From Hoeflea prorocentri (GTDB taxonomy: Bacteria > Pseudomonadota > Alphaproteobacteria > Rhizobiales > Rhizobiaceae): DNA of 64,000 nt. Position 1 is the first letter of the stretch; each line of letters opens with the position of its first letter. The stretch covers positions 744,001 to 808,000 of the forward strand of contig NZ_JAPJZI010000001.1 in NCBI RefSeq assembly GCF_027944115.1, read 5' to 3'. Below are positions 1 through 64,000 of this stretch, piece by piece. Made by a program: the position numbers and the translations under genes. The notes under the pieces were generated by a model. The model was given only the letters and a program-made list of their open reading frames with translations. It was not told the origin of the DNA and made no database searches.

Positions 1-1457
1 CTTTTGGTCTGTGAATAAAGCGCGATTGCCTCGCGGCCCATCTCGCGCCCGTAACCCGATTGCTTCATGCCGCCGAAGGGTGATGCCGCGTCCGTTTCAC
101 CCCAGCAATTGACCCAGATCGTGCCGGCCTGAAGGCGTCCTGCCATCCGCCGCACACGGGTCACATCCTGCGACCATAGACCCGCTGCAAGGCCGTAATC
201 CGTGTCGTTTGCGCGCTTCAGCACATCTTCTTCATCGTCGAATTTCAGCACCGAGATGACCGGCCCGAAAATCTCGTCCCGGGCAAGCTTCATATCGTCT
301 GTGACATCGGCGACAATCGTCGGACGGATGAACCAGCCCTCGGACGTGTCGCGCTTGCCCCCTGTCAGTACGGCTGCCCCGTCCGAACGGCCGCCATCGA
401 CATAGCCGAGGATCATGTTCATCTGCCGTTCGCTGATGACGGGTCCAAGGTCATTGGGCGGGTCGTCAAACCCCGGACCAACCTGGAGACCGTCAGCAAT
501 CTCCGTCAGGCCCGAGACCACCTGATCATGTATGGAAGAATGGACATAAAGCCGGCAACCGGCCGTGCAGCTTTGACCATTGTTGCCGAAATTTGCCCAG
601 AAAGCGCCGGGGATCGCCTTCTCAAGGTCGGCGTCTGCAAAGATGATGTTGGCCGCCTTGCCGCCCAGTTCCAGCGAAACCTTCTTCAGATTTCCCTTTG
701 AGGCCACGACGATCTGCCTGCCGGTGCGGGTGCTGCCGGTAAAGCCGATCTTGGCGATACGCGTATGGGCGGCAAGCGCTGCACCGGCCTCTGCGCCCAA
801 CCCCGGCACGACATTGAGCACACCCTCGGGCAGTCCGGCTTCAAGAGCGAGGTCGGCGAGGTAAAGCGCTGAGAGCGGTGTTTCTTCCGACGGTTTCAGG
901 ATCACGGTGTTTCCCGCCGCGAGTGCCGGCGCAAGCTTCCATGCAGCCATGAGCAAGGGGTAGTTCCAGGGCGTGATCAGCCCGCACACGCCGACCGGTT
1001 CAATCAGGGTGTAGTTCAGCCGGTCCGGAATATTCACAGGAATCGTTGCGCCCTCGATCTTGTCGGGCCAGCCGGCAAAATAGCGTATATGCCGTGCCGA
1101 CCACATCGCATCGACATCGCGCGCGACATTCACAGGCTTGCCATTGTCGAGCGCGTCGAGTTGCCCGAATATGTCGGCCCGTTCCTCGATCAGTTCGGCA
1201 AACCGCCACAGGACCTTGCTGCGGGCATCCGGTCCCATCGTTCGCCAGGGGCCGGTCTCGAATGCCCGTGACGCTGCCTCAACAGCCAGATCCACCTCAG
1301 TCTTGCCAGCCCGGGCGACTTCGGTGAGGACTTTGCCGTTCGAGGGGTTGATAACCTCGATGCTGCCATCCGTCTCCACCTGCCGCGACCCGATCCGCAA
1401 CCCCTGCTTCGAGGTAATGAAAGAGGCAACATCCTTGTTTAGTGAAATGGTGCCCAT
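1..1457 (-). CDS. NAD(P)-dependent aldehyde dehydrogenase (3' end cut by window edge)
   Basis: This is an ALDH superfamily enzyme oxidising an aldehyde to a carboxylate in the cytoplasm. The frame is open from an ATG at 1457 to the window edge, giving about 485 residues. ALDH proteins are usually about 490-500 residues, so only the last few residues are missing. Visible motifs are the cofactor and oxyanion segment TPWNYPLLMAAWK, the general-base Glu in LELGGK, the catalytic Cys (about residue 297) in GQSCTAG, and the C-terminal FGGMKQSGYGREMG. It lies 4 bases downstream of the acyl-CoA synthetase stop on the same strand, so the two are probably co-transcribed. An aldehyde to acid to acyl-CoA sequence is a reasonable inference. 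The best family guess is betaine-aldehyde or phenylacetaldehyde type, but the substrate cannot be told from sequence. Confidence 0.93.
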   Translation of the reverse strand, partial: MGTISLNKDVASFITSKQGLRIGSRQVETDGSIEVINPSNGKVLTEVARAGKTEVDLAVEAASRAFETGPWRTMGPDARSKVLWRFAELIEERADIFGQLDALDNGKPVNVARDVDAMWSARHIRYFAGWPDKIEGATIPVNIPDRLNYTLIEPVGVCGLITPWNYPLLMAAWKLAPALAAGNTVILKPSEETPLSALYLADLALEAGLPEGVLNVVPGLGAEAGAALAAHTRIAKIGFTGSTRTGRQIVVASKGNLKKVSLELGGKAANIIFADADLEKAIPGAFWANFGNNGQSCTAGCRLYVHSSIHDQVVSGLTEIADGLQVGPGFDDPPNDLGPVISERQMNMILGYVDGGRSDGAAVLTGGKRDTSEGWFIRPTIVADVTDDMKLARDEIFGPVISVLKFDDEEDVLKRANDTDYGLAAGLWSQDVTRVRRMAGRLQAGTIWVNCWGETDAASPFGGMKQSGYGREMGREAIALYSQTK

Positions 1458-1461
1458 GGTC

Positions 1462-3126
1462 CTACACTCCGGCCTTTTTCTGTTCCGCTTCGCGCAGAAT
1501 ACGGCGGTTGATCTTGCCTGATGAGGTCATCTCGAATTCGTTCACGAACTCGATTTCACGCGGCGCCTTGTAGGCAGCAAGACGGTCGCGCACGTGGTCT
1601 GTCAGCGCATCCTTCAATGCTTCCGTTTCCGCCTCTCCGGCCCGCAGCTTGATGAATGCCTTGACGATCGACCCCCGGTCGGCGTCCGGCTTGCCGACGA
1701 CGGCTGTCTCGGCCACGCACGGGTGGGCGAGGAGGCAGTCTTCGATTTCCGCCGGCCCGATGCGGAAGCCGGAGGACTTGATCAGGTCATCGGACCGGCC
1801 CTTATACCAATAGTAGCCATCCGCATCCCTGACAGCGAGGTCATGGGTTCTCAAGAATTCACCGTGCCGCATCTCGGCTTCCTTGTCAGGATTGTTGAGA
1901 TAACCGAGGAAGCGGGTCGGTGCATCGGCGGTTGTCACGATTTCACCGGGTTCGCCATCACCGACCTCGAGGCCGTCGCCATCAACGAGCCGTACGTCAT
2001 GACCGGGATAGGCCCGGCCCATGGAGCCCGGCTTTCGCGGGAAGAGGGCGGCGCAGTTGCCTATCAGGTGATTGACTTCCGTCATGCCGTAAAATTCATT
2101 GCAGACGACACCCAGCCTTTGTTCCGCCCATTCAAGGGTTTCGGCCGCCAGCGCCTCGCCGCCCGTGCAGATGACGCGCAAGGAGAGATCATAATCCTCG
2201 CGCGGATTTTGCGTCTGGGCGAGCCGTTTGATGGCCGTTGGCGCCAGAAAGGTGTGTGTGACCTTGTGCTTTTCCATGAACCGGTAGGCCCAATCCGCCT
2301 TGAAACGGTCCAGGGACGTCGCGATCGTCCGTCCGGCCATCCAGGCGGGGAACAACATGTCCAGAAGGCCGCCCACCCAGGCCCAGTCGGATGGCGACCA
2401 GTAGACGGCGTCGTCATCTTCCATCGACAGATCGAAGAACAGATTGATGGATGGTGTGTAGGACGCCAGCACCCGATGACCGTGAAGGATACCCTTCGGC
2501 TTGCCGGTCGATCCGGATGTGTACATTAGAAGGGCGGGATCGTCGGCGCCCCGGTAGGTCGCCGTAAAGCCGTCAGACGATGTCCGAAATGCTTTGGCCA
2601 GATCGAGTTCGCCGGCTTGCGGTGTACGCAGGAGGACATGTTTGAGGTGCGGAAAGGTGGCGGGAGCGTCGCCACGCAGGCTGCTCCATGCCGCCTCGTC
2701 GGTCAGGATCACCGGGGCGCGGCAATCGTTCAGCGCGTGGCTCAGCGTGTCGGGTCCGTAGAGCTGGGACAGTGTGACGGCAACGGCTCCGAGTTTGCAG
2801 ATCGCCATGTGGGCGACGGCCGTATCGGGATGCTGCCCGGTGTGCAGGGCAATCAGGTCACCGGCACCGTAGCCGAGGCCCGCGAGATACGCGGCGAGGC
2901 TGGATGCCGCCTGCTCGACTTCGGCAAAACTCATCGTTTCAATCACACCATCCGGGGTTTCAAAAACGACGGCTGTCCTGCCACGGCTACCAGGACCCAG
3001 ATGCCTGCCGAGCGTCATATGATAGATATTCGCCGATTGCGGCCACGTGATCCGCAGGTCGCCGGATGACCGGTCAAGGTTCAGCCGCCGGAGCTCTTCT
3101 TCGGAAAGCTTGTCGGTGTAGTCCAA
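1462..3126 (-). CDS. AMP-forming acyl-CoA synthetase
   Basis: This 554-residue member of the ANL superfamily activates a carboxylic acid to an acyl-adenylate and then to a CoA thioester. The P-loop-like A3 motif is YTSGSTGKPKG (about residues 203-213). The A5 region reads EFYGMTEVN, the hinge segment is YKGRSDDLIKSSGFRIGP, and the catalytic lysine region near the C terminus is SSGKINRR. The overall form (WSPSDWAW, LMYTSGSTG) resembles acetyl-, propionyl- or medium-chain acyl-CoA synthetases rather than long-chain FadD. The gene leads a two-gene unit with the aldehyde dehydrogenase and is divergent from an MFS transporter across about 300 bases. Its natural acid is unknown. Confidence 0.9.
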   Translation of the reverse strand: MDYTDKLSEEELRRLNLDRSSGDLRITWPQSANIYHMTLGRHLGPGSRGRTAVVFETPDGVIETMSFAEVEQAASSLAAYLAGLGYGAGDLIALHTGQHPDTAVAHMAICKLGAVAVTLSQLYGPDTLSHALNDCRAPVILTDEAAWSSLRGDAPATFPHLKHVLLRTPQAGELDLAKAFRTSSDGFTATYRGADDPALLMYTSGSTGKPKGILHGHRVLASYTPSINLFFDLSMEDDDAVYWSPSDWAWVGGLLDMLFPAWMAGRTIATSLDRFKADWAYRFMEKHKVTHTFLAPTAIKRLAQTQNPREDYDLSLRVICTGGEALAAETLEWAEQRLGVVCNEFYGMTEVNHLIGNCAALFPRKPGSMGRAYPGHDVRLVDGDGLEVGDGEPGEIVTTADAPTRFLGYLNNPDKEAEMRHGEFLRTHDLAVRDADGYYWYKGRSDDLIKSSGFRIGPAEIEDCLLAHPCVAETAVVGKPDADRGSIVKAFIKLRAGEAETEALKDALTDHVRDRLAAYKAPREIEFVNEFEMTSSGKINRRILREAEQKKAGV

Positions 3127-3422
3127 ATGCTCCTCCCATGGCCTGGCCGGTCAATTTACGTGTTGTCGGTGTGGTGGAACCGGGGTCTGACGGCACGGCA
3201 AGCGTTCTTAACATATTTGTCTTTACAAGTTAACATTCAATCTGGTGCCAGGGGGCTTGTTTTAGCATCATACAGAGGCTTTATGCTTGTCCTGCACGCC
3301 GCATTCGGGTGCAGTGGATCCGAAGTGAAAAGCATGAGGGCTGAAGATATGATTTGCACACAGGGACCCATGGTGTGGGCCGGCGGTTCTGATGCGCATG
3401 CTGATCGGGAAGGGCAGGCCGG
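3127..3422. other. Divergent intergenic region (promoters of acyl-CoA synthetase and MFS genes)
   Basis: About 296 bases without a convincing gene lie between two divergent genes. The stretch around 3205-3245 is AT-rich and contains TTAAC ... GTTAA arms around a TTGT-CTTT-ACAA core, but the arms are unequally spaced, so I do not call an operator. Promoters for both directions must lie here; no clean -35/-10 pair was identified. Confidence 0.4.
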
Positions 3423-4622
3423 GTGAGTGCAAAAGGCCTGTCACGCGACGCCTTGAGCGTGCCGATTGCCTGCCTGCAGTGTTTTTGTGCCGGCTCTCTT
3501 TATGCCTGGAGCGCCATGATAACGGCCTTGCGCGAGTCATTTGGCGTAAGCGTCGAGCATGCGGGCTTTGTCTTTTCCATCGCGATTATTTCTTTCACCC
3601 TTGCCTTGCTGTTGTCCGCGCGGCTTCCCATTGACCTTTCCGGTCCAAGAGCGCGCTCGGTCTTTTGCCTTGTCGGCGCAGTGGCTCTCCTCGCATCGTC
3701 AATGGCAGGCAGCTTTCCCCTTTTTGCGATCTGCTTCGGTGTCGGTTTCGGGGCTGCCAGCGGCGCTATCTATCTTGCCTGTCTTGATGTTGCGGCACGA
3801 TCGGATGCGCGCAGGGCCGACATGAACACTGCGTTGGTGGTTGCCGCGTTCGGTCTTGGCGGTGCGGTATTCGGTCCGGCCCTGAGGCTGCTGGTTGCGC
3901 AAGGATGGGGATTGCAGGCCCTCCTGCTTCCGGCGCTCTGTCTGGTTTTCGCTGCCTGTTTCGCCGTATTGGGAAAATCCGATAACAGGCGGATTACAAG
4001 AGAAAAAATCGATGCGGAGAAGGCAAGTCATCACAATGATCTGAATGTCGGTCTGTGGCTTCCGCTCCTTTGGTTCGGTTTTGCGTTTGCTTCGGCCGCC
4101 GGCTTGATGACCCTTGGCCTGGCCGGTGCGATCATAGAGGAGGGCGGAGGCTCCGTCTGGTTGTCCGGAGCAGGCATCGCAGCGATTGCGATTGCCAATA
4201 CCACGGGACGATTATGCTCCGGTCTGTTTACCCGGATTGTCAGGCTGGATCGGCTGATTGTGCTGCCGCCGCTTTTGTCGTCGTTTGGGCTTTTCGTCTG
4301 CATCTGGGTTGCCGAACCGGCCGCCATTGTCGTCGGTCTTGTTGTTGTCGCCTTGGCATACGGCCTCGTTGCGTCGCTCTACCCGATCGTGACCCGGCAA
4401 CTTCTCGGCAGTGACGGGTTTGCCCGCTATTTCTCGATTATTTTCACCGCCTGGGGTCTGGCGGGGCTTGCAAGTCCCTGGCTCGCTGGTGCCGTATTGG
4501 CGCGCAGCGGTGACTTTCGTGCCGCGCTTGGCGTCGGTGTGGCGGCTGCGGTGGTGTCTATGGCTTTGTCGATTGCGACCGCCGTCTTCTTGCGCCGGGC
4601 CGTGGTGCGCGGTGTTCGCTAA
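3423..4622 (+). CDS. MFS transporter, OFA (oxalate/formate antiporter)-like
   Basis: This 399-residue inner-membrane carrier has about 12 hydrophobic segments. The N-terminal region (IACLQCFCAGSLYAWS ... ITALRESFGVSVEHAGFVFS) resembles the OFA group of the major facilitator superfamily, whose known members exchange small carboxylates. The frame starts with GTG at 3423; an in-frame ATG is not available nearby. The short basic loop between TM6 and TM7 (GKSDNRRITREKIDAEK, about residues 182-198) fits the usual MFS central loop. It is divergent from the acyl-CoA synthetase and aldehyde dehydrogenase pair, so carboxylate uptake for that pair is an attractive but unproven role. Confidence 0.8.
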   Translation: MSAKGLSRDALSVPIACLQCFCAGSLYAWSAMITALRESFGVSVEHAGFVFSIAIISFTLALLLSARLPIDLSGPRARSVFCLVGAVALLASSMAGSFPLFAICFGVGFGAASGAIYLACLDVAARSDARRADMNTALVVAAFGLGGAVFGPALRLLVAQGWGLQALLLPALCLVFAACFAVLGKSDNRRITREKIDAEKASHHNDLNVGLWLPLLWFGFAFASAAGLMTLGLAGAIIEEGGGSVWLSGAGIAAIAIANTTGRLCSGLFTRIVRLDRLIVLPPLLSSFGLFVCIWVAEPAAIVVGLVVVALAYGLVASLYPIVTRQLLGSDGFARYFSIIFTAWGLAGLASPWLAGAVLARSGDFRAALGVGVAAAVVSMALSIATAVFLRRAVVRGVR

Positions 4623-4718
4623 CTGCAATCGAAGACCTGGCCGACATGCTTTTCCAGCGCACCGGCCGTGCAGGTCATCATACGATGAAACCAGCGATTT
4701 GTATTATCATATTGCTTG

Positions 4719-6080
4719 TTATGAATTCGGAATTTCCGGTTTCGCCGTCGCCTCTTGTGATGAAATTGTCAGGCTGAGTATTGCGGCGGCGGCGATGGTG
4801 GCCGCCGACAGAAGGAACACCGGTGGGCCGGCGATTGTGTAGAGCAGTCCGCCGGCAATCAGGCCTGCAATGCTGGCTGCCGCGCCGAGACTGCTTGCAA
4901 GGCCCTGGACGGCACCTTGCATGCTTTCACCGGATCGGCTGGACAGGACAGCCATGAATGTCGGCCACATAAGCCCGTTGCCGAGTGCGATGAGGATGGC
5001 CGCGGCGTAGATCGCGGTCCAGCTATTTGCGAGCAGAAATGCGAACCCGCAGGCCAGGAACAGGCTTCCGGCCACAATAAGTGTTTTTTCCGACAGCCTG
5101 GGCGAAAGCCAGGCCAGCACCGGGCCCTGGACGATGACCATGCACAGGCTGAGGACAGCAAAATAGGTTCCGGTATCGGTGACAGACCAGTTGAGACCGA
5201 TGGCTGCATGGGTCGGAAAGGCAACATAGAAAGAGCTGAAGCCAAGCATGACAAGAAAATTGACCGTGAGCAGCGCCGGCATTTGTGGAATGCGCATAAT
5301 GCTGGCGGTGGGTGTTTCATCGCAGCCTTCGAGCCGATACCCCTCCTTGGTTTCCTGACCGAACACCTTGCACGCGTTCGGCATGCCCGGTTTTTCGGCA
5401 AGGAGAGCCGGACGGCTTTCCTTCAGCCCGAAGGCAATCAGGAAAAGAGCGATGGTGGAAATGATCAGTGCGGCGATCACCGGCAGTATCTCGCCATAGA
5501 TCGTTGCACCCAAAAGCCCCGCGAGCGCCGGTCCGAGGATAAATCCGGCATTTGTCGACATCGCCATACGGCCGAAATTTTCCGCCCGGTGACGATCGTC
5601 GGTCATGTCTGCGAGATATGCATTTGCAACCGATACGTTGCCGCCGGTCAGCCCGTCGGTTGCGCGAGCGAGGAACAGGAGAACAAGCGGCAGGGTGATC
5701 GTAAATTGGCCGAAGAGAACCGAATCGACCTCGATCAGCGCGCCTTCCGGCAGGAAAAAGGCGGTGAGAAAGACGAGCCAGGAGATGAGTGTGCCGAGTT
5801 GGCTGACCAGCAGAACCCGCCGGCGCCCGATCCGGTCGGACCACCGGCCCAGAACCGGCGCGCCGATCAGCTGGAAAGCCGAATAGGTGGATGCCAGGGC
5901 TCCGAAGACGAGAGCGTTGCCGCCCCAATCTGTCACAAGGAAAACAAGAAAGGGCAGGACGATGCTGAAGCCCAGCGTGCCGACGAAATTCACCGACAGG
6001 ATCGGCAGAAGCGGCACGAGGCCGGGCCCCGGCCTTATGATGTCGGCGTTGGTCAAGATGAAGTCCCCCGGTTGGCTCAT
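4719..6080 (-). CDS. MFS efflux-type transporter
   Basis: This 453-residue major facilitator superfamily protein has about 12 predicted membrane segments. The motif between TM2 and TM3, GRWSDRIGRRRVLL, is the classical MFS motif A of drug/H+ antiporters. The N half (LPFLVFLVTDWGGNALVFGALASTYSAFQ) looks like the TetA and multidrug subgroup. A longer hydrophilic central loop (about residues 220-258) includes an acidic segment. The start codon sits directly beside a 13-base palindrome (6079-6091), which could be a repressor site, though no regulator gene is adjacent. It converges on the OFA-like transporter gene. The substrate is unknown. Confidence 0.83.
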   Translation of the reverse strand: MSQPGDFILTNADIIRPGPGLVPLLPILSVNFVGTLGFSIVLPFLVFLVTDWGGNALVFGALASTYSAFQLIGAPVLGRWSDRIGRRRVLLVSQLGTLISWLVFLTAFFLPEGALIEVDSVLFGQFTITLPLVLLFLARATDGLTGGNVSVANAYLADMTDDRHRAENFGRMAMSTNAGFILGPALAGLLGATIYGEILPVIAALIISTIALFLIAFGLKESRPALLAEKPGMPNACKVFGQETKEGYRLEGCDETPTASIMRIPQMPALLTVNFLVMLGFSSFYVAFPTHAAIGLNWSVTDTGTYFAVLSLCMVIVQGPVLAWLSPRLSEKTLIVAGSLFLACGFAFLLANSWTAIYAAAILIALGNGLMWPTFMAVLSSRSGESMQGAVQGLASSLGAAASIAGLIAGGLLYTIAGPPVFLLSAATIAAAAILSLTISSQEATAKPEIPNS

Positions 6081-6091
6081 GATAATATCAT
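6079..6091. promoter_or_regulatory. 13-bp palindrome overlapping the MFS start codon
   Basis: The sequence is a perfect ATGATA-A-TATCAT inverted repeat that includes part of the initiation codon of the minus-strand MFS gene. A protein bound here would block initiation or the nearby promoter. It is short and AT-rich and may be chance. Confidence 0.25.
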
Positions 6092-6157
6092 CAGGCCAGC
6101 CGGTTCAAATCGCCCCTGTGCGGGAAACGGAACGGTCGGGAAAGATGGTGCGTTTAT

Positions 6158-7117
6158 CTAGTGCTGTGCCGATCCGCCGGTGCGCTGACGCTGCTCATGG
6201 GCAGCCGACCCGATCGTCTCGGAGGCATTGCCCTTGAGTGCTGGGGCATCGATGCCGTCACCGCCGGCATCGGCGGCGCGCTGAACACGGTTCGCCGCGA
6301 TCCGCAGAATGCTCATACCGTCGCGGATTTCCTGGTCGGCATAGGCGACGCCTATGCTGACATTGCCCCAGGGCGCTTCGGCCTGTTCGCCCCGCGACCT
6401 GACTGCTTGCAAGATACGCTCACAGGTGCGGATGGCCGTCTTTGGTTCCGTGTTGGGAAAGACAATTGCAAATGTGTCTTCGCCGGTCCTGCCGACGCTG
6501 TCATAGGCGCGGGTCTGATCGACCAGGAGTTTCGATAGTTCCTTTAAGAGCGCATCGCCGGCGGCATGCCCCTCCGCATCGTTGATACCCTCGAAACCGT
6601 CAAGACGGACCGATGCAACCGAAAGCGGTGACTGGAACCGACGATAGCGGTTGAACTCGCCATCGAGAATATTGAGCAGGTTGGCGGTGTTGTGCAGGCC
6701 GGTCAGGCTGTCGCGCAAAGCCTGCTCTTTGAGCCGGCGATGGGCGAACTCAAAATCCCTGATGCTGAGGATGTCATGAAGTCCTTCATCATCGACCACA
6801 GGTATATGCCGGATACCATTCTTGATCATTGTCTCGTAGATGTCATCCATCGGATCGTCCGAACGGCAGGTGACGACCGAACTGGTCATGACGTCGGAGA
6901 CAGTCTTTTCAAAGAAAGCCTGTTCGAATTCGACCATGGAACGGACGAGGTCGCGCTCGGACATGATGCCGACGAGCCTGAACTCATTGTCGACCACCGG
7001 AAGCGCGCCGATATTGTTGGTCTGCAGCAGATGCGCGGCTTCCAGCAGGCTTTTGTTCGGACCAATGAGCTTGATCTCGTTCTGACCCTTGTGCATCAGC
7101 AATTGGCGGATTCGCAT
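6158..7117 (-). CDS. CBS-pair protein with degenerate GGDEF domain
   Basis: I place the start at the ATG at 7117, which has a CAGGGG ribosome site, giving 319 residues; upstream ATGs in frame lack one. The N-terminal half (about residues 1-125) is a tandem CBS domain pair (NNIGALPVVDNEFRLVGIMSERDL and GIRHIPVVDDEGLHDILSIRDFE), which usually binds adenine nucleotides. It is followed by a diguanylate-cyclase fold (DSLTGLHNTANLLNIL ...). The signature loop reads R-TGEDT-FAIVFP instead of RYGGDEF, so four of the five GG(D/E)EF positions differ, and the usual catalytic acid is Asp, not Glu. Synthesis of cyclic-di-GMP is therefore unlikely. A role as a nucleotide-sensing or binding protein is inferred. 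It follows no operon partner except the distant MFS gene. Confidence 0.85.
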   Translation of the reverse strand: MRIRQLLMHKGQNEIKLIGPNKSLLEAAHLLQTNNIGALPVVDNEFRLVGIMSERDLVRSMVEFEQAFFEKTVSDVMTSSVVTCRSDDPMDDIYETMIKNGIRHIPVVDDEGLHDILSIRDFEFAHRRLKEQALRDSLTGLHNTANLLNILDGEFNRYRRFQSPLSVASVRLDGFEGINDAEGHAAGDALLKELSKLLVDQTRAYDSVGRTGEDTFAIVFPNTEPKTAIRTCERILQAVRSRGEQAEAPWGNVSIGVAYADQEIRDGMSILRIAANRVQRAADAGGDGIDAPALKGNASETIGSAAHEQRQRTGGSAQH

Positions 7118-7285
7118 TTCTGTACCCCTGAGCGGATTCCGTTTCGCGCATAGATTGTCTGTTGCTATCATTAAGAAAGCGTTCAGCCGCGGACTGCGCC
7201 TTTCCGCAATGGTCAATAAAGAATTGCGGTTGTTGCCTGACTTGCTCCAACCCAGGGCCGCCAGTCGGGCTTCGCGACTGCTGTC

Positions 7286-8101
7286 TTAAGCGTGTGAGCC
7301 CAATTCCCCGGCGTTTTTCTGCCTGACGAATGCACGTTTCGAGACCAGCGAAGCGGTGATGACACCGATTGTCACCAGGGCAATGAGGATCGTCGACAGT
7401 GCGTTGATTTCCGGACTGACGCCGAGCCTGACAGCGCTGAAAATACGGATCGGCAATGTAGTGGAGGCGGGGCCGGATGTGAACGATGCAATGACCAGAT
7501 CATCAAGCGACAAGGTAAAGGCAAGCAGCCAGCCGGAAATCACGGCCGGCGCGATGATGGGGAGTGTCACGCTGCGAAAGGCGTCGAACGGGGTGCAACC
7601 GAGATCGAGCGCGGCCTCTTCGATGGAGCGGTCAAAGCTGACAAGGCGTGACGAGACAACGACCGACACGTAACACATGGCGAATGTGGTATGCGCCAGC
7701 ACAATGGTGAAGACGCCCCGGTCGAGGCCGATCGCGATGAAAAGGAGCAGCAGCGACAGGCCGGTGATCACTTCAGGCATGACCAGCGGTGCGTAGGTCA
7801 TGCCTGAGAACAGGGTTCGGCCAAAGAACCTGCCGCCGCGCACCATCACATAAGCCGCCATCGTGCCGAGCACCGTTGCGGCGGTGGATGAAAACAGGGC
7901 GACCTTCAGCGTTACCCATGCAGCGTCGAGAAAAGACTGGTTCTGCAGAAGCTCAAAATACCATTTTGTCGAGAAGCCCGCCCAGACCGTGACCAGCCGT
8001 GAGGCGTTGAAACTGTAGACGATCAAGATGATCATCGGGATGTAAAGGAAGGCAAATCCGAGTGTCAGCGCAGTGACGTTAAACCAGCTCAGGCGTCTCA
8101 T
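7286..8101 (-). CDS. potI: Putrescine/spermidine ABC transporter permease (PotI/PotC type)
   Basis: This 271-residue inner-membrane permease has six hydrophobic segments and a binding-protein-dependent transport domain. The EAA loop that docks on the ATPase reads EEAALDLGCTPFDAFRSVTLPI (about residues 161-182). The opening, YIPMIILIVYSFNASRLVTVWAGFS, and the LAHTTFAMCYVSVVVSSRL segment are typical of the PotC/PotI side of polyamine importers. The start overlaps the stop of the upstream permease by four bases, showing translational coupling. It is the last gene of the transporter operon. Confidence 0.9.
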   Translation of the reverse strand: MRRLSWFNVTALTLGFAFLYIPMIILIVYSFNASRLVTVWAGFSTKWYFELLQNQSFLDAAWVTLKVALFSSTAATVLGTMAAYVMVRGGRFFGRTLFSGMTYAPLVMPEVITGLSLLLLFIAIGLDRGVFTIVLAHTTFAMCYVSVVVSSRLVSFDRSIEEAALDLGCTPFDAFRSVTLPIIAPAVISGWLLAFTLSLDDLVIASFTSGPASTTLPIRIFSAVRLGVSPEINALSTILIALVTIGVITASLVSKRAFVRQKNAGELGSHA

Positions 8102-8994
8102 CGGCCGGCCTCATTCTGGCGTTGCTGGTTGCGCTGGAACAGGGCGATCGGAACGATCAGTACCACCAGCAGGACAACGGCGACCGCGGAGGCGACCGGC
8201 CAGTCGCGATTGGTAAAAAATTCTTCCCACAGCACCTTGCCCATCATCAGCGTGCCGGAGCCGCCGAGCAATGAGGGGATGACGAACTCGCCGAGGACCG
8301 GGATGAACACCAGGAAACAGCCGGCGACAACACCGGGCCGCGAAAGCGGCGCGGTGACCAGCCAGAATGCCTGGGTGCGCGAGCAGCCCAGATCTTCGGC
8401 TGCCTCAATGAGGGAATCGTCCAGCTTGTCGAGCGTTGCGAATATCGGCAGTACCATGAACGGCAGATAGGTGTAGACGATGCCGATATAGACGGCGACG
8501 GAGGTGTTCAGCAAAGTGAGCGGTTCATTGATGATGCCCAACGCCAGCAGCACCTGATTGAGGAGGCCTTCCTGGCTCAAAATACCCATCCAGGCATAGA
8601 CGCGGATAAGGAAACTGGTCCAGAAGGGGAGGATGACGAGGACCATGAGAATGACCCGCCACGATTGGGGCGCCTTCGCCATCCCGTAGGCGATCGGAAA
8701 CCCGACAGCCAGGGTCAGGAAGGTCGATACGAGCGCGATGGTCAGGCTCGACAGAAATGCCTTCCAGTAGAGATTGTCCTCGGTCAGAAAGATAAAGTTC
8801 TCAAAATCGAGCTGGCTGAGAAACTCCACAAAGCCGCTCCAGCCCGCCGACAGGTCCAGCGTCGGAACATAGGGCGGGATGGCGATCGCAAAGTCGGACA
8901 GCGATATCTTCAGAACGATCAGGAACGGGACAAGAAACAGCACCAGCAGCCACAGATACGGAATGGCGATGAGTATGATGCGGCGCAGGTTCAC
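8098..8994 (-). CDS. potH: Putrescine/spermidine ABC transporter permease (PotH/PotB type)
   Basis: This 298-residue permease has a long periplasmic stretch after TM1 (YVPTLDLSAGWSGFVEFLSQ) and the DLNWKAF-like region typical of PotB/PotH. Its EAA loop reads EAAEDLGCSRTQAFWLVTAPLSRPG. The phrase PSLLGGSGTLMMGKVLWEEFF near the C terminus is characteristic of this permease subfamily. It lies 10 bases downstream of the ATPase stop and overlaps the second permease by four bases. The two permeases should form the heterodimeric channel. Confidence 0.9.
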   Translation of the reverse strand: MNLRRIILIAIPYLWLLVLFLVPFLIVLKISLSDFAIAIPPYVPTLDLSAGWSGFVEFLSQLDFENFIFLTEDNLYWKAFLSSLTIALVSTFLTLAVGFPIAYGMAKAPQSWRVILMVLVILPFWTSFLIRVYAWMGILSQEGLLNQVLLALGIINEPLTLLNTSVAVYIGIVYTYLPFMVLPIFATLDKLDDSLIEAAEDLGCSRTQAFWLVTAPLSRPGVVAGCFLVFIPVLGEFVIPSLLGGSGTLMMGKVLWEEFFTNRDWPVASAVAVVLLVVLIVPIALFQRNQQRQNEAGR

Positions 8995-9004
8995 AGCCCT
9001 TCTC

Positions 9005-10135
9005 CTATCGCGTCAGCACAAGGCCGGCGGTCGGTGACCAGGACAGCCAGACGCTGTCCTCCCAGGTCAGGCCCTGTCCGGCGCGCCGTTCGCGGTTGGC
9101 CGTCTGAGCCTTGATGATGTGACCGCTGTCGAGGCGCACGTGATAGGTGGAGATATTGCCCAGATAGGCGATGTCGTGGATCTTTCCGGAAACCGCATTC
9201 GCGGTGTTTTCCGGCTGCTTTTTCGAGATAGCGGTCTTTTCCGGGCGGATTGCGAAGGTGCAGGACGTGCCGATCTCAAGAGCGCCGGCATGGTCGCATT
9301 CGATGTCCGGCTGCCCTTCGGCCCAGGCGATCTTTGTCCGCCCATCGCCACAGCTTGCGACCTTGCCCTCAATGAGGTTGATGTCTCCGATGAAGCCGGC
9401 GACGTAGACCGAGTTGGGCGTTTCGTAAATCCGGTCGGGTGTGTCGACTTGCGCAAGCCGGCCATTGTCCATGACCGCGACCCGCGTCGCCACGGTCATC
9501 GCCTCTTCCTGATCATGGGTGACGATCACAAAGGTCGTGCCGGTTTTTTCCTGAATGTCGACAAGTTCGAATTGCGTTTCCTGGCGCAGTTTCTTGTCGA
9601 GCGCACCGAGGGGCTCATCGAGCAGGAGGAGTTTTGGCGCCTTGGCGAGCGCCCGGGCAAGCGCCACGCGCTGCCTTTGTCCGCCCGATATCTGGTCTGG
9701 CTTGCGGCCTGCAAAACCCTTGAGCTGCACCAGGTTGAGCATGTCCTCCACCCGACCGGCTATTTCCGATTTCGGCATGGCGGACCGTTTGAGGCCGAAG
9801 GCAATATTGTCGGCGACCGTCAGATGCGGAAAGAGCGCATAGGACTGAAACATCATATTGACCGCCCGCCGGTTCGGCGGCACCGGCCCGATGTCCTGGC
9901 CATCCAGCATGATCCTGCCTTGCGTCGGCACCTCGAACCCGGCCAGCATGCGCAGCAGCGTTGTCTTGCCGCAGCCGGAAGGGCCGAGCAGCGCGAAGAA
10001 CTCGCCTTGGAAAATGTCGAGGTCAAGGTTGTCGACAGCCGTGAAGTCGCCAAACCGTTTGGTGACGCCTTCGAAACGGATCAGCGGGCTTTTTTCGGCA
10101 TCATCCCACGGTTTTGTTTCAGGCACGGCGTCCAT
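9005..10135 (-). CDS. potG: Putrescine/spermidine ABC transporter ATP-binding protein
   Basis: I choose the ATG at 10135, preceded by a GGGGGA site, giving 376 residues, the normal PotA/PotG length; the open frame runs on upstream without a plausible start. The nucleotide-binding domain shows Walker A GPSGCGKTT, signature ISGGQRQRVALARAL, Walker B LLLLDEPLGALD and H-loop VIVTHDQEEAM. The C-terminal third (from about residue 240) is the TOBE-type regulatory domain seen in PotA/MalK-like ATPases. The gene sits between the binding protein (32 bases upstream) and the permeases. It energises polyamine import on the cytoplasmic face. Confidence 0.92.
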   Translation of the reverse strand: MDAVPETKPWDDAEKSPLIRFEGVTKRFGDFTAVDNLDLDIFQGEFFALLGPSGCGKTTLLRMLAGFEVPTQGRIMLDGQDIGPVPPNRRAVNMMFQSYALFPHLTVADNIAFGLKRSAMPKSEIAGRVEDMLNLVQLKGFAGRKPDQISGGQRQRVALARALAKAPKLLLLDEPLGALDKKLRQETQFELVDIQEKTGTTFVIVTHDQEEAMTVATRVAVMDNGRLAQVDTPDRIYETPNSVYVAGFIGDINLIEGKVASCGDGRTKIAWAEGQPDIECDHAGALEIGTSCTFAIRPEKTAISKKQPENTANAVSGKIHDIAYLGNISTYHVRLDSGHIIKAQTANRERRAGQGLTWEDSVWLSWSPTAGLVLTR

Positions 10136-10167
10136 TGCTTCCCCCGGAGGCGCTAGTGCTGCGGCGC

Positions 10168-11253
10168 TCAGGTGCCGGATTTTATCCTGGTCCACATGCG
10201 TGTGACGAAACGCTGGGTGCGCGGGTTCCAGGCAATTGTCGGATAGAGCGCCTTCATGGTCTCCGCATCGGGATAGATCGCCGTATCGTTGATGACATCT
10301 TCCTCCAGGAACTCCTGCGAGGCGAGATTGCCATTGGCGTAATAGACATAGTTGGACGCCGCCGCCATGTTTTGCGGATCCATCATAAAATTGAGGAAGG
10401 TGTGTGCGGCTTCCGGGTTGGGCGCATCGGTCGGGATCGCCATCTGATCGAACCACATGACCGCGCCTTCCTTCGGCGCGTTATAGGCGATGTTCACGCC
10501 GTTCTCCGCTTCCGCCGCGCGGTCGCGGGCCTGGAGGATGTCTCCCGAATAACCGAACGCCACGCAGATCTCGCCATTGGCCAGGGCGTTGATGTACTCG
10601 GAGCTGTGGAACTTCTGCACGTAGGGCCGAACCGCGCTGAGCACCGGTTCGGTCTTGGCGATGATGTCGGTGTCCTGAGTGTTGGGGTCTTCTCCCAGAT
10701 AAGTCAGCGTGGCCGGTATGATTTCCGCCGACGCATCGAGGAACTGGACGCCGCAGACAGCCAGTTTTTCCATATATTTCGGGTTGAACACGAGTTCGAG
10801 CGAATCCACCGGCGCATCATCACCCAGCACCTCGGCGACCTTGTCGACATTTATGCCAATTCCTGTGGTGCCCCACATATAATTGACCGAATAGGCATTG
10901 TCCGGATCATAAGGTTCCGTGCGTTCCTTTATGGCATCCCAAAGGTGCTGTGCATTCGGCAATTTCGACTGGTCCAGCGGCTGGAACACGCCAGCCTTGA
11001 TTTGCCGCTCGAGGAAACTTGCAGAAGGCACCACGACATCGTAGCCCGAGCTGCCGGCCAGCAATTTGGTTTCAAGCACATCGTTGGAATCGAAAACATC
11101 GTAAATCAGGTTGATGCCGGTTTCCTTCTCGAACTTTTCAAGAAGCGCCTCGTCGATGTAGTCCGACCAGTTGTACACACGGACCTCATCGGCCAGCGCC
11201 GCGGTCGCAGCGAGTGTCAAAGACAGTGCGATCAGGTATTTTGCTGGTTTCAT
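10168..11253 (-). CDS. potF: Putrescine-type periplasmic binding protein
   Basis: I choose the ATG at 11253, seven bases after an AGGA site, giving 361 residues with a Sec signal peptide (MKPAKYLIALSLTLAATAALA) cut before DEVRVYNWS. The mature protein carries the PotF hallmarks VRVYNWSDYI, IYDVFDSND, KLLAGSSGYDVVVPS and YMWGTTGIGIN. Several aromatic and acidic residues in these blocks form the polyamine site in PotF/PotD. It is the first gene of a four-gene operon, binding protein, ATPase, permease, permease. Putrescine specificity is more likely than spermidine from the motifs, but that is inference. Confidence 0.92.
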   Translation of the reverse strand: MKPAKYLIALSLTLAATAALADEVRVYNWSDYIDEALLEKFEKETGINLIYDVFDSNDVLETKLLAGSSGYDVVVPSASFLERQIKAGVFQPLDQSKLPNAQHLWDAIKERTEPYDPDNAYSVNYMWGTTGIGINVDKVAEVLGDDAPVDSLELVFNPKYMEKLAVCGVQFLDASAEIIPATLTYLGEDPNTQDTDIIAKTEPVLSAVRPYVQKFHSSEYINALANGEICVAFGYSGDILQARDRAAEAENGVNIAYNAPKEGAVMWFDQMAIPTDAPNPEAAHTFLNFMMDPQNMAAASNYVYYANGNLASQEFLEEDVINDTAIYPDAETMKALYPTIAWNPRTQRFVTRMWTRIKSGT

Positions 11254-11483
11254 TATCATTTCCTGCTTGCGTCTATCCTGGCATTGAAAATTTGTGACCG
11301 CCTCGCACGCCCCGTACGGCCGATCCCGGTTTGTCGGAAACAAGAATGCACATCCGGCCCGCTGGCGTCGAGAAAAAATGCATGATTTCCGGCTTTTGCG
11401 GCGAAAGAAAAAAAGCGTTTCAGGACTGGCGGGCTGGCGTTAAGATGCCGCTCATGGTCATGCATCCAAACAAGGACGACCGT

Positions 11484-12287
11484 ATGGAAAACGGATCCGG
11501 CGCTGCCGGGCGGTTCGCCGACAAAATTGTACTCATTACCGGCGCAAACGACCGTGGCTTCGGTGGCGCCATTGCAGAAAAGCTCGGTGAGGAAGGCGCA
11601 ACCCTGGTGCTGACGGACAGGGTTGAACCGAAACGACTGCTGGGCCGCCTTGAGCGCCGCAACGCTGCCGTCCGCTGGCATGCGGGCGATATTACCGAGC
11701 CGTCATTTGTTCAGCGTATGATCGATGAGACCGTGGCTGAATTCGAGCGGCTGGATGTTGTCGTCAACAGCGCCGGTGTCAGCGGGTTTGGTCTCTTTGA
11801 AGACCTGACCGACGAGCAGTGGGACATGACAATGAATGTCAATGTCATGGGCACTGTCCGCATCACCCGTGCGGCACTGCCGCATCTGGCATCACCCGGC
11901 GGGGTTATTGTCAATATTGCCTCCGTGCTGGCGGCCAATGCCTGTGCCGGCAATGCGGCTTATGGCGCCAGCAAGGCAGCGGTCGTTGCACTGACCAACT
12001 CGCTCGCACTTGAAGTCGCACCGCGTAAAATCAGAGCTGTCTGCATCGCGCCGGCACTGGCGCATACGCCAATGCTTCACGAATTTGCCAAGGATTTTAC
12101 CAAAGAGGCCTGGGATCAGGTCAATGCCTGTCATCCGCTTGGCACCGGCTCGCGCCATGATATTGCCAATGCGGTCGCCTTCCTTGCATCCAGCGATGCG
12201 GGCTGGATTACCGGAAGCACGCTGCCGCTCGGTTGGACGCAGACGATCCCGTTGCCCATGGTCCCAACGGAGACGCCGAAACAATGA
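11484..12287 (+). CDS. SDR family oxidoreductase
   Basis: I favour the ATG at 11484, placed seven bases after AAGGA, giving 267 residues; ATGs at 11445, 11454 and 11460 lack a ribosome site. This is a classical short-chain dehydrogenase. It has the cofactor motif TGANDRGFGGAIAEKL, the structural NSAG (in place of NNAG), and the Ser-Tyr-Lys catalytic set in NIASVLAANACAG and YGASK. Acidic residues after beta-2 (LTDRVEPK) suggest NAD(H) preference. Its stop overlaps the aminotransferase start in an ATGA, so the two are coupled. It diverges from the putrescine transporter operon, so a step in polyamine or amino-alcohol metabolism is plausible but unproven. Confidence 0.85.
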   Translation: MENGSGAAGRFADKIVLITGANDRGFGGAIAEKLGEEGATLVLTDRVEPKRLLGRLERRNAAVRWHAGDITEPSFVQRMIDETVAEFERLDVVVNSAGVSGFGLFEDLTDEQWDMTMNVNVMGTVRITRAALPHLASPGGVIVNIASVLAANACAGNAAYGASKAAVVALTNSLALEVAPRKIRAVCIAPALAHTPMLHEFAKDFTKEAWDQVNACHPLGTGSRHDIANAVAFLASSDAGWITGSTLPLGWTQTIPLPMVPTETPKQ

Positions 12288-13633
12288 GCCTTGCCGAAGT
12301 GTCACCCGATGCGAGTGAAGAACAGTATCATCTGTGGCATCCGTTCACCCAGATGCAGAAAGTTCTCAATGCGCAGAACATTGTGGTCGAACGCGGCGAG
12401 GGGCCTTACCTGTTTGACCAGAATGACAAACGCTATCTCAATCTGACCTCCTGCCTGTGGAATGCGCCTTTGGGCCTTGGACGGTCGGAGATCATCGATG
12501 CGATCACCGAGCAGCTCAACGAGTTGAGCTTCGCCGCCCTGTTCCGCACGGCGCATCGGCCGGCGATCAAGCTTGCACAAAGACTCTCCGAGATCGCGCC
12601 CGGCAGGCTCAACCGCGTCTTCCTGACGTCTAACGGCTCGGAATCGGTTGAATCGGCCATCAAGATGGTTCGGCAGTATTTCCATCACACCGGGTCGAAG
12701 AAATACAAGGTGATCTCGCTGCTGAACGCCTATCACGGTGTATCTTACGGCGCTCTTGCCGCCTCGGGCTTTGCCGAGGATCAGCAGGGATTCGGGCCGA
12801 TGCCGGAAGGCTTCCTGAAAATTCCCGCGCCCTTCAACCGCGACCGTCAGAGTGAGGAGGAGCGGGCGGCCTTTGAGGTCGCTTGTGCGAAGGAACTCGA
12901 ACGGACCATCCTTGCCGAAGGCGCTGACAGCGTTGCCATGTTCCTTATCGAGCCTGTGCAGGGCATGGGTGGAGCGATCGCGCCCGGTCAGGCCTATTTC
13001 GATGTCATCAGCGAAACGTGCCGCCGCTATGATGTGAAGCTGGTGGTCGATGAGGTGACGACCGGTTTCGGCCGTACCGGGACCTTGTTCGCATCCGAAC
13101 GCTTCAATCTGGATCCTGACGTCATGTGTCTTGGCAAGGCGATCAGCGGCGGGTATTTCCCGCTTGGCGCGGCTGTGGCCACGGATGAGATCTGGGATGT
13201 GTTCCTGTCTGATTCAGACGGGACGCGGTTTAATCACGGCTCCACCAATGCCGGCCATCCGGGCGCCTGTGCGGCCGGTCTTGCGGCCATCGACATTCTC
13301 ACGCGTGACAATCTGATTGAGGCGGCGGCAGAGCGTGGCGCCACGTTTTTGTCCGATTTGCGGCAGCTGAAAGAGCTGCAGGTCGTGGATGATGTACGTG
13401 GCATCGGAATGTTGTTCGCCATCGATCTGGTGCGTGATGAAGCCGGGCGCGAACCGCTTGATGCGGCCGCAATGGATATGGTCGCCAAGGCCTGCTATGC
13501 GCGCGGACTTTGGATTCATTTCTCCGGTAACCGGATCTTGCTGTTACCGCCGTTCATCCTTGGGGATGAGCATTTTGCAGAGGCGTTCGCCGGGCTCAAA
13601 CGCATTCTTTCCAGAGTGCCGGCCTGGATCTAG
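12284..13633 (+). CDS. Class III (omega-amino acid/polyamine type) PLP aminotransferase
   Basis: This 449-residue fold-type I PLP enzyme starts in an ATGA overlap with the SDR stop. The N terminus HLWHPFTQMQ and the block NGSESVESAIKM match the class III group (BioA, omega-amino acid and putrescine transaminases). The cofactor Asp is in VVDEVTTGFGRTG and the Schiff-base Lys in CLGKAISGGYFPLGA. No biotin genes are nearby, so a BioA role is unlikely. The divergent putrescine importer suggests a diamine or omega-amino acid as amino donor. The exact donor and acceptor cannot be read from sequence. Confidence 0.87.
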   Translation: MSLAEVSPDASEEQYHLWHPFTQMQKVLNAQNIVVERGEGPYLFDQNDKRYLNLTSCLWNAPLGLGRSEIIDAITEQLNELSFAALFRTAHRPAIKLAQRLSEIAPGRLNRVFLTSNGSESVESAIKMVRQYFHHTGSKKYKVISLLNAYHGVSYGALAASGFAEDQQGFGPMPEGFLKIPAPFNRDRQSEEERAAFEVACAKELERTILAEGADSVAMFLIEPVQGMGGAIAPGQAYFDVISETCRRYDVKLVVDEVTTGFGRTGTLFASERFNLDPDVMCLGKAISGGYFPLGAAVATDEIWDVFLSDSDGTRFNHGSTNAGHPGACAAGLAAIDILTRDNLIEAAAERGATFLSDLRQLKELQVVDDVRGIGMLFAIDLVRDEAGREPLDAAAMDMVAKACYARGLWIHFSGNRILLLPPFILGDEHFAEAFAGLKRILSRVPAWI

Positions 13634-13645
13634 CGCTGTCCAGGA

Positions 13646-14194
13646 TTAGCTCTGCGTTCCCTTGTACTGGGGCGCTGCGGCGTCGAATTCCTTGCGAAGA
13701 TTGACGACCACGCGGCGGTTCTGCGACTTGCAGGCAAGCTCCGGGCAGTTGCGCACGAGACGTTCCTTGCCATAACCCTTTGCCCACATGCGCTGCGTGC
13801 TGACGCCTTTTGAGGCCAGGTAATCCATTACGGCCTTGGCGCGCTTGTCTGAAAGCTGGACATTGGCGCCGGAGGAACCGGGGTCGTCGGAAAAACCCTG
13901 AAGCTTGACCAGCCAGCCCTTGTGCTGGTTGAGCCAGGCTGCCTGCAGGTCAAGCGTTTCCTTGGCGACATCATCAAGGCTTGCTGAACCGCGGGCAAAA
14001 TAGACCCGCCTTCCGGCGCTCATGATGAAGTTTTCCTCACTGCCGGTTCTGATATCGGCAAAGCCAACGGCAGCGTCGTCCGTTGCGCCGGCATTCGGAT
14101 CGCCAAGCGCGGCGTTTGTGCCCGTGCAGCCTGATGCTGCGATACCGGCGAATAGCAGCGCTGCGGCTGCTGTGATCCGGAGAATACTCGTCAT
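13646..14194 (-). CDS. OmpA/Pal-like outer-membrane lipoprotein
   Basis: This 182-residue protein has a lipoprotein signal peptide ending in the lipobox ASGC (Cys at about residue 23). The C-terminal half is an OmpA-like peptidoglycan-binding domain. It shows VYFARGSASLDDVAKETL, LQGFSDDPGSSGANVQLSDKRAKAV and NRRVVVNLR, including the Asp and Arg residues that bind diaminopimelate. It is shorter and more diverged than true Pal, and no tol genes are near. It probably tethers the outer membrane to the cell wall. The neighbouring L,D-transpeptidase and M15-type lipoprotein on the same strand support an envelope function. Confidence 0.85.
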   Translation of the reverse strand: MTSILRITAAAALLFAGIAASGCTGTNAALGDPNAGATDDAAVGFADIRTGSEENFIMSAGRRVYFARGSASLDDVAKETLDLQAAWLNQHKGWLVKLQGFSDDPGSSGANVQLSDKRAKAVMDYLASKGVSTQRMWAKGYGKERLVRNCPELACKSQNRRVVVNLRKEFDAAAPQYKGTQS

Positions 14195-14235
14195 ACTCTT
14201 TCCCCCATCTGGCGCTGTCCCCTGGCGCCAGTCCG

Positions 14236-14880
14236 TTATCCTGCCCTATCGGAGATATGTTCGAGAACCAGCACCGCCGTGCCGACCGGCGCGCGGCGGT
14301 ATAGGTCGATGACGTCCTCGTTGAACATGCGGATACACCCGGATGAGACGTCAGAGCCGATTGACCACGGCTCTGCGGTGCCATGAAGCCTGTAGCCCGT
14401 GTCGCCGCCGCCTTTTCCGTGAAGGTAAAGCGCCCTCGCGCCCAGTGGATTGTTCGGGCCGCCTTCCATGGAGTCAGGCAGTTCTGGCTGCCGTTTTTTC
14501 ATTTCCTCGGGTGGAACCCAGCGCGGCCAGCGAGCCTTGCGGGCGACGTTTGCGCGTCCGAACCACTGGAAGCCTTCGCGCCCGACACCGACGCCGTAGC
14601 GCATGGCGGTGTTGTTTTCCCAGATCCAGTAGAGGTAGTGATTGCGGGTATCGACGACGACCGTTCCTTCCGGCTCGTCGGAGAAATACTTCACCATCTG
14701 CCGATGCCAGCGCGGATCGATCGATGTGAAATTCGTGTTCGGATAGCGATGATCGCCGTCAGTGGTCGCGCCCTTGAAAAACTTCGATGACTGCGCCGCC
14801 GATCCGCTTGTCAGGATCGATGGCATGCTCAGACCCGCTGCTGCAACAGCGGCTCCTTTCAGCAGGCTACGCCTTTTCAT
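14236..14880 (-). CDS. Tat-exported L,D-transpeptidase (YkuD family)
   Basis: The start at 14880 has a strong AGGGAGGA site and gives 214 residues. The N terminus MKRRSLLKGAAVAAAG is a twin-arginine signal (RRSLLK). The catalytic domain ends with LHGTAEPWSIG and SSGCIRMFNEDVIDLY, matching the YkuD HGT and S-x-G-C-IR-M motifs with the nucleophilic Cys. Such enzymes make 3-3 peptidoglycan cross-links or attach proteins to peptidoglycan. The ErfK/YbiS-like start of the domain is YFSDEPEGTVVVDTRNHYLYWI. Tat rather than Sec export is common for these enzymes in Hyphomicrobiales. Confidence 0.9.
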   Translation of the reverse strand: MKRRSLLKGAAVAAAGLSMPSILTSGSAAQSSKFFKGATTDGDHRYPNTNFTSIDPRWHRQMVKYFSDEPEGTVVVDTRNHYLYWIWENNTAMRYGVGVGREGFQWFGRANVARKARWPRWVPPEEMKKRQPELPDSMEGGPNNPLGARALYLHGKGGGDTGYRLHGTAEPWSIGSDVSSGCIRMFNEDVIDLYRRAPVGTAVLVLEHISDRAG

Positions 14881-15024
14881 TGTGTCCTCCCTGTGCCGGC
14901 TGGCCGGCTCCACGCATGACCGCGCCTTCATGCGCGCAAATGTCACATGAGCCCATTAAATGCGAAAAGGGCGGGGAGGGTCAACCTTCAAGCGCCGAAG
15001 CGGCTGTGAAGTCGCTTCGTCAAG

Positions 15025-15426
15025 TCACCAGGTGCGGCGTGGCCCGGTATCGATATGATAATGGCCGGAGCGGGCGTAGTAGCTGTAACCGCCGACTTCG
15101 CGTTGCGAGCGCAAAAAGGCCAGAACCGATGCGGAATCGCCGCGCACGGAAAAGTCCACAGCCTTGCAGTTCAGGTGATAGGAGTTCTTTGCGCCGCCCT
15201 TGCGCCAGTTCTCGAACCACCAGCGTTTGGTCGAGTGTACCGTCACGGTTCCATAGCGGCGCGAGACGCGATTGAGAACACGCTTGAGCTTGCGTGGAAC
15301 ACACCATTTGGTGTCGTTGTAGTTCACTGTTGCCGATTGCGAGCCCAGCCCGAAGAAGCTGGCACAGCCCGACAACGGCATTCCCGTCGCGGCGACAATG
15401 AGAACAGAGAAAACAAGCTTACGCAT
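15025..15426 (-). CDS. M15-type (YcbK/DUF882-like) peptidase lipoprotein
   Basis: This small 133-residue protein has a lipoprotein signal (lipobox LSGC at about residue 21). The rest corresponds to the D-Ala-D-Ala carboxypeptidase-like M15 fold, with zinc-ligand candidates in SYHLNCKAVDFS (H-x6-D) and GHYHIDTG (H-x-H). This matches the His/Asp/His set of the family. It likely trims peptidoglycan stem peptides or binds cell wall in the periplasm. It lies upstream of the L,D-transpeptidase on the same strand but about 145 bases away, so it may have its own promoter. Confidence 0.8.
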   Translation of the reverse strand: MRKLVFSVLIVAATGMPLSGCASFFGLGSQSATVNYNDTKWCVPRKLKRVLNRVSRRYGTVTVHSTKRWWFENWRKGGAKNSYHLNCKAVDFSVRGDSASVLAFLRSQREVGGYSYYARSGHYHIDTGPRRTW

Positions 15427-15598
15427 AACGCTATACCAACCCGTGCTGACGACATGCGTTATTATTGCGCCCGAACGATTAAAATTGTCATGAAAGATAT
15501 GGTTAAGGTTTAACGTCCAAGGCCCTCGGCCGGTTAAGGAATTCGGCGAGAATGGGGCTGGTTCGGCTGGCGTTCTGGAGGCTTTCTTTTTCTTGCCG

Positions 15599-16711
15599 TC
15601 AAAAGCGCTCCGGGTTGCTGATCGGCATCATGTGATTGTCCCATCGGACGCCAGGGTTATCGACGTTGTTCGTACTTCCGGTCAAAAGCACACCGTCACC
15701 CGACGAGGCGAGATAGTCCTGGCCAAGCGGGCTGATGCCACAGATATCGGGCAGGTTACGACGGGAAAGTACGGCCCCGGTCTCAGCATTGAGCACAAAC
15801 ATGCAGTTGCCCCGCGGTGAGGTGATCGCCAAAGTCCCGGCGGCGGGGTTGGCGGCAATCGATCCGATATAGTTTCTGAGCGCGGAGATATGGTGGGGCT
15901 CCATCTCGAAGAGCCGGATCCCGTCGCCCGGCCTGCAATGGCCAGACAGTTGCGGTTGCTTGCGCGGCGAGCCTTCGAACTGGCAGGCGAAATAGATGCC
16001 ACCCCTCCCGTCGTCTGCCAGATGGCGTATTGAAAGCTGATGCATGGTCGGCGGCAATTCGTGCCGTTCGCGAACCGTGCCGTCGCGCCGGTCGATGAAA
16101 CAGAGCGACGGCTGCATGGTCGCCAAATTGAGTTTCGCGCGGCCAAAATCCGGATGGGTTTCGACGCCGCCATTGGCCACAGCAAGGGTTACGCCGTCGT
16201 CCAAAGCCAGTATGTCGTGCGGACCGATGCCACCGGACGGGAACTCACCGATCCGCCTGTAACCCGATGTCGCGTCGTAAACGCCAACCATGCCGACTGC
16301 ATTATCGAAATCGTTCTCGCTGGCGTAGAGCAACCGCCCGTCCGCGGAGAAGGCTCCATGACCATAGAAGTGGCGGCCGGGGCGGCTTGTAATCATTTGC
16401 GGCTGCGTCGTCTTGTCGGCGGTAAAGGCAACCGCGAACGTGCCGGGCCGGCGGGCAAAGACGACAAATTGTCCGGTTGACCGGTTGCGGGTAATGTCGT
16501 GGCCACGACCGGGCAGGGGAATACGCGCAATCAGACTGCCTTCTTCGGTTAGGACGGCGGCGCCAAATCCTCCCATGTCGTCACGGTATGCGGACGCAAA
16601 AACTGCCGGTGCAGAAGCCAGTTTTTCGGCCGAGGCCGGCGTGAGAGTGGACGCAAAAATTGCGCCCGCTGCGGTTACAAAAGACCGCCGGTCGAGCAGT
16701 CCTTCCTTCAC
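15599..16711 (-). CDS. DUF1513 family exported protein (beta-propeller-like)
   Basis: This 370-residue protein begins with a twin-arginine-like signal (DRRSFVTAAGAIFASTL). The mature part has repeated segments such as GHDITRNRSTGQFVVFARRPG, HFYGHGAFSADGRLLYASEND and GPHDILALDDGVTLAVANGG, as in seven-bladed beta-propellers. Proteins of this family are regularly encoded beside imelysin (M75) proteins in alphaproteobacteria, often together with a di-haem oxidoreductase, and are linked to iron uptake by context only. Here it starts two bases after the imelysin stop, so it is in the same operon. No enzymatic activity is established for the family. Confidence 0.8.
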   Translation of the reverse strand: MKEGLLDRRSFVTAAGAIFASTLTPASAEKLASAPAVFASAYRDDMGGFGAAVLTEEGSLIARIPLPGRGHDITRNRSTGQFVVFARRPGTFAVAFTADKTTQPQMITSRPGRHFYGHGAFSADGRLLYASENDFDNAVGMVGVYDATSGYRRIGEFPSGGIGPHDILALDDGVTLAVANGGVETHPDFGRAKLNLATMQPSLCFIDRRDGTVRERHELPPTMHQLSIRHLADDGRGGIYFACQFEGSPRKQPQLSGHCRPGDGIRLFEMEPHHISALRNYIGSIAANPAAGTLAITSPRGNCMFVLNAETGAVLSRRNLPDICGISPLGQDYLASSGDGVLLTGSTNNVDNPGVRWDNHMMPISNPERF

Positions 16712-16713
16712 GG

Positions 16714-17832
16714 TCAGTCCCCGTCCAGGCTCGAGAAATTAGCGGTCAGACCAAGTGCTGCGGTCATGTCGTCCCCGAAATTCCCCATCATCGCGCGGAC
16801 GGTCGTGCGTACGAAAACCAGTTTCGAGCGCTGTTCCGGATCAGACAGGAGATCGGCGGGGGGTCCGCTAAGACTGTCCAGGGCGGCAATTGGATGCCGG
16901 AAACCGAACCTCACGGAATCGTCGATCCATTTTGAGCTTTCAGGCAGGAGCTCGGCGAGCCCGGACACGTCGTAGAGCGCCCGGAAATCTTCCAGTCCTG
17001 TCTGTAGCATCGCAAGCGTGCCGTCAGAGCGGCGAAAGAGCGCGCGTTTTGGCCGATCCTTTTTCGCTGTGGAGCCGAGAAAGGAACCGAGCTCCATTGT
17101 GTCGTAGAATTCAAGACCATTGGAAAACAGGCTTACAAGGGCGCCAAGTGCCTCCTTTTCGTCCCGAAAGAAGGGGTTGTCCGCACCGGGACGCATCCAT
17201 ATTTCGGCGAACCCTTCCGGTCCCTGCCATTCCGTAACCAGCTCACCAGCGATCGCGCTGATGTTCGTGCCGGCGGCGTGAGCGAAACGGCAGCGAAATG
17301 TGTCGGCTTCGGATGCGAGTTCATCGGAACCATTGCCGTAAAGTGCAAACTCAAGCGCTGCCAGCCCCTGTACAGCAACACTCTTTTGCGCAAGGCCGGA
17401 TGGCGTTGCGCTCTCCGGTTCCCGGTTTTGCAACAGCGCCTGAACCTGGCGCAGGCCGACCCCGCGCCGATCTGGCCAGAACAAAATACGCTCAAGCCTG
17501 TTGTCCTCAAGGATTGGTCCGATGCGCAGAATGTTGACGGCGGCCCAATCCGTTGTCGCATGGGTGAAGTTCTGCTGCGCTTCAGAAAGGCCGTCCGGAG
17601 AGGGCGCGGCACACAGCGCGCTTATGCTGTCTCTCAACGCGGCGGTTGATCCGGCGAAGGCCTCTAGCGCGGGGATGGCAAAATTCTCGACCGATGCCTT
17701 GATGGCGCTCACGTCGCGGGCACTTGCGTGCGAGGGTACCCAAATGACCGCAAGAATCAGCAATGCGGCGAGCACGGACATAGGGTTCAGCACGCCGCGC
17801 GGACTCGCTGCCTGCCTGATACCGCGCATCAT
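16714..17832 (-). CDS. Imelysin (peptidase M75-like) periplasmic protein
   Basis: This 372-residue protein has an N-terminal hydrophobic signal segment (VLAALLILAVIWVPSHASA, cut near residue 38). Imelysins are helical periplasmic proteins related to the EfeO domain and are associated with iron. The family's GxHxxE motif appears here as GLAALEFALYG with the His replaced by Ala; this is usual for one of the two imelysin subtypes in such operons. The start overlaps the stop of the phosphodiesterase gene by four bases; an internal ATG at residue 18 is an alternative start. The usual partner gene for a di-haem oxidoreductase is absent. Confidence 0.8.
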   Translation of the reverse strand: MMRGIRQAASPRGVLNPMSVLAALLILAVIWVPSHASARDVSAIKASVENFAIPALEAFAGSTAALRDSISALCAAPSPDGLSEAQQNFTHATTDWAAVNILRIGPILEDNRLERILFWPDRRGVGLRQVQALLQNREPESATPSGLAQKSVAVQGLAALEFALYGNGSDELASEADTFRCRFAHAAGTNISAIAGELVTEWQGPEGFAEIWMRPGADNPFFRDEKEALGALVSLFSNGLEFYDTMELGSFLGSTAKKDRPKRALFRRSDGTLAMLQTGLEDFRALYDVSGLAELLPESSKWIDDSVRFGFRHPIAALDSLSGPPADLLSDPEQRSKLVFVRTTVRAMMGNFGDDMTAALGLTANFSSLDGD

Positions 17833-18692
17833 GCCATCCGGTCCCAGTCTCCGTGGCGCATGTTGAGGCTGTAATCCCTGCCGTCCACGCCTTCAGGCGT
17901 CACCAGTTCGAAATGCGGCGAGCGGTCCATGAACTCATGCATATGGGTGACGACCTGATCCTTGTCGGCAAGAACAACCGCATAAACAGGCGGTTCAAAA
18001 TTGCCGGGAACGCTGGTTTCGGGCGCCTTGAGATCGAGCGCCAATTGGTGATTGAGGCCGCGGATGCTGGAGAAGGCGATGCCGCGCCAATTGCCGAAAA
18101 TCGGTCTATGTACATGGCCGAAGAAGATGTGGCGGATTTTCGTCACGTGGGGTTCGAGCACGTCAAAGAATGCTTCTGCATCCAGAAGATTGATAATATC
18201 CATGCCCTTGAGCCCGAGTTTCAGAGGGGGGTGGTGCATAAGGATAAGCACAGGCCCGTCTGCCGTCTCCAGCTGTTGTTTGAGCCAGCCGAGCCGTTTC
18301 GGGCAATATTCGCCGGCATCGGTCGGCGCCTCCTTCTTGGTGTCGAGAAACAGGCAACGTCCTGCCTCGGTTTCCATGACCGATTGAACAAATCCGTTTT
18401 CATCGGTTTCGACACCGGGAACCATCCTGATCATGGTCTCGCGGTGGTCGTGATTGCCCATCAGGACTTTCACCGGCATGTTGAGGCGTGCAATCGCATC
18501 CGTCAGCACACGATAGGTCGCCTCGTTGCCCCAATGCGCCTGATCGCCGGTGAAGACGACAAAATCCGCGTCATCATGCTCCCGGTTGATGCTGTCTATC
18601 GCCGCGTGCAGGCGGCTTTCCGGCGACACGCCATACAGGCGGCGGCCTCCGTCAATGAGATGGATATCCGTCAGTTGGATGAATTTCAGCAC
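17829..18692 (-). CDS. Metallophosphoesterase (CpdA-like cyclic nucleotide phosphodiesterase)
   Basis: This 287-residue cytoplasmic enzyme has all calcineurin-like phosphoesterase blocks. These are D-x-H in QLTDIHLID, GD in VVFTGDQAHWG, GNHD in LMGNHDHRE, the HH pair in LMHHPPLK, and G-H-x-H in FGHVHRP. The order and spacing match class III cyclic nucleotide phosphodiesterases such as CpdA, which hydrolyse 3',5'-cAMP, but paralogues use other phosphodiesters. It is the first gene of an operon with imelysin and DUF1513, coupled by a four-base overlap. A promoter is expected in the roughly 110 bases upstream. Confidence 0.87.
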   Translation of the reverse strand: MLKFIQLTDIHLIDGGRRLYGVSPESRLHAAIDSINREHDDADFVVFTGDQAHWGNEATYRVLTDAIARLNMPVKVLMGNHDHRETMIRMVPGVETDENGFVQSVMETEAGRCLFLDTKKEAPTDAGEYCPKRLGWLKQQLETADGPVLILMHHPPLKLGLKGMDIINLLDAEAFFDVLEPHVTKIRHIFFGHVHRPIFGNWRGIAFSSIRGLNHQLALDLKAPETSVPGNFEPPVYAVVLADKDQVVTHMHEFMDRSPHFELVTPEGVDGRDYSLNMRHGDWDRMA

Positions 18693-18805
18693 GTCGAACG
18701 ATCCCTTGCGGCAGGTTCTCAGATGAGGTCTTTCCTAACTGTGTAGACGGTTTTTCGCGTCTTTTCGATGTCGAAGCTTCACAATCGGAATATATGGCGG
18801 ATGTT

Positions 18806-19768
18806 TTAGCGTATTGCGCTCGCCGGCACGACTTCGCGGCCGGGTTCTTCCGGCTCATGATCGGCCATTTGTGCTGGAAAGCCCGGTGCGCGGACGCTTT
18901 GACCGGTGGCCTCCTCGAGGCGCCTGATGATGTTCGGTGACAACTCCCGCGGGCCGTACCGCTCTTCTCCATCCCTGAAAATGTCGATCAGCACCGGGTT
19001 GAGTTCCAGCGGCACACCGCAGCGCTCTGCGACCTGTTGAAAGAGCCCAATATCCTTTGAGACGAGATCCATGGTGAAATTGATGTCCCGAGAACCGTTG
19101 AGAATGACCTGACTTTCCGTCTCGTGTACAAAGGAATTGCCCGACGAGATGCGGATCGCTTCATAGGTCGTGTTGAGGTCCATACCGGCAGCTTTCGCCG
19201 TGACCAGCGCCTCGCACAGTGACAACAGGTTGGCGGTGGCGAGGTAATTGGTCACCACCTTCAGAACCGAGGCGGAGCCCAGCGGTCCGGTGTGAAGGAT
19301 CCGCCGGCCCGTGGCCCTGAGTACCGGAAGCATCTGCTCGAAGGTCGAGCGATCGCAGCCGGCAAAAATCGAGATATTGCCTGTCGCGGCGCGGTGGCAC
19401 CCGCCGGACACCGGACAATCGACCGGCAGGCCGCCGGCTGCCGAAACCAGGGCGCCGAGGCGGCGGACTTCCGCCTCATCAGTGGTTGACATTTCCGCCC
19501 AGACTTTCCCCGGCGCCATAGCATGAAGGATACCGTCATCGGTTTCCATAACGGCCGCCGATGCGGCGGGGCTCGGCAGGCAGGTGATGATGATGTCGCA
19601 GGTGCTGGTGATTTCGGCAGGGGAGTCGGCCCACTGGGCACCACCGTTCAAAAAGGGTTCGGCAAGATTGCGATCAAGGTCCCGAACCGTCAGATCGAAA
19701 CCGTTTCGCAGGAGGCTTCCGGCCAGTTTGCCGCCGACATTGCCAAGACCGATGAAGCCGATTTTCAT
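18806..19768 (-). CDS. NAD(P)-dependent beta-hydroxyacid dehydrogenase (3-HIBADH family)
   Basis: The start at 19768 gives 320 residues; the longer open frame has no support. The N-terminal Rossmann motif is GFIGLGNVGGKLA. The substrate loop reads VDCPVSGGCHRAATG (family form D-x-PVSGG-x2-A-x-x-G) and the catalytic Lys is in LKVVTNYLATAN. These are the signatures of 3-hydroxyisobutyrate and tartronate-semialdehyde reductases. The C-terminal helical domain ends in an acidic tail. It is the last gene of the operon with the two enolase-superfamily enzymes, fitting a role in reducing or oxidising a hydroxyacid produced from sugar-acid breakdown. Confidence 0.88.
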   Translation of the reverse strand: MKIGFIGLGNVGGKLAGSLLRNGFDLTVRDLDRNLAEPFLNGGAQWADSPAEITSTCDIIITCLPSPAASAAVMETDDGILHAMAPGKVWAEMSTTDEAEVRRLGALVSAAGGLPVDCPVSGGCHRAATGNISIFAGCDRSTFEQMLPVLRATGRRILHTGPLGSASVLKVVTNYLATANLLSLCEALVTAKAAGMDLNTTYEAIRISSGNSFVHETESQVILNGSRDINFTMDLVSKDIGLFQQVAERCGVPLELNPVLIDIFRDGEERYGPRELSPNIIRRLEEATGQSVRAPGFPAQMADHEPEEPGREVVPASAIR

Positions 19769-19791
19769 AGATGCCTCCCATAATTTGCCTT

Positions 19792-21000
19792 CTATCTGAG
19801 CGGTTCGGTTTCCATGGTGAGATGGAGTTCCGTTCCTTCGTAGGGATTCGCCCGTGCGACGTCCTCGTTCAGTTTGACACCCAGGCCGGGTGCATCGGGC
19901 ACGAGAACGCAGCCATCCTCCCAGCGGATCGGATTGACAAGGAGATCGGCGTGAAAACCGTCCCACTTCTGGATGCTTTCAAGGATCAGGAAATTCGGAA
20001 TGCAGGCCGAGAGCTGGATATTGGCCGCGCCGACGACCGGGCCGCAATAAAGATGCGGGGCAATCTGGGCGTAACGGGTTTCCGCCATGGCGGCGATTTT
20101 CTTGGCTTCCAGCAGGCCGCCGACGCGGCCGAGATTCATTTGCAGGATCGAAGCGGCGCCGGTATCGAGCACGCGTGCGAACTCGTATTTGGTGCAGAGA
20201 CGTTCGCCGGTCGAAATCGGGATCGATGTCGAACGTGCAACCTCCGCCATGCGTTCGGGCATTTCGGGGGTGACCGGCTCCTCGAACCAGAGCGGATCGT
20301 AGGGCTCCAGCCGGCGCGCCATACGTTTGGCGCCCGACACGGTGAACTGACCGTGCGTTCCGAAGAGCAGGTCGGCCCGGTTGCCGACTGCTTCCCGGAT
20401 GCGTTTGCAGAAGAGTTCGGAACGCTCCAGATCCTCAAGGCTCGGCTGATGGCCGCCATAGATGGTATAGGGGCCGGCCGGGTCGAATTTGACGGCGGTA
20501 AATCCCTCATTGGCGCAGGCGAGGGCCGCTTCTGCGGCCAGATCGGGATCGTTGTAAACGTTCGGTGTATTCGGGTCCGGATAGACGTGTTCGTCGCCGG
20601 GCGGGTAGAGATAGGTATATGTGCGGAGCCGCTCGTGAACACGCCCGCCCAACAGCTGATGCGCCGGCTGATCTGCCGCTTTACCGATAATGTCCCAGCA
20701 GGCCATTTCCAATCCGCTCAATACGCCCATCACGGTCACATCGGGTCGCAAGGTGAAGCCGCCGCCATAGGCCATGCGCCACAACCGCTCGATGTGGTGT
20801 GGATCGGCGCTGTCGAAAACGTGGGCGAACAGGTTTTCGGCCATTTGCGCGACGAGATGCGGGCTGAAGGTGGCGTTGTAAATTTCGCCAAGGCCGACAA
20901 TGCCACATGCGGTCTTGAGCTGGACGAAGATGAAATAGCGGCCACCGCGCGAGGGGGGTGGATTGGCGACAACAAAGGTCTCGATCGATTGCAGTTTCAT
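19792..21000 (-). CDS. Mandelate racemase/enolase superfamily protein (galactonate dehydratase-like)
   Basis: This 402-residue protein has a capping domain and a TIM barrel. The catalytic-lysine region is AVKFDPAG. Metal ligands expected at the third, fourth and fifth strands fall at LLFGTHGQF, WFEEPV and STGERL, and the C-terminal His is in QIAPHLYCG. Compared with galactonate dehydratase, the first ligand position (Asp in D-F-H-G) seems to be Gly here (F-G-T-H-G). This could alter metal binding. The glycosyl acid dehydratase group is the nearest match. It sits 13 bases after the other enolase-superfamily gene and 23 bases before the dehydrogenase gene. Confidence 0.83.
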   Translation of the reverse strand: MKLQSIETFVVANPPPSRGGRYFIFVQLKTACGIVGLGEIYNATFSPHLVAQMAENLFAHVFDSADPHHIERLWRMAYGGGFTLRPDVTVMGVLSGLEMACWDIIGKAADQPAHQLLGGRVHERLRTYTYLYPPGDEHVYPDPNTPNVYNDPDLAAEAALACANEGFTAVKFDPAGPYTIYGGHQPSLEDLERSELFCKRIREAVGNRADLLFGTHGQFTVSGAKRMARRLEPYDPLWFEEPVTPEMPERMAEVARSTSIPISTGERLCTKYEFARVLDTGAASILQMNLGRVGGLLEAKKIAAMAETRYAQIAPHLYCGPVVGAANIQLSACIPNFLILESIQKWDGFHADLLVNPIRWEDGCVLVPDAPGLGVKLNEDVARANPYEGTELHLTMETEPLR

Positions 21001-21013
21001 ATTGCATCAAACC

Positions 21014-22123
21014 TCAAGGGCTGCCGGCTTCGCTTGCCATATAATCGGCTTTGTCGAGCCAGGCCGGATTGATCTCGGCACCCCAGCCGGGCGTGTCGGT
21101 GACCAGGACATGGCCATTTTCAACGGTGAACGGCTCGTTGACAAAGAGATTCTGCTGCCAGGGATAATAGTCTGATCCTTCAATGGAAAATTCCAGATAG
21201 GGCCCGGCGTTGGGGATCGACCTCAGAAGGTGCATGGTGAAGAGCGTGACCATGGAGAGATTGGCCGAATGGGGCGTGCAGACGAGGCCCGCTGCCTTGG
21301 CCATTTCGGCAACGCGCAAAGCGCGTGCGAGCCCGCCGATATAGCAGATATCCGGCTGGACGACGTCGACGGCGCGCATGGCGATCATACGGCGCCAGAC
21401 AGCAAGATCGCAATCCTGCTCGCCGCCTGTGACGTCAAGATCGAGCGCGTCGGTGACCTTCTTCGTTTCATCGAGGTCCCAATAGGGGCATGGCTCTTCG
21501 AAATGACAGATGCCGTTATCCTCAAGCATGCGACCGATCTCGATGGCGTTTTTCGCCGAATATCCGCTGTTTGCGTCAACGAGGAGAGTTGCCGTGTCGC
21601 CAAGGCTTTTGCGCACGGCAGGTACGATGGCCTCAGTGCGTCCGGGCCACTCGTCTAGATCGTGCCCGCATTCGCTGGCCACCCGGAACTTGAAGGCGTC
21701 GAAACCATGCTGATCGCGAAGCCGGGTCAGGCGCGTGGCTTCTTCCTCGGGTCCAATGTCACGCCGCATGCTGGAGGCATAGGTGCGTAGCGGGCCCGGA
21801 CTGCCGCCAATCAGCTCGCAGACGGGTTTTTCCGCGAGCCTTCCGCGCAGGTCCCAAAGCGCGGTGTCGAGACCGGCGAGGGCCCGGCGCAGATAGGAGC
21901 CGGGAAATTTGTGCTCCTTTTCAACAATCAGATCAGCGAGCGCATCGATATCGTCTATCCCGGCTCCGAGCGCCCAGGGGGCGATCTGGCGATGAAAGAC
22001 CAGTGCGGTGATATCGGCATTGTAGGTGGAGACCTGGCCCCAGCCGAATGATCCGTCCTCGGCGGTGACACGAACGAAACCCACAAAGCTGTTGGAGAAG
22101 GTTTCAAGCTTGACGATCTTCAT
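21014..22123 (-). CDS. Mandelate racemase/muconate lactonizing enzyme family protein
   Basis: This 369-residue enolase-superfamily enzyme shows the expected acid-base lysine segment FKFRVA (K-x-R). Its metal ligands are in LLVDANSGYS, CHFEEPC and TGGEQDC, and the His-Asp dyad is in QPDICYIGG and CTPHSAN, so it should be catalytically competent. These residues place it in the mandelate racemase subgroup, whose members dehydrate or racemise hydroxyacids. It follows the GMC oxidoreductase with a four-base gap. Two distinct superfamily members in one operon suggest sequential or parallel use of stereoisomeric sugar acids. Confidence 0.86.
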   Translation of the reverse strand: MKIVKLETFSNSFVGFVRVTAEDGSFGWGQVSTYNADITALVFHRQIAPWALGAGIDDIDALADLIVEKEHKFPGSYLRRALAGLDTALWDLRGRLAEKPVCELIGGSPGPLRTYASSMRRDIGPEEEATRLTRLRDQHGFDAFKFRVASECGHDLDEWPGRTEAIVPAVRKSLGDTATLLVDANSGYSAKNAIEIGRMLEDNGICHFEEPCPYWDLDETKKVTDALDLDVTGGEQDCDLAVWRRMIAMRAVDVVQPDICYIGGLARALRVAEMAKAAGLVCTPHSANLSMVTLFTMHLLRSIPNAGPYLEFSIEGSDYYPWQQNLFVNEPFTVENGHVLVTDTPGWGAEINPAWLDKADYMASEAGSP

Positions 22124-22127
22124 GGTG

Positions 22128-23756
22128 TCAGCCCGCCGCCTTCAAATCTTCCAGGATCATGTCGGCGCCTTTCTGGGCGAGCATGATGGTCGGTGCATTC
22201 GTATTCCCGGATGTCAGGTTCGGAAAGGCCGATGCGTCAACGACGCGAAGGCCCTCGACCTCATGCACCCGAAGACGGGCATCCAGCACGGAGTTGCTCT
22301 TATTTGTGCCCATCCGGCAGGTGCTGGTCGGGTGATAGACCGTTGCCGCCCGTTGTTTGAAATCGTTGAGCGCCTCTTCGTCGCTGAGATTTCTAAGGTC
22401 CGGCTGGCGTGGTGATTTGATCAGCTTTACCATGGTTGGCGTCTCGATCAGCCGCTGCAACAGCCGTGCGCCGCGCATAATGGCGGCGCAATCCTCATTG
22501 GTCGTCAGCGAATTGGGTCTGATGCGCGGCGCGTCATCGGGATCGGACGAAGCGATGTCGATGCGGCCACGACTGGTTGGGCGGCAGGGCTGGTAGGACA
22601 ACAAAAAACCCGGTTCCGGATCGATCTGCGGTGCTGCGCCCGACCCTGTCGAATAGGTGGCCGGATTGCAGTAGATCTGCATATCGGGTTGCGGTGCATC
22701 CGGGGTCGAGCGGATGAAGCCGCCGCACTGGTTGATACCGAGGCTGAGAAGACCACGGCGGGTAAGGGCATATTGCAGGGCTGCCAATATTCTGCTGCGC
22801 CAGGGCTGCAACTGATTGTTCAGCGTCGGGACGGTTGCCTCGTAGTAATAGTTGACGGCGAGATGGTCCTGCAGCCCGCCGCCGACCTCAGGAAGGTGCC
22901 TGCGAACTGCTATGCCATAGCTTTGCAACACGTCCGCCGGCCCGATGCCGGAAAGTTGCAGGAGCTTGGGCGAGTTGACCGCACCGGCGCTGACAAGGAC
23001 CTCGCGTCTCGCAAGAGCCTGTCGCTTTTTGCCGCACAGGCGATAGGCAACACCGCTTACGCGCTGCCCATCAAAAATAAGATGGTCGACATGGGCGTTG
23101 GACACCAGCTTGATGTTTCCACGCCTCAGAGCCGGCCGTAGAAAGGCGTCAGCGGCAGAACAGCGCCAACCGGCGCGTGTTGTGTTGTGAAAGATGGTCA
23201 GGCCTTCCGGGGCTGTGCCATTGAGATCGTCCGTCGTCGGCCAGCCGGCTTCCTTTGCCGCCGTCAGAAACCGCCCGGTGACCGGGTGCGCCTGATCGGT
23301 TTCGTCCGTGACCCAGAGCGGTCCGTTACCGTGCGTGTCAAAACCATTGCCGCGTCGCCGCGCCTTCGTCTCGCTGCGTTCGAACACCGGTCTGACACTT
23401 TGCCAGTCCCAATCGTCTGCGCCGGCTTCGGCCCAGTCGTCAAAATCATGCGGCAGTCCGCGGCAGTAGACCATGGCATTGATCGAACTGGAGCCGCCGA
23501 TCACCTTGCCTCTCGGCCAATAGCCGGAACGGCCGCCAAGCTCCGGGTCGGGCTCGCCGGAGTAACACCAATTCACCTTCGGGTCCTTGAAAGTGAAGCC
23601 ATAGCCGATCGGGACGCGAATGCGCAGCTTCCGATCCGACCCGCCTGCCTCGATCACCAGGACTTTGAATCGGCTATCGCGGCTGAGGCGTTCGGCCAGG
23701 ACACAGCCCGCGGAGCCGGCACCTACTATGATAAAATCGAATTCGTTGCCGCTCAT
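22128..23756 (-). CDS. GMC family FAD oxidoreductase (choline dehydrogenase-like)
   Basis: The start at 23756 gives 542 residues. The N-terminal FAD motif is FIIVGAGSAGCVLAERLS, GMC signature 1 is around PRGKVIGGSSSINAMVY, and signature 2 lies at SAGAVNSPKLLQLSGIGP. The C-terminal active-site region carries YHPTSTCRMGT (catalytic His) and FPNLTSGNTNAPTIMLA. Enzymes of this group oxidise primary or secondary alcohols of choline, sugars or glycols. It heads the operon and is divergent from the LysR regulator gene across 110 bases. Oxidation of a sugar or polyol to a lactone before the downstream dehydratases is a reasonable inference. Confidence 0.9.
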   Translation of the reverse strand: MSGNEFDFIIVGAGSAGCVLAERLSRDSRFKVLVIEAGGSDRKLRIRVPIGYGFTFKDPKVNWCYSGEPDPELGGRSGYWPRGKVIGGSSSINAMVYCRGLPHDFDDWAEAGADDWDWQSVRPVFERSETKARRRGNGFDTHGNGPLWVTDETDQAHPVTGRFLTAAKEAGWPTTDDLNGTAPEGLTIFHNTTRAGWRCSAADAFLRPALRRGNIKLVSNAHVDHLIFDGQRVSGVAYRLCGKKRQALARREVLVSAGAVNSPKLLQLSGIGPADVLQSYGIAVRRHLPEVGGGLQDHLAVNYYYEATVPTLNNQLQPWRSRILAALQYALTRRGLLSLGINQCGGFIRSTPDAPQPDMQIYCNPATYSTGSGAAPQIDPEPGFLLSYQPCRPTSRGRIDIASSDPDDAPRIRPNSLTTNEDCAAIMRGARLLQRLIETPTMVKLIKSPRQPDLRNLSDEEALNDFKQRAATVYHPTSTCRMGTNKSNSVLDARLRVHEVEGLRVVDASAFPNLTSGNTNAPTIMLAQKGADMILEDLKAAG

Positions 23757-23866
23757 ATTACTCTTGCCTTGATTTTCCGGCAGTGTTGATGGTGATATGA
23801 CCTTAATCAAACGAAGCATTATCGGCCAAAGGCCCAAGATTTTTTGTTGATTGTGGAAGGTGTCCC
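23757..23866. promoter_or_regulatory. Divergent promoter region between GMC operon and LysR gene
   Basis: This 110-base region holds the promoters of the LysR gene and the divergent catabolic operon, the classical arrangement for LysR control. The stretch ATATGACCTTAATC and nearby AT-rich bases may include a T-N11-A site, but I cannot single one out. Confidence 0.45.
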
Positions 23867-24766
23867 ATGGGCTATCAGCTTCCCCCCGTCGCCTGGCTCC
23901 GGGCTTTTGAAGCCGCTGCACGGCATTCGAGCTTTGCCGCCGCCGCCAATGAACTCAATCTGACCTCTGCAGCGATCAGTCATCAGATCCGCTCGCTGGA
24001 AAAACGCCTGGGATTCGGCTTGTTCGAACGCTTGCCGCGCGGGGTGCGCCTGACCGATATGGGTGCGGCCTATGTGCCGGCTGTGCGCAGGGCTTTTGAG
24101 GATTTGTCGCTGGCGACGATGGGCATATTCGGTTCGCTTGGCGAGAAGACGCTGCGGATACGGGTGCCCATCTCCTATGCAACACTGGTCCTCGTGCCAA
24201 GGCTGCATGAGTTCCGGGCCGCCTATCCCGGCATTGAACTGCAGCTTTGCACCACCATTTGGGGCGATGGCCTCAACAGCGAATCGGTTGATATCGATAT
24301 CCGCTATGGCGACGGCAATTGGGGGGATCAGCGCATCAATGCCGGCCGGTTCGAGAAAATCAGCGATGAGCGGTCGATCGTCGTGTGCAGTCCCGATCAT
24401 GCAACGCAGCTTGGAGCCGGTGCGACCTTGTCGGATGTGTGCGAGGGCGCGATCATCAAGATCATGGGCTGCGAAGGCATGTGGAGCGATCTGAAGAAAC
24501 AGCACGGTGTCGAGGTTGACGAGCCGTCCACGGCGGTGAAATCCGATACATCGCTGGTGGCGCTGGAATATGCGGCAACCGGACTTGGGGCCGTTCTGGT
24601 GCTTGATGCGTTTGCCCGGCCCTACTTTGCGTCCGGACGCCTTGTTCAGCCGGTTGAGGCATCGCTCGGCGGCAATCAGGCCCATTATGTCCTGTGCCCG
24701 CCTGACAGCGAGCACGCGCCGGAAGTGCTTCTTTTTACCGAATGGCTGCTCGACAGCCTGCGCTGA
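23867..24766 (+). CDS. LysR-type transcriptional regulator (GcvA-like)
   Basis: This 299-residue regulator starts at an ATG after a GGAAGG site. The N-terminal winged helix reads WLRAFEAAARHSSFAAAANELNLT followed by SAAISHQIRSLEKRLG, a typical LysR recognition helix. The effector domain (about residues 90-299) contains VDIDIRYGDGNWG, the sequence pattern of the GcvA/AmpR subgroup. It diverges from the GMC and dehydratase operon and most likely activates that operon in response to its substrate or an intermediate. Its 135-base distance from the acyl-CoA dehydrogenase gene leaves open whether it also controls that gene. Confidence 0.92.
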   Translation: MGYQLPPVAWLRAFEAAARHSSFAAAANELNLTSAAISHQIRSLEKRLGFGLFERLPRGVRLTDMGAAYVPAVRRAFEDLSLATMGIFGSLGEKTLRIRVPISYATLVLVPRLHEFRAAYPGIELQLCTTIWGDGLNSESVDIDIRYGDGNWGDQRINAGRFEKISDERSIVVCSPDHATQLGAGATLSDVCEGAIIKIMGCEGMWSDLKKQHGVEVDEPSTAVKSDTSLVALEYAATGLGAVLVLDAFARPYFASGRLVQPVEASLGGNQAHYVLCPPDSEHAPEVLLFTEWLLDSLR

Positions 24767-24901
24767 AAGCGGACGTGGACAATATTCGCTTGCCTCTTGT
24801 TTTCCTTTGCCACTCTTGCGGGTCGCCGGTAGAATGGTCAAGGATGAACAATGTCGCCGGGCCATTGGCGCGGCTGAATTCCCGACATTGCGGAGGAAGC
24901 T

Positions 24902-26689
24902 ATGCCGAATATTCTGCGGCGCGAAGACGTGGCGTTCTGGCTTTATGATTTTCTGGATCTCGAGGCGCTTAGCCAGCTGCCGCATTTCGCCGATGCCGAC
25001 CGCAGCGTCTATGATGCCATTCTCGACAGCGTCGAGAAGATTGCCGAAGAACGCTATCAGCCGCATGCGCAAAAGCTCGATGCCAACGAGCCGGAGTTCC
25101 GTGACGGTTCGGTGCACATTATCCCCGAGGTTAAAGAAGCGCTGGATGCCTTCTGCGAGGCCGGGCTGATGGGGGCGAGTTTCGATGCGGATGATGGCGG
25201 CCTGCAACTGCCCTATCTGCTGCAGACGGCGATTTCGGCCTGGTTCTCGGCGGCAAATTGGGGCACCAGCGGCTATACAGGTCTGACGGTCGCGGCCGGA
25301 AATCTGCTTGCTGAACATGGGAGCGAAGAGCAGAAGAACCGTTTCCTGCGCCCCATGATCGAGGGCCGCTATTTCGGCACCATGGCGCTCTCCGAACCAC
25401 ATGCCGGATCGTCCGTCGGCGATATCCGTACCCGCGCCGAGCCGCAGGAGGACGGGACTTACCGTCTGTTTGGCAACAAGATGTGGATTTCCGGCGCCGA
25501 CCACGAGATGTCGGACAATATCGTCAATCTTGTGCTGGCGAAAATCCCTGGCGGGCCGGCCGGCGTCAAGGGCATTTCGCTCTTTATCGTGCCACGCTAT
25601 CTCATAAATGATGACGGCTCGCGCGGCGCGCGCAACGATGTGCGCCTTGCCGGTCTCAACCACAAGATGGGCTGCCGCGGTACGGTCAACTGCGTTCTCA
25701 ATTTCGGCGATAAGGACGGGGCTGTCGGTTATCTCGTCGGCGAGCGGCATCACGGTCTTCAATATATGTTCTCGATGATGAACGAGATGCGGATCGGCGT
25801 GGGCCTGAGCGCCGCGGCGCTGGCTGAAACCGGCTATCTGCATGCGCTTGACTATGCCCGCGACCGGACCCAGGGGCGCAAACTGACCGACCGGGACCCG
25901 TCGACGCCCATGGTGCCGATCATCGAACATGCGGACGTAAAACGCATGCTCCTCCAGCAGAAGGCCTATGCGGAGGGGGCGTTGGGGCTTTGCTTTTATG
26001 CCGCGCGGCTCGCTGATGAGCTGCGGGCAGGGGATCAGGCCATGCAGGAGAAGGCCGGCCTGCTCCTGGATATCCTGACGCCCATCGTCAAATCCTGGCC
26101 CTCCGAGTTCGGGCTGCGGGCCAACGAGATTGCCATCCAGGTGTTCGGCGGCGCCGGCTATACGCGCGACTATCCGGTCGAGCGCTTCTATCGGGATAAC
26201 CGGCTCAACCACATCCATGAGGGAACGCGCGGCATTCAGGGTCTCGATCTTCTCGGACGCAAGGTGCCGATGCGGGGCGGCGCGTCTTTCAAGACGCTTG
26301 TTGGGGAGATCAAGGGGACGGTGAAGGAAGCCTCCGGTATGGCGGATTTTGCCGATCTCGCCGAGGCATTGGAGCGTGCCGTCGATCTTGCCGCTGCGAC
26401 GACCGCGACCATGGCCGGCAAGGCCGAACAGCTCGGGCAGGAAGCCTATCTGGCCAATGCCACCATTTATCTTGACATGCTCGGCCACGTGGTCGTCGCC
26501 TGGGTCTGGCTACGCCAGGCGCTGGCCGCCGATGGCGCCCGGGCGGACGGGGCGGATGCGCTTTGCGACGGCAAGATTGCGGCCTGCCGCTATTTCTTCC
26601 GCTACGAGCTGCCCACCATGGAGAGCCAATGCGCCCTGTTGGCGCGCCTCGACAAAACCTGCCTGGAAACACCGGCGGAGGTTTTCTGA
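24902..26689 (+). CDS. Acyl-CoA dehydrogenase, long form (DmdC/FadE5-like)
   Basis: This 595-residue flavoprotein is about 200 residues longer than ordinary acyl-CoA dehydrogenases. It matches the long group with an extra C-terminal domain (DmdC and similar). The FAD and substrate motifs are MALSEPHAGSSVGDI and MWISGADHEMS, followed by MNEMRIGVGLSAAA, IQVFGGAGYTRDYPVE and the catalytic Glu in NHIHEGTRGIQ. The start ATG has a strong GGAGGAAGC site. It is monocistronic between the LysR gene and the polysaccharide locus. DmdC acts on methylmercaptopropionyl-CoA, but no other dmd genes are visible, so a general acyl-CoA role is equally possible. Confidence 0.88.
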   Translation: MPNILRREDVAFWLYDFLDLEALSQLPHFADADRSVYDAILDSVEKIAEERYQPHAQKLDANEPEFRDGSVHIIPEVKEALDAFCEAGLMGASFDADDGGLQLPYLLQTAISAWFSAANWGTSGYTGLTVAAGNLLAEHGSEEQKNRFLRPMIEGRYFGTMALSEPHAGSSVGDIRTRAEPQEDGTYRLFGNKMWISGADHEMSDNIVNLVLAKIPGGPAGVKGISLFIVPRYLINDDGSRGARNDVRLAGLNHKMGCRGTVNCVLNFGDKDGAVGYLVGERHHGLQYMFSMMNEMRIGVGLSAAALAETGYLHALDYARDRTQGRKLTDRDPSTPMVPIIEHADVKRMLLQQKAYAEGALGLCFYAARLADELRAGDQAMQEKAGLLLDILTPIVKSWPSEFGLRANEIAIQVFGGAGYTRDYPVERFYRDNRLNHIHEGTRGIQGLDLLGRKVPMRGGASFKTLVGEIKGTVKEASGMADFADLAEALERAVDLAAATTATMAGKAEQLGQEAYLANATIYLDMLGHVVVAWVWLRQALAADGARADGADALCDGKIAACRYFFRYELPTMESQCALLARLDKTCLETPAEVF

Positions 26690-26764
26690 TCCGCTTGCAT
26701 TTTGCCGGACTTGCTCTAAGCCTTCGGAGAGTCGCCAGCACGAGGCCGCGGGAGAAGAAAGCTT

Positions 26765-28042
26765 TTGGAGAGGACCGGCAGGCTCAGTCGTTTTTACTGG
26801 GACATCGTCTATCGCGACGATGCCAGCGCGTCGTTTTGCTGGGCGTGCGGCCTGTTCGCCGTCTTTCTGCTCTTTCCGGGTGGAGGCAGCGGAGGCTCGA
26901 TCGTCGGCATCGGCATATGGCTCTTTGCACTTTTGAACTGGGCATTTGACCGGCGCGGCAGACACTTCGATGAGATTGAGCGACCGATCATTGCGGCCTT
27001 CTCGGCCTATTGTCTGGTCATGGTGGTGTTCGCGGTTAGCCATCATGTCGTCCATGGCAGCAAGGGTGGCTTCGGCGCGGTTTACGGCAATCTCCTCTTC
27101 ATTTTTTTCGCGCCGGTGATGCCGGTTTTGCGCCAAGCGGTGAGGCCCTACTGGCTTGAGACGTTTTTTGCCGCCAATGCCTGTGGGGCAATCCTCGCGG
27201 TCCTGATCATGGTCATTGGCGGGCCGTTTTCGCAGGAGCTGTTGCGTGGTGCGCTAAGCGGAAACCCGCTGATCCTGGCGCTTGGCGCCGTGGTGTCGGG
27301 GCTTTTATGCGTGCATGGCCTGCTCTTCTTCAAAGGCAGGATGCGTTTGCTGCTTGCCATCGGTGCTCTGGCCGCGCTCTACGCGCTCGTGAGTTCGGGA
27401 AGCAGGGGGCCGCTTCTTGCCTACTGCATCACGCTCGCAGCCTACGCGCTTGTCATGGGGTATCGCTATTTTGGCCTTCGCTTCATGGCGGTGCGGGCGG
27501 GTATTGCCGCCCTGATCGTTGCGCTTCTGGCCGTCGGCGTCATCAAAGCGGATCCGGAACTGACGAACCGGATCGAGCTGGCAATCGAGCGGATTTCAAA
27601 CCCTGATGGGGAAGCCGTTGGCGAACAGTCCATATCTGTGCGCCTTGCGCTTTACCGCGCCGGGCTCTCGGCCTTTGGCGAGCGGCCCCTGACCGGCTAC
27701 GGAAGGCAGAACGTCATGCAAACAGCGGCTTTGCACGATCCGCAGCAGGGCGCCCGTTTTTCCTTTTCCCATCTGCACAATGGTTATCTGACAGACCTTG
27801 TCGCCTCGGGCATTCTCGGGCTCGTCACGCTGCTCGCCGTCTTTCTCGTGCCGCTCTACGTTCTGCGCAAGGCGCCGCCGGTTGTCTTCGGGGCGCTTTT
27901 TTGCACCGTGCTTTCCTACATGCTCTACGGTATGAGCAATCTCTTGTTCTATCACGATGTCTCGACGCTTTATTATCTCTCGCTGATCACCGCTTTTTGT
28001 GTTCTGGCGCGACTGCCGGAGCGGGGCGGGGAGGTCTATTGA
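26765..28042 (+). CDS. O-antigen ligase/polymerase-like membrane protein (WaaL/Wzy family)
   Basis: This 425-residue protein has about 10-12 hydrophobic segments. The frame opens with a TTG at 26765 after a GGAGAAG site; the first internal Met comes much later, so TTG is the best start. The family loop is recognisable as RLALYRAGLSAFGERPLTGYGRQNV ... FSHLHNGYLTDLVASGILGL, with the conserved Arg and the H-x-N-G block that lies in the large periplasmic loop of WaaL/Wzy. It opens the polysaccharide locus. Since a Wzm/Wzt exporter is present, ligation of the finished glycan to lipid A-core (WaaL role) is favoured over polymerisation. Confidence 0.82.
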   Translation: MERTGRLSRFYWDIVYRDDASASFCWACGLFAVFLLFPGGGSGGSIVGIGIWLFALLNWAFDRRGRHFDEIERPIIAAFSAYCLVMVVFAVSHHVVHGSKGGFGAVYGNLLFIFFAPVMPVLRQAVRPYWLETFFAANACGAILAVLIMVIGGPFSQELLRGALSGNPLILALGAVVSGLLCVHGLLFFKGRMRLLLAIGALAALYALVSSGSRGPLLAYCITLAAYALVMGYRYFGLRFMAVRAGIAALIVALLAVGVIKADPELTNRIELAIERISNPDGEAVGEQSISVRLALYRAGLSAFGERPLTGYGRQNVMQTAALHDPQQGARFSFSHLHNGYLTDLVASGILGLVTLLAVFLVPLYVLRKAPPVVFGALFCTVLSYMLYGMSNLLFYHDVSTLYYLSLITAFCVLARLPERGGEVY

Positions 28043-28351
28043 GGGCGGGGTGATACCTTTGTTTTTTTTCGCTCACGGCCGTTCCGCCGCTACGCGGCTG
28101 GCCTGCGCGGGCACGCCGCATAAGCGGCGACGGCCGGTCGGCCTTGCGAAGCGCTCAGCGCTTCGAACTCCTTTCTCTTGCAAGGTAATTCCAGGGGAAC
28201 AGAAGACGGTTCGCAGCACCGCAAGCGCGACTGTGCGCCGGGCCTTATGGCCCGCCCCGTCCGGAGCCAGCGCCGAAGACGCGTGCGGCGTGAGGACAAA
28301 ACCAATCAAAGACGCAGCGGCGATGCGGCCGTGAGCGCTGAAAAATTTTCA
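28043..28351. repeat. Palindrome-rich mosaic intergenic region
   Basis: About 309 gene-free bases lie between convergent genes, packed with hairpins. These include GCCGC-TAC-GCGGC (28086-28098) and GCCGC-ATAA-GCGGC (28115-28128). A perfect 9-1-9 palindrome, CGAAGCGCT-C-AGCGCTTCG, lies at 28147-28165, inside a CCTTG/CAAGG outer stem (28142-28146 with 28181-28185). CGGGCC-TTAT-GGCCCG lies at 28239-28254. The arrangement looks like an intergenic mosaic element of the RIME type described in rhizobia, but I cannot match it to a named family. It may also serve as a two-way transcription terminator. Confidence 0.5.
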
Positions 28352-28891
28352 CTATCGCCCGAAAACAGCCGCAACCGTCTTCATGCAAATCCTCAAATCC
28401 AGCGCCATCGACTGACTGTCGATATATTCCCGGTCCACAGCGGCCAGTTCCTGCGGCCGGGACATGTCGATACCGCGGATCTGCGCGAGGCCCGTGACGC
28501 CGGGCCGCACGCTGAAGACATCAAGACGCCGCCGCGCCGCGATCAGCTCATCCTGGCTGGGCAGGCAGGGGCGGGGGCCGACAAGGCTCATATGCCCGGC
28601 GAGAATATTGAAGGCCTGCGGCAGTTCATCCAGCTTCGTGCGCCGCAAAAACCCGCCAAACCGCGTATAGGCATCTACCGTGATCTCATGTGTCCCGCGA
28701 TGCGGCGTGCCCTTGCGCATCGTCCGCAGCTTCCAGATTGTGAAGGGTTTTTCGTTACGCCCGAGCCGCCGCTGCCCGAAAAGCGGGTTGCCGGGGGTTT
28801 CGAGACGGATAAGAGCGGCAAGGAGCAGGATGAGTGGCCACAGGAGGACGATGATGGCCAGGGAGACGACGATGTCAGCGGGGCGTTTCAT
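28352..28891 (-). CDS. Undecaprenyl-phosphate sugar phosphotransferase (PglC/WcaJ C-terminal type)
   Basis: I choose the ATG at 28891 (179 residues, beginning [11 protein letters not shown]), which overlaps the upstream glycosyltransferase stop by 17 bases. One N-terminal membrane helix ([21 protein letters not shown]) is followed by the monotopic phosphoglycosyl transferase core. Conserved blocks are FTIWKLRTM, the catalytic DE in [19 protein letters not shown] and [13 protein letters not shown]. This minimal form moves a sugar-1-phosphate from UDP-sugar to undecaprenyl phosphate, the initiating step of glycan assembly. The WbpM-like dehydratase in the same locus could supply its UDP-sugar. 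Confidence 0.9.
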
Positions 28892-29996
28892 TGAGGACTT
28901 GCCGGTAGAGTTCGAAATAACGCCGGCCCATTGTTTCTGCGCGGAGGTGTTCCTCATATCGCTTTCTCGCAGCTGCGCCAAACGACGCCTGCAGATCGCC
29001 GTCTGATGCCAATACATTCATCTTTTCGGCAAGTGCGTCCGGGTCATCTGGGGGGATAACAAAGCCGGTTTCACCGTCACTGTTCACGTAGCTTGTACCT
29101 GTTCCAATATCACAACTGATCATCGGTTTTCCGAACATTGCCGCCTCGACCAGCGAGAGCCCGAAAGCTTCGGAACGCTTGTTTGACGGAAAAGCGAAAC
29201 CGCTGCAAAGCCTTAGAAGAGCAACCTTGTCTTCTTCCTTGATGGAGCCGACCAGGTGAACATGATCGAGGCCTTGCTGTTTCATTTGGGCCTTAAGCTT
29301 GGTTTTCTCAGGCCCGGAACCTGCAATTACAATGCGTGAGTGTGTTTTGGCGGCGGCGCGCAGGAGCGTTTCGAGACCTTTGTAATGGCGTAATACGCCG
29401 GTGAACAGGAAGAAATCACTTCCGAAACGCGTCTTCCAATGCTGTAGTCTCTCGGCCGAAACATCGGGGTAGGCGGCTTCATCAAGCCCGAGCGGGATAA
29501 TGGTTGTCTTGTCCTGACAAGCTCTTAATACCTTGCTTGATACAAGGTAATTCGGTGACGTTGCGACGATTGCATCGACGCGCGAAAGCAGACGATCGCG
29601 CAAGGGCCTGTAAGCGGTCTCCAAAACGGGATTTGCGAGCGCATCCGAATGGTAAGTCAGCACAATTGGTTTTCGAACCCGAGAGGCCAACACAATTGCA
29701 TCCATGAACGGCCACGGGAAATGCAGGTGGACGATGTCAGCCTCCGCCGCCAGACGCCGGAACGGCCCGAGGCAGCTGAACGAAAAATCCGTGGAGGCAA
29801 AAGAACCAGTTCGTCGGACCTTATGCAGTGTTTGCGTGCCGCGCAGTGCCGGGCCCTCGGGATTCCCGGGGGTCAGTGACAAGACGTGGTGTTCTGCTCC
29901 AAGGTGAACCGAGTGCTCTGCAATCGCATCAATACTGCGCTCCACGCCGCCGAACGTATCGGGCCAATAGGTTTTGAAGAAGTGGAGGATGCGCAT
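28875..29996 (-). CDS. Glycosyltransferase family 4
   Basis: This 373-residue GT-B fold enzyme has the N-terminal glycine-rich region FKTYWPDTFGGVERSI and the C-terminal donor site SEAFGLSLVEAAMFGKP, with the E-x7-E motif of retaining GT4 enzymes. LFTGVLRHYKGLETLL marks the start of the donor domain at about residue 195. It likely adds a hexose or deoxyhexose during repeat-unit synthesis at the inner face of the membrane. Its stop overlaps the sugar phosphotransferase start, showing a tight operon. Acceptor and donor are not predictable. Confidence 0.9.
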   Translation of the reverse strand: MRILHFFKTYWPDTFGGVERSIDAIAEHSVHLGAEHHVLSLTPGNPEGPALRGTQTLHKVRRTGSFASTDFSFSCLGPFRRLAAEADIVHLHFPWPFMDAIVLASRVRKPIVLTYHSDALANPVLETAYRPLRDRLLSRVDAIVATSPNYLVSSKVLRACQDKTTIIPLGLDEAAYPDVSAERLQHWKTRFGSDFFLFTGVLRHYKGLETLLRAAAKTHSRIVIAGSGPEKTKLKAQMKQQGLDHVHLVGSIKEEDKVALLRLCSGFAFPSNKRSEAFGLSLVEAAMFGKPMISCDIGTGTSYVNSDGETGFVIPPDDPDALAEKMNVLASDGDLQASFGAAARKRYEEHLRAETMGRRYFELYRQVLNETPR

Positions 29997-30085
29997 AATA
30001 CTCTCAAAGCTTGTATTGTCGTATCCTTACTTGAGGCAACGGCCAACACGCAATGAGCATCTGGCAGTGTTGTGGACTTGTTCGA

Positions 30086-31222
30086 TTAGCTTGAGTTTGC
30101 TTGACGATGGCGGTCGATCACGTCCTGAAACAAGGACAACATTTCATCGGCGGTTTTAGACCAGGAAAAGCGTGCTGCGTTTTCACGGGCGTGGCTACTC
30201 AATTCGGCATGAAGCGCATCATCATTCCAAAGACGCTGCCAGCCGCGTGCTATGTCGTGAGGATCGTGTGGATCAACCAGCAGGCCGGCCTTTCCAGCCA
30301 CCTCGGGCATGGAGGACACATTGCTGGTTAGTGCCGGGACGCCATAAGAGCCGGCCTCAATTATTGGCAGTCCAAAGCCCTCATATAGGGAAGGCATAGC
30401 GAGAAAGCGCGCGTCTTTGTAAAGCCGTGCAAGTTCAGCGTCGCTGACATAGCCGAGAGCCTGGACACAATCGGCGAGGTTGTACCGGTCTATGAGGTCA
30501 CCGAGCTCTGCATGCCTCCACCCTTTGCCGCCCGCGATGAGAAGTCTTCCCGCAAGGTGACCGGCGGCTCTTGATATGGCGATCGCCTTGAGCAGGCTCT
30601 GAAGGTTCTTTCTTGGTTCGATCGTGCCGACGAATAGGGCATAGTCGCCATCACGTTGATACTCACCGCCTTTGTTTGTCTTGATATCAGTCGTGACCGA
30701 CACACCCGGGTAGATGACGTGCACTTTTTCCGTGAATTGCGGGTATCGCTCAAGAATGTCGTCACGGGTTGACTTTGAGACGGCAACAATGACGTCGGCT
30801 CGTCTCATAGCGTGCGGAGCAAGAATGCGGTCCGCAAGCCAACCTAAGCGGCGCATCGTTTGCGGATGCTTGGCCCAGACCAGATCGTGGATTGTGACGA
30901 CACAGGGGATTGATCGATTGAGACCAATCGGCACTCGGTGGGCTGGGCCCCAAAAAATGTCGGGGCCGGTTTTGTTAACACTGCGGGGCAGACTCGTACC
31001 AGACCATAAAACGCGGTTAATTCCACCACCTTTGTCCCAGTATCTGTTCTCCGCTTCATGGATTTCTTTCGGAATAATTTTTGGCTTTTGAGGCCAATAG
31101 AGCGTAATCTTTGTATCTCTTTGAGCGGCCGTATGACAAGTTTCTAAGATGGTGCGTCCTATTCCGTTTCGGTAGGAAAGCAGGTTGCGGGCATCTACTG
31201 ATAGGCGTGTCAAAGTCGACAT
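30086..31222 (-). CDS. Glycosyltransferase family 4 (mannosyltransferase-like)
   Basis: This 378-residue GT-B enzyme has the acceptor-side motif VDARNLLSYRNGIGR and the H-D-L block TIHDLVWAKHP. Its donor domain begins YALFVGTIEPRKNL, and the E-x7-E site is YEGFGLPIIEAGSYGVP. This layout is typical of GT4 mannosyltransferases of the WbaZ/MtfB kind that use GDP-mannose. ManC in the same locus would supply GDP-mannose, which strengthens the guess. The gene is 89 bases upstream of the next glycosyltransferase on the same strand, and GC content begins to fall around its 5' end. Confidence 0.88.
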   Translation of the reverse strand: MSTLTRLSVDARNLLSYRNGIGRTILETCHTAAQRDTKITLYWPQKPKIIPKEIHEAENRYWDKGGGINRVLWSGTSLPRSVNKTGPDIFWGPAHRVPIGLNRSIPCVVTIHDLVWAKHPQTMRRLGWLADRILAPHAMRRADVIVAVSKSTRDDILERYPQFTEKVHVIYPGVSVTTDIKTNKGGEYQRDGDYALFVGTIEPRKNLQSLLKAIAISRAAGHLAGRLLIAGGKGWRHAELGDLIDRYNLADCVQALGYVSDAELARLYKDARFLAMPSLYEGFGLPIIEAGSYGVPALTSNVSSMPEVAGKAGLLVDPHDPHDIARGWQRLWNDDALHAELSSHARENAARFSWSKTADEMLSLFQDVIDRHRQANSS

Positions 31223-31263
31223 TTTATTGAGGTGACTTCTTATAAATAGCCCAAGGACTCGTT

Positions 31264-31512
31264 TTAAAAATACCGTGTTGGAAGATCACCATTTTGCATT
31301 CCAGCATGGACGAGTGTTGTCACGATAATGCGATCTAGATGCAGATGTAATTCAGCTTGGTAGCTCCAAACCTGCTGCGTCAACACAATTGTATTCGTAT
31401 GTGGAAAACCGATCAGTTTGCGCAAGTTTTGAGAGTTGTGGCATCCTGTCACGATTGCTATTTTGGTTTTCCGCGAGGTCGACAATTTGTAGCGCTGAAT
31501 ATTGGATTTCAA
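31264..31512 (-). CDS. Small hypothetical ORF, possibly a gene remnant
   Basis: An 82-codon frame lies in the otherwise empty stretch between a glycosyltransferase and the methyltransferase. The middle part (KIAIVTGCHNSQNL ... HTNTIVLTQQVWSYQ) looks protein-like, with alternating hydrophobic strands, but I recognise no family. There is no ribosome site before the ATG at 31512. It may be the tail of a decayed polysaccharide gene rather than a functional one. Confidence 0.25.
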   Translation of the reverse strand: MKSNIQRYKLSTSRKTKIAIVTGCHNSQNLRKLIGFPHTNTIVLTQQVWSYQAELHLHLDRIIVTTLVHAGMQNGDLPTRYF

Positions 31513-31518
31513 TTTTCG

Positions 31519-32172
31519 ATGTTTAATCTCGATAGTGTTTCGAAATCAGAACTGGCTATGACCGAACTAATAGCCGATGTAGAGGGTTGGTGCACCCCTC
31601 ACAAGGCTTGCTTGCTCAATCAAATCGCAATCCAGCCAGATATACACAAAAGTATAGAAATTGGCATCTATGCGGGAAAGTCCTTTTTTCCGGTTTGTGC
31701 GGCGTATAAAGAAAAGGGCTATGGTAAGCACTATGGGATCGAGGCTTGGAGCAATGAAGTAGCAATAGAAACAGTCACAACCGCTGTAAATGATGAATGG
31801 TGGAGCAAAGTAGACATAGTCTTGATGAAGGAAAAATTTCTCAAGAAGTTGTTGGAAGAGAATTTATTTAATTATGCGGCTATTGTTGAAAGTGACTCTA
31901 ATTCTGCTTACGGGCTATTCGCGTCGGCTCGATACGAAAAGACAATAGATTTACTTCATATTGACGGTGCGCATTCTGTTCAGCAAAGCCTAAATGATGT
32001 CGTGAAATGGAGTAGTCTAGTCAAGCCAGGTGGGTATATATTTCTTGACGATATTGACTGGCCATCAGTGAAACTGGCGCGCACTTTTCTGCAGCAAATA
32101 GGAGAAGAGGTTTATAGTATATCGGACCCAGCTAGATCGGATCATTTTTCAGTCTTCAAGCTTGACATTTGA
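31519..32172 (+). CDS. Class I SAM-dependent methyltransferase (Methyltransf_24-like)
   Basis: From the ATG at 31519 the product has 217 residues; an alternative ATG is at 31558, and neither has a clear ribosome site. The SAM-binding glycine loop is SIEIGIYAGKSFFPV, the acidic end of strand 2 is YGIEAW, and strand 4 to 5 reads LLHIDGAHSVQQSLNDV ... LVKPGGYIFLDDIDW. These match the CmcI/Methyltransf_24 type found in surface-glycan loci, where they methylate sugars. The codon use is strongly AT-rich compared with neighbours at 20-28 kb. It is the only plus-strand gene in its neighbourhood, consistent with a separately acquired cassette. Confidence 0.75.
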   Translation: MFNLDSVSKSELAMTELIADVEGWCTPHKACLLNQIAIQPDIHKSIEIGIYAGKSFFPVCAAYKEKGYGKHYGIEAWSNEVAIETVTTAVNDEWWSKVDIVLMKEKFLKKLLEENLFNYAAIVESDSNSAYGLFASARYEKTIDLLHIDGAHSVQQSLNDVVKWSSLVKPGGYIFLDDIDWPSVKLARTFLQQIGEEVYSISDPARSDHFSVFKLDI

Positions 32173-32431
32173 CAATCAAAGCCCTGCTTTTCTTGCGCCA
32201 ATTTGATATTGGTTACCTTTTGCGTGCTTCATCAACGCAGATGTTTGCCAGTTGGTTTCCATTAAATTTTAATAAAACCCCTCTGTTTACTGGCGGCGGG
32301 TGACAAAATCTTCGGGTTTTATTCGATCTTCTCCTTCAATCTCAATATGCTAATGCGTTCTAGTATTTCTTATTACTATCATAAGTCAATTTTTCCGATG
32401 AATTGTTTTCGATAATACTGTTGTGTTTGCC

Positions 32432-33163
32432 TCAGTGATCAGTTGACGAGACACATTCGGCGATTTTTCCTAATTCTAGAGAAATTCTCTTATCCGTTAT
32501 TCTATTTAGCAATTCTGTATTATGCGATGCACATACGAAGGCTTCGTTCCTTTCCACAAAACTCTGAAGTCTGGCCTCCGCCTTTTCATAAAACCCCTCA
32601 TCCGCGACACCAATCCACTCATCGAGCAGTAGGATGTCTGACGGCTCGACCGTGTTAATCGCAAATTGAAGGCGACTAAGCATTCCTGGTGAATAAGTTG
32701 CGACGGGCATGTCAAAAAAATCTCCTAGCTCTGAGAAATGGTGCACATTAGATATAAATTCGTTCTGAGAAAGGGTCTTTATACCGAGCAGTCCGAATTG
32801 CATTTCGGCGTTGCGACGGCCCGAAAGTGCGCTTGAAAGACCTGCGCCGACATCTAATAGCACCCGTGTGTCGCAAAACAGATCAAGGGTGCCTGATGCT
32901 AGCGGAATCAAACCGCTAAGTAGGCGCAACAAAGTTGTTTTGCCGCTACCGTTTGAACCAACAATGCCAATCCTGTCGCCTCGTCGAATTTCCAATGACA
33001 CTTCCTTGAGTGCACGCAGCTTCAAAGTTCCCATAGGTGTCACAAAAATGCGCGGATCTTCAAGTTTTTGTCCTCGACTCCGATAACCACGCAGTGGGAT
33101 CTCGACAGTAGCTTTTTTAAGGCGAACGATCACCTCGCCGTAGTTTTGTTTACCGCCCTTCAT
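32432..33163 (-). CDS. wzt: Polysaccharide export ABC transporter ATP-binding protein (Wzt/KpsT-like, short form)
   Basis: I prefer the ATG at 33163 (243 residues), since homology-like sequence starts about 10 residues later; an upstream ATG at 33280 would overlap wzm by 73 bases. Walker A is VGSNGSGKTT. The signature has the Wzt form YSPGMLSRLQFAI and Walker B is ILLLDEWIGVADEGF. The protein ends soon after the H-loop (CASHNTELL). It thus lacks the C-terminal carbohydrate-binding domain of the long Wzt proteins that recognise a methyl or phosphate chain terminus. It pairs with the permease gene 44 bases upstream to export a finished glycan across the inner membrane. Confidence 0.85.
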   Translation of the reverse strand: MKGGKQNYGEVIVRLKKATVEIPLRGYRSRGQKLEDPRIFVTPMGTLKLRALKEVSLEIRRGDRIGIVGSNGSGKTTLLRLLSGLIPLASGTLDLFCDTRVLLDVGAGLSSALSGRRNAEMQFGLLGIKTLSQNEFISNVHHFSELGDFFDMPVATYSPGMLSRLQFAINTVEPSDILLLDEWIGVADEGFYEKAEARLQSFVERNEAFVCASHNTELLNRITDKRISLELGKIAECVSSTDH

Positions 33164-33207
33164 TTTGAGCACTCTGTTGGTTCCGTATATCTGCCCAGTG
33201 CATTGTA

Positions 33208-34065
33208 CTAGGATACCCACCCATAAACCATGGATATTCTCTGGCGGCGATGGACTACTTTCAAGGAGAGAAAACCACATGCCACCAGTCCAATAGCGAC
33301 CAATAGCGATAACACGGGAAGCTCTCCGTTGATCACTGGTACCCTAACAATTTGTAGTAGGTGGTATATTGGATTAAATTCCGCGATCCATCTATGATCT
33401 GAAAGTCTGTCTGCGGTGTAGAATATTGGTGTAATAAGAAAAATTAGAAGCAGAATCTGTGGTAAGAAACCCCTCAGAATCCTCAATTTGTCGAAGATGA
33501 ATGCGGCGGTTGGTGCCCATATCAACACTATAACAAAATTAAATAAAACGCCAATTAACATCGCTGTGAAGTTAGCCGTTAAAAGAATAGCATAGTTTAC
33601 TGCCAGAATAGCCACTAGTGCAGCAGCTAGTCGAGATACCAAGCCAACTGCATAATCGAAAGTGTCAACTAGGTAGATAAGCAAGCTGGACAGAGCCGGG
33701 AAGCCTATGTAACGAGTTGCCCGTTCACTCGCATTTGCCATTCTTGAAATGCTCGCCGCCAACGTTTGCCAAATGGCAAATGAGATACTGAAATAAGGGA
33801 TGAATGTTGGAATGGGTTCGTTGAACACGGTTGCCATCACCAAGCCAAGCACTGCTATGTGCAGAAGTGTAGAAATAAACGGTCCGCTGATACCTAGCCC
33901 TGTTCCTCGACGCATTTCTGCGATCTCAGCCTGATGAAGCATTGCGGCTAGTTTTCTTTGGCGAAATGCTAGAGCTATATCGACGTAGAGGCTGCGTTCA
34001 ATCCAAGGAACTTGACGTAAATGAGTGTCCACGCCGATAGTTTCATGTCGTTGGCGCGATGCCAT
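33208..34065 (-). CDS. wzm: Polysaccharide export ABC transporter permease (Wzm/KpsM-like)
   Basis: This 285-residue ABC-2 type permease has about six membrane segments. The cytoplasmic N terminus ends with IALAFRQRKLAAMLHQAEIAEMRRGTG, followed by TM1 (ISGPFISTLLHIAVLGLVMATVF). The block LRGFLPQILLLIFLITPIFYTADRL and the closing NPIYHLLQIVRVP are family hallmarks of Wzm/KpsM exporters. It is followed by the matching ATPase gene on the same strand. The DNA is AT-rich relative to the rest of the window. Export of undecaprenol-linked glycan is inferred from the family. Confidence 0.87.
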   Translation of the reverse strand: MASRQRHETIGVDTHLRQVPWIERSLYVDIALAFRQRKLAAMLHQAEIAEMRRGTGLGISGPFISTLLHIAVLGLVMATVFNEPIPTFIPYFSISFAIWQTLAASISRMANASERATRYIGFPALSSLLIYLVDTFDYAVGLVSRLAAALVAILAVNYAILLTANFTAMLIGVLFNFVIVLIWAPTAAFIFDKLRILRGFLPQILLLIFLITPIFYTADRLSDHRWIAEFNPIYHLLQIVRVPVINGELPVLSLLVAIGLVACGFLSLKVVHRRQRISMVYGWVS

Positions 34066-34299
34066 TTAAGCTTGCTCCTTTTATTTCATGAAGTTCAGCG
34101 GCTAACCCTCAAAGCTTCTGCAGTAAACAGTGCAGTTTGCTTCTACGTTGAAGTTGTTTTGGGTCTCTGGTTTGGGCTTGTCCGCTATATGATGAACACA
34201 CTGAGCAAGCTCCAAAAGAAAGCCGACGTTAGAAACTGAAAGATTGGGCAAATATCCTCCGCTTGGGCTGCTTGGATGTTAAGGTCTGAAATGCCCATT

Positions 34300-35616
34300 T
34301 CAGTTCTCAACCAACCCTTTGCATATCTCTGCATAAAGTCTTGATCGCGATTCAATATTGTATTTCCGGGCATAATTACTTCGTGCCTTTACGCGATGTT
34401 CCTGCGCACCATCTTCTCTCAGCAGGATTTGAGATAGTTCAAAATGGTTTCCGATTTCAAAATAGCTGATCCCTCCTTGTGCGTATTTTCCCAACTCACG
34501 AAAAGCATGGTTTCGGGAACAGTAGATTGGTTTTTCAAGGTCGAGGGCAACGGCGGCTGGTCCCGATGAAGTTTGGCCGACCTCAGCATAAGGAAGAATT
34601 ATTGAGTCACAGGCTTGCATCAGACAGTTAAACTCCTCATTCGCAGGAGTTCCACAGAAACTTACCCGGTTGGCAATTTGCTCGATTCTTTTGCTGGTTT
34701 CCCGGGTGTTGTGAGATTCGATGTTTGTCGTAATGAGGTTTAGCAACTTACTGATGTATGGCTGGTCGGTACTATTTTCAACAATGCCTTCTGGGTGCAA
34801 TCCCCCAACAATTAAAAGATGAAAATCCTCCGGCAACAGGTCGAGAGCTCTAATTGCTGTTTCTACTCCTTTGTATGGCGAGAGAAACCCGAAAGATCCG
34901 ATGACCCTCTTTCCCTTAATTCCGTATTGCTTCTCTATAGTGCGGCGAATTGTCGAATTTCTGTACCGCCTTTTCATATTATCACTTAAAAAAGAAAGTG
35001 GCATATGGTGAATTGACCTACTTGGTATTCCAAAAAGCTCAAACTTCTTGGCTTCACGTTGCGTTTGTACGATGTGTGCAAACCTGTTTGGGTTTGATAA
35101 AATCATTTTAAACAACTTTGAAAAAAAGTAGTTTCTGTATCGTGACTTGATTAAATCCTTAAGCGCTCTTGGGCTCGTGAAAAACAGCTTAGCGTTTTTC
35201 TCCGCCGGCGGCACCGTGTGATACGTTATAATTACTTTCTTTGCGTGATTGAGGATGGCGGATATGTTTCGCCATATTTTGATTTGATCTGATCCGTATA
35301 GGCCTGGTTCAAGTTGCAGATTTACAACATCCGCTTCTTTGACTTTCTCTACGATTTCGAAAACTGCTCGCTTCGAGAGCTTTTTTGCGTAGTGCCCGGC
35401 AGATTTAAGGACGTCGACTGGAACTGGCGAGATATCAACTTCGCATAGGCCAAGTGTCTTTAATGGCTCCTCTAGATGTTCTACGTATTGTGCAATTCCA
35501 CAAGGACGCTGATAACTTGAAACAATCAACAGTCTGGGTTTCGAGTTGGATTGCGCGGTTCCGATGGTGCCAGGTTTCTTGGTTTCGGTTTCAATTGCGC
35601 TGTTACTGTTCAACAT
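34300..35616 (-). CDS. Glycosyltransferase (GT4-like)
   Basis: From the ATG at 35616 (GGA eight bases before) the product has 438 residues; in-frame ATGs farther up have no support. The N-terminal part reads RLLIVSSYQRPCGIAQYVEHL, with the glycine-rich acceptor loop. The donor domain starts at GSFGFLSPYKGVETAIRAL. The donor-site region is LPYAEVGQTSSGPAAVALDLEKP, where the usual E-x7-E pattern is altered to a S-S-G-P-A form seen in some GT4 enzymes. It is probably one of the repeat-unit transferases. The gene is AT-rich and stands about 230 bases upstream of wzm. Confidence 0.8.
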   Translation of the reverse strand: MLNSNSAIETETKKPGTIGTAQSNSKPRLLIVSSYQRPCGIAQYVEHLEEPLKTLGLCEVDISPVPVDVLKSAGHYAKKLSKRAVFEIVEKVKEADVVNLQLEPGLYGSDQIKIWRNISAILNHAKKVIITYHTVPPAEKNAKLFFTSPRALKDLIKSRYRNYFFSKLFKMILSNPNRFAHIVQTQREAKKFELFGIPSRSIHHMPLSFLSDNMKRRYRNSTIRRTIEKQYGIKGKRVIGSFGFLSPYKGVETAIRALDLLPEDFHLLIVGGLHPEGIVENSTDQPYISKLLNLITTNIESHNTRETSKRIEQIANRVSFCGTPANEEFNCLMQACDSIILPYAEVGQTSSGPAAVALDLEKPIYCSRNHAFRELGKYAQGGISYFEIGNHFELSQILLREDGAQEHRVKARSNYARKYNIESRSRLYAEICKGLVEN

Positions 35617-36259
35617 TGCATAGTTCCACTGGGCTCTATTGTTGCATTTTTCGAGCAAAAAAGTTGATCCAAAGGGATAAGATGCCAATTTCGGAGCTTT
35701 GGTGACGGTGACGTTTTTAGCCCGACATTACAGCTTTGCAAAGCCTCAAACTCGTGTTTGTAGCTTCAGTTCCTTACCCAATTCATTGGTCTGATTTTTG
35801 ACACCTTTCCCTCGCCTCCACCCGGAAATTTGGCGTTTCCGAAATCTGATAGGAGCCGTCTACATCGACGAGTTCTTCTTCCCTATTATGTCATGAGCCA
35901 TTTTATGCTTTGAGCGAAGCCGAGAGATGAAGGCATTTATTACGATAAGATAACGTCAATCACGAGTTTAGCGTTTCTGGTGATGGTGCGGATGTTTTCG
36001 ATGCGGTTGACCTAATTGGAACCGAGTTTTTGGTTGAAGCCAAGCCGTACGCTGTCTTTTTCGCGGATGAGGGAGCGGAGGCGCTGAATGTGTAACTTTT
36101 TTTCGAGTGTGTCGCATCGATTTATCGCGGCGTCGTTGGATGTTTGAAATCGTCGAAAGGTCTGCTTTGTCGATTATCGTGCCTTTGAAATGATGGCGCA
36201 GATTGCTAGGAACGGCAGTGCCATCGGAATCGGCGCGAGATAACTTCAGGATACAGCCA
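35617..36259. other. Gene-poor, AT-rich spacer with a possible coding remnant
   Basis: No intact gene is visible in about 640 bases. On the minus strand around 35940-36165, one frame reads as plausible protein (NRCDTLEKKLHIQRLRSL, continuing LIREKDSVRLGFNQKLG), then meets a TAG, and stays protein-like afterwards (VNRIENIRTITRNAKLVID). There is no start codon. It looks like the tail of a decayed gene with a coiled-coil-like helix. The remainder shows no RNA gene or insertion-sequence ends that I can identify. Confidence 0.35.
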
Positions 36260-37345
36260 TTGAGCAAAGTCGCACTTATCACAGGCATCACCGGGCAGGA
36301 TGGGGCCTATCTGGCGGAGTTCCTTTTGAACAAGGGTTACACCGTTCACGGCATCAAGCGGCGGTCGTCGCTTTTTAATACGGACCGGATCGATCATCTT
36401 TATCAGGACCCGCATGTCGAGAACCAGCGGCTGATCCTGCATTATGGGGATCTGACGGATTCGTCGAGCCTGGTGCAGACGGTTCAGACCGTTCAGCCGG
36501 ACGAAATTTACAATCTGGCGGCGCAGTCGCATGTGGCCGTGTCGTTTCAGGAGCCGGAATATACGGCGAATTCCGATGCGCTGGGCGCGCTGCGGCTTTT
36601 GGAAGCGATCCGAATTCTGGGGCTTGAGAAGAAGACGCGGTTTTATCAGGCCTCGACATCAGAGCTTTACGGACTTGTGCAGGAAATGCCGCAGTCGGAG
36701 ACGACGCCGTTTTATCCGCGTTCGCCCTATGCGGTGGCGAAGCTTTATGCCTACTGGATTACGGTGAACTACCGTGAGGCCTATGGAATTTATGCCTGCA
36801 ACGGCATCCTGTTCAATCATGAAAGCCCGCTGCGCGGCGAGACCTTTGTCACGCGCAAGATTACGCGGGCGATCGCGCGCATCAAGCTCGGCCTGCAGGA
36901 TTGTCTTTACCTTGGGAACCTCGATGCCAAGCGGGACTGGGGGCATGCGCGCGACTATGTCGAAATGCAGTGGCTGATGCTGCAGCAGGAGGCGCCGGAA
37001 GATTTTGTCATTGCAACCGGCGTTCAGTACAGCGTGCGCGATTTTGTTAACGCTGCGGCGGCTGAGGCGGGTCTGACGATCCGCTGGGAGGGGACCGGTG
37101 TCGACGAGAAGGGCTATGACGACCAGGGCAGGTGCATCGTTTCCGTCGACCCGCGTTACTTCCGGCCAGCCGAGGTGGAAACACTGCTTGGAGACGCGAC
37201 GAAGGCTAAGGAAAAGCTTGGCTGGTCACCGGCTACCTCATTTGAGGCGCTGGTCGCGGAAATGGTGCGCGAAGACATACAGGCGGCCGAGCGGGACGAG
37301 CTTGTCAAACGGCACGGCTTTTCCGTTTACGATCATCACGAGTAG
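36260..37345 (+). CDS. gmd: GDP-mannose 4,6-dehydratase
   Basis: This 361-residue enzyme converts GDP-mannose to GDP-4-keto-6-deoxymannose. I choose the TTG at 36260 (AGGA eight bases before), because the protein then begins [19 protein letters not shown], exactly as family members do. Other hallmarks are [14 protein letters not shown], the Ser/Thr of QASTSELYG, the [10 protein letters not shown] catalytic Tyr-Lys pair, [15 protein letters not shown] and [14 protein letters not shown]. It is followed five bases later by the GDP-fucose synthase, so the two form an operon. From this gene onward the base composition returns to that of the chromosome. Confidence 0.96.
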
Positions 37346-37350
37346 GTCTG

Positions 37351-38283
37351 ATGGATAAAGATGCCAGGATATTTGTGGCCGGCCATCGGGGCATGGTCGG
37401 ATCCGCGATTGTCCGCCGACTGGAAGCGGGCGGTTACTGCGATTTGCTGCTGCGCACGCGCAGCGAGCTCGATCTGACGGATCAGAGCCAGGTGTTCGAT
37501 TTCCTCCAATCGGAGAAGCCGGACTTCATTTTCCTGGCAGCCGCGAAGGTCGGCGGCATTCACGCCAACAACACGGCGCGCGGAGAATTCATTTACGAAA
37601 ACCTAGCCATCGAGGCGAATGTCATCGAGGGCGCGAAACGCGCCGAGGTGGACAGGCTGCTGTTTCTGGGGTCGAGTTGCATCTACCCACGGGACTGTCC
37701 GCAACCGATCAAGGAGGATTATCTCCTGACCGGCCCGCTGGAGGCGACCAACGAACCCTATGCCATTGCCAAAATCGCCGGGATCAAGCTGTGTGAGAAC
37801 TACAATGCGCAATTCGGAACGCATTATGCCAGCGTGATGCCGACCAACCTTTACGGCCCCAACGACAATTACAACCTGGAAACCAGCCATGTTCTGCCGG
37901 CCTTGATCCGCAAGGCGCATGAGGCGAAGGCGAGGGGTGATGGGGAACTGGTCGTCTGGGGCTCGGGCCGGCCGATGCGGGAGTTCCTTTATGTTGACGA
38001 CATGGCCGATGCCTGCGTGTTCGCGATGGAGGCTGGGATCACACAAGGTCTCTATAATGTCGGCACCGGAAAGGATGTGACGATCCGGGAGCTTGCTGAG
38101 ACCGTCATGGAGGTCGTCGGCTTTGAAGGCGACATTGTCTTCGATGCATCAAAGCCGGACGGCACGCCGCGCAAGCTGCTTGATGTCAGCCGCCTGCAGT
38201 CGCTTGGCTGGTCCGCATCGACGCCTCTCAAGGACGGTATTGCCCGCTCCTATGCCGATTTCAAACAAAGCATCTCGGTTTAG
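37351..38283 (+). CDS. fcl: GDP-L-fucose synthase
   Basis: This 310-residue SDR-type epimerase/reductase performs the two final steps to GDP-L-fucose with NADPH. Its N terminus has [16 protein letters not shown], the active-site Ser-Tyr-Lys are in [15 protein letters not shown] and [11 protein letters not shown], and the family blocks [12 protein letters not shown] and [13 protein letters not shown] are present. Together with gmd and the convergent manC it completes the route from mannose-1-phosphate to GDP-L-fucose. The gene stops nine bases before the stop of manC on the other strand. Confidence 0.96.
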
Positions 38284-38291
38284 GCTCCCGG

Positions 38292-39710
38292 TCAGTTGCG
38301 CCCGTAGATATCCTCGTAGCGAACGATGTCATCCTCACCGAGATAGGAGCCCGTTTGAACCTCGATCAGCGTCATTGGTTCAGTCCCGCGGTTTTCCATG
38401 CGGTGGATGGCTCCGCATTCGATATAGGTGGATTCATTTGGATTGAGCACGATGTTCTCATCGCCATTGACCACATGGGCAACACCTTGCACCACCGTCC
38501 AATGTTCGGAGCGGTGCTTGTGTGACTGGAGGCTAAGGCAGCCGCCCGGCTTGACCTCGATCCGCTTGACCTTGTAGCCGGCGCCTTCGTCCAGAATAGT
38601 GTAGGATCCCCAAGGACGATAACCGGTCGGAAAGCCGGCATGGGCCGGGTGGTCCTCACCCCTCAACTCTTCATAGAGCTTTTTGACGTCTTCCGAGCGA
38701 TCCTTGGAGACGACAAGAGTCGCATCGCGCGTGTCAATGACTGCCAGATCGCGAACGCCGACTAGGCCGATCAACCGGCCCTCGCTGCTGACAAAGCAGT
38801 TTTCCGATTCCAGAATCCTGCCATCGCCAATCACCGTGTTGTTTTGATCATTGGACGGGAACTGCTCGGACAGTGAGGCCCATGTACCCACATCGCTCCA
38901 TCCGATGTCGGCGGCAACGACCGACAGGTTGGGCGTCTTTTCCATAATCGCATAGTCGATGGATGTTTTGGGCGCTTCAGCAAACGCATCCGCATCCAGG
39001 ATCGTCTCGAGAAAACCTGCAGTGGTTTCGTCTTTCCGCCCCTTGTCCACCGCAGTGGCGCTCGCCTTCAAGATATCGGGGCAGTGGGTGGTCATGGCGT
39101 CCAGCATTGTGTCCGCCCTGAAGCAGAACATGCCGGAGTTCCAGAGATAGCGGCCATCCTTGAGGTATTCGACTGCAGTCCCGCGGTCGGGCTTTTCTAC
39201 AAAACGGACGACCCGTTCGCCGTCGGCTTCGATATATCCATAGCCCGTCTCCGGCGCATTTGGCTTGATTCCGAATGTGACAATTCGGCCCTTTTGGGCG
39301 ATCCCGGCGGCCCGGCCAACGGCTTTGCTGAAGGATACTTCGTCCGCGATCGTATGATCCGCCGCCAGGAAGAGGAGAATGACATCGGGTCCGAATTGCT
39401 TTGCGGCATAGTGCGTTGCTGCCGCCGCAGCCGCTGCCGTATCCCGGCCGAAGGGTTCAAGAACCAGGTGTTTCTGTATGCCACCCTGACCTTGCGCGTC
39501 GAATTCAGCGACTGTTTTAAACGAGGAGTCCAACGCTGTTATGGTGACGATATCTTTTACGCCATCCAGCGCCGCAGCCCGGGCAAACGTGTTTTGAAGC
39601 AAGGACCTGCCGTTCTCCACGGGGAGAAAGGGTTTTGGATGTGATTGGCGTGAAGCTGGCCACAGGCGGGACCCGACGCCGCCGCTCATAATCACTGGTA
39701 CGATCATCAT
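38292..39710 (-). CDS. manC: Mannose-1-phosphate guanylyltransferase/mannose-6-phosphate isomerase
   Basis: This 472-residue bifunctional enzyme has an N-terminal nucleotidyltransferase domain with the signature PVIMSGGVGSRLWPASR and the catalytic block FVEKPD. The C-terminal cupin (from about residue 350) has the isomerase motif QSHKHRSEHWTVV and ends RYEDIYGR, as in AlgA, ManC and XanB. It forms GDP-mannose and also interconverts fructose-6-phosphate and mannose-6-phosphate. It converges on gmd-fcl and lies about 70 bases downstream of the frameshifted dehydratase gene on the same strand. Confidence 0.95.
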   Translation of the reverse strand: MMIVPVIMSGGVGSRLWPASRQSHPKPFLPVENGRSLLQNTFARAAALDGVKDIVTITALDSSFKTVAEFDAQGQGGIQKHLVLEPFGRDTAAAAAAATHYAAKQFGPDVILLFLAADHTIADEVSFSKAVGRAAGIAQKGRIVTFGIKPNAPETGYGYIEADGERVVRFVEKPDRGTAVEYLKDGRYLWNSGMFCFRADTMLDAMTTHCPDILKASATAVDKGRKDETTAGFLETILDADAFAEAPKTSIDYAIMEKTPNLSVVAADIGWSDVGTWASLSEQFPSNDQNNTVIGDGRILESENCFVSSEGRLIGLVGVRDLAVIDTRDATLVVSKDRSEDVKKLYEELRGEDHPAHAGFPTGYRPWGSYTILDEGAGYKVKRIEVKPGGCLSLQSHKHRSEHWTVVQGVAHVVNGDENIVLNPNESTYIECGAIHRMENRGTEPMTLIEVQTGSYLGEDDIVRYEDIYGRN

Positions 39711-39779
39711 GTCTCTAAAACTCGTCGCTTAACACTTCGAAGCCGGCTTTATGTCACCAGACTTAAAGTGGTGCGGTGC

Positions 39780-41790
39780 CTAAAGGCTCTTTTGACGGAA
39801 AGCTCTTCGTTCTTCAAGGCTGAGAACATCCGCCGAAGTCTGAAGTGCGGCAGCCGGTTCAAGAATTTCCGGATCGTAACCCTCGACGGCCTGCTTTAAC
39901 GTCATACGAAGCCGGTCCGGGCTGTCGCCCGCCAGATCCTCTTGCAAAGCCTCCAGCAATTGCCCGATACCAATTTCGGAAGGATCGCGTTTTTCGTCTG
40001 CGCGCATGATTTTTGGATGATGGGTGCCGACGACACTGTCGGTTATCAAGAGTTCTTCAAAGAGTTTTTCTCCCGGCCTCAGACCGATAATGTCAATGGC
40101 AATGTCGCCATCCGGGTCTTCGGCATCCTGAACCGTGCGGCCGCTGAGCTGGACCATCAGTCTGGCGAGATCCTTGATGCGGACCGGCTCGCCCCATATC
40201 CAGAACAAAAACCTCGCCCCCCACGGCCATCGTTCCGGCCTGTACCACAAGCTGAGCGGCTTCCTGAATGGTCATGAAATATCGTGTAACGTTCTCATGT
40301 GTGACGGTGACCGGGCCGCCGGAGGCTATCTGCTCCCTGAACAGATTGATGACTGAGCCGGATGAACCGAGGACATTGCCGAAACGAACAATTGAGAACA
40401 CCGTCGTGTCGGCGGTTGTCTGCAGGTTCTGAACAACCTGTTCGGCGAGACGTTTGGAGGCGCCCATGACGTTGGAAGGTCTGACCGCCTTGTCGGTGGA
40501 TACGAGAATAAACCGTTCGACGCCGGCTGCAACAGCCTCCTGTGCAACGGTGAGCGTACCGAAGATGTTGTTGGAAATGCCTTGCGAGGGATTGGCTTCG
40601 ACGATCGGCACATGTTTGTAAGCTGCCGCATGGTACACAATATCTATATGGTGGCGCGTCAACAGCGTGCGTACGCGCTGGCGGTCCCGTACGTCGCCAA
40701 GTGTATAGATGATTTCCAGATCGGTGTTGGCGGGCGTGTGCCGTCGAAGCCGCTTTTCGACATTATAAAGCGACAATTCACTGATCTCCAGAAGCACCAA
40801 CTTCTTCGGATTTGCCTTGAGGATCTGACGACAAAGTTCTGAGCCGATTGAGCCGCCCGCTCCGGTCACAAGGATACTCTTGCCTTTGATTGCCTCGTCG
40901 AACAATTGCGGCATCGGACTGATGGCGGTACGGCCGAGAAGATCCTCGATACGGATCTTTTTAAGCTCGTCCAGTTCGGCGCGCCCGCGCAGTATGTCAC
41001 TCAGGGAAGGTATTGTCTGAAGCTCAAGTTTGTAGGGTGCCAGGCGTGCCACAACTGCGCGGCGCTGAGATGGTGAAGCGTTCGCGATGGCGAAGAGGAC
41101 GCGCTTGACGTTGTAGCGCTCTTGCAATTGCCCGATCTTCTCCACGCCGTGGACACGGCAGCCGCGAATAACGGTCCCCTTCAATGTCGGATCGTCATCG
41201 ATAAAGGCCACCACGCGTTGATGATTGCCGCTTTGCATGGCGGCTGCAAGCTGGGTTCCGGCAGAACCGGCGCCATAGATCAGCACGTTCTCCCGCACAT
41301 TGAGACTGCTGTTAACGCGCTGATAATAGGCCCTCGCAAGAACCCGGATCACGCCAATGGATATGAAGACAAGGATGCCGAAGATCGGTGGCACGGATCG
41401 GGGTATGTTGATGCCGCTGTCCATATATGACGCCGCGGCGACAAAAAATGTCATGGCGGTGGCGCCGGCGGCAACGATCCCGATCGTGCGGCTTTCCATC
41501 GCCCGGATGAGGATATCGTAAAGTCCAAGAAAATAGTTTATGGCAATGCCGACGACGGGCAGGGCGAAAAGCAGCCATGTCAGATTGCTGTAGCCGGGTA
41601 TATCCAGCCGGCCATACAGAAACAGCATGGCTGCAAACAGGCTGGAAACGATCGCAGTGGCGTCAACAAGCATGAACAGGGCACGCTTTTGATGCCGCCC
41701 CATTTCCAGAACCGACTGATTGAACGACTGCAACAGCCGCTTCATTCGAGTTTTCGCCGGCGTGTGATGTTGCCGATCGCTGTCACTCAT
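39780..41790 (-). pseudogene. WbpM/CapD-type nucleoside-diphosphate sugar 4,6-dehydratase, one-base frameshift
   Basis: Joined across the frameshift this would be a 669-residue membrane protein starting at the ATG at 41790. It has four N-terminal membrane helices (about residues 25-140), a Rossmann domain (LIYGAGSAGTQLAAAM) and the dehydratase domain (ILVTGAGGSIGSELCRQI). The WbpM/FlaA1 Met-for-Tyr active site reads VMGASKRLAE. Frame 1 runs to [10 protein letters not shown] and then goes wrong. The correct continuation [18 protein letters not shown] is in another frame. A run of four C bases on the plus strand (40192-40195) would be in frame if it were three. The second part (ending at 39780) is intact and well conserved, so either a sequencing error or a very recent mutation explains it. 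Confidence 0.85.
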
Positions 41791-42188
41791 GTCCCGCCTA
41801 AACGGCCGAGGCCGTCCCCAAAAAACGCAGCGGCAGATAATTGCCTGACACTTTTCGCCCAAACCGGCTCAGTACGCAGGCCGGCCATTCCCCTCATGGA
41901 AAACAAATTAATCAGCAATTTGTCTTCGCGCTTGAAAGTTGTACACGTTTAATATCAACGCGCAAAACTTACGGCGAATCATTCGGCCTGACAATCCTCC
42001 GAAAAACCCTTGAAGCCATCTTGCCGGAGGGATTGAGTGGGGCAACTGCACTGGTCAATTCAGGAATAGTTTCGTGAAAACATCGTTTTAATAGAGGCGG
42101 ACCATGGCCCTGAAATCACACCCGGCCGTTTTCGACTGAAATTCGTGCGTCGATGATCTGAATTATCCGGCAGGTTGTTGCAAAAAGA
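41791..42188. other. Intergenic region upstream of the WbpM-like gene
   Basis: Almost 400 bases have no convincing gene; small frames here show no recognisable protein. The only structure seen is an inverted repeat ACAAATT-N7-AATTTGT at 41903-41923, about 110 bases upstream of the dehydratase start, which could be a regulator site. The promoter of the dehydratase and manC genes should lie here. Confidence 0.4.
41903..41923. promoter_or_regulatory. Inverted repeat upstream of WbpM-like gene
   Basis: Seven-base perfect arms, ACAAATT and AATTTGT, are separated by seven bases in an AT-rich patch. This is a plausible dyad operator; there is no regulator gene nearby to assign it to. Confidence 0.3.
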
Positions 42189-43421
42189 TCATAGTTTCGC
42201 GCGGTTGTTCTCCTGTGCCGGGCGGATCAGGATTCGGGCGCCCAGCGTGCTGCCGATGAAACCGAACACAAGCCATCCCCAGCCATGCAGGCTGCCGGAA
42301 ATGACACCGCCCAGATAGGCTCCGATATTGCAGCCGTAGGCAAGGCGGGCGCCATATCCCATCATCAGGCCACCTGTTATGGCGATCAGCAGGTCTTTCA
42401 GAGGAATGCGGAGTGTTGGCGCGAAATTGCCCGCCAGACAGGCTGCGGCGAAGGCGCCGATCATGATGCCGAAGTTCATCAGGGATGTGCTGTCGGCGAA
42501 AACAGACTGATTGAGCCATGCCATGCGCGGTGACCAATAGGACCAGTCCGCGAAATCCGCACCGCCGGCCTGTGCCAGCTTGGCGCCCCAAAGGGTAAAG
42601 GCTGAGGTGATGCCCCAGGGCCTTGAGAGCACAAGCAGTGTGGCGATGCCAACAAAAGCAAGCGCGATACAGCCCCATGATTTGGGCCATGGTCCGTGCA
42701 GCAAATTGATGTGTCGTGGTCCTCTTTCAAGACTGCCGTAATGCTTCAGTTCCCGTTGCCGGCTGTAAAGATAGAGGCTGCCAAGCAAGGCAGCGGTGAC
42801 AAAGAATGCGCCCAACGGGCCATAGGTCTGAACGACGGATATGGCGGGGAACGAGGGCAGGGACCACCAGTATGGCAGGTGCGCGGTCGCAATCACCGAT
42901 CCGGCTATAAATCCGGCCAGTGTTGCAACCATTCGTGTATTGCCGCCGCCGGCTGTAAACAGCGTTCCGGATGCGCAACCGCCGCCAAACTGCATGCCCA
43001 CTCCGAACATGAATGCGCCGAGGGCCGCAGCAACGCCAAACGGCGCCACCGATCCGGAAATCGGTTGTCGGAACATCCCCTCGGATCCGATCAGGGGGAA
43101 CGCAACGGCCGATGTCAGCAGGACCAGCAATATCTGTGCGCGCAAACCTGCTCCGCGCTTTTCGAAGACGAACTGCCGCCACGCACCCGTAAAACCAAAA
43201 GAGGCGTGGTAGAGCGCAACGCCGGCGAACAAGCCGATTGCCGCGGCAAGAAGCAGACGGGTAGAGCCGGCATAATAGGCAAGCAGCAGGAGCGAGACGG
43301 CAGCGGCCGCGGACAGGACGATGCCGGTCGGCTGGTAGGGAGACTGTTGTGCCGCGACGGGGCTGCTCATATCGATCAAAGGCGCCAAAGAGGGTGAAGA
43401 ACTGGATGGCAGCGCTACCAT
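42189..43421 (-). CDS. YeeE/YedE family sulfur-compound transporter (TsuA-like)
   Basis: This 410-residue membrane protein has about ten hydrophobic segments built as two repeats. Each repeat carries the family Gly-Cys motif: GMQFGGGCASGTLFTAGGG (about residue 145) and ARLAYGCNIGAYLGG (about residue 368). In characterised thiosulfate importers (YeeE/TsuA) such cysteines pass thiosulfate through the membrane. The start is uncertain: 43421 or the in-frame ATG at 43370. No TusA-like partner gene is adjacent. The gene is divergent from glpD over 165 bases, probably without functional connection. Confidence 0.85.
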   Translation of the reverse strand: MVALPSSSSPSLAPLIDMSSPVAAQQSPYQPTGIVLSAAAAVSLLLLAYYAGSTRLLLAAAIGLFAGVALYHASFGFTGAWRQFVFEKRGAGLRAQILLVLLTSAVAFPLIGSEGMFRQPISGSVAPFGVAAALGAFMFGVGMQFGGGCASGTLFTAGGGNTRMVATLAGFIAGSVIATAHLPYWWSLPSFPAISVVQTYGPLGAFFVTAALLGSLYLYSRQRELKHYGSLERGPRHINLLHGPWPKSWGCIALAFVGIATLLVLSRPWGITSAFTLWGAKLAQAGGADFADWSYWSPRMAWLNQSVFADSTSLMNFGIMIGAFAAACLAGNFAPTLRIPLKDLLIAITGGLMMGYGARLAYGCNIGAYLGGVISGSLHGWGWLVFGFIGSTLGARILIRPAQENNRAKL

Positions 43422-43513
43422 TTTCCGTGCGTTCGATCCAAATCAATCGGGAACACATCTTCGGTATCTCTTTTTTGGTGTATATGAGCAGCTTGCAGGC
43501 GGGAGACCGACGT

Positions 43514-43550
43514 TTTCGTTTTGACTTTCGAATGATTTCGTATATTTTCG
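43514..43550. promoter_or_regulatory. Phased TTTCG boxes over the glpD promoter
   Basis: TTTCG occurs four times upstream of glpD. Three copies lie exactly ten bases apart (43526-43530, 43536-43540, 43546-43550) and one slightly earlier (43514-43518). A TTGACT hexamer (43521-43526) overlaps the array and could be the -35 element. DeoR-family repressors such as GlpR bind TTTCG-type direct repeats, so this is a good candidate for a glycerol-3-phosphate-responsive operator. No glpR gene is inside the window. Confidence 0.55.
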
Positions 43551-43586
43551 GAATATATCCTTCATTCCAGACTGTCAGGGTTCGTC

Positions 43587-45110
43587 ATGGACGAAAATGA
43601 CTTCTACGACATTGTCGTCATCGGCGGTGGCATTAACGGTTGCGGCATCGCGCGTGACGCTGTCGGCCGAGGTTTTTCTGTCTTGCTGGCGGAAAAGGAA
43701 GACCTTGCAAGCGGCACATCCTCCGCTTCCACCAAACTGGTCCATGGCGGCTTGCGCTATCTTGAACACTATGAGTTCAGGCTGGTGCGCGAGGCCCTGA
43801 TGGAGCGGGAAGTGCTGTGGAAAATGGCGCCGCACATTATTTGGCCCATGCGCTTTGTTCTTCCTCACCATGAGGGTCTGCGGCCCGCCTGGCTCCTGCG
43901 GCTTGGACTTTTTCTCTACGATCATCTTGGCGGTCGTAAACTGCTTCCGGCAACCAAGGTGCTCGACATGAAAACCGACCCGGCGGCAAAACCGCTGAAG
44001 CCGATGTTTTCCAAGGCCTTTGAGTATTCCGATTGCTGGGTCAATGATGCGCGCCTCGTCGCGCTCAATGCGCGCGATGCGGCCGACCGGGGAGCAGAGA
44101 TAAAGACCCGTACGGAGGTGACGAGTGCCCGCCGTATCGGTGATGCGTGGACGATTGTTCTTCGTGACGGATTGTCGGGTAACACACACGAGGTGAGGGC
44201 AGGCCTGTTAATCAATGCGGCCGGTCCCTGGGTCGACAAAACCCTGCAGCAGACGGTCGGCGAAAACAATGCAAGGAACGTCCGGCTGGTGCAGGGCAGC
44301 CATATCGTTATCCGCCGCAAATTCGAGGACCCGAGGGCGTTTTTCTTTCAGAACAAGGACGAGCGGATCATCTTTGCTATTCCCTACGAGGATGAGTTCA
44401 CGCTGATCGGAACAACCGACCATGATTTTGAAGGTGATCCTGGTAAAGCCGCGATCACCGAGGCGGAGATCACTTATCTCTGTGAAGCCGCATCGGAATA
44501 TTTTACTGAGCCCGTCCGCAGGGATGACGTGGTGTGGACCTATAGCGGTGTGCGTCCACTCTATGATGACGGTGCGAGCGCAGCGCAGGAGGCGACTCGG
44601 GACTATGTTCTGGTTGAGGACGGTGGTGAAAACGAGCCGCGTCTCATCAATATCTTCGGTGGGAAAATCACCACATACCGGCGTTTGTCCGAGGCTGTTC
44701 TGGAGAAAATCGAACGCATACTCGGCAGGCGCGGCCAGTCCTGGACAGCCGATGCGCCGCTGCCTGGCGGTGATTTTGACGTGGCGGGTTTTGACGGTCA
44801 GGTTCAAGCGCTGAAGGACAGTCACCCATTTCTCGAGATTGGGCATGTGCGCCGGCTGGTGCGTCGTTACGGCACGATTGCAGGACAGATTGTTGGCAAT
44901 GCGCGTTCATATAATGATCTCGGCAAGCATTTTGGTGCTGACCTTTATGCCGCGGAAGTCGATTATCTGGTTGCGAACGAATGGGCGGTGAGTGGTGAGG
45001 ATGTCGCCTGGCGCAGGACAAAAAGCGGCTTGAAAATGACAGAGGAACAGTTGAGCGAACTCAGTGCCTATCTGGACGCTTCCAAACCGCACCATTTGAA
45101 GGCAGGTTAG
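43587..45110 (+). CDS. glpD: Aerobic glycerol-3-phosphate dehydrogenase
   Basis: This 507-residue FAD enzyme oxidises sn-glycerol-3-phosphate to dihydroxyacetone phosphate at the inner membrane and passes electrons to quinone. The N-terminal FAD loop is VVIGGGINGCGIARDAVGRG, and the family block STKLVHGGLRYLEHYEF follows. RLVQGSHIVIRR and IIFAIPYEDEFTLIGTTDHDFEGD are also diagnostic, as is FGGKITTYRRLSEAV. The C-terminal helical domain matches E. coli GlpD in length (501 residues). AGGG lies eight bases before the start. It is followed 48 bases later by glpK. Confidence 0.95.
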   Translation: MDENDFYDIVVIGGGINGCGIARDAVGRGFSVLLAEKEDLASGTSSASTKLVHGGLRYLEHYEFRLVREALMEREVLWKMAPHIIWPMRFVLPHHEGLRPAWLLRLGLFLYDHLGGRKLLPATKVLDMKTDPAAKPLKPMFSKAFEYSDCWVNDARLVALNARDAADRGAEIKTRTEVTSARRIGDAWTIVLRDGLSGNTHEVRAGLLINAAGPWVDKTLQQTVGENNARNVRLVQGSHIVIRRKFEDPRAFFFQNKDERIIFAIPYEDEFTLIGTTDHDFEGDPGKAAITEAEITYLCEAASEYFTEPVRRDDVVWTYSGVRPLYDDGASAAQEATRDYVLVEDGGENEPRLINIFGGKITTYRRLSEAVLEKIERILGRRGQSWTADAPLPGGDFDVAGFDGQVQALKDSHPFLEIGHVRRLVRRYGTIAGQIVGNARSYNDLGKHFGADLYAAEVDYLVANEWAVSGEDVAWRRTKSGLKMTEEQLSELSAYLDASKPHHLKAG

Positions 45111-45158
45111 GGGCCTCGGGCAAGCTGGGGATAACCCAGCCCCTTCAGGAGGAAACAA

Positions 45159-46652
45159 ATGGCAGACAATATCCTGGCGATCGATCAGGGAACGACTTCA
45201 AGCCGCGCGATCGTGTTCAGCGCGGATCTCGCTATCGCAGGCGTGGCGCAGAGGGAGTTTACGCAACATTTTCCCAAGTCCGGCTGGGTTGAGCATGATC
45301 CGGAGGAGATCTGGCAAAGTGTTGAATGGTCTGTCGAACAGGCGCTTGCCGATGCAGGTGCGACGGTTCAGGACATAGCCGCCATAGGTATCTCCAATCA
45401 GCGTGAGACCGTGGTTGTCTGGGACCGGGAGAGCGGCAAGCCGGTCTTCAATGCCATTGTGTGGCAGGACCGGCGCACCGCGGATATGTGCGAACGCCTG
45501 AAGGGCGACGGGCTGGAGCCTGTTTTCTCTGAAAAGACGGGTTTGCTGCTGGACCCATATTTTTCAGGTACCAAGTTGAGCTGGCTGCTGGACAATGTCG
45601 AGGGCGTTCGAGAGCGGGCAGAGCGTGGCGAGCTTTGTTTCGGCACTGTTGACAGTTTTCTTATCTGGCGCCTGACAGGCGGCGCCCGTCACGTGACCGA
45701 TGCGACCAATGCTTCGCGAACGCTGATGTACAATATTGCCGAAAACCGTTGGGATGAGGAACTGCTCGCGCATCTTCGTATCCCGGCCTCGATGCTTCCG
45801 GATGTGTGCGATAGCGCTGATGAATTCGGCACCGTTGCGGTCGGTCCGCTTGCCGGCCTGCCGATCCTCGGTGTTGCCGGGGATCAGCAGGCAGCAACGA
45901 TCGGCAACGCCTGTTTTGAGCCCGGCATGATGAAGGTTACCTATGGAACCGGGTGCTTTTCGCTGCTCAATACCGGCAACGAGCTTGTAAAATCCAAAAA
46001 TCGGCTGCTCTCCACCATCGCCTATCGGCTGGACGGGGAGACGACCTATGCCGTCGAGGGCTCCATCTTTGTCGCGGGCGCGGGGGTTCAGTGGCTCCGG
46101 GACGGTCTTGGTATCATTGAAACCGCTCCGGACAGCGGTGAACTTGCCGCTAAGGCTGACCCTGAGCAGGCCGTCTATCTTGTGCCAGCTTTTGTGGGCC
46201 TCGGTGCACCCTATTGGGATGCGGAAGCCCGTGGCGCAATGTTCGGCCTGACACGCAGCACGGGGCCGGCGGAGATTGCCAAGGCGACGCTCGATTCGGT
46301 CTGTTTCCAGACACATGATCTTTTGACTGCCAAACGCGGCGACTGGCAGGGCGGTGGTGAAGAAACGGGGCTTCGTGTCGATGGCGGGATGGTCGCATCT
46401 GACTGGACCATGCAGCGCCTTGCCGACATTCTGAACGCTCGCGTCGACCGTCCCGTTATCCTGGAGACCACGGCGCTCGGTGCTGCATGGCTTGCCGGCC
46501 ATCGCGCCGGTGTGTGGCCGGACAGGGAGGAGTTTTCCAGGCGCTGGGCGCTGGATCGCCAGTTCACGCCGGCCATCGACGACGCTCAACGTGATGTCGA
46601 GCTTGACGGCTGGAAGGATGCCATAAGGCGAACGCTCACGTCCCCTTCTTGA
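45159..46652 (+). CDS. glpK: Glycerol kinase
   Basis: This 497-residue ASKHA-fold kinase phosphorylates glycerol to glycerol-3-phosphate. The phosphate-1 loop is [15 protein letters not shown]. Other motifs include [41 protein letters not shown] and [13 protein letters not shown] strong AGGAGG site precedes the ATG. Downstream of glpD, it forms the aerobic glycerol pathway. The glycerol facilitator and the regulator are not in this window. A promoter region and the start of the next cluster follow. Confidence 0.96.
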
Positions 46653-46800
46653 TCAACGGGACTTTCCGCCGGACCCTTTTGGTCATGTAAAGCGGCTTTC
46701 CTGCCCGATGCCCCGTGCTCAAATTTTGATTCAGTTTTAAGCTCTAATCCATTGATTGGGTGCAACTATCGTGTGTATCGACCGCTTGGTGCGATTGCTA

Positions 46801-46868
46801 TTTTTAGTCAGACTAAAAATTTCTTGACTCGATGCTCTGCGCGAGTCATCGTTTTAGTAATACTAAAA
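46801..46868. promoter_or_regulatory. Twin palindromic operators around the regulator's promoter
   Basis: Two near-identical dyads occur: TTTTTAGT-CAG-ACTAAAAA at 46801-46819 and TTTTAGT-AAT-ACTAAAA at 46852-46868. Their centres are 50 bases apart. Between them a TTGACT hexamer (46824-46829) is a fair -35 candidate. The second dyad ends at the ribosome site of the XRE-cupin gene. The regulator encoded next to the sites is the obvious candidate to bind them. Spacing near five helical turns would allow two dimers on one face of the DNA. Confidence 0.7.
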
Positions 46869-46879
46869 AGGAGGCAGGA

Positions 46880-47521
46880 TTGAGCGGTCGGGAGGCAGCC
46901 AAATCTACGGATAAAAGTGAGCATGGAGCTCTTGCGGCCCGGCTTCGTGAACGTCGCCGCGAACTCGGCATGACACTCAAGGCCGTCGCCGATGCGGCAG
47001 GTCTTTCCGTTGGTTTCATATCCCAGATCGAACGCGGAATTGCAGTTCCGTCGCTGTCGTCGCTTGTTTCCGTGTCGCGCGTCCTCGGTGTCGAGGTCGC
47101 GGACTTTCTGACCGGGCAGCCAAAGCCGCAGGAATATGAAGCGCCCACGCGTCAGGCCGACAGGTTGGCCTTTGCCGTCAGTGAGAGCGCCGTCACCTAT
47201 GAGCGCATCTCTTCGTCCTTCCCCGGTCATGTCCTGCGTAGTGTGATCATCCATGAGCCACCGGGCCATCGCGGTGAACCTATCGCTCATGAAGGCGAGG
47301 AGCTCATGTTTGTGCTGGCCGGAGCCGTGACGATTGAAGTCGATGGGGAACGCACAATACTGGGAACGGGCGATTCCATGCATTTTCCGTCAACACGGGT
47401 TCACTCGACCTGGAACCATTCCGACACACCGGCGACGATCCTTTGGGCGGGGACGATGGATGTGTTCGGCGAAGACCCCGTTACACCCTTCCACAAGGAC
47501 AAGAAACAGAAGGCGGATTGA
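46880..47521 (+). CDS. XRE family regulator with C-terminal cupin
   Basis: The best start is the TTG at 46880, five bases after a perfect AAGGAGG; this gives 213 residues. The ATG at 46832 would lie inside the promoter and operator region. The helix-turn-helix spans LRERRRELGMTLKAVADAAGLSVGFISQIERG, and the effector-binding cupin is EGEELMFVLAGAVTIEVDGE ... GDSMHFPSTRVHSTWNH. Regulators of this PuuR/SutR-like type sense a small molecule in the cupin. It precedes the dipeptide-type transporter and hydantoinase genes and probably controls them. Confidence 0.88.
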   Translation: MSGREAAKSTDKSEHGALAARLRERRRELGMTLKAVADAAGLSVGFISQIERGIAVPSLSSLVSVSRVLGVEVADFLTGQPKPQEYEAPTRQADRLAFAVSESAVTYERISSSFPGHVLRSVIIHEPPGHRGEPIAHEGEELMFVLAGAVTIEVDGERTILGTGDSMHFPSTRVHSTWNHSDTPATILWAGTMDVFGEDPVTPFHKDKKQKAD

Positions 47522-47564
47522 CCGCCCGCATCAACTACAATCCAACCGCGCAGGGAGAACACAA

Positions 47565-49169
47565 ATGAACTATCTTGCAAAATCAGCAGCAGCGGCGCTC
47601 TTGAGCGTCAGCACGCTTGCTCTGGTACCCTCAGTGCCGGCGCTGGCGGAAACAGTGCTGCGTCTCGACGAGGTCGCCGTCGGCGAACTCGATCCGGCAA
47701 AGGCGTCCGACTACGCCGACTCAATCCTCATGTTCAACGTCTACGACACGCTGGTGCTTCCGGCGCAGGGCGCGCCCGGTCTGGTGCCGCATCTGGCTGA
47801 AAGCTGGTCGGCCGACGGCAACAATCACACATTCAAGCTGCGAAAGGATGTCAAATTCCAGAGCGGCAATCCACTGACGGCGGATGATGTGGTCTTTTCG
47901 CTTGAGCGGATGCAGGCGCTTGGTGCTGGCCTTTCCTATCTGTTTGCCAATGTGGAGAAGGCGGAGGTAGTCGACGACAATACGGTGACCTTCGTTCTGA
48001 AGGAGCCCTATGCGCCCTTCGTTGCATCCATGCTGCGTCTTCCGATTGTCGACAAGAAGCTTGTCATGGAAAATCTCGGGGACGGCGAAGGCGAGATGAA
48101 GGACTGGGGTCAGGCTTTCCTTTCGGCGAATGGCGCAGGAACCGGCGCCTATAAGGTTACCGCCCATAATCCGCAGCAGGAAACGGTCATGGCGAAAAAT
48201 GCCGACTATTTCCTCGGCGTCCCGGGTGTTGCGCCCGACACGGTGCGGGTTCGTTACGGGCTTGAACCTGCGACCGTCCGTACGTTGATTGCGCAAGGCG
48301 AGCACGACATCTCATCGCAATGGCTGCCGCCGGAAGTTCTGAAGGCTTTGGCACAGGACGGCGCGCAATTGCTGACCGAGTCCGGTACCGGTGGGTTCTA
48401 CGTCAAAATGAACACCACCAAGGCACCGTTTGACGATCCGGAATGCCGCTTGGCGGTTGCCAATGCCTTCGACTATGGCGCGGCCATCAAGATGATCGCC
48501 GTGACGGATGACGTGTCGCAGGGCAGCCCGGCAACCGGCGCGATCCCGGTCGGGATGCTGGGTTCCAATCCGCCTTCCGACGCGCTTGCGAAGGACATGG
48601 ACGCAGCAAAACGCCACTGGGATTCCTGCCGTTATGCGCCAGGCGATCATACGATCGAGATTTCCTGGATTGCCGAGGTGCCGCTTGAGGAGCGTTTCGC
48701 ACTGTTGATGCAGGCGAATTTCGCCGAGCTCGGCGTCAAATCTGAAATCAAGAAACTGCCCTGGGCGCTGTTTGCCGAGCAAGTTTCAAAGCCTGAAAAC
48801 ACGCCGCATATCTCGCAGCTCTTCGTCAATGCCGTTACCGGCGATCCTGATACGCTGCTTTACGGTATGTATGATTCCAAGGCAGCCGGCACCTGGCAGT
48901 CACCGGAGTATCTCAACGATACCGAGGTGGATGAGTTGCTTGAGAAGGGCAGGACCAACTCCGATCCGGCAGCCCGGGCCGAGGCCTATCATGAGCTCAA
49001 CAAGAGGCTAATGGCGATCGCACCGACGATCTACGGCTACGACCGGCAATCGGTCTTTGCAGCAAGCGACCGGGTCAAAGTGCCCGCGCTGTCCGATCCG
49101 TCAAAGGCCTTCGGGCTTGACGGCATGGGCTTCAGCTTCCGGCTGATGGAAATGCAAGACAAGAACTAG
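47565..49169 (+). CDS. ABC transporter substrate-binding protein, dipeptide/oligopeptide type (family 5)
   Basis: The start at 47565 follows a CAGGGAG site and gives 534 residues with a Sec signal peptide (cut after SVPALA). Family-5 hallmarks are LVPHLAESWSADGNNHTFKLRKDVKFQSGNPLTADDVVFSLER and ITSSQWLPPE-like and NTTKAPFDDPECRLAVANAFD segments. Proteins of this group bind peptides, nickel or sugars, and the ligand here is unknown. The next genes are two permeases and two ATPases, so a full importer exists. A terminator-like hairpin follows, which should make the binding protein more abundant than the membrane parts. Confidence 0.9.
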   Translation: MNYLAKSAAAALLSVSTLALVPSVPALAETVLRLDEVAVGELDPAKASDYADSILMFNVYDTLVLPAQGAPGLVPHLAESWSADGNNHTFKLRKDVKFQSGNPLTADDVVFSLERMQALGAGLSYLFANVEKAEVVDDNTVTFVLKEPYAPFVASMLRLPIVDKKLVMENLGDGEGEMKDWGQAFLSANGAGTGAYKVTAHNPQQETVMAKNADYFLGVPGVAPDTVRVRYGLEPATVRTLIAQGEHDISSQWLPPEVLKALAQDGAQLLTESGTGGFYVKMNTTKAPFDDPECRLAVANAFDYGAAIKMIAVTDDVSQGSPATGAIPVGMLGSNPPSDALAKDMDAAKRHWDSCRYAPGDHTIEISWIAEVPLEERFALLMQANFAELGVKSEIKKLPWALFAEQVSKPENTPHISQLFVNAVTGDPDTLLYGMYDSKAAGTWQSPEYLNDTEVDELLEKGRTNSDPAARAEAYHELNKRLMAIAPTIYGYDRQSVFAASDRVKVPALSDPSKAFGLDGMGFSFRLMEMQDKN

Positions 49170-49179
49170 CCCTGCGCCT

Positions 49180-49212
49180 CGGGCCGGTTGCTTCGGCGCC
49201 GGCCCGTTTTTT
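49180..49212 (+). terminator. Rho-independent type terminator/attenuator between binding protein and permease genes
   Basis: A perfect eight-base stem, CGGGCCGG with CCGGCCCG, has an 11-base loop (49188-49198) and is followed at once by six T bases. It lies directly after the binding-protein stop. Such partial terminators set the binding protein to a high level relative to downstream transporter genes. Confidence 0.8.
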
Positions 49213-49250
49213 AACGCGAGCCTCCGGCTCGAAGAAGGCTGCATCATCGC

Positions 49251-50282
49251 ATGTCACCCCTGGTTCGCCTCCTTTTGAAGCGGCTGTCGATCTCGGTCAT
49301 CGTTCTGATCGGTGTATCGATGCTGATCTTCACCATCGCCCGCGTGATTCCGGGCGATCCGGCCCGTATTGCGCTCGGGCCGAACGCGACGACCGAACAG
49401 GTGGAGCAGCTTCGCGACAAATTGCATCTGAACGAGCCGATCTACGTTCAATACGGCTATTTCGTTCGTGATTTTGCACGCGGCGACCTCGGTGTTTCGC
49501 TTTACACGAACCGCCCGGTCATGACCGATATTGCTCAGTTCCTGCCGGCGACGCTCGAACTCGTGATCGTCGCCGGCATTTTCATGATCGGCCTCGGTAT
49601 TCCGCTCGGCATTGCCTCGGCGCGTTATCGCGGCAAGACGGCCGACAATATTATCCGTGTCATATCGTTGCTCGGCGTTTCGGCCCCCAGCTTTGTGTGG
49701 GCCGTTATTCTAATGCTGCTCTTTGCATTCTTCCTGCCGCTCTTTCCCATCGCCGGGCAGATTTCCGACACGCTTACCGTACCGCCGAGGATCACCGGCT
49801 TTCTCCTGGTGGACAGCCTGATCACTGGTCACTTTGCAGCCTTCTTCAGCGCGCTCCATCACATCATCCTGCCGGCCTTTGCGCTTGCACTTTCCGGGAT
49901 CGGTCAGGCCGCCAGGCTGACGCGCTCCAATATGGTCGAGACCTATGACAAGCCTTATATCGAAATGGCACGGTCCTATGGGTTTCCAGCGCGGCGGATT
50001 GCCAACCGTTACGCCTTCCGGCCCTCGCTGATCCCGTCTTTGACAATCATTGGTCTCGATTTTGCCGCCATGTTGGGCAACGCCTTTCTGGTGGAGGCGG
50101 TCTATGGCTGGCCGGGCCTGTCGCGCTATGGCGTTCAGGTGATCCTGCGCAAGGATCTCAATGCCATTGTCGGAACCGTGCTGGTCATCTCCGCGACCTT
50201 CCTGATCGTCAATATCATTGTGGATCTGCTGATCGCCTATATCAATCCGCGCATCCGGCTGGCGGAAAGGAGCGGCTCATGA
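49251..50282 (+). CDS. Dipeptide-type ABC transporter permease (DppB-like)
   Basis: This 343-residue permease opens with RLLLKRLSISVIVLIGVSML and the family block RVIPGDPARIALGPNATTEQVEQL. It then has LGVSLYTNRPV and the EAA docking loop IEMARSYGFPARRIANRYAFRPSL. Six membrane segments are expected. The start ATG is 38 bases after the T tract of the terminator. It overlaps the next permease by four bases. It should form the channel with the DppC-like protein. Confidence 0.92.
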   Translation: MSPLVRLLLKRLSISVIVLIGVSMLIFTIARVIPGDPARIALGPNATTEQVEQLRDKLHLNEPIYVQYGYFVRDFARGDLGVSLYTNRPVMTDIAQFLPATLELVIVAGIFMIGLGIPLGIASARYRGKTADNIIRVISLLGVSAPSFVWAVILMLLFAFFLPLFPIAGQISDTLTVPPRITGFLLVDSLITGHFAAFFSALHHIILPAFALALSGIGQAARLTRSNMVETYDKPYIEMARSYGFPARRIANRYAFRPSLIPSLTIIGLDFAAMLGNAFLVEAVYGWPGLSRYGVQVILRKDLNAIVGTVLVISATFLIVNIIVDLLIAYINPRIRLAERSGS

Positions 50283-51112
50283 GGCGTACGCTCTATATTC
50301 TCTTATCCAATCCGCTCTCCGCGATCGGCCTGTTTCTTGTCACCACGGTTGTCTTTGCCGCCGTCTTTGCCGATTTTATCGCGCCGTTCCCCTCCCATCG
50401 CGGCGCCGTGGTGGATTTTTCAAACTTCAACCAGCCGCCGCACTGGCCGAATATTTTCGGCACCGATCTCGTAGGCCGCGATGTTTTCTCGCGCATTCTT
50501 TATGCCTACCGCATTTCACTGATGCTGGGCGTGGTGGTTCTGGCGATTGCTGTGCCGATCGGTGTCACGGTCGGGCTTGCCGCCGGCTATCTCGGCGGCT
50601 GGGCGGAGTTTGTCCTTATGCGGCTGACGGATGTTTTCCTGTCGATCCCGCCCCTGGTGCTCGCCATGTCAGTGATGGGGCTTCTGGAGCCGACACTGAC
50701 AAACGGCATGCTAGCGGTCACAACCATGTGGTGGCCCTGGTATGCGCGGCTTGTCTACAACGTCACCCGCTCCGAGGCACAGGAAGGCTACGTGCTTGCC
50801 GCGGAGATCATCGGCGCGTCCCGCTTGCACATCATGTTCCGGGAAATCCTGCCCAATTGCGTGCCGTCCATCGTCACCAAAATGACGCTGGATCTCGGTT
50901 TCGTCATTCTTATCGCATCCTCGCTGTCGTTTCTTGGTCTTGGCGTGCAAGCCCCGACGCCTGATCTCGGATCCATGGTCGCCGAGGGCGGTAATTATCT
51001 GCCGGATTCCTGGTGGCTGACAGTGTTTCCATCGCTCGCCATTCTCATTGCCGTTTTCGGCTTCAATCTCTTGGGCGATGCGTTGCGGCAAGTTCTGGGG
51101 AGCGATCAATGA
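50279..51112 (+). CDS. Dipeptide-type ABC transporter permease (DppC-like)
   Basis: This 277-residue permease carries the DppC/OppC N-terminal pattern (FADFIAPFPSHRGAVVDFSNFNQPPHWPNIFGTDLVGRDVFSRILY) with a GTD-x-GRDVFSR signature. The EAA loop is AAEIIGASRLHIMFREILPN, and the closing block SSLSFLGLGVQAPTPDLGSMV is typical. Both ends overlap neighbours by four bases, with the DppB-like gene before and the first ATPase after. It gives the second half of the channel. Confidence 0.92.
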   Translation: MRRTLYILLSNPLSAIGLFLVTTVVFAAVFADFIAPFPSHRGAVVDFSNFNQPPHWPNIFGTDLVGRDVFSRILYAYRISLMLGVVVLAIAVPIGVTVGLAAGYLGGWAEFVLMRLTDVFLSIPPLVLAMSVMGLLEPTLTNGMLAVTTMWWPWYARLVYNVTRSEAQEGYVLAAEIIGASRLHIMFREILPNCVPSIVTKMTLDLGFVILIASSLSFLGLGVQAPTPDLGSMVAEGGNYLPDSWWLTVFPSLAILIAVFGFNLLGDALRQVLGSDQ

Positions 51113-51987
51113 GTGATGCACTGCTCGACATTCGTGATCTTCGGCTTGCGTTCAAGGGATATTCGGGTCTGACCGAAGTGCTGCATGGCATTTCACTCAA
51201 GGTGGGCGCGGGTGAAAAGGTTGCCCTGGTCGGCGAATCCGGCTCAGGCAAGTCCGTGACCGCGCGGATCATACTGGGCCTGCTGCAGGAACTGCGCTCG
51301 GCCAAGGTTTCTGGGTCTGTCTTTTTTGACGGGCAGGACCTGGAGAAACAGCCACTGAAGGTGCGCCAGGGTTTGCGCGGTACCAGCATGTCGATGATCT
51401 TTCAGGATCCGACCTCTTCTCTTAATCCGGTTTATCCGATCGACGTTCAGTTCATCGAGGTGCTGAGGCGCGGATCAACGGGCATCGCGGAAGCCGACGC
51501 GCGTTTGCGGGCCGTGTCGCTGCTGACAGATGTTTCCATACCGGAGCCCGAACGGGTGCTTGCATCCTATCCGTTCCAGCTTTCCGGCGGCATGAACCAG
51601 CGGGTGATGATCGCCATGGCGCTTGCCAATGAGCCGTCGCTTCTGATTGCCGATGAGCCGGGGACGGCGCTGGATGTCACCGTGCAGGCCCAGACCCTTC
51701 ATCTGATGCGCGATCTTGTCGAGCGGCGCGGAACGTCGGTGCTTTTCATCTCGCACAATCTGGGTGTGGTGCGCGAGTTCGCGGACCGGGTCTATGTGAT
51801 CTACAAGGGCCGGCTCGTCGAACATGGTGAGACCTACGAGCTGTTTCATAATCCCCGTCACCCCTACACAAAGGCACTGATGGCCGCCGTTCCGCGCATC
51901 ACAGGTGGCGGTATTCCGGAAATCGACGAAGCTATGGACGGGTTTCATGATGCGATGATCGATCATGAGGCGGGGGTTTCGCGATGA
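51109..51987 (+). CDS. Dipeptide-type ABC transporter ATPase (DppD-like)
   Basis: The start at 51109 lies in an ATGA overlap with the permease gene and gives 292 residues. Walker A is [11 protein letters not shown]. The signature motif reads [15 protein letters not shown] and Walker B is [18 protein letters not shown]. The H-loop is [13 protein letters not shown]. The C-terminal [21 protein letters not shown] is the OppD/DppD extension, though the iron-sulfur cysteine cluster found in some family members is not visible. It pairs with the DppF-like ATPase to power uptake. Confidence 0.92.
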
Positions 51988-52814
51988 GCTTGACCACGTC
52001 CACTCACGACACCGTGCTGGAGGCGAAGGGTGTCTCCAAGGTCTTCATGACCTCAACGCATGAGGTAAAGGCACTTGATTCGGTGTCTTTGACTGTGATG
52101 CGTGGTGAGTGCCTGGCGATCGTCGGTGAGAGCGGTTCGGGCAAGACCACATTCGCCAACATGCTGCTTGGCATCTATCCGCCAAGTGCCGGGGAGCTGC
52201 TGTTGGACGGCGCACCCCTGCCGACACGGCGTACCTTGCCGCTGCGGCGCGCCATTCAGCTTGTCCAGCAAAACCCGCTGTCATCGCTCAATCCGCGCCG
52301 CACCGTCGGTGCCTCGCTGCGGCTGGCGCTCGACGTTCACGATATCGGTGACCGGCCGGGCCGGGCGGGGCGGGTTGGTGCCCTTCTTGAAGAGGTGGGG
52401 CTGCCTTCCGAATTCGCGCAGCGATATCCCTCGGCGCTTTCCGGCGGCCAGCGCCAGCGTGTGGCCATTGCACGTGCGCTGGCATGCGGGCCGGAAATCC
52501 TGGTTCTGGACGAGCCGACTTCGGCGCTTGATGTGCTGGTTCAGGCGCGCGTCCTCAAGCTACTTGATGAACTGCGGCGTCAGCGAACCCTGACCTACGT
52601 TTTCATCACGCACGACCTTGGCGTGGTGCGCAATATTGCTGACCGGGTCGCCGTGTTCGAGCGCGGCAAACTGGTAGAGCAGGCCGAGACCGAAGAAATC
52701 TTCGAGCGGCCCCAAAACGCCTATACACGAAGCCTGATCGGGGCGATCCCGGTTATCACCGACGAAGAATTGGATCTTCGCCGGAAAGTCATGGAGGAAA
52801 ACGGTGTCGGCTGA
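51984..52814 (+). CDS. Dipeptide-type ABC transporter ATPase (DppF-like)
   Basis: This 276-residue ATPase starts in a four-base overlap with the previous gene. Walker A is [17 protein letters not shown]. The Q-loop is LVQQNPLSSLNPRRTV, the signature LSGGQRQRVAIARALA, Walker B ILVLDEPTSALDVLVQ, and the H-loop VFITHDLGVVRNI. The C terminus (IFERPQNAYTRSLIGAIP) is the usual DppF ending. It completes the five-gene importer. Its stop overlaps the GTG of the GAF gene by 11 bases. Confidence 0.92.
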   Translation: MSLTTSTHDTVLEAKGVSKVFMTSTHEVKALDSVSLTVMRGECLAIVGESGSGKTTFANMLLGIYPPSAGELLLDGAPLPTRRTLPLRRAIQLVQQNPLSSLNPRRTVGASLRLALDVHDIGDRPGRAGRVGALLEEVGLPSEFAQRYPSALSGGQRQRVAIARALACGPEILVLDEPTSALDVLVQARVLKLLDELRRQRTLTYVFITHDLGVVRNIADRVAVFERGKLVEQAETEEIFERPQNAYTRSLIGAIPVITDEELDLRRKVMEENGVG

Positions 52815-53304
52815 AGACATGATTATCGAGTTTACGGAGGCGGCTGGCAACGCGACAGATGTTTCGGAGGTCCAAAAGGCACTTGAGGAGCTGACGCAGG
52901 CGCGCATCGGCGTGAAGCTGTTCACGCTGATGACGTTCGACCGCGAATCCCGCCTTGCGCGGCGCAGCTACACCAATATGCCCGATGCCTATCCCAGTTC
53001 CGGAACCAAGCCGGTGGGCAGCGATCACTGGACTTCGCATGTCCTGGATGGGCGTAACTCATTCGTCGCAAACGATATTGAAAGCATTGCGGCGGTTTTC
53101 GACGATCATGAACTGATCCAATCGCTTGGATGCGAGTCGGTTCTCAACGTGCCGATCGTGGTCGGTGGGGAAGTCCTCGGAACGATCAATTGCCTGCATG
53201 AGGCAGGCTTTTATACGCCGGACAAGGTCGCTGCGGCAGAGATTCTAAAACTGCCGGGAAGCGTTTGTTTTCTCATGGAAAAATTGAGCAAGGGAGGCCA
53301 GTGA
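52804..53304 (+). CDS. GAF domain protein
   Basis: This 166-residue cytoplasmic protein starts at a GTG inside the end of the DppF-like gene. It is a single GAF-type alpha/beta domain, seen in SDHWTSHVLDGRNSFVANDIESIAAVF and LGCESVLNVPIVVGGEVLGTINCLHEAGFYTPD. No output domain is attached. The pattern of Cys residues does not match the free-methionine-sulfoxide-reductase GAF proteins. GAF-only genes in catabolic operons may bind the substrate or a metabolite. The TGA stop overlaps the hyuA ATG by one base, so the two are translationally coupled. Confidence 0.75.
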   Translation: MSAEDMIIEFTEAAGNATDVSEVQKALEELTQARIGVKLFTLMTFDRESRLARRSYTNMPDAYPSSGTKPVGSDHWTSHVLDGRNSFVANDIESIAAVFDDHELIQSLGCESVLNVPIVVGGEVLGTINCLHEAGFYTPDKVAAAEILKLPGSVCFLMEKLSKGGQ

Positions 53305-55376
53305 TGGCGAACTCCACAATTCGTGTCGCAACCGATGTCGGGGGTACGTTCACCGATCTGGTCTGTTTTGAAACCGATGAGAACGGCGCCTCCAGCATCC
53401 GTACTGCAAAGTCGGATACGACGCCGCCGGATTTTGAGAAGGGCGTCCTGAACGTTCTTGAAAAGGGCGGTGTCGATCCCGGAACGGTCGACTTTCTGGC
53501 GCATGGCACCACCGTTGTCATCAACGCTTTGACGGAGCGCAAGGGCGTCAAGGTCGGGCTCATCACCACAACAGGTTTTCGCGACATTCTTGAGATTGCC
53601 CGCGGTAACCGTCCCGACTTCTTCAATCTGCATTATAAAAAACCGCCACCCTTTGTGCCCCGTTATCTGCGTCGGGAGCTTCCGGGACGCATGAGCTACC
53701 GGGGCGAGGAGCTGCAACCGCTTGAGATGTCGGGCCTGCCTGCAATCCTCGACGGGTTCCGGGAAGAGGGTGTCGAGGCGGTCGCCATCTGTTTCCTTCA
53801 TTCTTATGCCAACCCCAAGCACGAACAGGCCGTTCTCGCTGAAGTGGGCAGGCTCTGGCCGGACGTCTCGGTTGTTTCATCGCACCAGATTACCCGCGAA
53901 TGGCGCGAATATGAGCGCACGAATACAGCGGTCCTGTCTGCCTATGTCCAGCCCATTGCGGAGCGTTATCTTTCAAGGCTGAGCGAAGGGCTGGCGAGCC
54001 GCGATTTCAAGGGCAGTCCCTATATCATGCAGTCCAATTGCGGTGTGGATTCCCTGGAGTCGGTGTCACGCATCCCCATCACAATGGTTGAATCGGGACC
54101 GGCATCCGGCTTCTGGGGCGCAGCGGAACTCGGCAAGCTCATCGATGAGCCCAACATCCTTGCGCTCGATATTGGCGGCACGACGGCCAAATGCTCGCTG
54201 ATCGAGAATGGCCAGGTCCGCATCATGACGGATTACTGGATCGAGAAGGACCGCACCTCGGCGGGATACCCGATCATGGTGCCCGTGGTTGACCTCGTGG
54301 AGATCGGCAATGGCGGCGGCTCCATCGCCTGGGTCGACGATTTCAAGAAGCTGCATGTGGGCCCCCAATCGGCCGGCGCTCTGCCGGGGCCTGCCGCCTA
54401 TGGCAAGGGCGGCACCGACGCGACCACCACGGACGCCAATCTTTATCTCGGGCGCATCAACAAGGACTATTTCTGCGGCGGCGAGATCGATGCGGACATG
54501 AATGCTGCCAATTCCGCGATTGAAACGGTCGCCGGCAAGCTTGGTGTGAACGCAAAAGAGGCGGCGCGTGGCATTGTGCGGATCGCCAACAACAACATGG
54601 TCAACGCGCTCAAGCTGGTGTCGCTGAACCGGGGTTTCGACCCGCGCGATTTCACACTTGTGGCCTTTGGCGGTGGCGGCGCCATGCATGCCGTGGCGCT
54701 GGCCGCCGAACTTGGCGTGAAGAAAGTGGTCGTCCCGGCAGGTGCGTCGGTGTTCTCGGCCTGGGGCATGATGATGTCTGATCTCAGGCGGGACTATTTT
54801 GTCACGCGTCTGGTCGATCTTTCCGAAGGCGGAGCAAGGGAGATCGAAGCGCTCTTTGCCGAGACGGAGGAGCAGGCGCGGGCGCAGTTCGCGCAGGAGG
54901 GCATTGACGGTGCGCGTGTATCATTCCTGCGTTTCGGCAAGTTCCGCTATCAGAATCAGGAGCACACGACCGAGGTGCTTGTGCCGGAAGGCGAGATTAC
55001 CGGTGAGCGCCTTGCCGAGATCGAGGCGCTTTTCCACGAGACCTATGAGCGCGAATACACCTACCGTCTGGACGCTCCGGTCGAGATGGTCGGCATCCAT
55101 CTGGTTGCCTCGGCCGAAGTCGGCAAGCTGACGATGAAAGAGCAGCCAATGGGCGATGCGGATGCGAGCCCTGCGATCAAGGGCAGGCGGAGCGTGGACT
55201 ACGCGCTCGACGGTGAGCATGAGAGCATGATCTTTGACGGGCTGGCTCTCAAGCCCGGCATGGCATTCGACGGACCGGCTATTGTTGAGGACCCCGGGAC
55301 CACGGTGGTCATCCACCCCGGCAGCAGCGCCCGGATCGATGCCTATGGCAATATTCATATCGAACTCGGCGCATAG
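53304..55376 (+). CDS. hyuA: Hydantoinase/oxoprolinase subunit A
   Basis: This 690-residue protein starts at the ATG at 53304 (GGGAGG site). The N-terminal domain shows the family opening VATDVGGTFTDLVCF. The catalytic block has DFLAHGTTVVINALTERKG, and the ATPase region contains ILALDIGGTTAKCSLI with the ASKHA-type phosphate loop. The C-terminal part matches the N-methylhydantoinase A and acetone carboxylase beta families. ATP-dependent ring opening of an imide or lactam (hydantoin or 5-oxoproline) is the characterised reaction. It needs a B subunit, of which two are encoded downstream. The true substrate is not known. Confidence 0.88.
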   Translation: MANSTIRVATDVGGTFTDLVCFETDENGASSIRTAKSDTTPPDFEKGVLNVLEKGGVDPGTVDFLAHGTTVVINALTERKGVKVGLITTTGFRDILEIARGNRPDFFNLHYKKPPPFVPRYLRRELPGRMSYRGEELQPLEMSGLPAILDGFREEGVEAVAICFLHSYANPKHEQAVLAEVGRLWPDVSVVSSHQITREWREYERTNTAVLSAYVQPIAERYLSRLSEGLASRDFKGSPYIMQSNCGVDSLESVSRIPITMVESGPASGFWGAAELGKLIDEPNILALDIGGTTAKCSLIENGQVRIMTDYWIEKDRTSAGYPIMVPVVDLVEIGNGGGSIAWVDDFKKLHVGPQSAGALPGPAAYGKGGTDATTTDANLYLGRINKDYFCGGEIDADMNAANSAIETVAGKLGVNAKEAARGIVRIANNNMVNALKLVSLNRGFDPRDFTLVAFGGGGAMHAVALAAELGVKKVVVPAGASVFSAWGMMMSDLRRDYFVTRLVDLSEGGAREIEALFAETEEQARAQFAQEGIDGARVSFLRFGKFRYQNQEHTTEVLVPEGEITGERLAEIEALFHETYEREYTYRLDAPVEMVGIHLVASAEVGKLTMKEQPMGDADASPAIKGRRSVDYALDGEHESMIFDGLALKPGMAFDGPAIVEDPGTTVVIHPGSSARIDAYGNIHIELGA

Positions 55377-55386
55377 GGAGGCGGTT

Positions 55387-57045
55387 ATGAGCAGCAACGA
55401 TCCGATCACGCTGGAAATCATCCAGAACTCGCTCCAGGCGACCGCCGATGAGATGTTCGCCGCCATGCGCAAGACGGCGATGAGTTCGATCATCTATGAG
55501 GTGCTCGATATGGGTACCGGCATTATGGACGCCAAGGGACAACTGGCGTCATCGGGCGCGGGCATTCCAGCCTTTATCGGTGTGCTCGACAAGGCGGTGC
55601 AGGTGATCATCGAGAAATTCGACAAGCCGGGCGATATTCAGCCCGGGGACGTCTTTACGACGAACGATCCCTATTATGGCGGCGTTACCCATCTGAACGA
55701 TATCGTCGTCGCAATGCCGGTCTTTGCCGACGGGCGCATCATCGCCTGGACCGCCAATATCGCGCACAACTCCGATGTCGGCGGCATGGCGCCGGGGTCG
55801 CTTTCGGGCGAGGCGACGGAAATTTTCCAGGAAGGTCTCCGGCTGCCGGCGGTCAAGATCATCTCAAAGGGCGAGCCGATCCGACCGGTGATGGACATCA
55901 TCAAGGTCAATTCCCGCATGCCCGACGTTCTGGAGGGCGATGTCTGGGCGGCTATTGCTTCGGTGAGAGTCGGGGACAAGCGGCTTGTAGAGCTGGCGGA
56001 AAAATACGGAACCGAGACCTTTGAACGGGCGATGTCGTCTTTCATGGACTTTGGCGAGGAGGTCTCGCGCAAGGCGCTTGCCGATCTGCCGCAAGGCACG
56101 TTTGAACTCTCCGAAGAGCAGGATGACGGGCGGATTTTCAATGTGAAGATCACCATCGGAGCGAACGAGTTCACCGTTGACCTGACGGATAATCCGGACC
56201 AGTCTGACAATCCGGTCAACACCAGCCGCGACGGAGTCATGGTCTGTGCGCAGATGATCTTCAAATCGCTGACCGATCCCTATTCACCGGCCAATGGCGG
56301 CTCGTTCCGCCCGATCAATCTACTGACCCGCGAAGGCTCGGTCTTTCACGCAAAGGAGCCGGCGCCGATCGGTTTCTATTACGAAATCGAGCTTCGGGTT
56401 TACGATCTGATGTGGCGCTGCCTTGCGCCGCATATGCCGGAACGTCTGGCCGCAGGCCATTTTGCCTCCGTCTGCGGTACATTTATCGGCGGTATCCATC
56501 CCGATACCGGGCGGCAGTATACGATCATCGAACCGCAGCTCGGCGGCTGGGGCGCGAGCCGTGATGGCGATGGAAACAGCGCTGTTTTCTGCGGTTTTCA
56601 TGGCGAGACCTACAATTGTCCGGCGGAGATTAACGAGGCGCGCAACGGGCTTTATGTCGACCGTCTGGAGCTCAACATGGAACCCGGCGGAGAGGGTCGC
56701 TTCACAGGTGGGCGTGGCATTGTCATGGACTACCGCGTGCGGGCCGACAACGGCTTTCTGACAGCCGGTTATACGCGCTCGAAGTTCCCTGCCTGGTCCA
56801 TCGATGGCGGGCGGGAAGGGTCTCCCAACTATGTGGAATTCCGGCCCAAGGAGGGAGAAACCGAGCGCTATGCATTTGTTTCCGGTCTTGCCACCAAAAA
56901 GGACGATGTCATTCGCGTGGTGACCGGAAACGGCGCCGGGCTGGGCGATCCGAAGGAACGCGATCCCGATGCGGTGCGCCGCGATGTGAAAAACGAACTC
57001 ATCAGCCCTGAGCGGGCCGAAGAGATTTATGGCGTGAAAAGCTGA
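55387..57045 (+). CDS. hyuB: Hydantoinase/oxoprolinase subunit B, first copy
   Basis: From the ATG at 55387 the product has 552 residues. The N terminus matches the family as ITLEIIQNSLQATADEMFAAMRKTAMSSIIYEVLDMGTG. Other hallmarks are GDVFTTNDPYYGGVTHLND, ANIAHNSDVGGMAPGS, RDGVMVCAQMIF and the C-terminal glycine-rich TGNGAGLGDPKERDP. Together with HyuA it should form the ATP-dependent amidohydrolase. It lies 10 bases after hyuA. A hairpin-rich intercistronic segment separates it from the peptidase gene. Confidence 0.88.
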   Translation: MSSNDPITLEIIQNSLQATADEMFAAMRKTAMSSIIYEVLDMGTGIMDAKGQLASSGAGIPAFIGVLDKAVQVIIEKFDKPGDIQPGDVFTTNDPYYGGVTHLNDIVVAMPVFADGRIIAWTANIAHNSDVGGMAPGSLSGEATEIFQEGLRLPAVKIISKGEPIRPVMDIIKVNSRMPDVLEGDVWAAIASVRVGDKRLVELAEKYGTETFERAMSSFMDFGEEVSRKALADLPQGTFELSEEQDDGRIFNVKITIGANEFTVDLTDNPDQSDNPVNTSRDGVMVCAQMIFKSLTDPYSPANGGSFRPINLLTREGSVFHAKEPAPIGFYYEIELRVYDLMWRCLAPHMPERLAAGHFASVCGTFIGGIHPDTGRQYTIIEPQLGGWGASRDGDGNSAVFCGFHGETYNCPAEINEARNGLYVDRLELNMEPGGEGRFTGGRGIVMDYRVRADNGFLTAGYTRSKFPAWSIDGGREGSPNYVEFRPKEGETERYAFVSGLATKKDDVIRVVTGNGAGLGDPKERDPDAVRRDVKNELISPERAEEIYGVKS

Positions 57046-57058
57046 CATGACCGGGAGG

Positions 57059-57090
57059 CAGCCGCACCACATTCATATGCGGCTGTGGTG
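57059..57090 (+). promoter_or_regulatory. Mutually exclusive hairpins between hyuB and the peptidase gene
   Basis: Two perfect stems share bases. CAGCCGCA (57059-57066) pairs with TGCGGCTG (57078-57085), or CACCACA (57065-57071) pairs with TGTGGTG (57084-57090). No T tract follows, so this is not a standard terminator. Alternating RNA folds just upstream of the next ribosome site could adjust expression or mRNA stability. The function is inferred only. Confidence 0.45.
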
Positions 57091-57120
57091 ATGGCGGACC
57101 TGAATTTTAAAGAGGATATG

Positions 57121-58221
57121 ATGACCAATACGATTGCAGACAAGATCAATGCGTTGCGCAGCCGCATGGCGGAGGAGAGTGTCGATCTGATTGCCATTGG
57201 CCCGGGCGCGCACATGAAATGGCTGCTCGGATTTTACCCGCATCCGGATGAGCGTCCGTGCCTGTTGTTCGTTAGCCGAACGGCTGAGACCTTTTTGATG
57301 CCGGCGATGAATGCCGAGGGGACCCGGCAGGAGACCGATATCGGCTTTCATACCTGGGACGATGCGGACGGCCCCGACGCGGCCTTGAAAGCCGCGCTCA
57401 GCGAGATTGGGGCAGAGGGTGCGCGCAACGTTGTTGTCGATGAGGCCATGCGTGCCGATTTTGCCTTGCTTGTGCTGGATGCCTTACCCGGAGCCGTCCA
57501 CAGTTTCACCGGCGCAACTTTGGGCGCGCTCAGAATGCGCAAGGGTGACGATGAATATCGCGAACTGAAAAAGAACGCGCTTTTGGCCGACGAAGCCATG
57601 AAAGCGGCCTTTGCTGCCGCGCGTCCCGGCATGAGTGAAATTGAACTCGCGGATGTTATTTCGCAGAGCTTTATCGCCAATGGCGCGCGCCCCTTATTCC
57701 GCATTGTCGGGACAGGCGGGAATGGTGCGTTTCCGCATCACCACACCGGAGAAACGGTCATTCAGGCCGGCGATGTGATTGTCATCGATATCGGGGCGCA
57801 GGCCGGCAACTATCCGTCCGACATCACCCGTTCCGTTGTCGTGGGCGATGCGCCGGACGACTATGACAAAGTGCACGCGATCGTCGACAGTGCGGTCAAA
57901 GCGGCCATGGGTGCGGCGAAACCCGGTGTCAAAGCCCGGGATGTCGATGCGGCGGCGCGCAAGGTCATTGCCGATGCAGGCTACGGGGAATATTTCGTAC
58001 ACCGCACTGGTCACGGCATGGGCATTGAAGTGCATGAGCCGCCTTACATCACATCGACATCGGATACTGTCCTTGAAGAGGGCATGGTGTTTTCCATCGA
58101 GCCAGGCATCTATCTACCGGGTCGGTTCGGCATCCGGCTGGAGGACATCGTGATCCTTCGTGCCGATGGCCCCGAAATCCTCTCAGAATTGCCGCGCGAT
58201 GCGCACAAAGTGAGCGTATAG
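57121..58221 (+). CDS. M24 family metallopeptidase (Xaa-Pro dipeptidase-like)
   Basis: I choose the ATG at 57121 (AGAGG five bases before), giving 366 residues. An N-terminal creatinase-N-like domain (about residues 1-130) precedes the pita-bread catalytic domain. All five metal ligands are visible: Asp in VIVIDIGAQ, Asp in SDITRS, His in HRTGHGMGIEVHEPP, Glu in SIEPGIYLP and Glu in IRLEDIV. Their presence rules out creatinase, which lost them. This suggests cleavage of a dipeptide with proline-like or blocked ends. It sits between two hyuB genes, so it may release or process the HyuAB substrate or product. Confidence 0.88.
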   Translation: MTNTIADKINALRSRMAEESVDLIAIGPGAHMKWLLGFYPHPDERPCLLFVSRTAETFLMPAMNAEGTRQETDIGFHTWDDADGPDAALKAALSEIGAEGARNVVVDEAMRADFALLVLDALPGAVHSFTGATLGALRMRKGDDEYRELKKNALLADEAMKAAFAAARPGMSEIELADVISQSFIANGARPLFRIVGTGGNGAFPHHHTGETVIQAGDVIVIDIGAQAGNYPSDITRSVVVGDAPDDYDKVHAIVDSAVKAAMGAAKPGVKARDVDAAARKVIADAGYGEYFVHRTGHGMGIEVHEPPYITSTSDTVLEEGMVFSIEPGIYLPGRFGIRLEDIVILRADGPEILSELPRDAHKVSV

Positions 58222-58224
58222 GCG

Positions 58225-59796
58225 ATGGCTCCGGCACCGGGGGAAGACCCGTTCACCACGGCCGTTATCCAGGCGAGCCTCGTTGCAGCGGCCGATGAGA
58301 TGTTCGCCGTGCTGCGCAAGACGGCGATGAGCCCGATCATTTACGAGGTTTTGGATGTCGGCACGGGCATAACGGATGGCGAAGGCAATCTTGTCAGTTC
58401 CGGAGCAGGAATTCCGACCTTTGTCGGCGTGCTGGACAAGGCCGTGCGGCGCATTCTGGAACTGCACGGCATGGAGGCGATACGGCCGGGTGATCTGTTC
58501 ATCACCAACGATCCCTACTATGGCGGCGTGACGCACCTTAACGACGTTGTGCTGGCGCTGCCGGTCTTTGCCGAGGGCAGACTCATCGCCTGGTGCGCCA
58601 CGATTGCCCATTGGAACGATATTGGCGGACGGGTGGCCGGGTCAATGTCGACCGAGGCAACGGAGATATTCCAGGAAGGTTTGAGGTTGCCAGCGGTCCG
58701 GCTTTTCGAGGCCGGCGAAAAAGTCGGGTCGGTCTTCGATATCATTGCTGCCAATTCTCGGTTGCCGGATTTTGCGAATGGCGATTTGTGGGCGCAGGTC
58801 GCCGCTTGCCGCATCGCCGAGCGGCGCATTGCCCAACTGACGCAAGCGCATGGCATCGAGGCCTTTGACGCCGCGCTCGTTTCGCTGTTCGAAGGGGGGG
58901 AAAAGAGAGGTCTTGCCGGGCTTCGAGACCTGCCGCAGGGGACCTACGAGATCCAAGAGGAGCAGGATGACGGTGCGCTGTGGCGCGCCGCGATCACCAT
59001 CGCAAGCGACCGGTTCACCGTTGATTTGCGCGGCAATCCGTCGATGCGTGATGCGCCCTATAACACCAGCCGGGACGGGGCTGTGATCTCGGCGCAGATG
59101 ATCTTCAAGGCGCTGACCGATCCGTCGCTCTTTGCCAATGCCGGTTCCTTCCGGCCTCTGCAAGTCATAACGGAGCCGGGCACTGTCTTCCATGCAACCG
59201 GAAACACGCCACACGGCTATTATTTTGAAACCCGCATTCGTCTTTACGACATGCTGTGGCAATGTCTGGCGCGTGCCATGCCGGAGCGCTTGCCGGCGGG
59301 GCACTTTGCTTCCATCTGCGGCACGGTTTTGGCCGGCGAACATCCCGATACCGGTCGCAGATACACAATGGTCGAGCCGCAAATGGGCGGTTGGGGCGCG
59401 ACCTCCAGCCGCGACGGGCTCGACGCGATGTATTCATGCAGTCATGGTGAGACTTACAATTGTCCGGTCGAAGTCGCCGAGGCGCGCTACGGTCTGGGTG
59501 TCGACTACAAGAGGCTCAGCGACGGCGATGAAGGGCAGGGCCGCTTCATTGGCGGAAAAGGGCTCTCTGTCTGTTACAGCCTGCGCGGCGAGGCGCTGCT
59601 TTCGGCCGGCTACAGCAGAAACAGAATTCCAGTCTGGGGGCTGGCGGGCGGCCAAACGGGTGGAACCAACGGCTTTGCCATAATGCGTGGTGACAGAACG
59701 CGCGAGCCGCGGGCGTTTGCCAGCGGCGTTGAGCTGAAATCGGGCGACAGGATTGAGATCGACACCGCCAATGGCGGAGGTTGGGGTGAGCGCTGA
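58225..59796 (+). CDS. hyuB: Hydantoinase/oxoprolinase subunit B, second copy
   Basis: This 523-residue protein is clearly a paralogue of the upstream HyuB. Both share the DEMFAVLRKTAMSPIIYEV type opening, SSGAGIPTFVGVLDKAV, TNDPYYGGVTHLND and the RDG-x-x-SAQMIFKALTDPS block. They differ throughout at other positions and in loop lengths. It starts three bases after the peptidase stop. No second hyuA is present nearby, so it may share the single HyuA or act with a subunit elsewhere. The duplication may be old, since identity looks moderate. Confidence 0.86.
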   Translation: MAPAPGEDPFTTAVIQASLVAAADEMFAVLRKTAMSPIIYEVLDVGTGITDGEGNLVSSGAGIPTFVGVLDKAVRRILELHGMEAIRPGDLFITNDPYYGGVTHLNDVVLALPVFAEGRLIAWCATIAHWNDIGGRVAGSMSTEATEIFQEGLRLPAVRLFEAGEKVGSVFDIIAANSRLPDFANGDLWAQVAACRIAERRIAQLTQAHGIEAFDAALVSLFEGGEKRGLAGLRDLPQGTYEIQEEQDDGALWRAAITIASDRFTVDLRGNPSMRDAPYNTSRDGAVISAQMIFKALTDPSLFANAGSFRPLQVITEPGTVFHATGNTPHGYYFETRIRLYDMLWQCLARAMPERLPAGHFASICGTVLAGEHPDTGRRYTMVEPQMGGWGATSSRDGLDAMYSCSHGETYNCPVEVAEARYGLGVDYKRLSDGDEGQGRFIGGKGLSVCYSLRGEALLSAGYSRNRIPVWGLAGGQTGGTNGFAIMRGDRTREPRAFASGVELKSGDRIEIDTANGGGWGER

Positions 59797-59896
59797 AAAC
59801 CGATCCACAGCGCTTCAGGGAATTGAAATATGCGCGTCACACTGTGCGGATAAACCTGAGTGTCAATTCAAGTTTAATCCACACAGGTGCTTACCC

Positions 59897-60877
59897 ATGA
59901 AAAGACTGATCCTTACATCCATTGCCGCTATGGCGCTGGCTGGCCAGGCCCTGGCTGCCGATGTCTCCGGCAAGCTGGTGCTCTACACATCGCAGCCGAA
60001 CAAGGATGCGCAGGCAACCGTCGATGCCTTCAAGGCAAAATATCCCGATGTCGAGGTCGAGTGGATCCGGGACGGGACAACCAAGGTGATGGCCAAGCTG
60101 CGTGCGGAGTTCGAGGCCGGCGCGCCGCAGCCCGACGTGTTGCTGATTGCTGACATGGTGACGATGGAGGGCCTGAAAGCCGAAGGTCGGTTGATGGCCT
60201 ATGAGGGCGCCGATATCACCGCCTACGATCCGGCGATCATGGACAAGGATAAAACCTATTTCTCAACCAAGCTGATCACCTCCGGCATTATGTACAACAC
60301 CAATGCCCCGATGAAACCGACATCTTACAGCGATCTTCTGAAACCGGATGCAAAGGACAAACTGGCCATGCCGTCGCCGCTGACCTCGGGTGCGGCAACG
60401 ATCCACATGGCAGCGCTGACAGGCAATCCGGAGCTGGGCTGGGATTATTATGAAGGTCTCGCTGAACAGGGCGCCAACCCCAAGGGGGGCAATGGCGGAA
60501 CCTACAAGGCCATTGCCGGCGGTGAGAAGCTCTATGGCTTCGTCGTCGATTTCCTGCCGATCCGAAACAAGCTTGAGGGCGCGCCGGTCGAGTTTGTCTT
60601 TCCGGCCGAAGGCGTTTCCGCCGTGACCGAGCCCGTCGCCATCCTATCGACGGCGAAGAACCCCGATGCTGCCAAGGCTTTTGTCGATTTCCTGATTTCG
60701 GAAGACGGTCAGAAGCTCGCCGCCGGCCAGGGTTATCTTGCCGCACACCCCGCGATCGATCCTCCCAAGGGATTTCCGCCGCGCGATCAGATCAAGCTCA
60801 TGCCTTTCGATCCTGCCGCGGCGCTTGCGGACGACAAGGAAAACAAGATGAAGTTTACGGAAATTTTTGGCGGCTGA
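59897..60877 (+). CDS. ABC transporter substrate-binding protein, AfuA/FbpA-like
   Basis: The start at 59897 (AGGTG site) gives 326 residues with a Sec signal peptide (MKRLILTSIAAMALAGQALA). The mature opening ADVSGKLVLYTSQPNKDAQATVD is typical of the family 1 group for iron(III), 2-aminoethylphosphonate or sugar phosphates. Fe(III)-type tyrosine pairs near the C terminus are not evident, so iron is not assured. There is no proof of a link to the upstream Hyu genes, since 100 bases separate them. The permease gene follows three bases later. Confidence 0.86.
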   Translation: MKRLILTSIAAMALAGQALAADVSGKLVLYTSQPNKDAQATVDAFKAKYPDVEVEWIRDGTTKVMAKLRAEFEAGAPQPDVLLIADMVTMEGLKAEGRLMAYEGADITAYDPAIMDKDKTYFSTKLITSGIMYNTNAPMKPTSYSDLLKPDAKDKLAMPSPLTSGAATIHMAALTGNPELGWDYYEGLAEQGANPKGGNGGTYKAIAGGEKLYGFVVDFLPIRNKLEGAPVEFVFPAEGVSAVTEPVAILSTAKNPDAAKAFVDFLISEDGQKLAAGQGYLAAHPAIDPPKGFPPRDQIKLMPFDPAAALADDKENKMKFTEIFGG

Positions 60878-60880
60878 TAT

Positions 60881-62587
60881 TTGCGCAAAGTCCTGACTGT
60901 GAGCGGCGAGGGGGCAACCCTCGCCGTTCTTTTGCTGATTTCCCTGTTTCTTTTCGGGTTGCCCTTGCTCCTGCTGCTTGAGACGGGTCTTTCCGACGGG
61001 CAGGGCTGGTCGATCGCTCCTCTCTTGGGTGCGATGGAGAGTCGATCCGTCCTGCGGGCGCTTTGGCATTCATTGGAAAGCAGTTTTCTCTCCGCGCTCT
61101 TTGCACTTGGTCTCGGTACCGTTATGGCGGTGATTATCGGTCTTACCGATGTACGGGCGAAGGCGGTCCTGGTCTTTCTAGTTCTTTTGCCGATGATGAT
61201 ACCGCCGCATGTGACGGCGATCGCGTGGATACAGGCGCTTGGTCCTTCCAGTCCCATATTGCAGTGGCTGTCCATCGCGCCGCCGCTGGGCAGCACCCAC
61301 CCGCTCTATTCGCGCGGGGGTGTCGTCTTCCTTCTGGGCATCCAGCATGCCCCGCTGGTGTTTCTTCTCGTCAGGGCCGGCCTGCGCGGATTGCCCAAGG
61401 ACCTTTTCGATTCCGCGCGGGTAAGCGGGGCGAGGCCGCAGCTGGTCATCCGACGCATTCTGGTACCGCTCCTCGTGCCGTCTCTGATCGCCGGATTTGC
61501 ACTGGCATTTGTTTCGGCGCTCGGGAATTTCGGCATTACGGCGCTGCTGGGAATTCCTGCGCGTTATACCACCCTGCCGGTGCTGATCTGGCGCAGGCTT
61601 GCGAGTTTCGGACCGGATGTTCTCACCGATGTTGCGGTTCTCGCCGTTATCATCGCCTTTGTTGCGATTGTGGTGGTTATGGCCCAGATCGCCTGGCAGA
61701 ACCGGGCGAAAATCGGCCTTATCAGCCAGTCGCAGCAGCCCCTGCGCATCGTGCTGGGCCGCTGGCGACCCGTTGCCGAGGCTCTGATTCTTCTGATCAT
61801 CGCCGCAACCCTTGTCCTGCCGATTGCCTCGCTGCTTGCAACCTCCCTGGTTCGCACATACGGGCTGCCTCTTGCCGCCGAGACGTTCACTCTGGCAAAT
61901 TATCTGGAAGTTCTGGTCCGCCAGTCGGTGACGCTCAGGGCCTTTGCCAATTCCACGCTGATTGCAGGTTCGGCGGCGATCATGCTCGGCTTTTTTGCGG
62001 CCTTTGTGGGATATTACCTGAACCAGAGGGGCGCACGCCGTATTATGGCGGGCGGCATTGCGGGCATGGGAGACATCGCCTATGCCATCCCGGGCCTGGT
62101 GATATCGGTCGGTTTTATCCTGGCCTTTATCAAACCTCTGCCGCTTGTGAATGTCTCCCTTTACGGGACCTGGGGGATCATTTTTCTTGCCTATCTTTGC
62201 GCCTTCTTCTCGATTGCGCTAAAGCCAGTCGGCGCGGCCTACGGGCAGCTCGACCGGTCGCTTGATGATGCGGCGCGTGTTGCCGGAGCCCGTTTCTTCC
62301 TGAGGATCAAGCGTATCTTTCTGCCTTTGGTGATGCCGTCCGCTGCCTCCGGCGCCATTCTGGTATTTCTGACGGCCTACAATGAGGTCACCGTATCGGC
62401 GCTCCTCTGGTCGACGGGCAATGAGACCATCGGAACGACCATTTTCAACTATGAGGATGGCGGCTACACGACGCTCGCGGCCGCCATGTCGAGCATAACC
62501 GTCCTTGCAACCGTCCTTTTGATGCTGGCGCTTAACCTTTTCTCGGGCCGGATGCCGGCCGGTGTCATTCCCTGGCGCGATGAATGA
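60881..62587 (+). CDS. ABC transporter permease, fused double-domain (FbpB/AfuB-like)
   Basis: This 568-residue permease begins with TTG at 60881, four bases after the binding-protein stop. It has two homologous six-helix halves, each with an EAA-like docking loop: DSARVSGARPQLVIRRILVPL in the first half and DDAARVAGARFFLRIKRIFLPLV in the second. This two-domain form is standard for Fe(III)- and phosphonate-type importers. The single chain can form the whole channel. The partner ATPase is encoded convergently downstream, not in the same operon. Confidence 0.88.
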   Translation: MRKVLTVSGEGATLAVLLLISLFLFGLPLLLLLETGLSDGQGWSIAPLLGAMESRSVLRALWHSLESSFLSALFALGLGTVMAVIIGLTDVRAKAVLVFLVLLPMMIPPHVTAIAWIQALGPSSPILQWLSIAPPLGSTHPLYSRGGVVFLLGIQHAPLVFLLVRAGLRGLPKDLFDSARVSGARPQLVIRRILVPLLVPSLIAGFALAFVSALGNFGITALLGIPARYTTLPVLIWRRLASFGPDVLTDVAVLAVIIAFVAIVVVMAQIAWQNRAKIGLISQSQQPLRIVLGRWRPVAEALILLIIAATLVLPIASLLATSLVRTYGLPLAAETFTLANYLEVLVRQSVTLRAFANSTLIAGSAAIMLGFFAAFVGYYLNQRGARRIMAGGIAGMGDIAYAIPGLVISVGFILAFIKPLPLVNVSLYGTWGIIFLAYLCAFFSIALKPVGAAYGQLDRSLDDAARVAGARFFLRIKRIFLPLVMPSAASGAILVFLTAYNEVTVSALLWSTGNETIGTTIFNYEDGGYTTLAAAMSSITVLATVLLMLALNLFSGRMPAGVIPWRDE

Positions 62588-62608
62588 CCGGGTGCGCCGC
62601 GTGAGGCT

Positions 62609-63643
62609 TCAGAGGTTGTCGGGAAGGAGCCAGGCTGAATTGACCGTCACCGGAAGCGTCTCGCCAATCTCCAACCTCTTTTGCACCGTGACGGGCAGGG
62701 TATCTTCCAGGCCTTCAATGGCGACCCGCGCATCCCAGCTTCCGCCGCGATAGGCGACCGTCGTCACCCTTGCATCCCGGCCGTCGTCGCCGATCGCGAT
62801 ATCGGATGGGCGGATGACAGCCCTGTGCATGTTTCGGCTGCCTCGCGCCGAAGCGCCGGTATCGACCGGCTTGCCGCCGATCATCACATGACCATCCGGA
62901 TCGGTGGTCGCAGCAACAATGCCGCTTCGTCCGACAAAACGCGCCACTTTCTCGGTGGCGGGACGGTTGTAGATCTCCTCCGGTGTGCCGACCTGCAGGA
63001 ACCGGCCATCGTCCATAACGGCAATATGGCTCGCAAGCGCCATGCCTTCGCGCTGATCGTGGGTGATAAAAAGCGTCGTTGCTCCGGCCATACGATGAAA
63101 TGTTGCCAGTTCCTCCTCCATCGCATTCCTGAGATGGGGATCAAGATTGGCCAGGGGTTCATCCATCAGGATGATGCGGGACTGCCCGGCAAGGCATCGT
63201 GCGAGTGCGACACGCTGGCGCTGTCCACCCGAAAGTTCCGATGGTTTGCGGCCCTCAAGGCCTTCAAGTGAAACGGCTTTAATCTGCGCATCGGCAATGC
63301 TGGCGGCGGTCTTGGCATTGCCGCCCGAGGCGGTGACCGGGAAAGACACGTTTTGCCGGACATTCATATGCGGCCACAGTGCATAGGACTGAAAGACCAT
63401 ACCGATCTTCCTGTCTTCCGGCGAGATATGCGTCTGCGGTCCCGATACAGTTTTGCCGTCGATAAGGATTTCCCCGTCGTCGAGCGTCTCAAGACCCGCA
63501 ATAAGGCGCAAAAGCGTGCTCTTGCCGCATCCGGATGGTCCGAGGATGACAAAGAACTCACCGTCCGGAATCTCTGCTGAGACTTTGTTTACCGCGGCAT
63601 GATCCGCGAAGGTCTTCAGGGCCGATCTTATGACGACGGACAA
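62609..63643 (-). CDS. ABC transporter ATP-binding protein (FbpC/PotA-type)
   Basis: This 344-residue ATPase has Walker A LGPSGCGKSTLLRLIAGL. The Q-loop region is MVFQSYALWPHMNV. Its signature is LSGGQRQRVALARCLA, Walker B IILMDEPLANLDPHL, and the H-loop TLFITHDQREGMALASHI. The C-terminal TOBE-like domain (from about residue 235) resembles those of PotA and FbpC. The gene faces the double permease and ends 21 bases from it, an unusual split. It most likely supplies the energy for that importer. The region upstream of its start holds its own promoter. Confidence 0.9.
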   Translation of the reverse strand: MSVVIRSALKTFADHAAVNKVSAEIPDGEFFVILGPSGCGKSTLLRLIAGLETLDDGEILIDGKTVSGPQTHISPEDRKIGMVFQSYALWPHMNVRQNVSFPVTASGGNAKTAASIADAQIKAVSLEGLEGRKPSELSGGQRQRVALARCLAGQSRIILMDEPLANLDPHLRNAMEEELATFHRMAGATTLFITHDQREGMALASHIAVMDDGRFLQVGTPEEIYNRPATEKVARFVGRSGIVAATTDPDGHVMIGGKPVDTGASARGSRNMHRAVIRPSDIAIGDDGRDARVTTVAYRGGSWDARVAIEGLEDTLPVTVQKRLEIGETLPVTVNSAWLLPDNL

Positions 63644-63818
63644 TTGTTTTCCGCTCCCATGTTCTATCCTGCAAAAGGTTGCTACCGGACAATTCCATCC
63701 GAATACAACAATCGATCTTCATGATTGTGACAGTATGTTCTGGTCGCAGGTCAATCACATGGCAAGACCGTCATTTGGCTGCTATAAGCGAGCTGACGGG
63801 CTTTTCAGGAGGTGTACG

Positions 63819-64000
63819 GTGGAAATCAGGCAGATCAACGATGAGTATTCGGTTGCAGGTCAGATAACAGTCGAAGACCTTGAGACAATTGCGGCCATGG
63901 GTTTCAAGTCGATCGTTTGTCACCGGCCCGACAACGAAACGGAAGGTCAGCCTTCCTATGGGGAACTGGCCGCCGCCGCGGCGGCGCGCGGCATTGAAAT
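63819..64000 (+). CDS. DUF442/TIGR01244-type phosphatase-like protein (start only)
   Basis: A GTG at 63819, six bases after AGGAGG, opens a frame that runs to the window end (60 codons). The product begins VEIRQINDEYSVAGQIT and continues DLETIAAMGFKSIVCHRPDNE. This is the start of the beta-lactamase-hydrolase-like (Blh) phosphatase domain of rhizobia and other proteobacteria, whose catalytic Cys would lie beyond the window. In known cases a metallo-beta-lactamase fold domain or sulfide-linked genes follow; this cannot be judged here. Confidence 0.75.
   Translation, partial: MEIRQINDEYSVAGQITVEDLETIAAMGFKSIVCHRPDNETEGQPSYGELAAAAAARGIE

Follow-up and report, generated by a model that had tools for sequence, protein, structure and literature searches.

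Among the described systems closest to the cluster reported here is the caprolactamase CapAB of Pseudomonas jessenii, a two-subunit enzyme described as opening its ring in an ATP-dependent reaction, with phosphate motifs in the HyuA-type subunit and an Asp-His-Asp-His site in the HyuB-type subunit (PMC8453981); these motifs and this metal site recur in the proteins of Hoeflea prorocentri, for which the same type of reaction is predicted. However, the NCBIfam caprolactamase cut-offs were missed by HyuA (520 of 1000), HyuB1 (231 of 1000) and HyuB2 (193 of 1000), most CapB pocket residues, Tyr136 included, are not matched in HyuB, and the H. prorocentri cluster has two HyuB subunits and a peptidase. 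An N-methylhydantoinase (PDB 7hk5) is the best PDB match for HyuA, HyuB1 and HyuB2 alike, but it is one fused chain of 1288 residues, whereas HyuA and HyuB are separate here and HyuB is doubled. Two racemases also come into the comparison, through the relatives of this cluster: OpaE, described as epimerising the D-Phe residue of a cyclic anthranilyl tripeptide to L-Phe (PMC12661438), and NozR, a member of the same subfamily that is described as isomerising a diketopiperazine (PMC10156859). Both are presented in these papers as biosynthetic, in contrast to the uptake and peptidase context here (NozR was compared by description, not by sequence), and the H. prorocentri cluster itself has no such gene. 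Clusters with a cyclodipeptide oxidase and no synthase are reported that, like the loci described below, contain PF01177 racemases, DUF917 proteins, dipeptide importers and peptidases (PMC11055893). A search for the cyclodipeptide oxidase family PF19585 found it in none of 385 genomes of the class, a result that is uninformative since the control was silent as well.

The cluster lies within a stretch of 64,000 nucleotides from H. prorocentri, referred to as the window. Pfam and NCBIfam matches and the open reading frames agree with the gene set that an initial annotation had listed: an XRE-cupin regulator, a five-gene DppA-type importer, GAF, HyuA, HyuB1, M24 and HyuB2 (Table 1). Its description of the junctions as mostly four-base overlaps holds, with the starts chosen here, for PermB/PermC, PermC/AtpD and AtpD/AtpF but not for the remaining junctions: AtpF/GAF overlap by 11 bases and GAF/hyuA by 1, and gaps separate the regulator from the binding protein (43 bases), the binding protein from PermB (81), hyuA from hyuB1 (10), hyuB1 from M24 (75) and M24 from hyuB2 (3). 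The genes are presumably co-transcribed as one operon. A promoter scan was at chance level (5 against 5.0 expected) and a terminator scan gave 19 where 12.6 (sd 3.0) were expected, and the argument draws on neither scan.

Table 1. Features of the H. prorocentri cluster, with positions in the window.
Feature	Position	Strand	Domains or other support	Remarks
XRE-cupin regulator (HTH_3 + Cupin_2)	46832..47521	+	PF01381, PF07883	Predicted to be the cluster's sensor/regulator; true start possibly downstream
Family 5 solute-binding protein (DppA family)	47565..49169	+	PF00496	
ABC permease, DppB type (PermB)	49251..50282	+	PF00528, PF19300	
ABC permease, DppC type (PermC)	50279..51112	+	ORF list and orthologs at 63-96% identity in relatives' loci, no Pfam scan	
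ABC ATPase, DppD type (AtpD)	51109..51987	+	PF00005, PF08352	
ABC ATPase, DppF type (AtpF)	51984..52814	+	PF00005, PF08352	
GAF protein	52804..53304	+	PF13185	Stand-alone; GTG start
HyuA	53304..55376	+	PF05378, PF01968, PF19278	ATP-binding subunit
HyuB1	55387..57045	+	PF02538	Metal-site hydrolytic subunit
75-base gap	57046..57120	+		Site of the OpaE-like Asp/Glu racemase in most relatives; none here
M24 metallopeptidase	57121..58221	+	PF00557	Predicted dipeptidase
HyuB2	58225..59796	+	PF02538	Second metal-site hydrolytic subunit

A homologue search placed HyuB2 in at least 79 loci, several of them interrupted by contig ends, and gene order was tallied across these for seven gene families. The exact order GAF-hyuA-hyuB1-M24-hyuB2 is found in 13 of the at least 79 loci, and 28 more have the same order with one racemase inserted between hyuB1 and M24; an order that recurs in this way argues that the gene set is not due to chance. 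Where enough flanking sequence was available (64 loci), HyuA is present in 64, HyuB1 and GAF in 60 each and M24 in 57. The search of genomes that the initial annotation had proposed thus returned a conserved unit in at least 79 loci, and its view that the importer, the ring opening and the M24 peptidase belong together is supported by this conservation. M24 occurs near 49 of the 60 HyuAs that are at least 65% identical, the racemase near 38 and GAF near 54, compared with 1, 2 and 2 of the 48 HyuAs that are less than 42% identical; most of the 60 were retrieved via HyuB2 and were therefore selected for this operon, while the control loci having both racemase and GAF (L266 and L267, with HyuAs only 38-39% identical) were retrieved via the racemase itself. 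The loci are related by descent, so the counts are not independent.

HyuA has the domains of the ATP-dependent lactamase/oxoprolinase (HyuA/HyuB) superfamily together with the phosphate motifs, and its DxGGT stretches align with CapA. The two HyuB subunits are indeed different, as first annotated, being 55% identical and falling into separate clades of the tree. The HyuB1 metal ligands D41, H102, D105 and H127 are kept in 66/66 sequences, and in the Asp-His-Asp-His site of HyuB2 the first Asp is kept in 76/77 and the other three ligands in 77/77. Both subunits are under purifying selection, HyuB2 with a dN/dS of 0.065-0.136 in four comparisons, a range that together with the kept metal site rules out a decaying copy. 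Within the stretches seen, hyuA-hyuB1 occurs without hyuB2 at L120 and L252, and hyuA-hyuB2 without hyuB1 at a single locus, L098; L085 and L086 have a separate hyuA for each hyuB. The earlier proposal that HyuA pairs with either HyuB gains only indirect support, from those loci in which each is the sole HyuB beside a HyuA, which is why the two look like alternative partners. HyuB2 is not always accompanied by a separate HyuA elsewhere, the pattern that the initial annotation had named as speaking against it. The same genome encodes four other HyuAs (33-37% identical), each adjoining its own HyuB, and three more HyuA-like genes (27-29% identical) with no HyuB seen beside them in a genome scan, so an outside HyuA partner for HyuB2 is unlikely and service by another HyuA of the genome is not supported. 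From these sequences we infer that HyuB1 and HyuB2 may be alternative partners of one HyuA that differ in substrate or stereochemical preference.

An Asp/Glu-type racemase (PF01177), absent from the H. prorocentri cluster, is present in 45/64 loci, usually between HyuB1 and M24, and lies near hyuA-hyuB in all 9 plasmid records opened, of 13 found. The gene does not occur in the window, and the initial reading was made without it. None of the four PF01177 genes in the H. prorocentri genome was seen to have OpaE-type residues, one of them not being alignable at these sites. The best solved match of the relatives' racemase is OpaE (9qbx, E 2e-28), and the pocket was compared at the Cys pair and at positions 20, 25, 131 and 132 as given for OpaE (PMC12661438). 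Among 68 racemase rows, both catalytic Cys are present in 68, V/I/L at position 20 in 64, V/I at 131 in 65 and Gly at 132 in 65, while position 25 is Tyr or Phe in only 31, so that most rows resemble OpaE in the two Cys and at three of the four pocket positions. Hydantoin racemases are placed in the OpaE subfamily, and Asn/Asp and Thr are reported at pocket positions of the allantoin-hydantoin racemases (PMC12661438), unlike the residues found here at OpaE positions 20, 131 and 132. A reverse test at E 1e-30 covered 385 genomes from across the class; two of them had the racemase, both times inside this cluster.

No metal ligand is missing from the M24 enzyme: as the initial annotation had observed, all five are there. 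They are D223, D234, H298, E327 and E341, and they are kept in 69/69 aligned sequences including that of H. prorocentri. Metal-free M24 enzymes such as creatinase and ectoine hydrolase have lost these ligands, and two NCBIfam ectoine hydrolase models score 78.5 and 50.8 bits against cut-offs of 575 and 613; given the retained ligands, we reject ectoine use as well as the creatinine use that had already been judged unlikely. The best PDB match, 1wn1, is named a dipeptidase (E 8e-62), and we predict a dipeptidase here, from matches that do not separate dipeptidase from aminopeptidase P. Dipeptidases lie near 51/60 close HyuAs, a count that includes self-matches and single cases because the references for M17, M19, M38, M55 and the proline genes were drawn from the loci counted; the other 9 (L068, L089, L094, L098, L122, L125, L166, L173 and L253) have no dipeptidase of five types within 9 kb. 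Beside such HyuA-HyuB sets recur dipeptidases of several unrelated families, absent or rare in control loci: M24 by itself, M24 with M17 and an M55 D-aminopeptidase (L085, L086), M17 (L124), M19 (L256), and, at L266, L267 and L167, amidohydrolases whose nearest model is that of an Xaa-Pro dipeptidase, with scores under its cut-off. That the dipeptidase role recurs while the family changes was counted in favor of the cyclic-dipeptide reading given below. Proline-catabolism genes, likewise absent or rare in control loci, adjoin three distant HyuA-HyuB sets (L126, L245, L267); proline dehydrogenase adjoins 0/60 of the closest HyuA set. Enzymes of the proline racemase family have a catalytic Cys. 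Neighbors assigned to this family at L088, L091, L092 and L124 have Met-Ser-Gly-Ser-Asn at what we take to be that site and fall below every NCBIfam cut-off.

In composition the importer is of the DppA dipeptide type, two permeases and two ATPases accompanying a binding protein of family 5. At DppA R355 and D408, which we take to be the residues holding the dipeptide ends, the binding protein has a gap in 17/17 rows and no Asp in 17/17, respectively, an observation from alignment only that is not diagnostic. Invariant residues of the GAF protein include R54, P64, K69, D101, N115, P117 and N129, and it is probably a ligand sensor or accessory protein.

The relatives' OpaE-like racemase, the recurrent dipeptidases and the proline-catabolism neighbors together point to cyclic dipeptides, which narrows the peptide-like or cyclic amide of the initial annotation to a leading candidate. 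We put at roughly 0.55 the probability that these genes form an operon for breaking down 2,5-diketopiperazines, with proline-containing ones probably among them. The cyclic dipeptide would enter the cell through the importer, HyuA would activate a ring amide with ATP, and the activated ring would then reach the metal site in either HyuB1 or HyuB2, where it would be opened to a linear dipeptide, which M24 would split into amino acids; in most relatives the OpaE-like epimerase would adjust the D/L configuration, and the XRE-cupin and GAF proteins may sense substrate or product. The evidence fits ring opening first and M24 acting on the freed dipeptide, not the direct action of M24 on the imported compound that had been suggested. 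Counted against the reading are the missing epimerase in the window, the low share of Tyr or Phe at OpaE position 25, the lack of proline dehydrogenase next to the closest HyuA set, the nine close HyuAs with no dipeptidase nearby, and the hydantoinase/carbamoylase-family enzyme of L122. More tentative, at somewhat short of even odds, is the wider claim of a widespread operon dedicated to diketopiperazines, in which HyuA would drive the ring opening with ATP, paired with two stereochemically different HyuB subunits, alongside a dipeptidase and, in most relatives, a ring epimerase.

A pathway for 5-substituted hydantoins, in which HyuA/B would open hydantoins to N-carbamoyl amino acids alongside a hydantoin racemase and M24 would have some other role, draws on the naming of the HyuA/B families for hydantoinases, on the membership of the racemase in PF01177 with hydantoin racemases inside OpaE's subfamily, and on L122, where a hydantoinase/carbamoylase-family enzyme scores above its model's cut-off and would fit hydantoins. 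We consider it improbable, given a racemase pocket that follows OpaE rather than the hydantoin type at three of the four positions compared, and M20 enzymes like that of L122 near only 1/60 close HyuAs against dipeptidases near 51/60. Quite unlikely, too, is a route for pyroglutamyl peptides, 5-oxoproline or other lactams, in which M24 would first cut imported ring-ended peptides and HyuA/B would then open the freed lactam: opening 5-oxoproline leaves no obvious role for an epimerase of ring-embedded hydrophobic residues, and both DppA dipeptide anchors are missing from the aligned binding protein, which is not diagnostic. This route is closest to the order of events first proposed, and it agrees with the dipeptide family of the importer and with the fact that HyuA/B count caprolactamase and a chain named 5-oxoprolinase among their relatives.

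Compatible with any substrate is a single mixed complex of HyuB1 and HyuB2 in which HyuB2 would have a structural or sequential part. The two occur together in 60/64 loci, and acetophenone carboxylase is a precedent for combining two distinct subunits of the same type: its core is described as alpha alpha' beta gamma (PMC5214803), and two of the chains match HyuA. The loci with a sole HyuB beside HyuA, the one HyuA per HyuB in Martelella and the retention of every HyuB2 metal ligand in at least 76/77 sequences argue against such a complex, and we regard it as a minority possibility.

Cyclic dipeptides are abundant natural products. Which enzymes hydrolyze them was called unclear in a 2013 study (PMC3852281), and a caprolactam paper considers it possible that many hydantoinase/oxoprolinase genes encode caprolactamases or hydrolases of cyclic dipeptides (PMC6061476); in the literature searched, we found no joint mention of diketopiperazine and oxoprolinase. 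If catabolism of cyclic dipeptides is the correct reading, this cluster would supply a concrete gene set for their degradation, with candidate enzymes, and a function for a gene group filed as hydantoinase or oxoprolinase, and the adjacency of a HyuA, an OpaE-like epimerase and a dipeptidase would be a marker for such pathways in other genomes.

The initial annotation was borne out as to the genes of the cluster, which number eleven, and as to the presence of two different HyuB subunits, HyuB1 and HyuB2 being 55% identical. Junctions between the genes are close as described, although the four-base overlap that had been thought to prevail occurs at three of them only. The cluster and other located features are listed in the table below. 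The separate importer downstream also adjoins the cluster in three relatives (L043, L044 and L045). The window's own genome (G000, 5.0 Mb) contains eight HyuA-type and seven HyuB-type matches; at one of its loci (L165) a dipeptide-type importer and two DUF917 genes accompany a distant HyuA-like gene.

Positions of the cluster, its neighbours and selected features of related loci
Feature	Locus	Position	Strand	Remark
HyuA-HyuB cluster	window	46832-59796	+	eleven genes
Importer (binding protein, permease)	window	59897-62587		separate, downstream; putatively iron-type
glpD and glpK	window	43587-46652	+	immediately upstream; names presumed from the sequences
Proline-racemase relative	L088	8944-9993		next to hyuB genes
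Proline-racemase relative	L124	11704-12738		next to hyuB genes
hyuB2	L110	12734-13819		in two pieces, so interrupted or misassembled

Conservation of the gene set was examined with HyuB2 as query and one genome per species, which yielded 86 relatives; 80 of them were retained, representing at least 79 distinct loci, chiefly from Rhizobiaceae and their kin and from Rhodobacterales. When seven gene families are scored, GAF-hyuA-hyuB1-M24-hyuB2 recurs in precisely this order in 13 of 79 loci, and 28 more differ by one racemase gene between hyuB1 and M24; the other 38 are variable or cut. Among the 64 loci whose stretch extends 9 kb or more upstream of hyuB2, hyuA is present in 64, PermC in 62, hyuB1 and GAF in 60 each, M24 in 57 and the racemase in 45, while a zinc-dependent dehydrogenase relative occurs in 9 and a proline-racemase relative in 5 (two of these weak, at 28-42% identity). 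Three of the four loci lacking hyuB1 (L088, L091, L092) have an opposite-strand piece of it cut at the locus edge, and the fourth, L098, has none in its stretch. The same gene set is present on a Qingshengfaniella plasmid and, rearranged and with a racemase included, on a Thermus plasmid. Larger clusters, with an extra long HyuA-type gene ahead and/or a second hyuA-hyuB pair behind, were seen at L072, L078, L107 and L113. Four loci with close HyuA (69-71%; L122, L124, L166, L167) have a sugar-type importer, so labelled from the records for L122 and L124 and by eye from ORFs for L166 and L167, together with a GAF protein that belongs to the same family (35-44%). A haloarchaeal plasmid (Natrononativus, L244) carries two hyuA-hyuB pairs, a cupin, a racemase and a dipeptide-type importer.

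To compare close and distant HyuA loci, partners within 9 kb were counted around a single HyuA from each locus, flanked by 4 kb or more on either side, after removal of nine duplicate loci. In HyuA identity bins of >=65% (n=60), 50-64% (n=6), 42-49% (n=12) and <42% (n=48), M24 was found at 49, 3, 0 and 1 loci, the racemase at 38, 3, 1 and 2, GAF at 54, 0, 0 and 2, and any of five dipeptidase types at 51, 4, 0 and 3; counts for M17, M19, M38 and M55 rest on few cases because the reference proteins were taken from the counted loci. Two loci of the lowest bin (L266, L267) had entered the sample via the racemase itself, and without them its counts are 1/46 for M24, 0/46 for the racemase and 0/46 for GAF. 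Fisher p values for the close 60 against these 46 (M24 4e-18, racemase 2e-13, GAF 8e-24) overstate the contrast, since related loci are counted and the HyuB2 search supplied most of the 60. The control loci are the class's best HyuA matches and no random draw, and the stretches retrieved include seven from the window's own genome.

The peptidases beside hyuA-hyuB vary. In Martelella (L085, L086) M24, an M17 aminopeptidase and an M55 D-aminopeptidase are followed by two hyuA-hyuB pairs, in Devosia (L124) there are a leucyl aminopeptidase, the proline-racemase relative and an Ldh-family oxidoreductase, and at L256 an M19 dipeptidase lies immediately behind hyuB. Amidohydrolases of L266 and L267 (Arthrobacter, Paenarthrobacter) and of L167 have Xaa-Pro dipeptidase as top NCBIfam model, at 229-232 of 500 bits, and that of L267 best matches a putative amidohydrolase and a prolidase in the PDB. 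The L088 and L124 proline-racemase relatives fall under every NCBIfam cut-off, the best model being trans-3-hydroxyproline dehydratase. Parageobacillus (L126) has the order racemase, transporter, XRE, hyuA, hyuB, cupin, M24, P5C dehydrogenase, proline dehydrogenase, and proline catabolism genes also adjoin Rhodococcus L245 (HyuA 43%) and Paenarthrobacter L267 (HyuA 39%), whose GAF is 39% identical to that of the window over 117 residues; proline dehydrogenase was found within 9 kb at none of the 60 closest loci.

In a tree of 168 sequences (a quick, short search with SH-aLRT support alone and long branches flagged), HyuB2 (78 rows including L098, support 99) separates from HyuB1 (75 rows, support 94), and the second Thermus HyuB falls outside both. 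The metal ligands of caprolactamase CapB, given as D41, H99, D102 and H124 in PMC8453981, are retained in the alignment by 66 of 66 HyuB1 and 76 or 77 of 77 HyuB2 sequences. At 186 positions both HyuBs are conserved at >=90%, and at 20 of these HyuB1 has a different residue from HyuB2; they include the position of CapB Tyr136, where HyuB1 has Leu and HyuB2 has Met, and the one adjoining the last metal ligand (Asn versus Trp). HyuB2 is constrained despite being less conserved (188/523 positions at >=95%, versus 271/552 in HyuB1), with dN/dS of 0.065-0.136 versus 0.039-0.081, higher for HyuB2 in three of four comparisons with dS near saturation. Within the stretches covered, L120 and L252 have hyuB1 without hyuB2, L098 has hyuB2 without hyuB1, and L085 and L086 have a separate hyuA for each; these loci argue that each HyuB may be able to work with a HyuA on its own.

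The racemase of the relatives matches PF01177, with OpaE as best solved structure. According to PMC7530659 and PMC12661438, OpaE converts D-Phe to L-Phe within a cyclic anthranilyl tripeptide; cyclo-Trp-Trp is isomerised by NozR, another member of the subfamily (PMC10156859). Judged by pocket criteria from PMC12661438, the 68 racemases from the cluster loci (a set that includes one genome twice and some loci with a pair of copies) have both Cys in all 68, V/I/L at position 20 in 64, V/I at 131 in 65 and Gly at 132 in 65, with Tyr/Phe at 25 in only 31; by alignment, three of the four pocket positions appear to be of the OpaE type. At 131 and 132 KpAllR carries Thr in both places, and in the window's genome the three racemases alignable there read T-L, A-T and T-I. 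Across the class, 2 of 385 genomes matched at E 1e-30, with one internal stop codon per listed match; these are the two, besides the window's, with HyuA above 70%, and the racemase is at the same place. Thirteen plasmid records matched at E 1e-25; hyuA-hyuB was nearby in all nine examined, and the other four are from genera already represented.

Among open-access papers, none was found in which "diketopiperazine" and "oxoprolinase" co-occur; passages from those combining diketopiperazine, hydantoinase and degradation report no gene set of this kind, nor does any other title or abstract among the matches. Aligned with E. coli DppA, none of 17 binding proteins retains R355 and D408, the residues that hold the dipeptide ends in DppA; this would fit, without proving, a ligand that is a ring without free ends. 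The gene associations, with dipeptidases that vary from locus to locus while the kind of ring-opening enzyme stays the same, and with an epimerase whose closest known relative acts on a ring-embedded residue, point to a cyclic dipeptide as the probable substrate and a dipeptide as the probable product.
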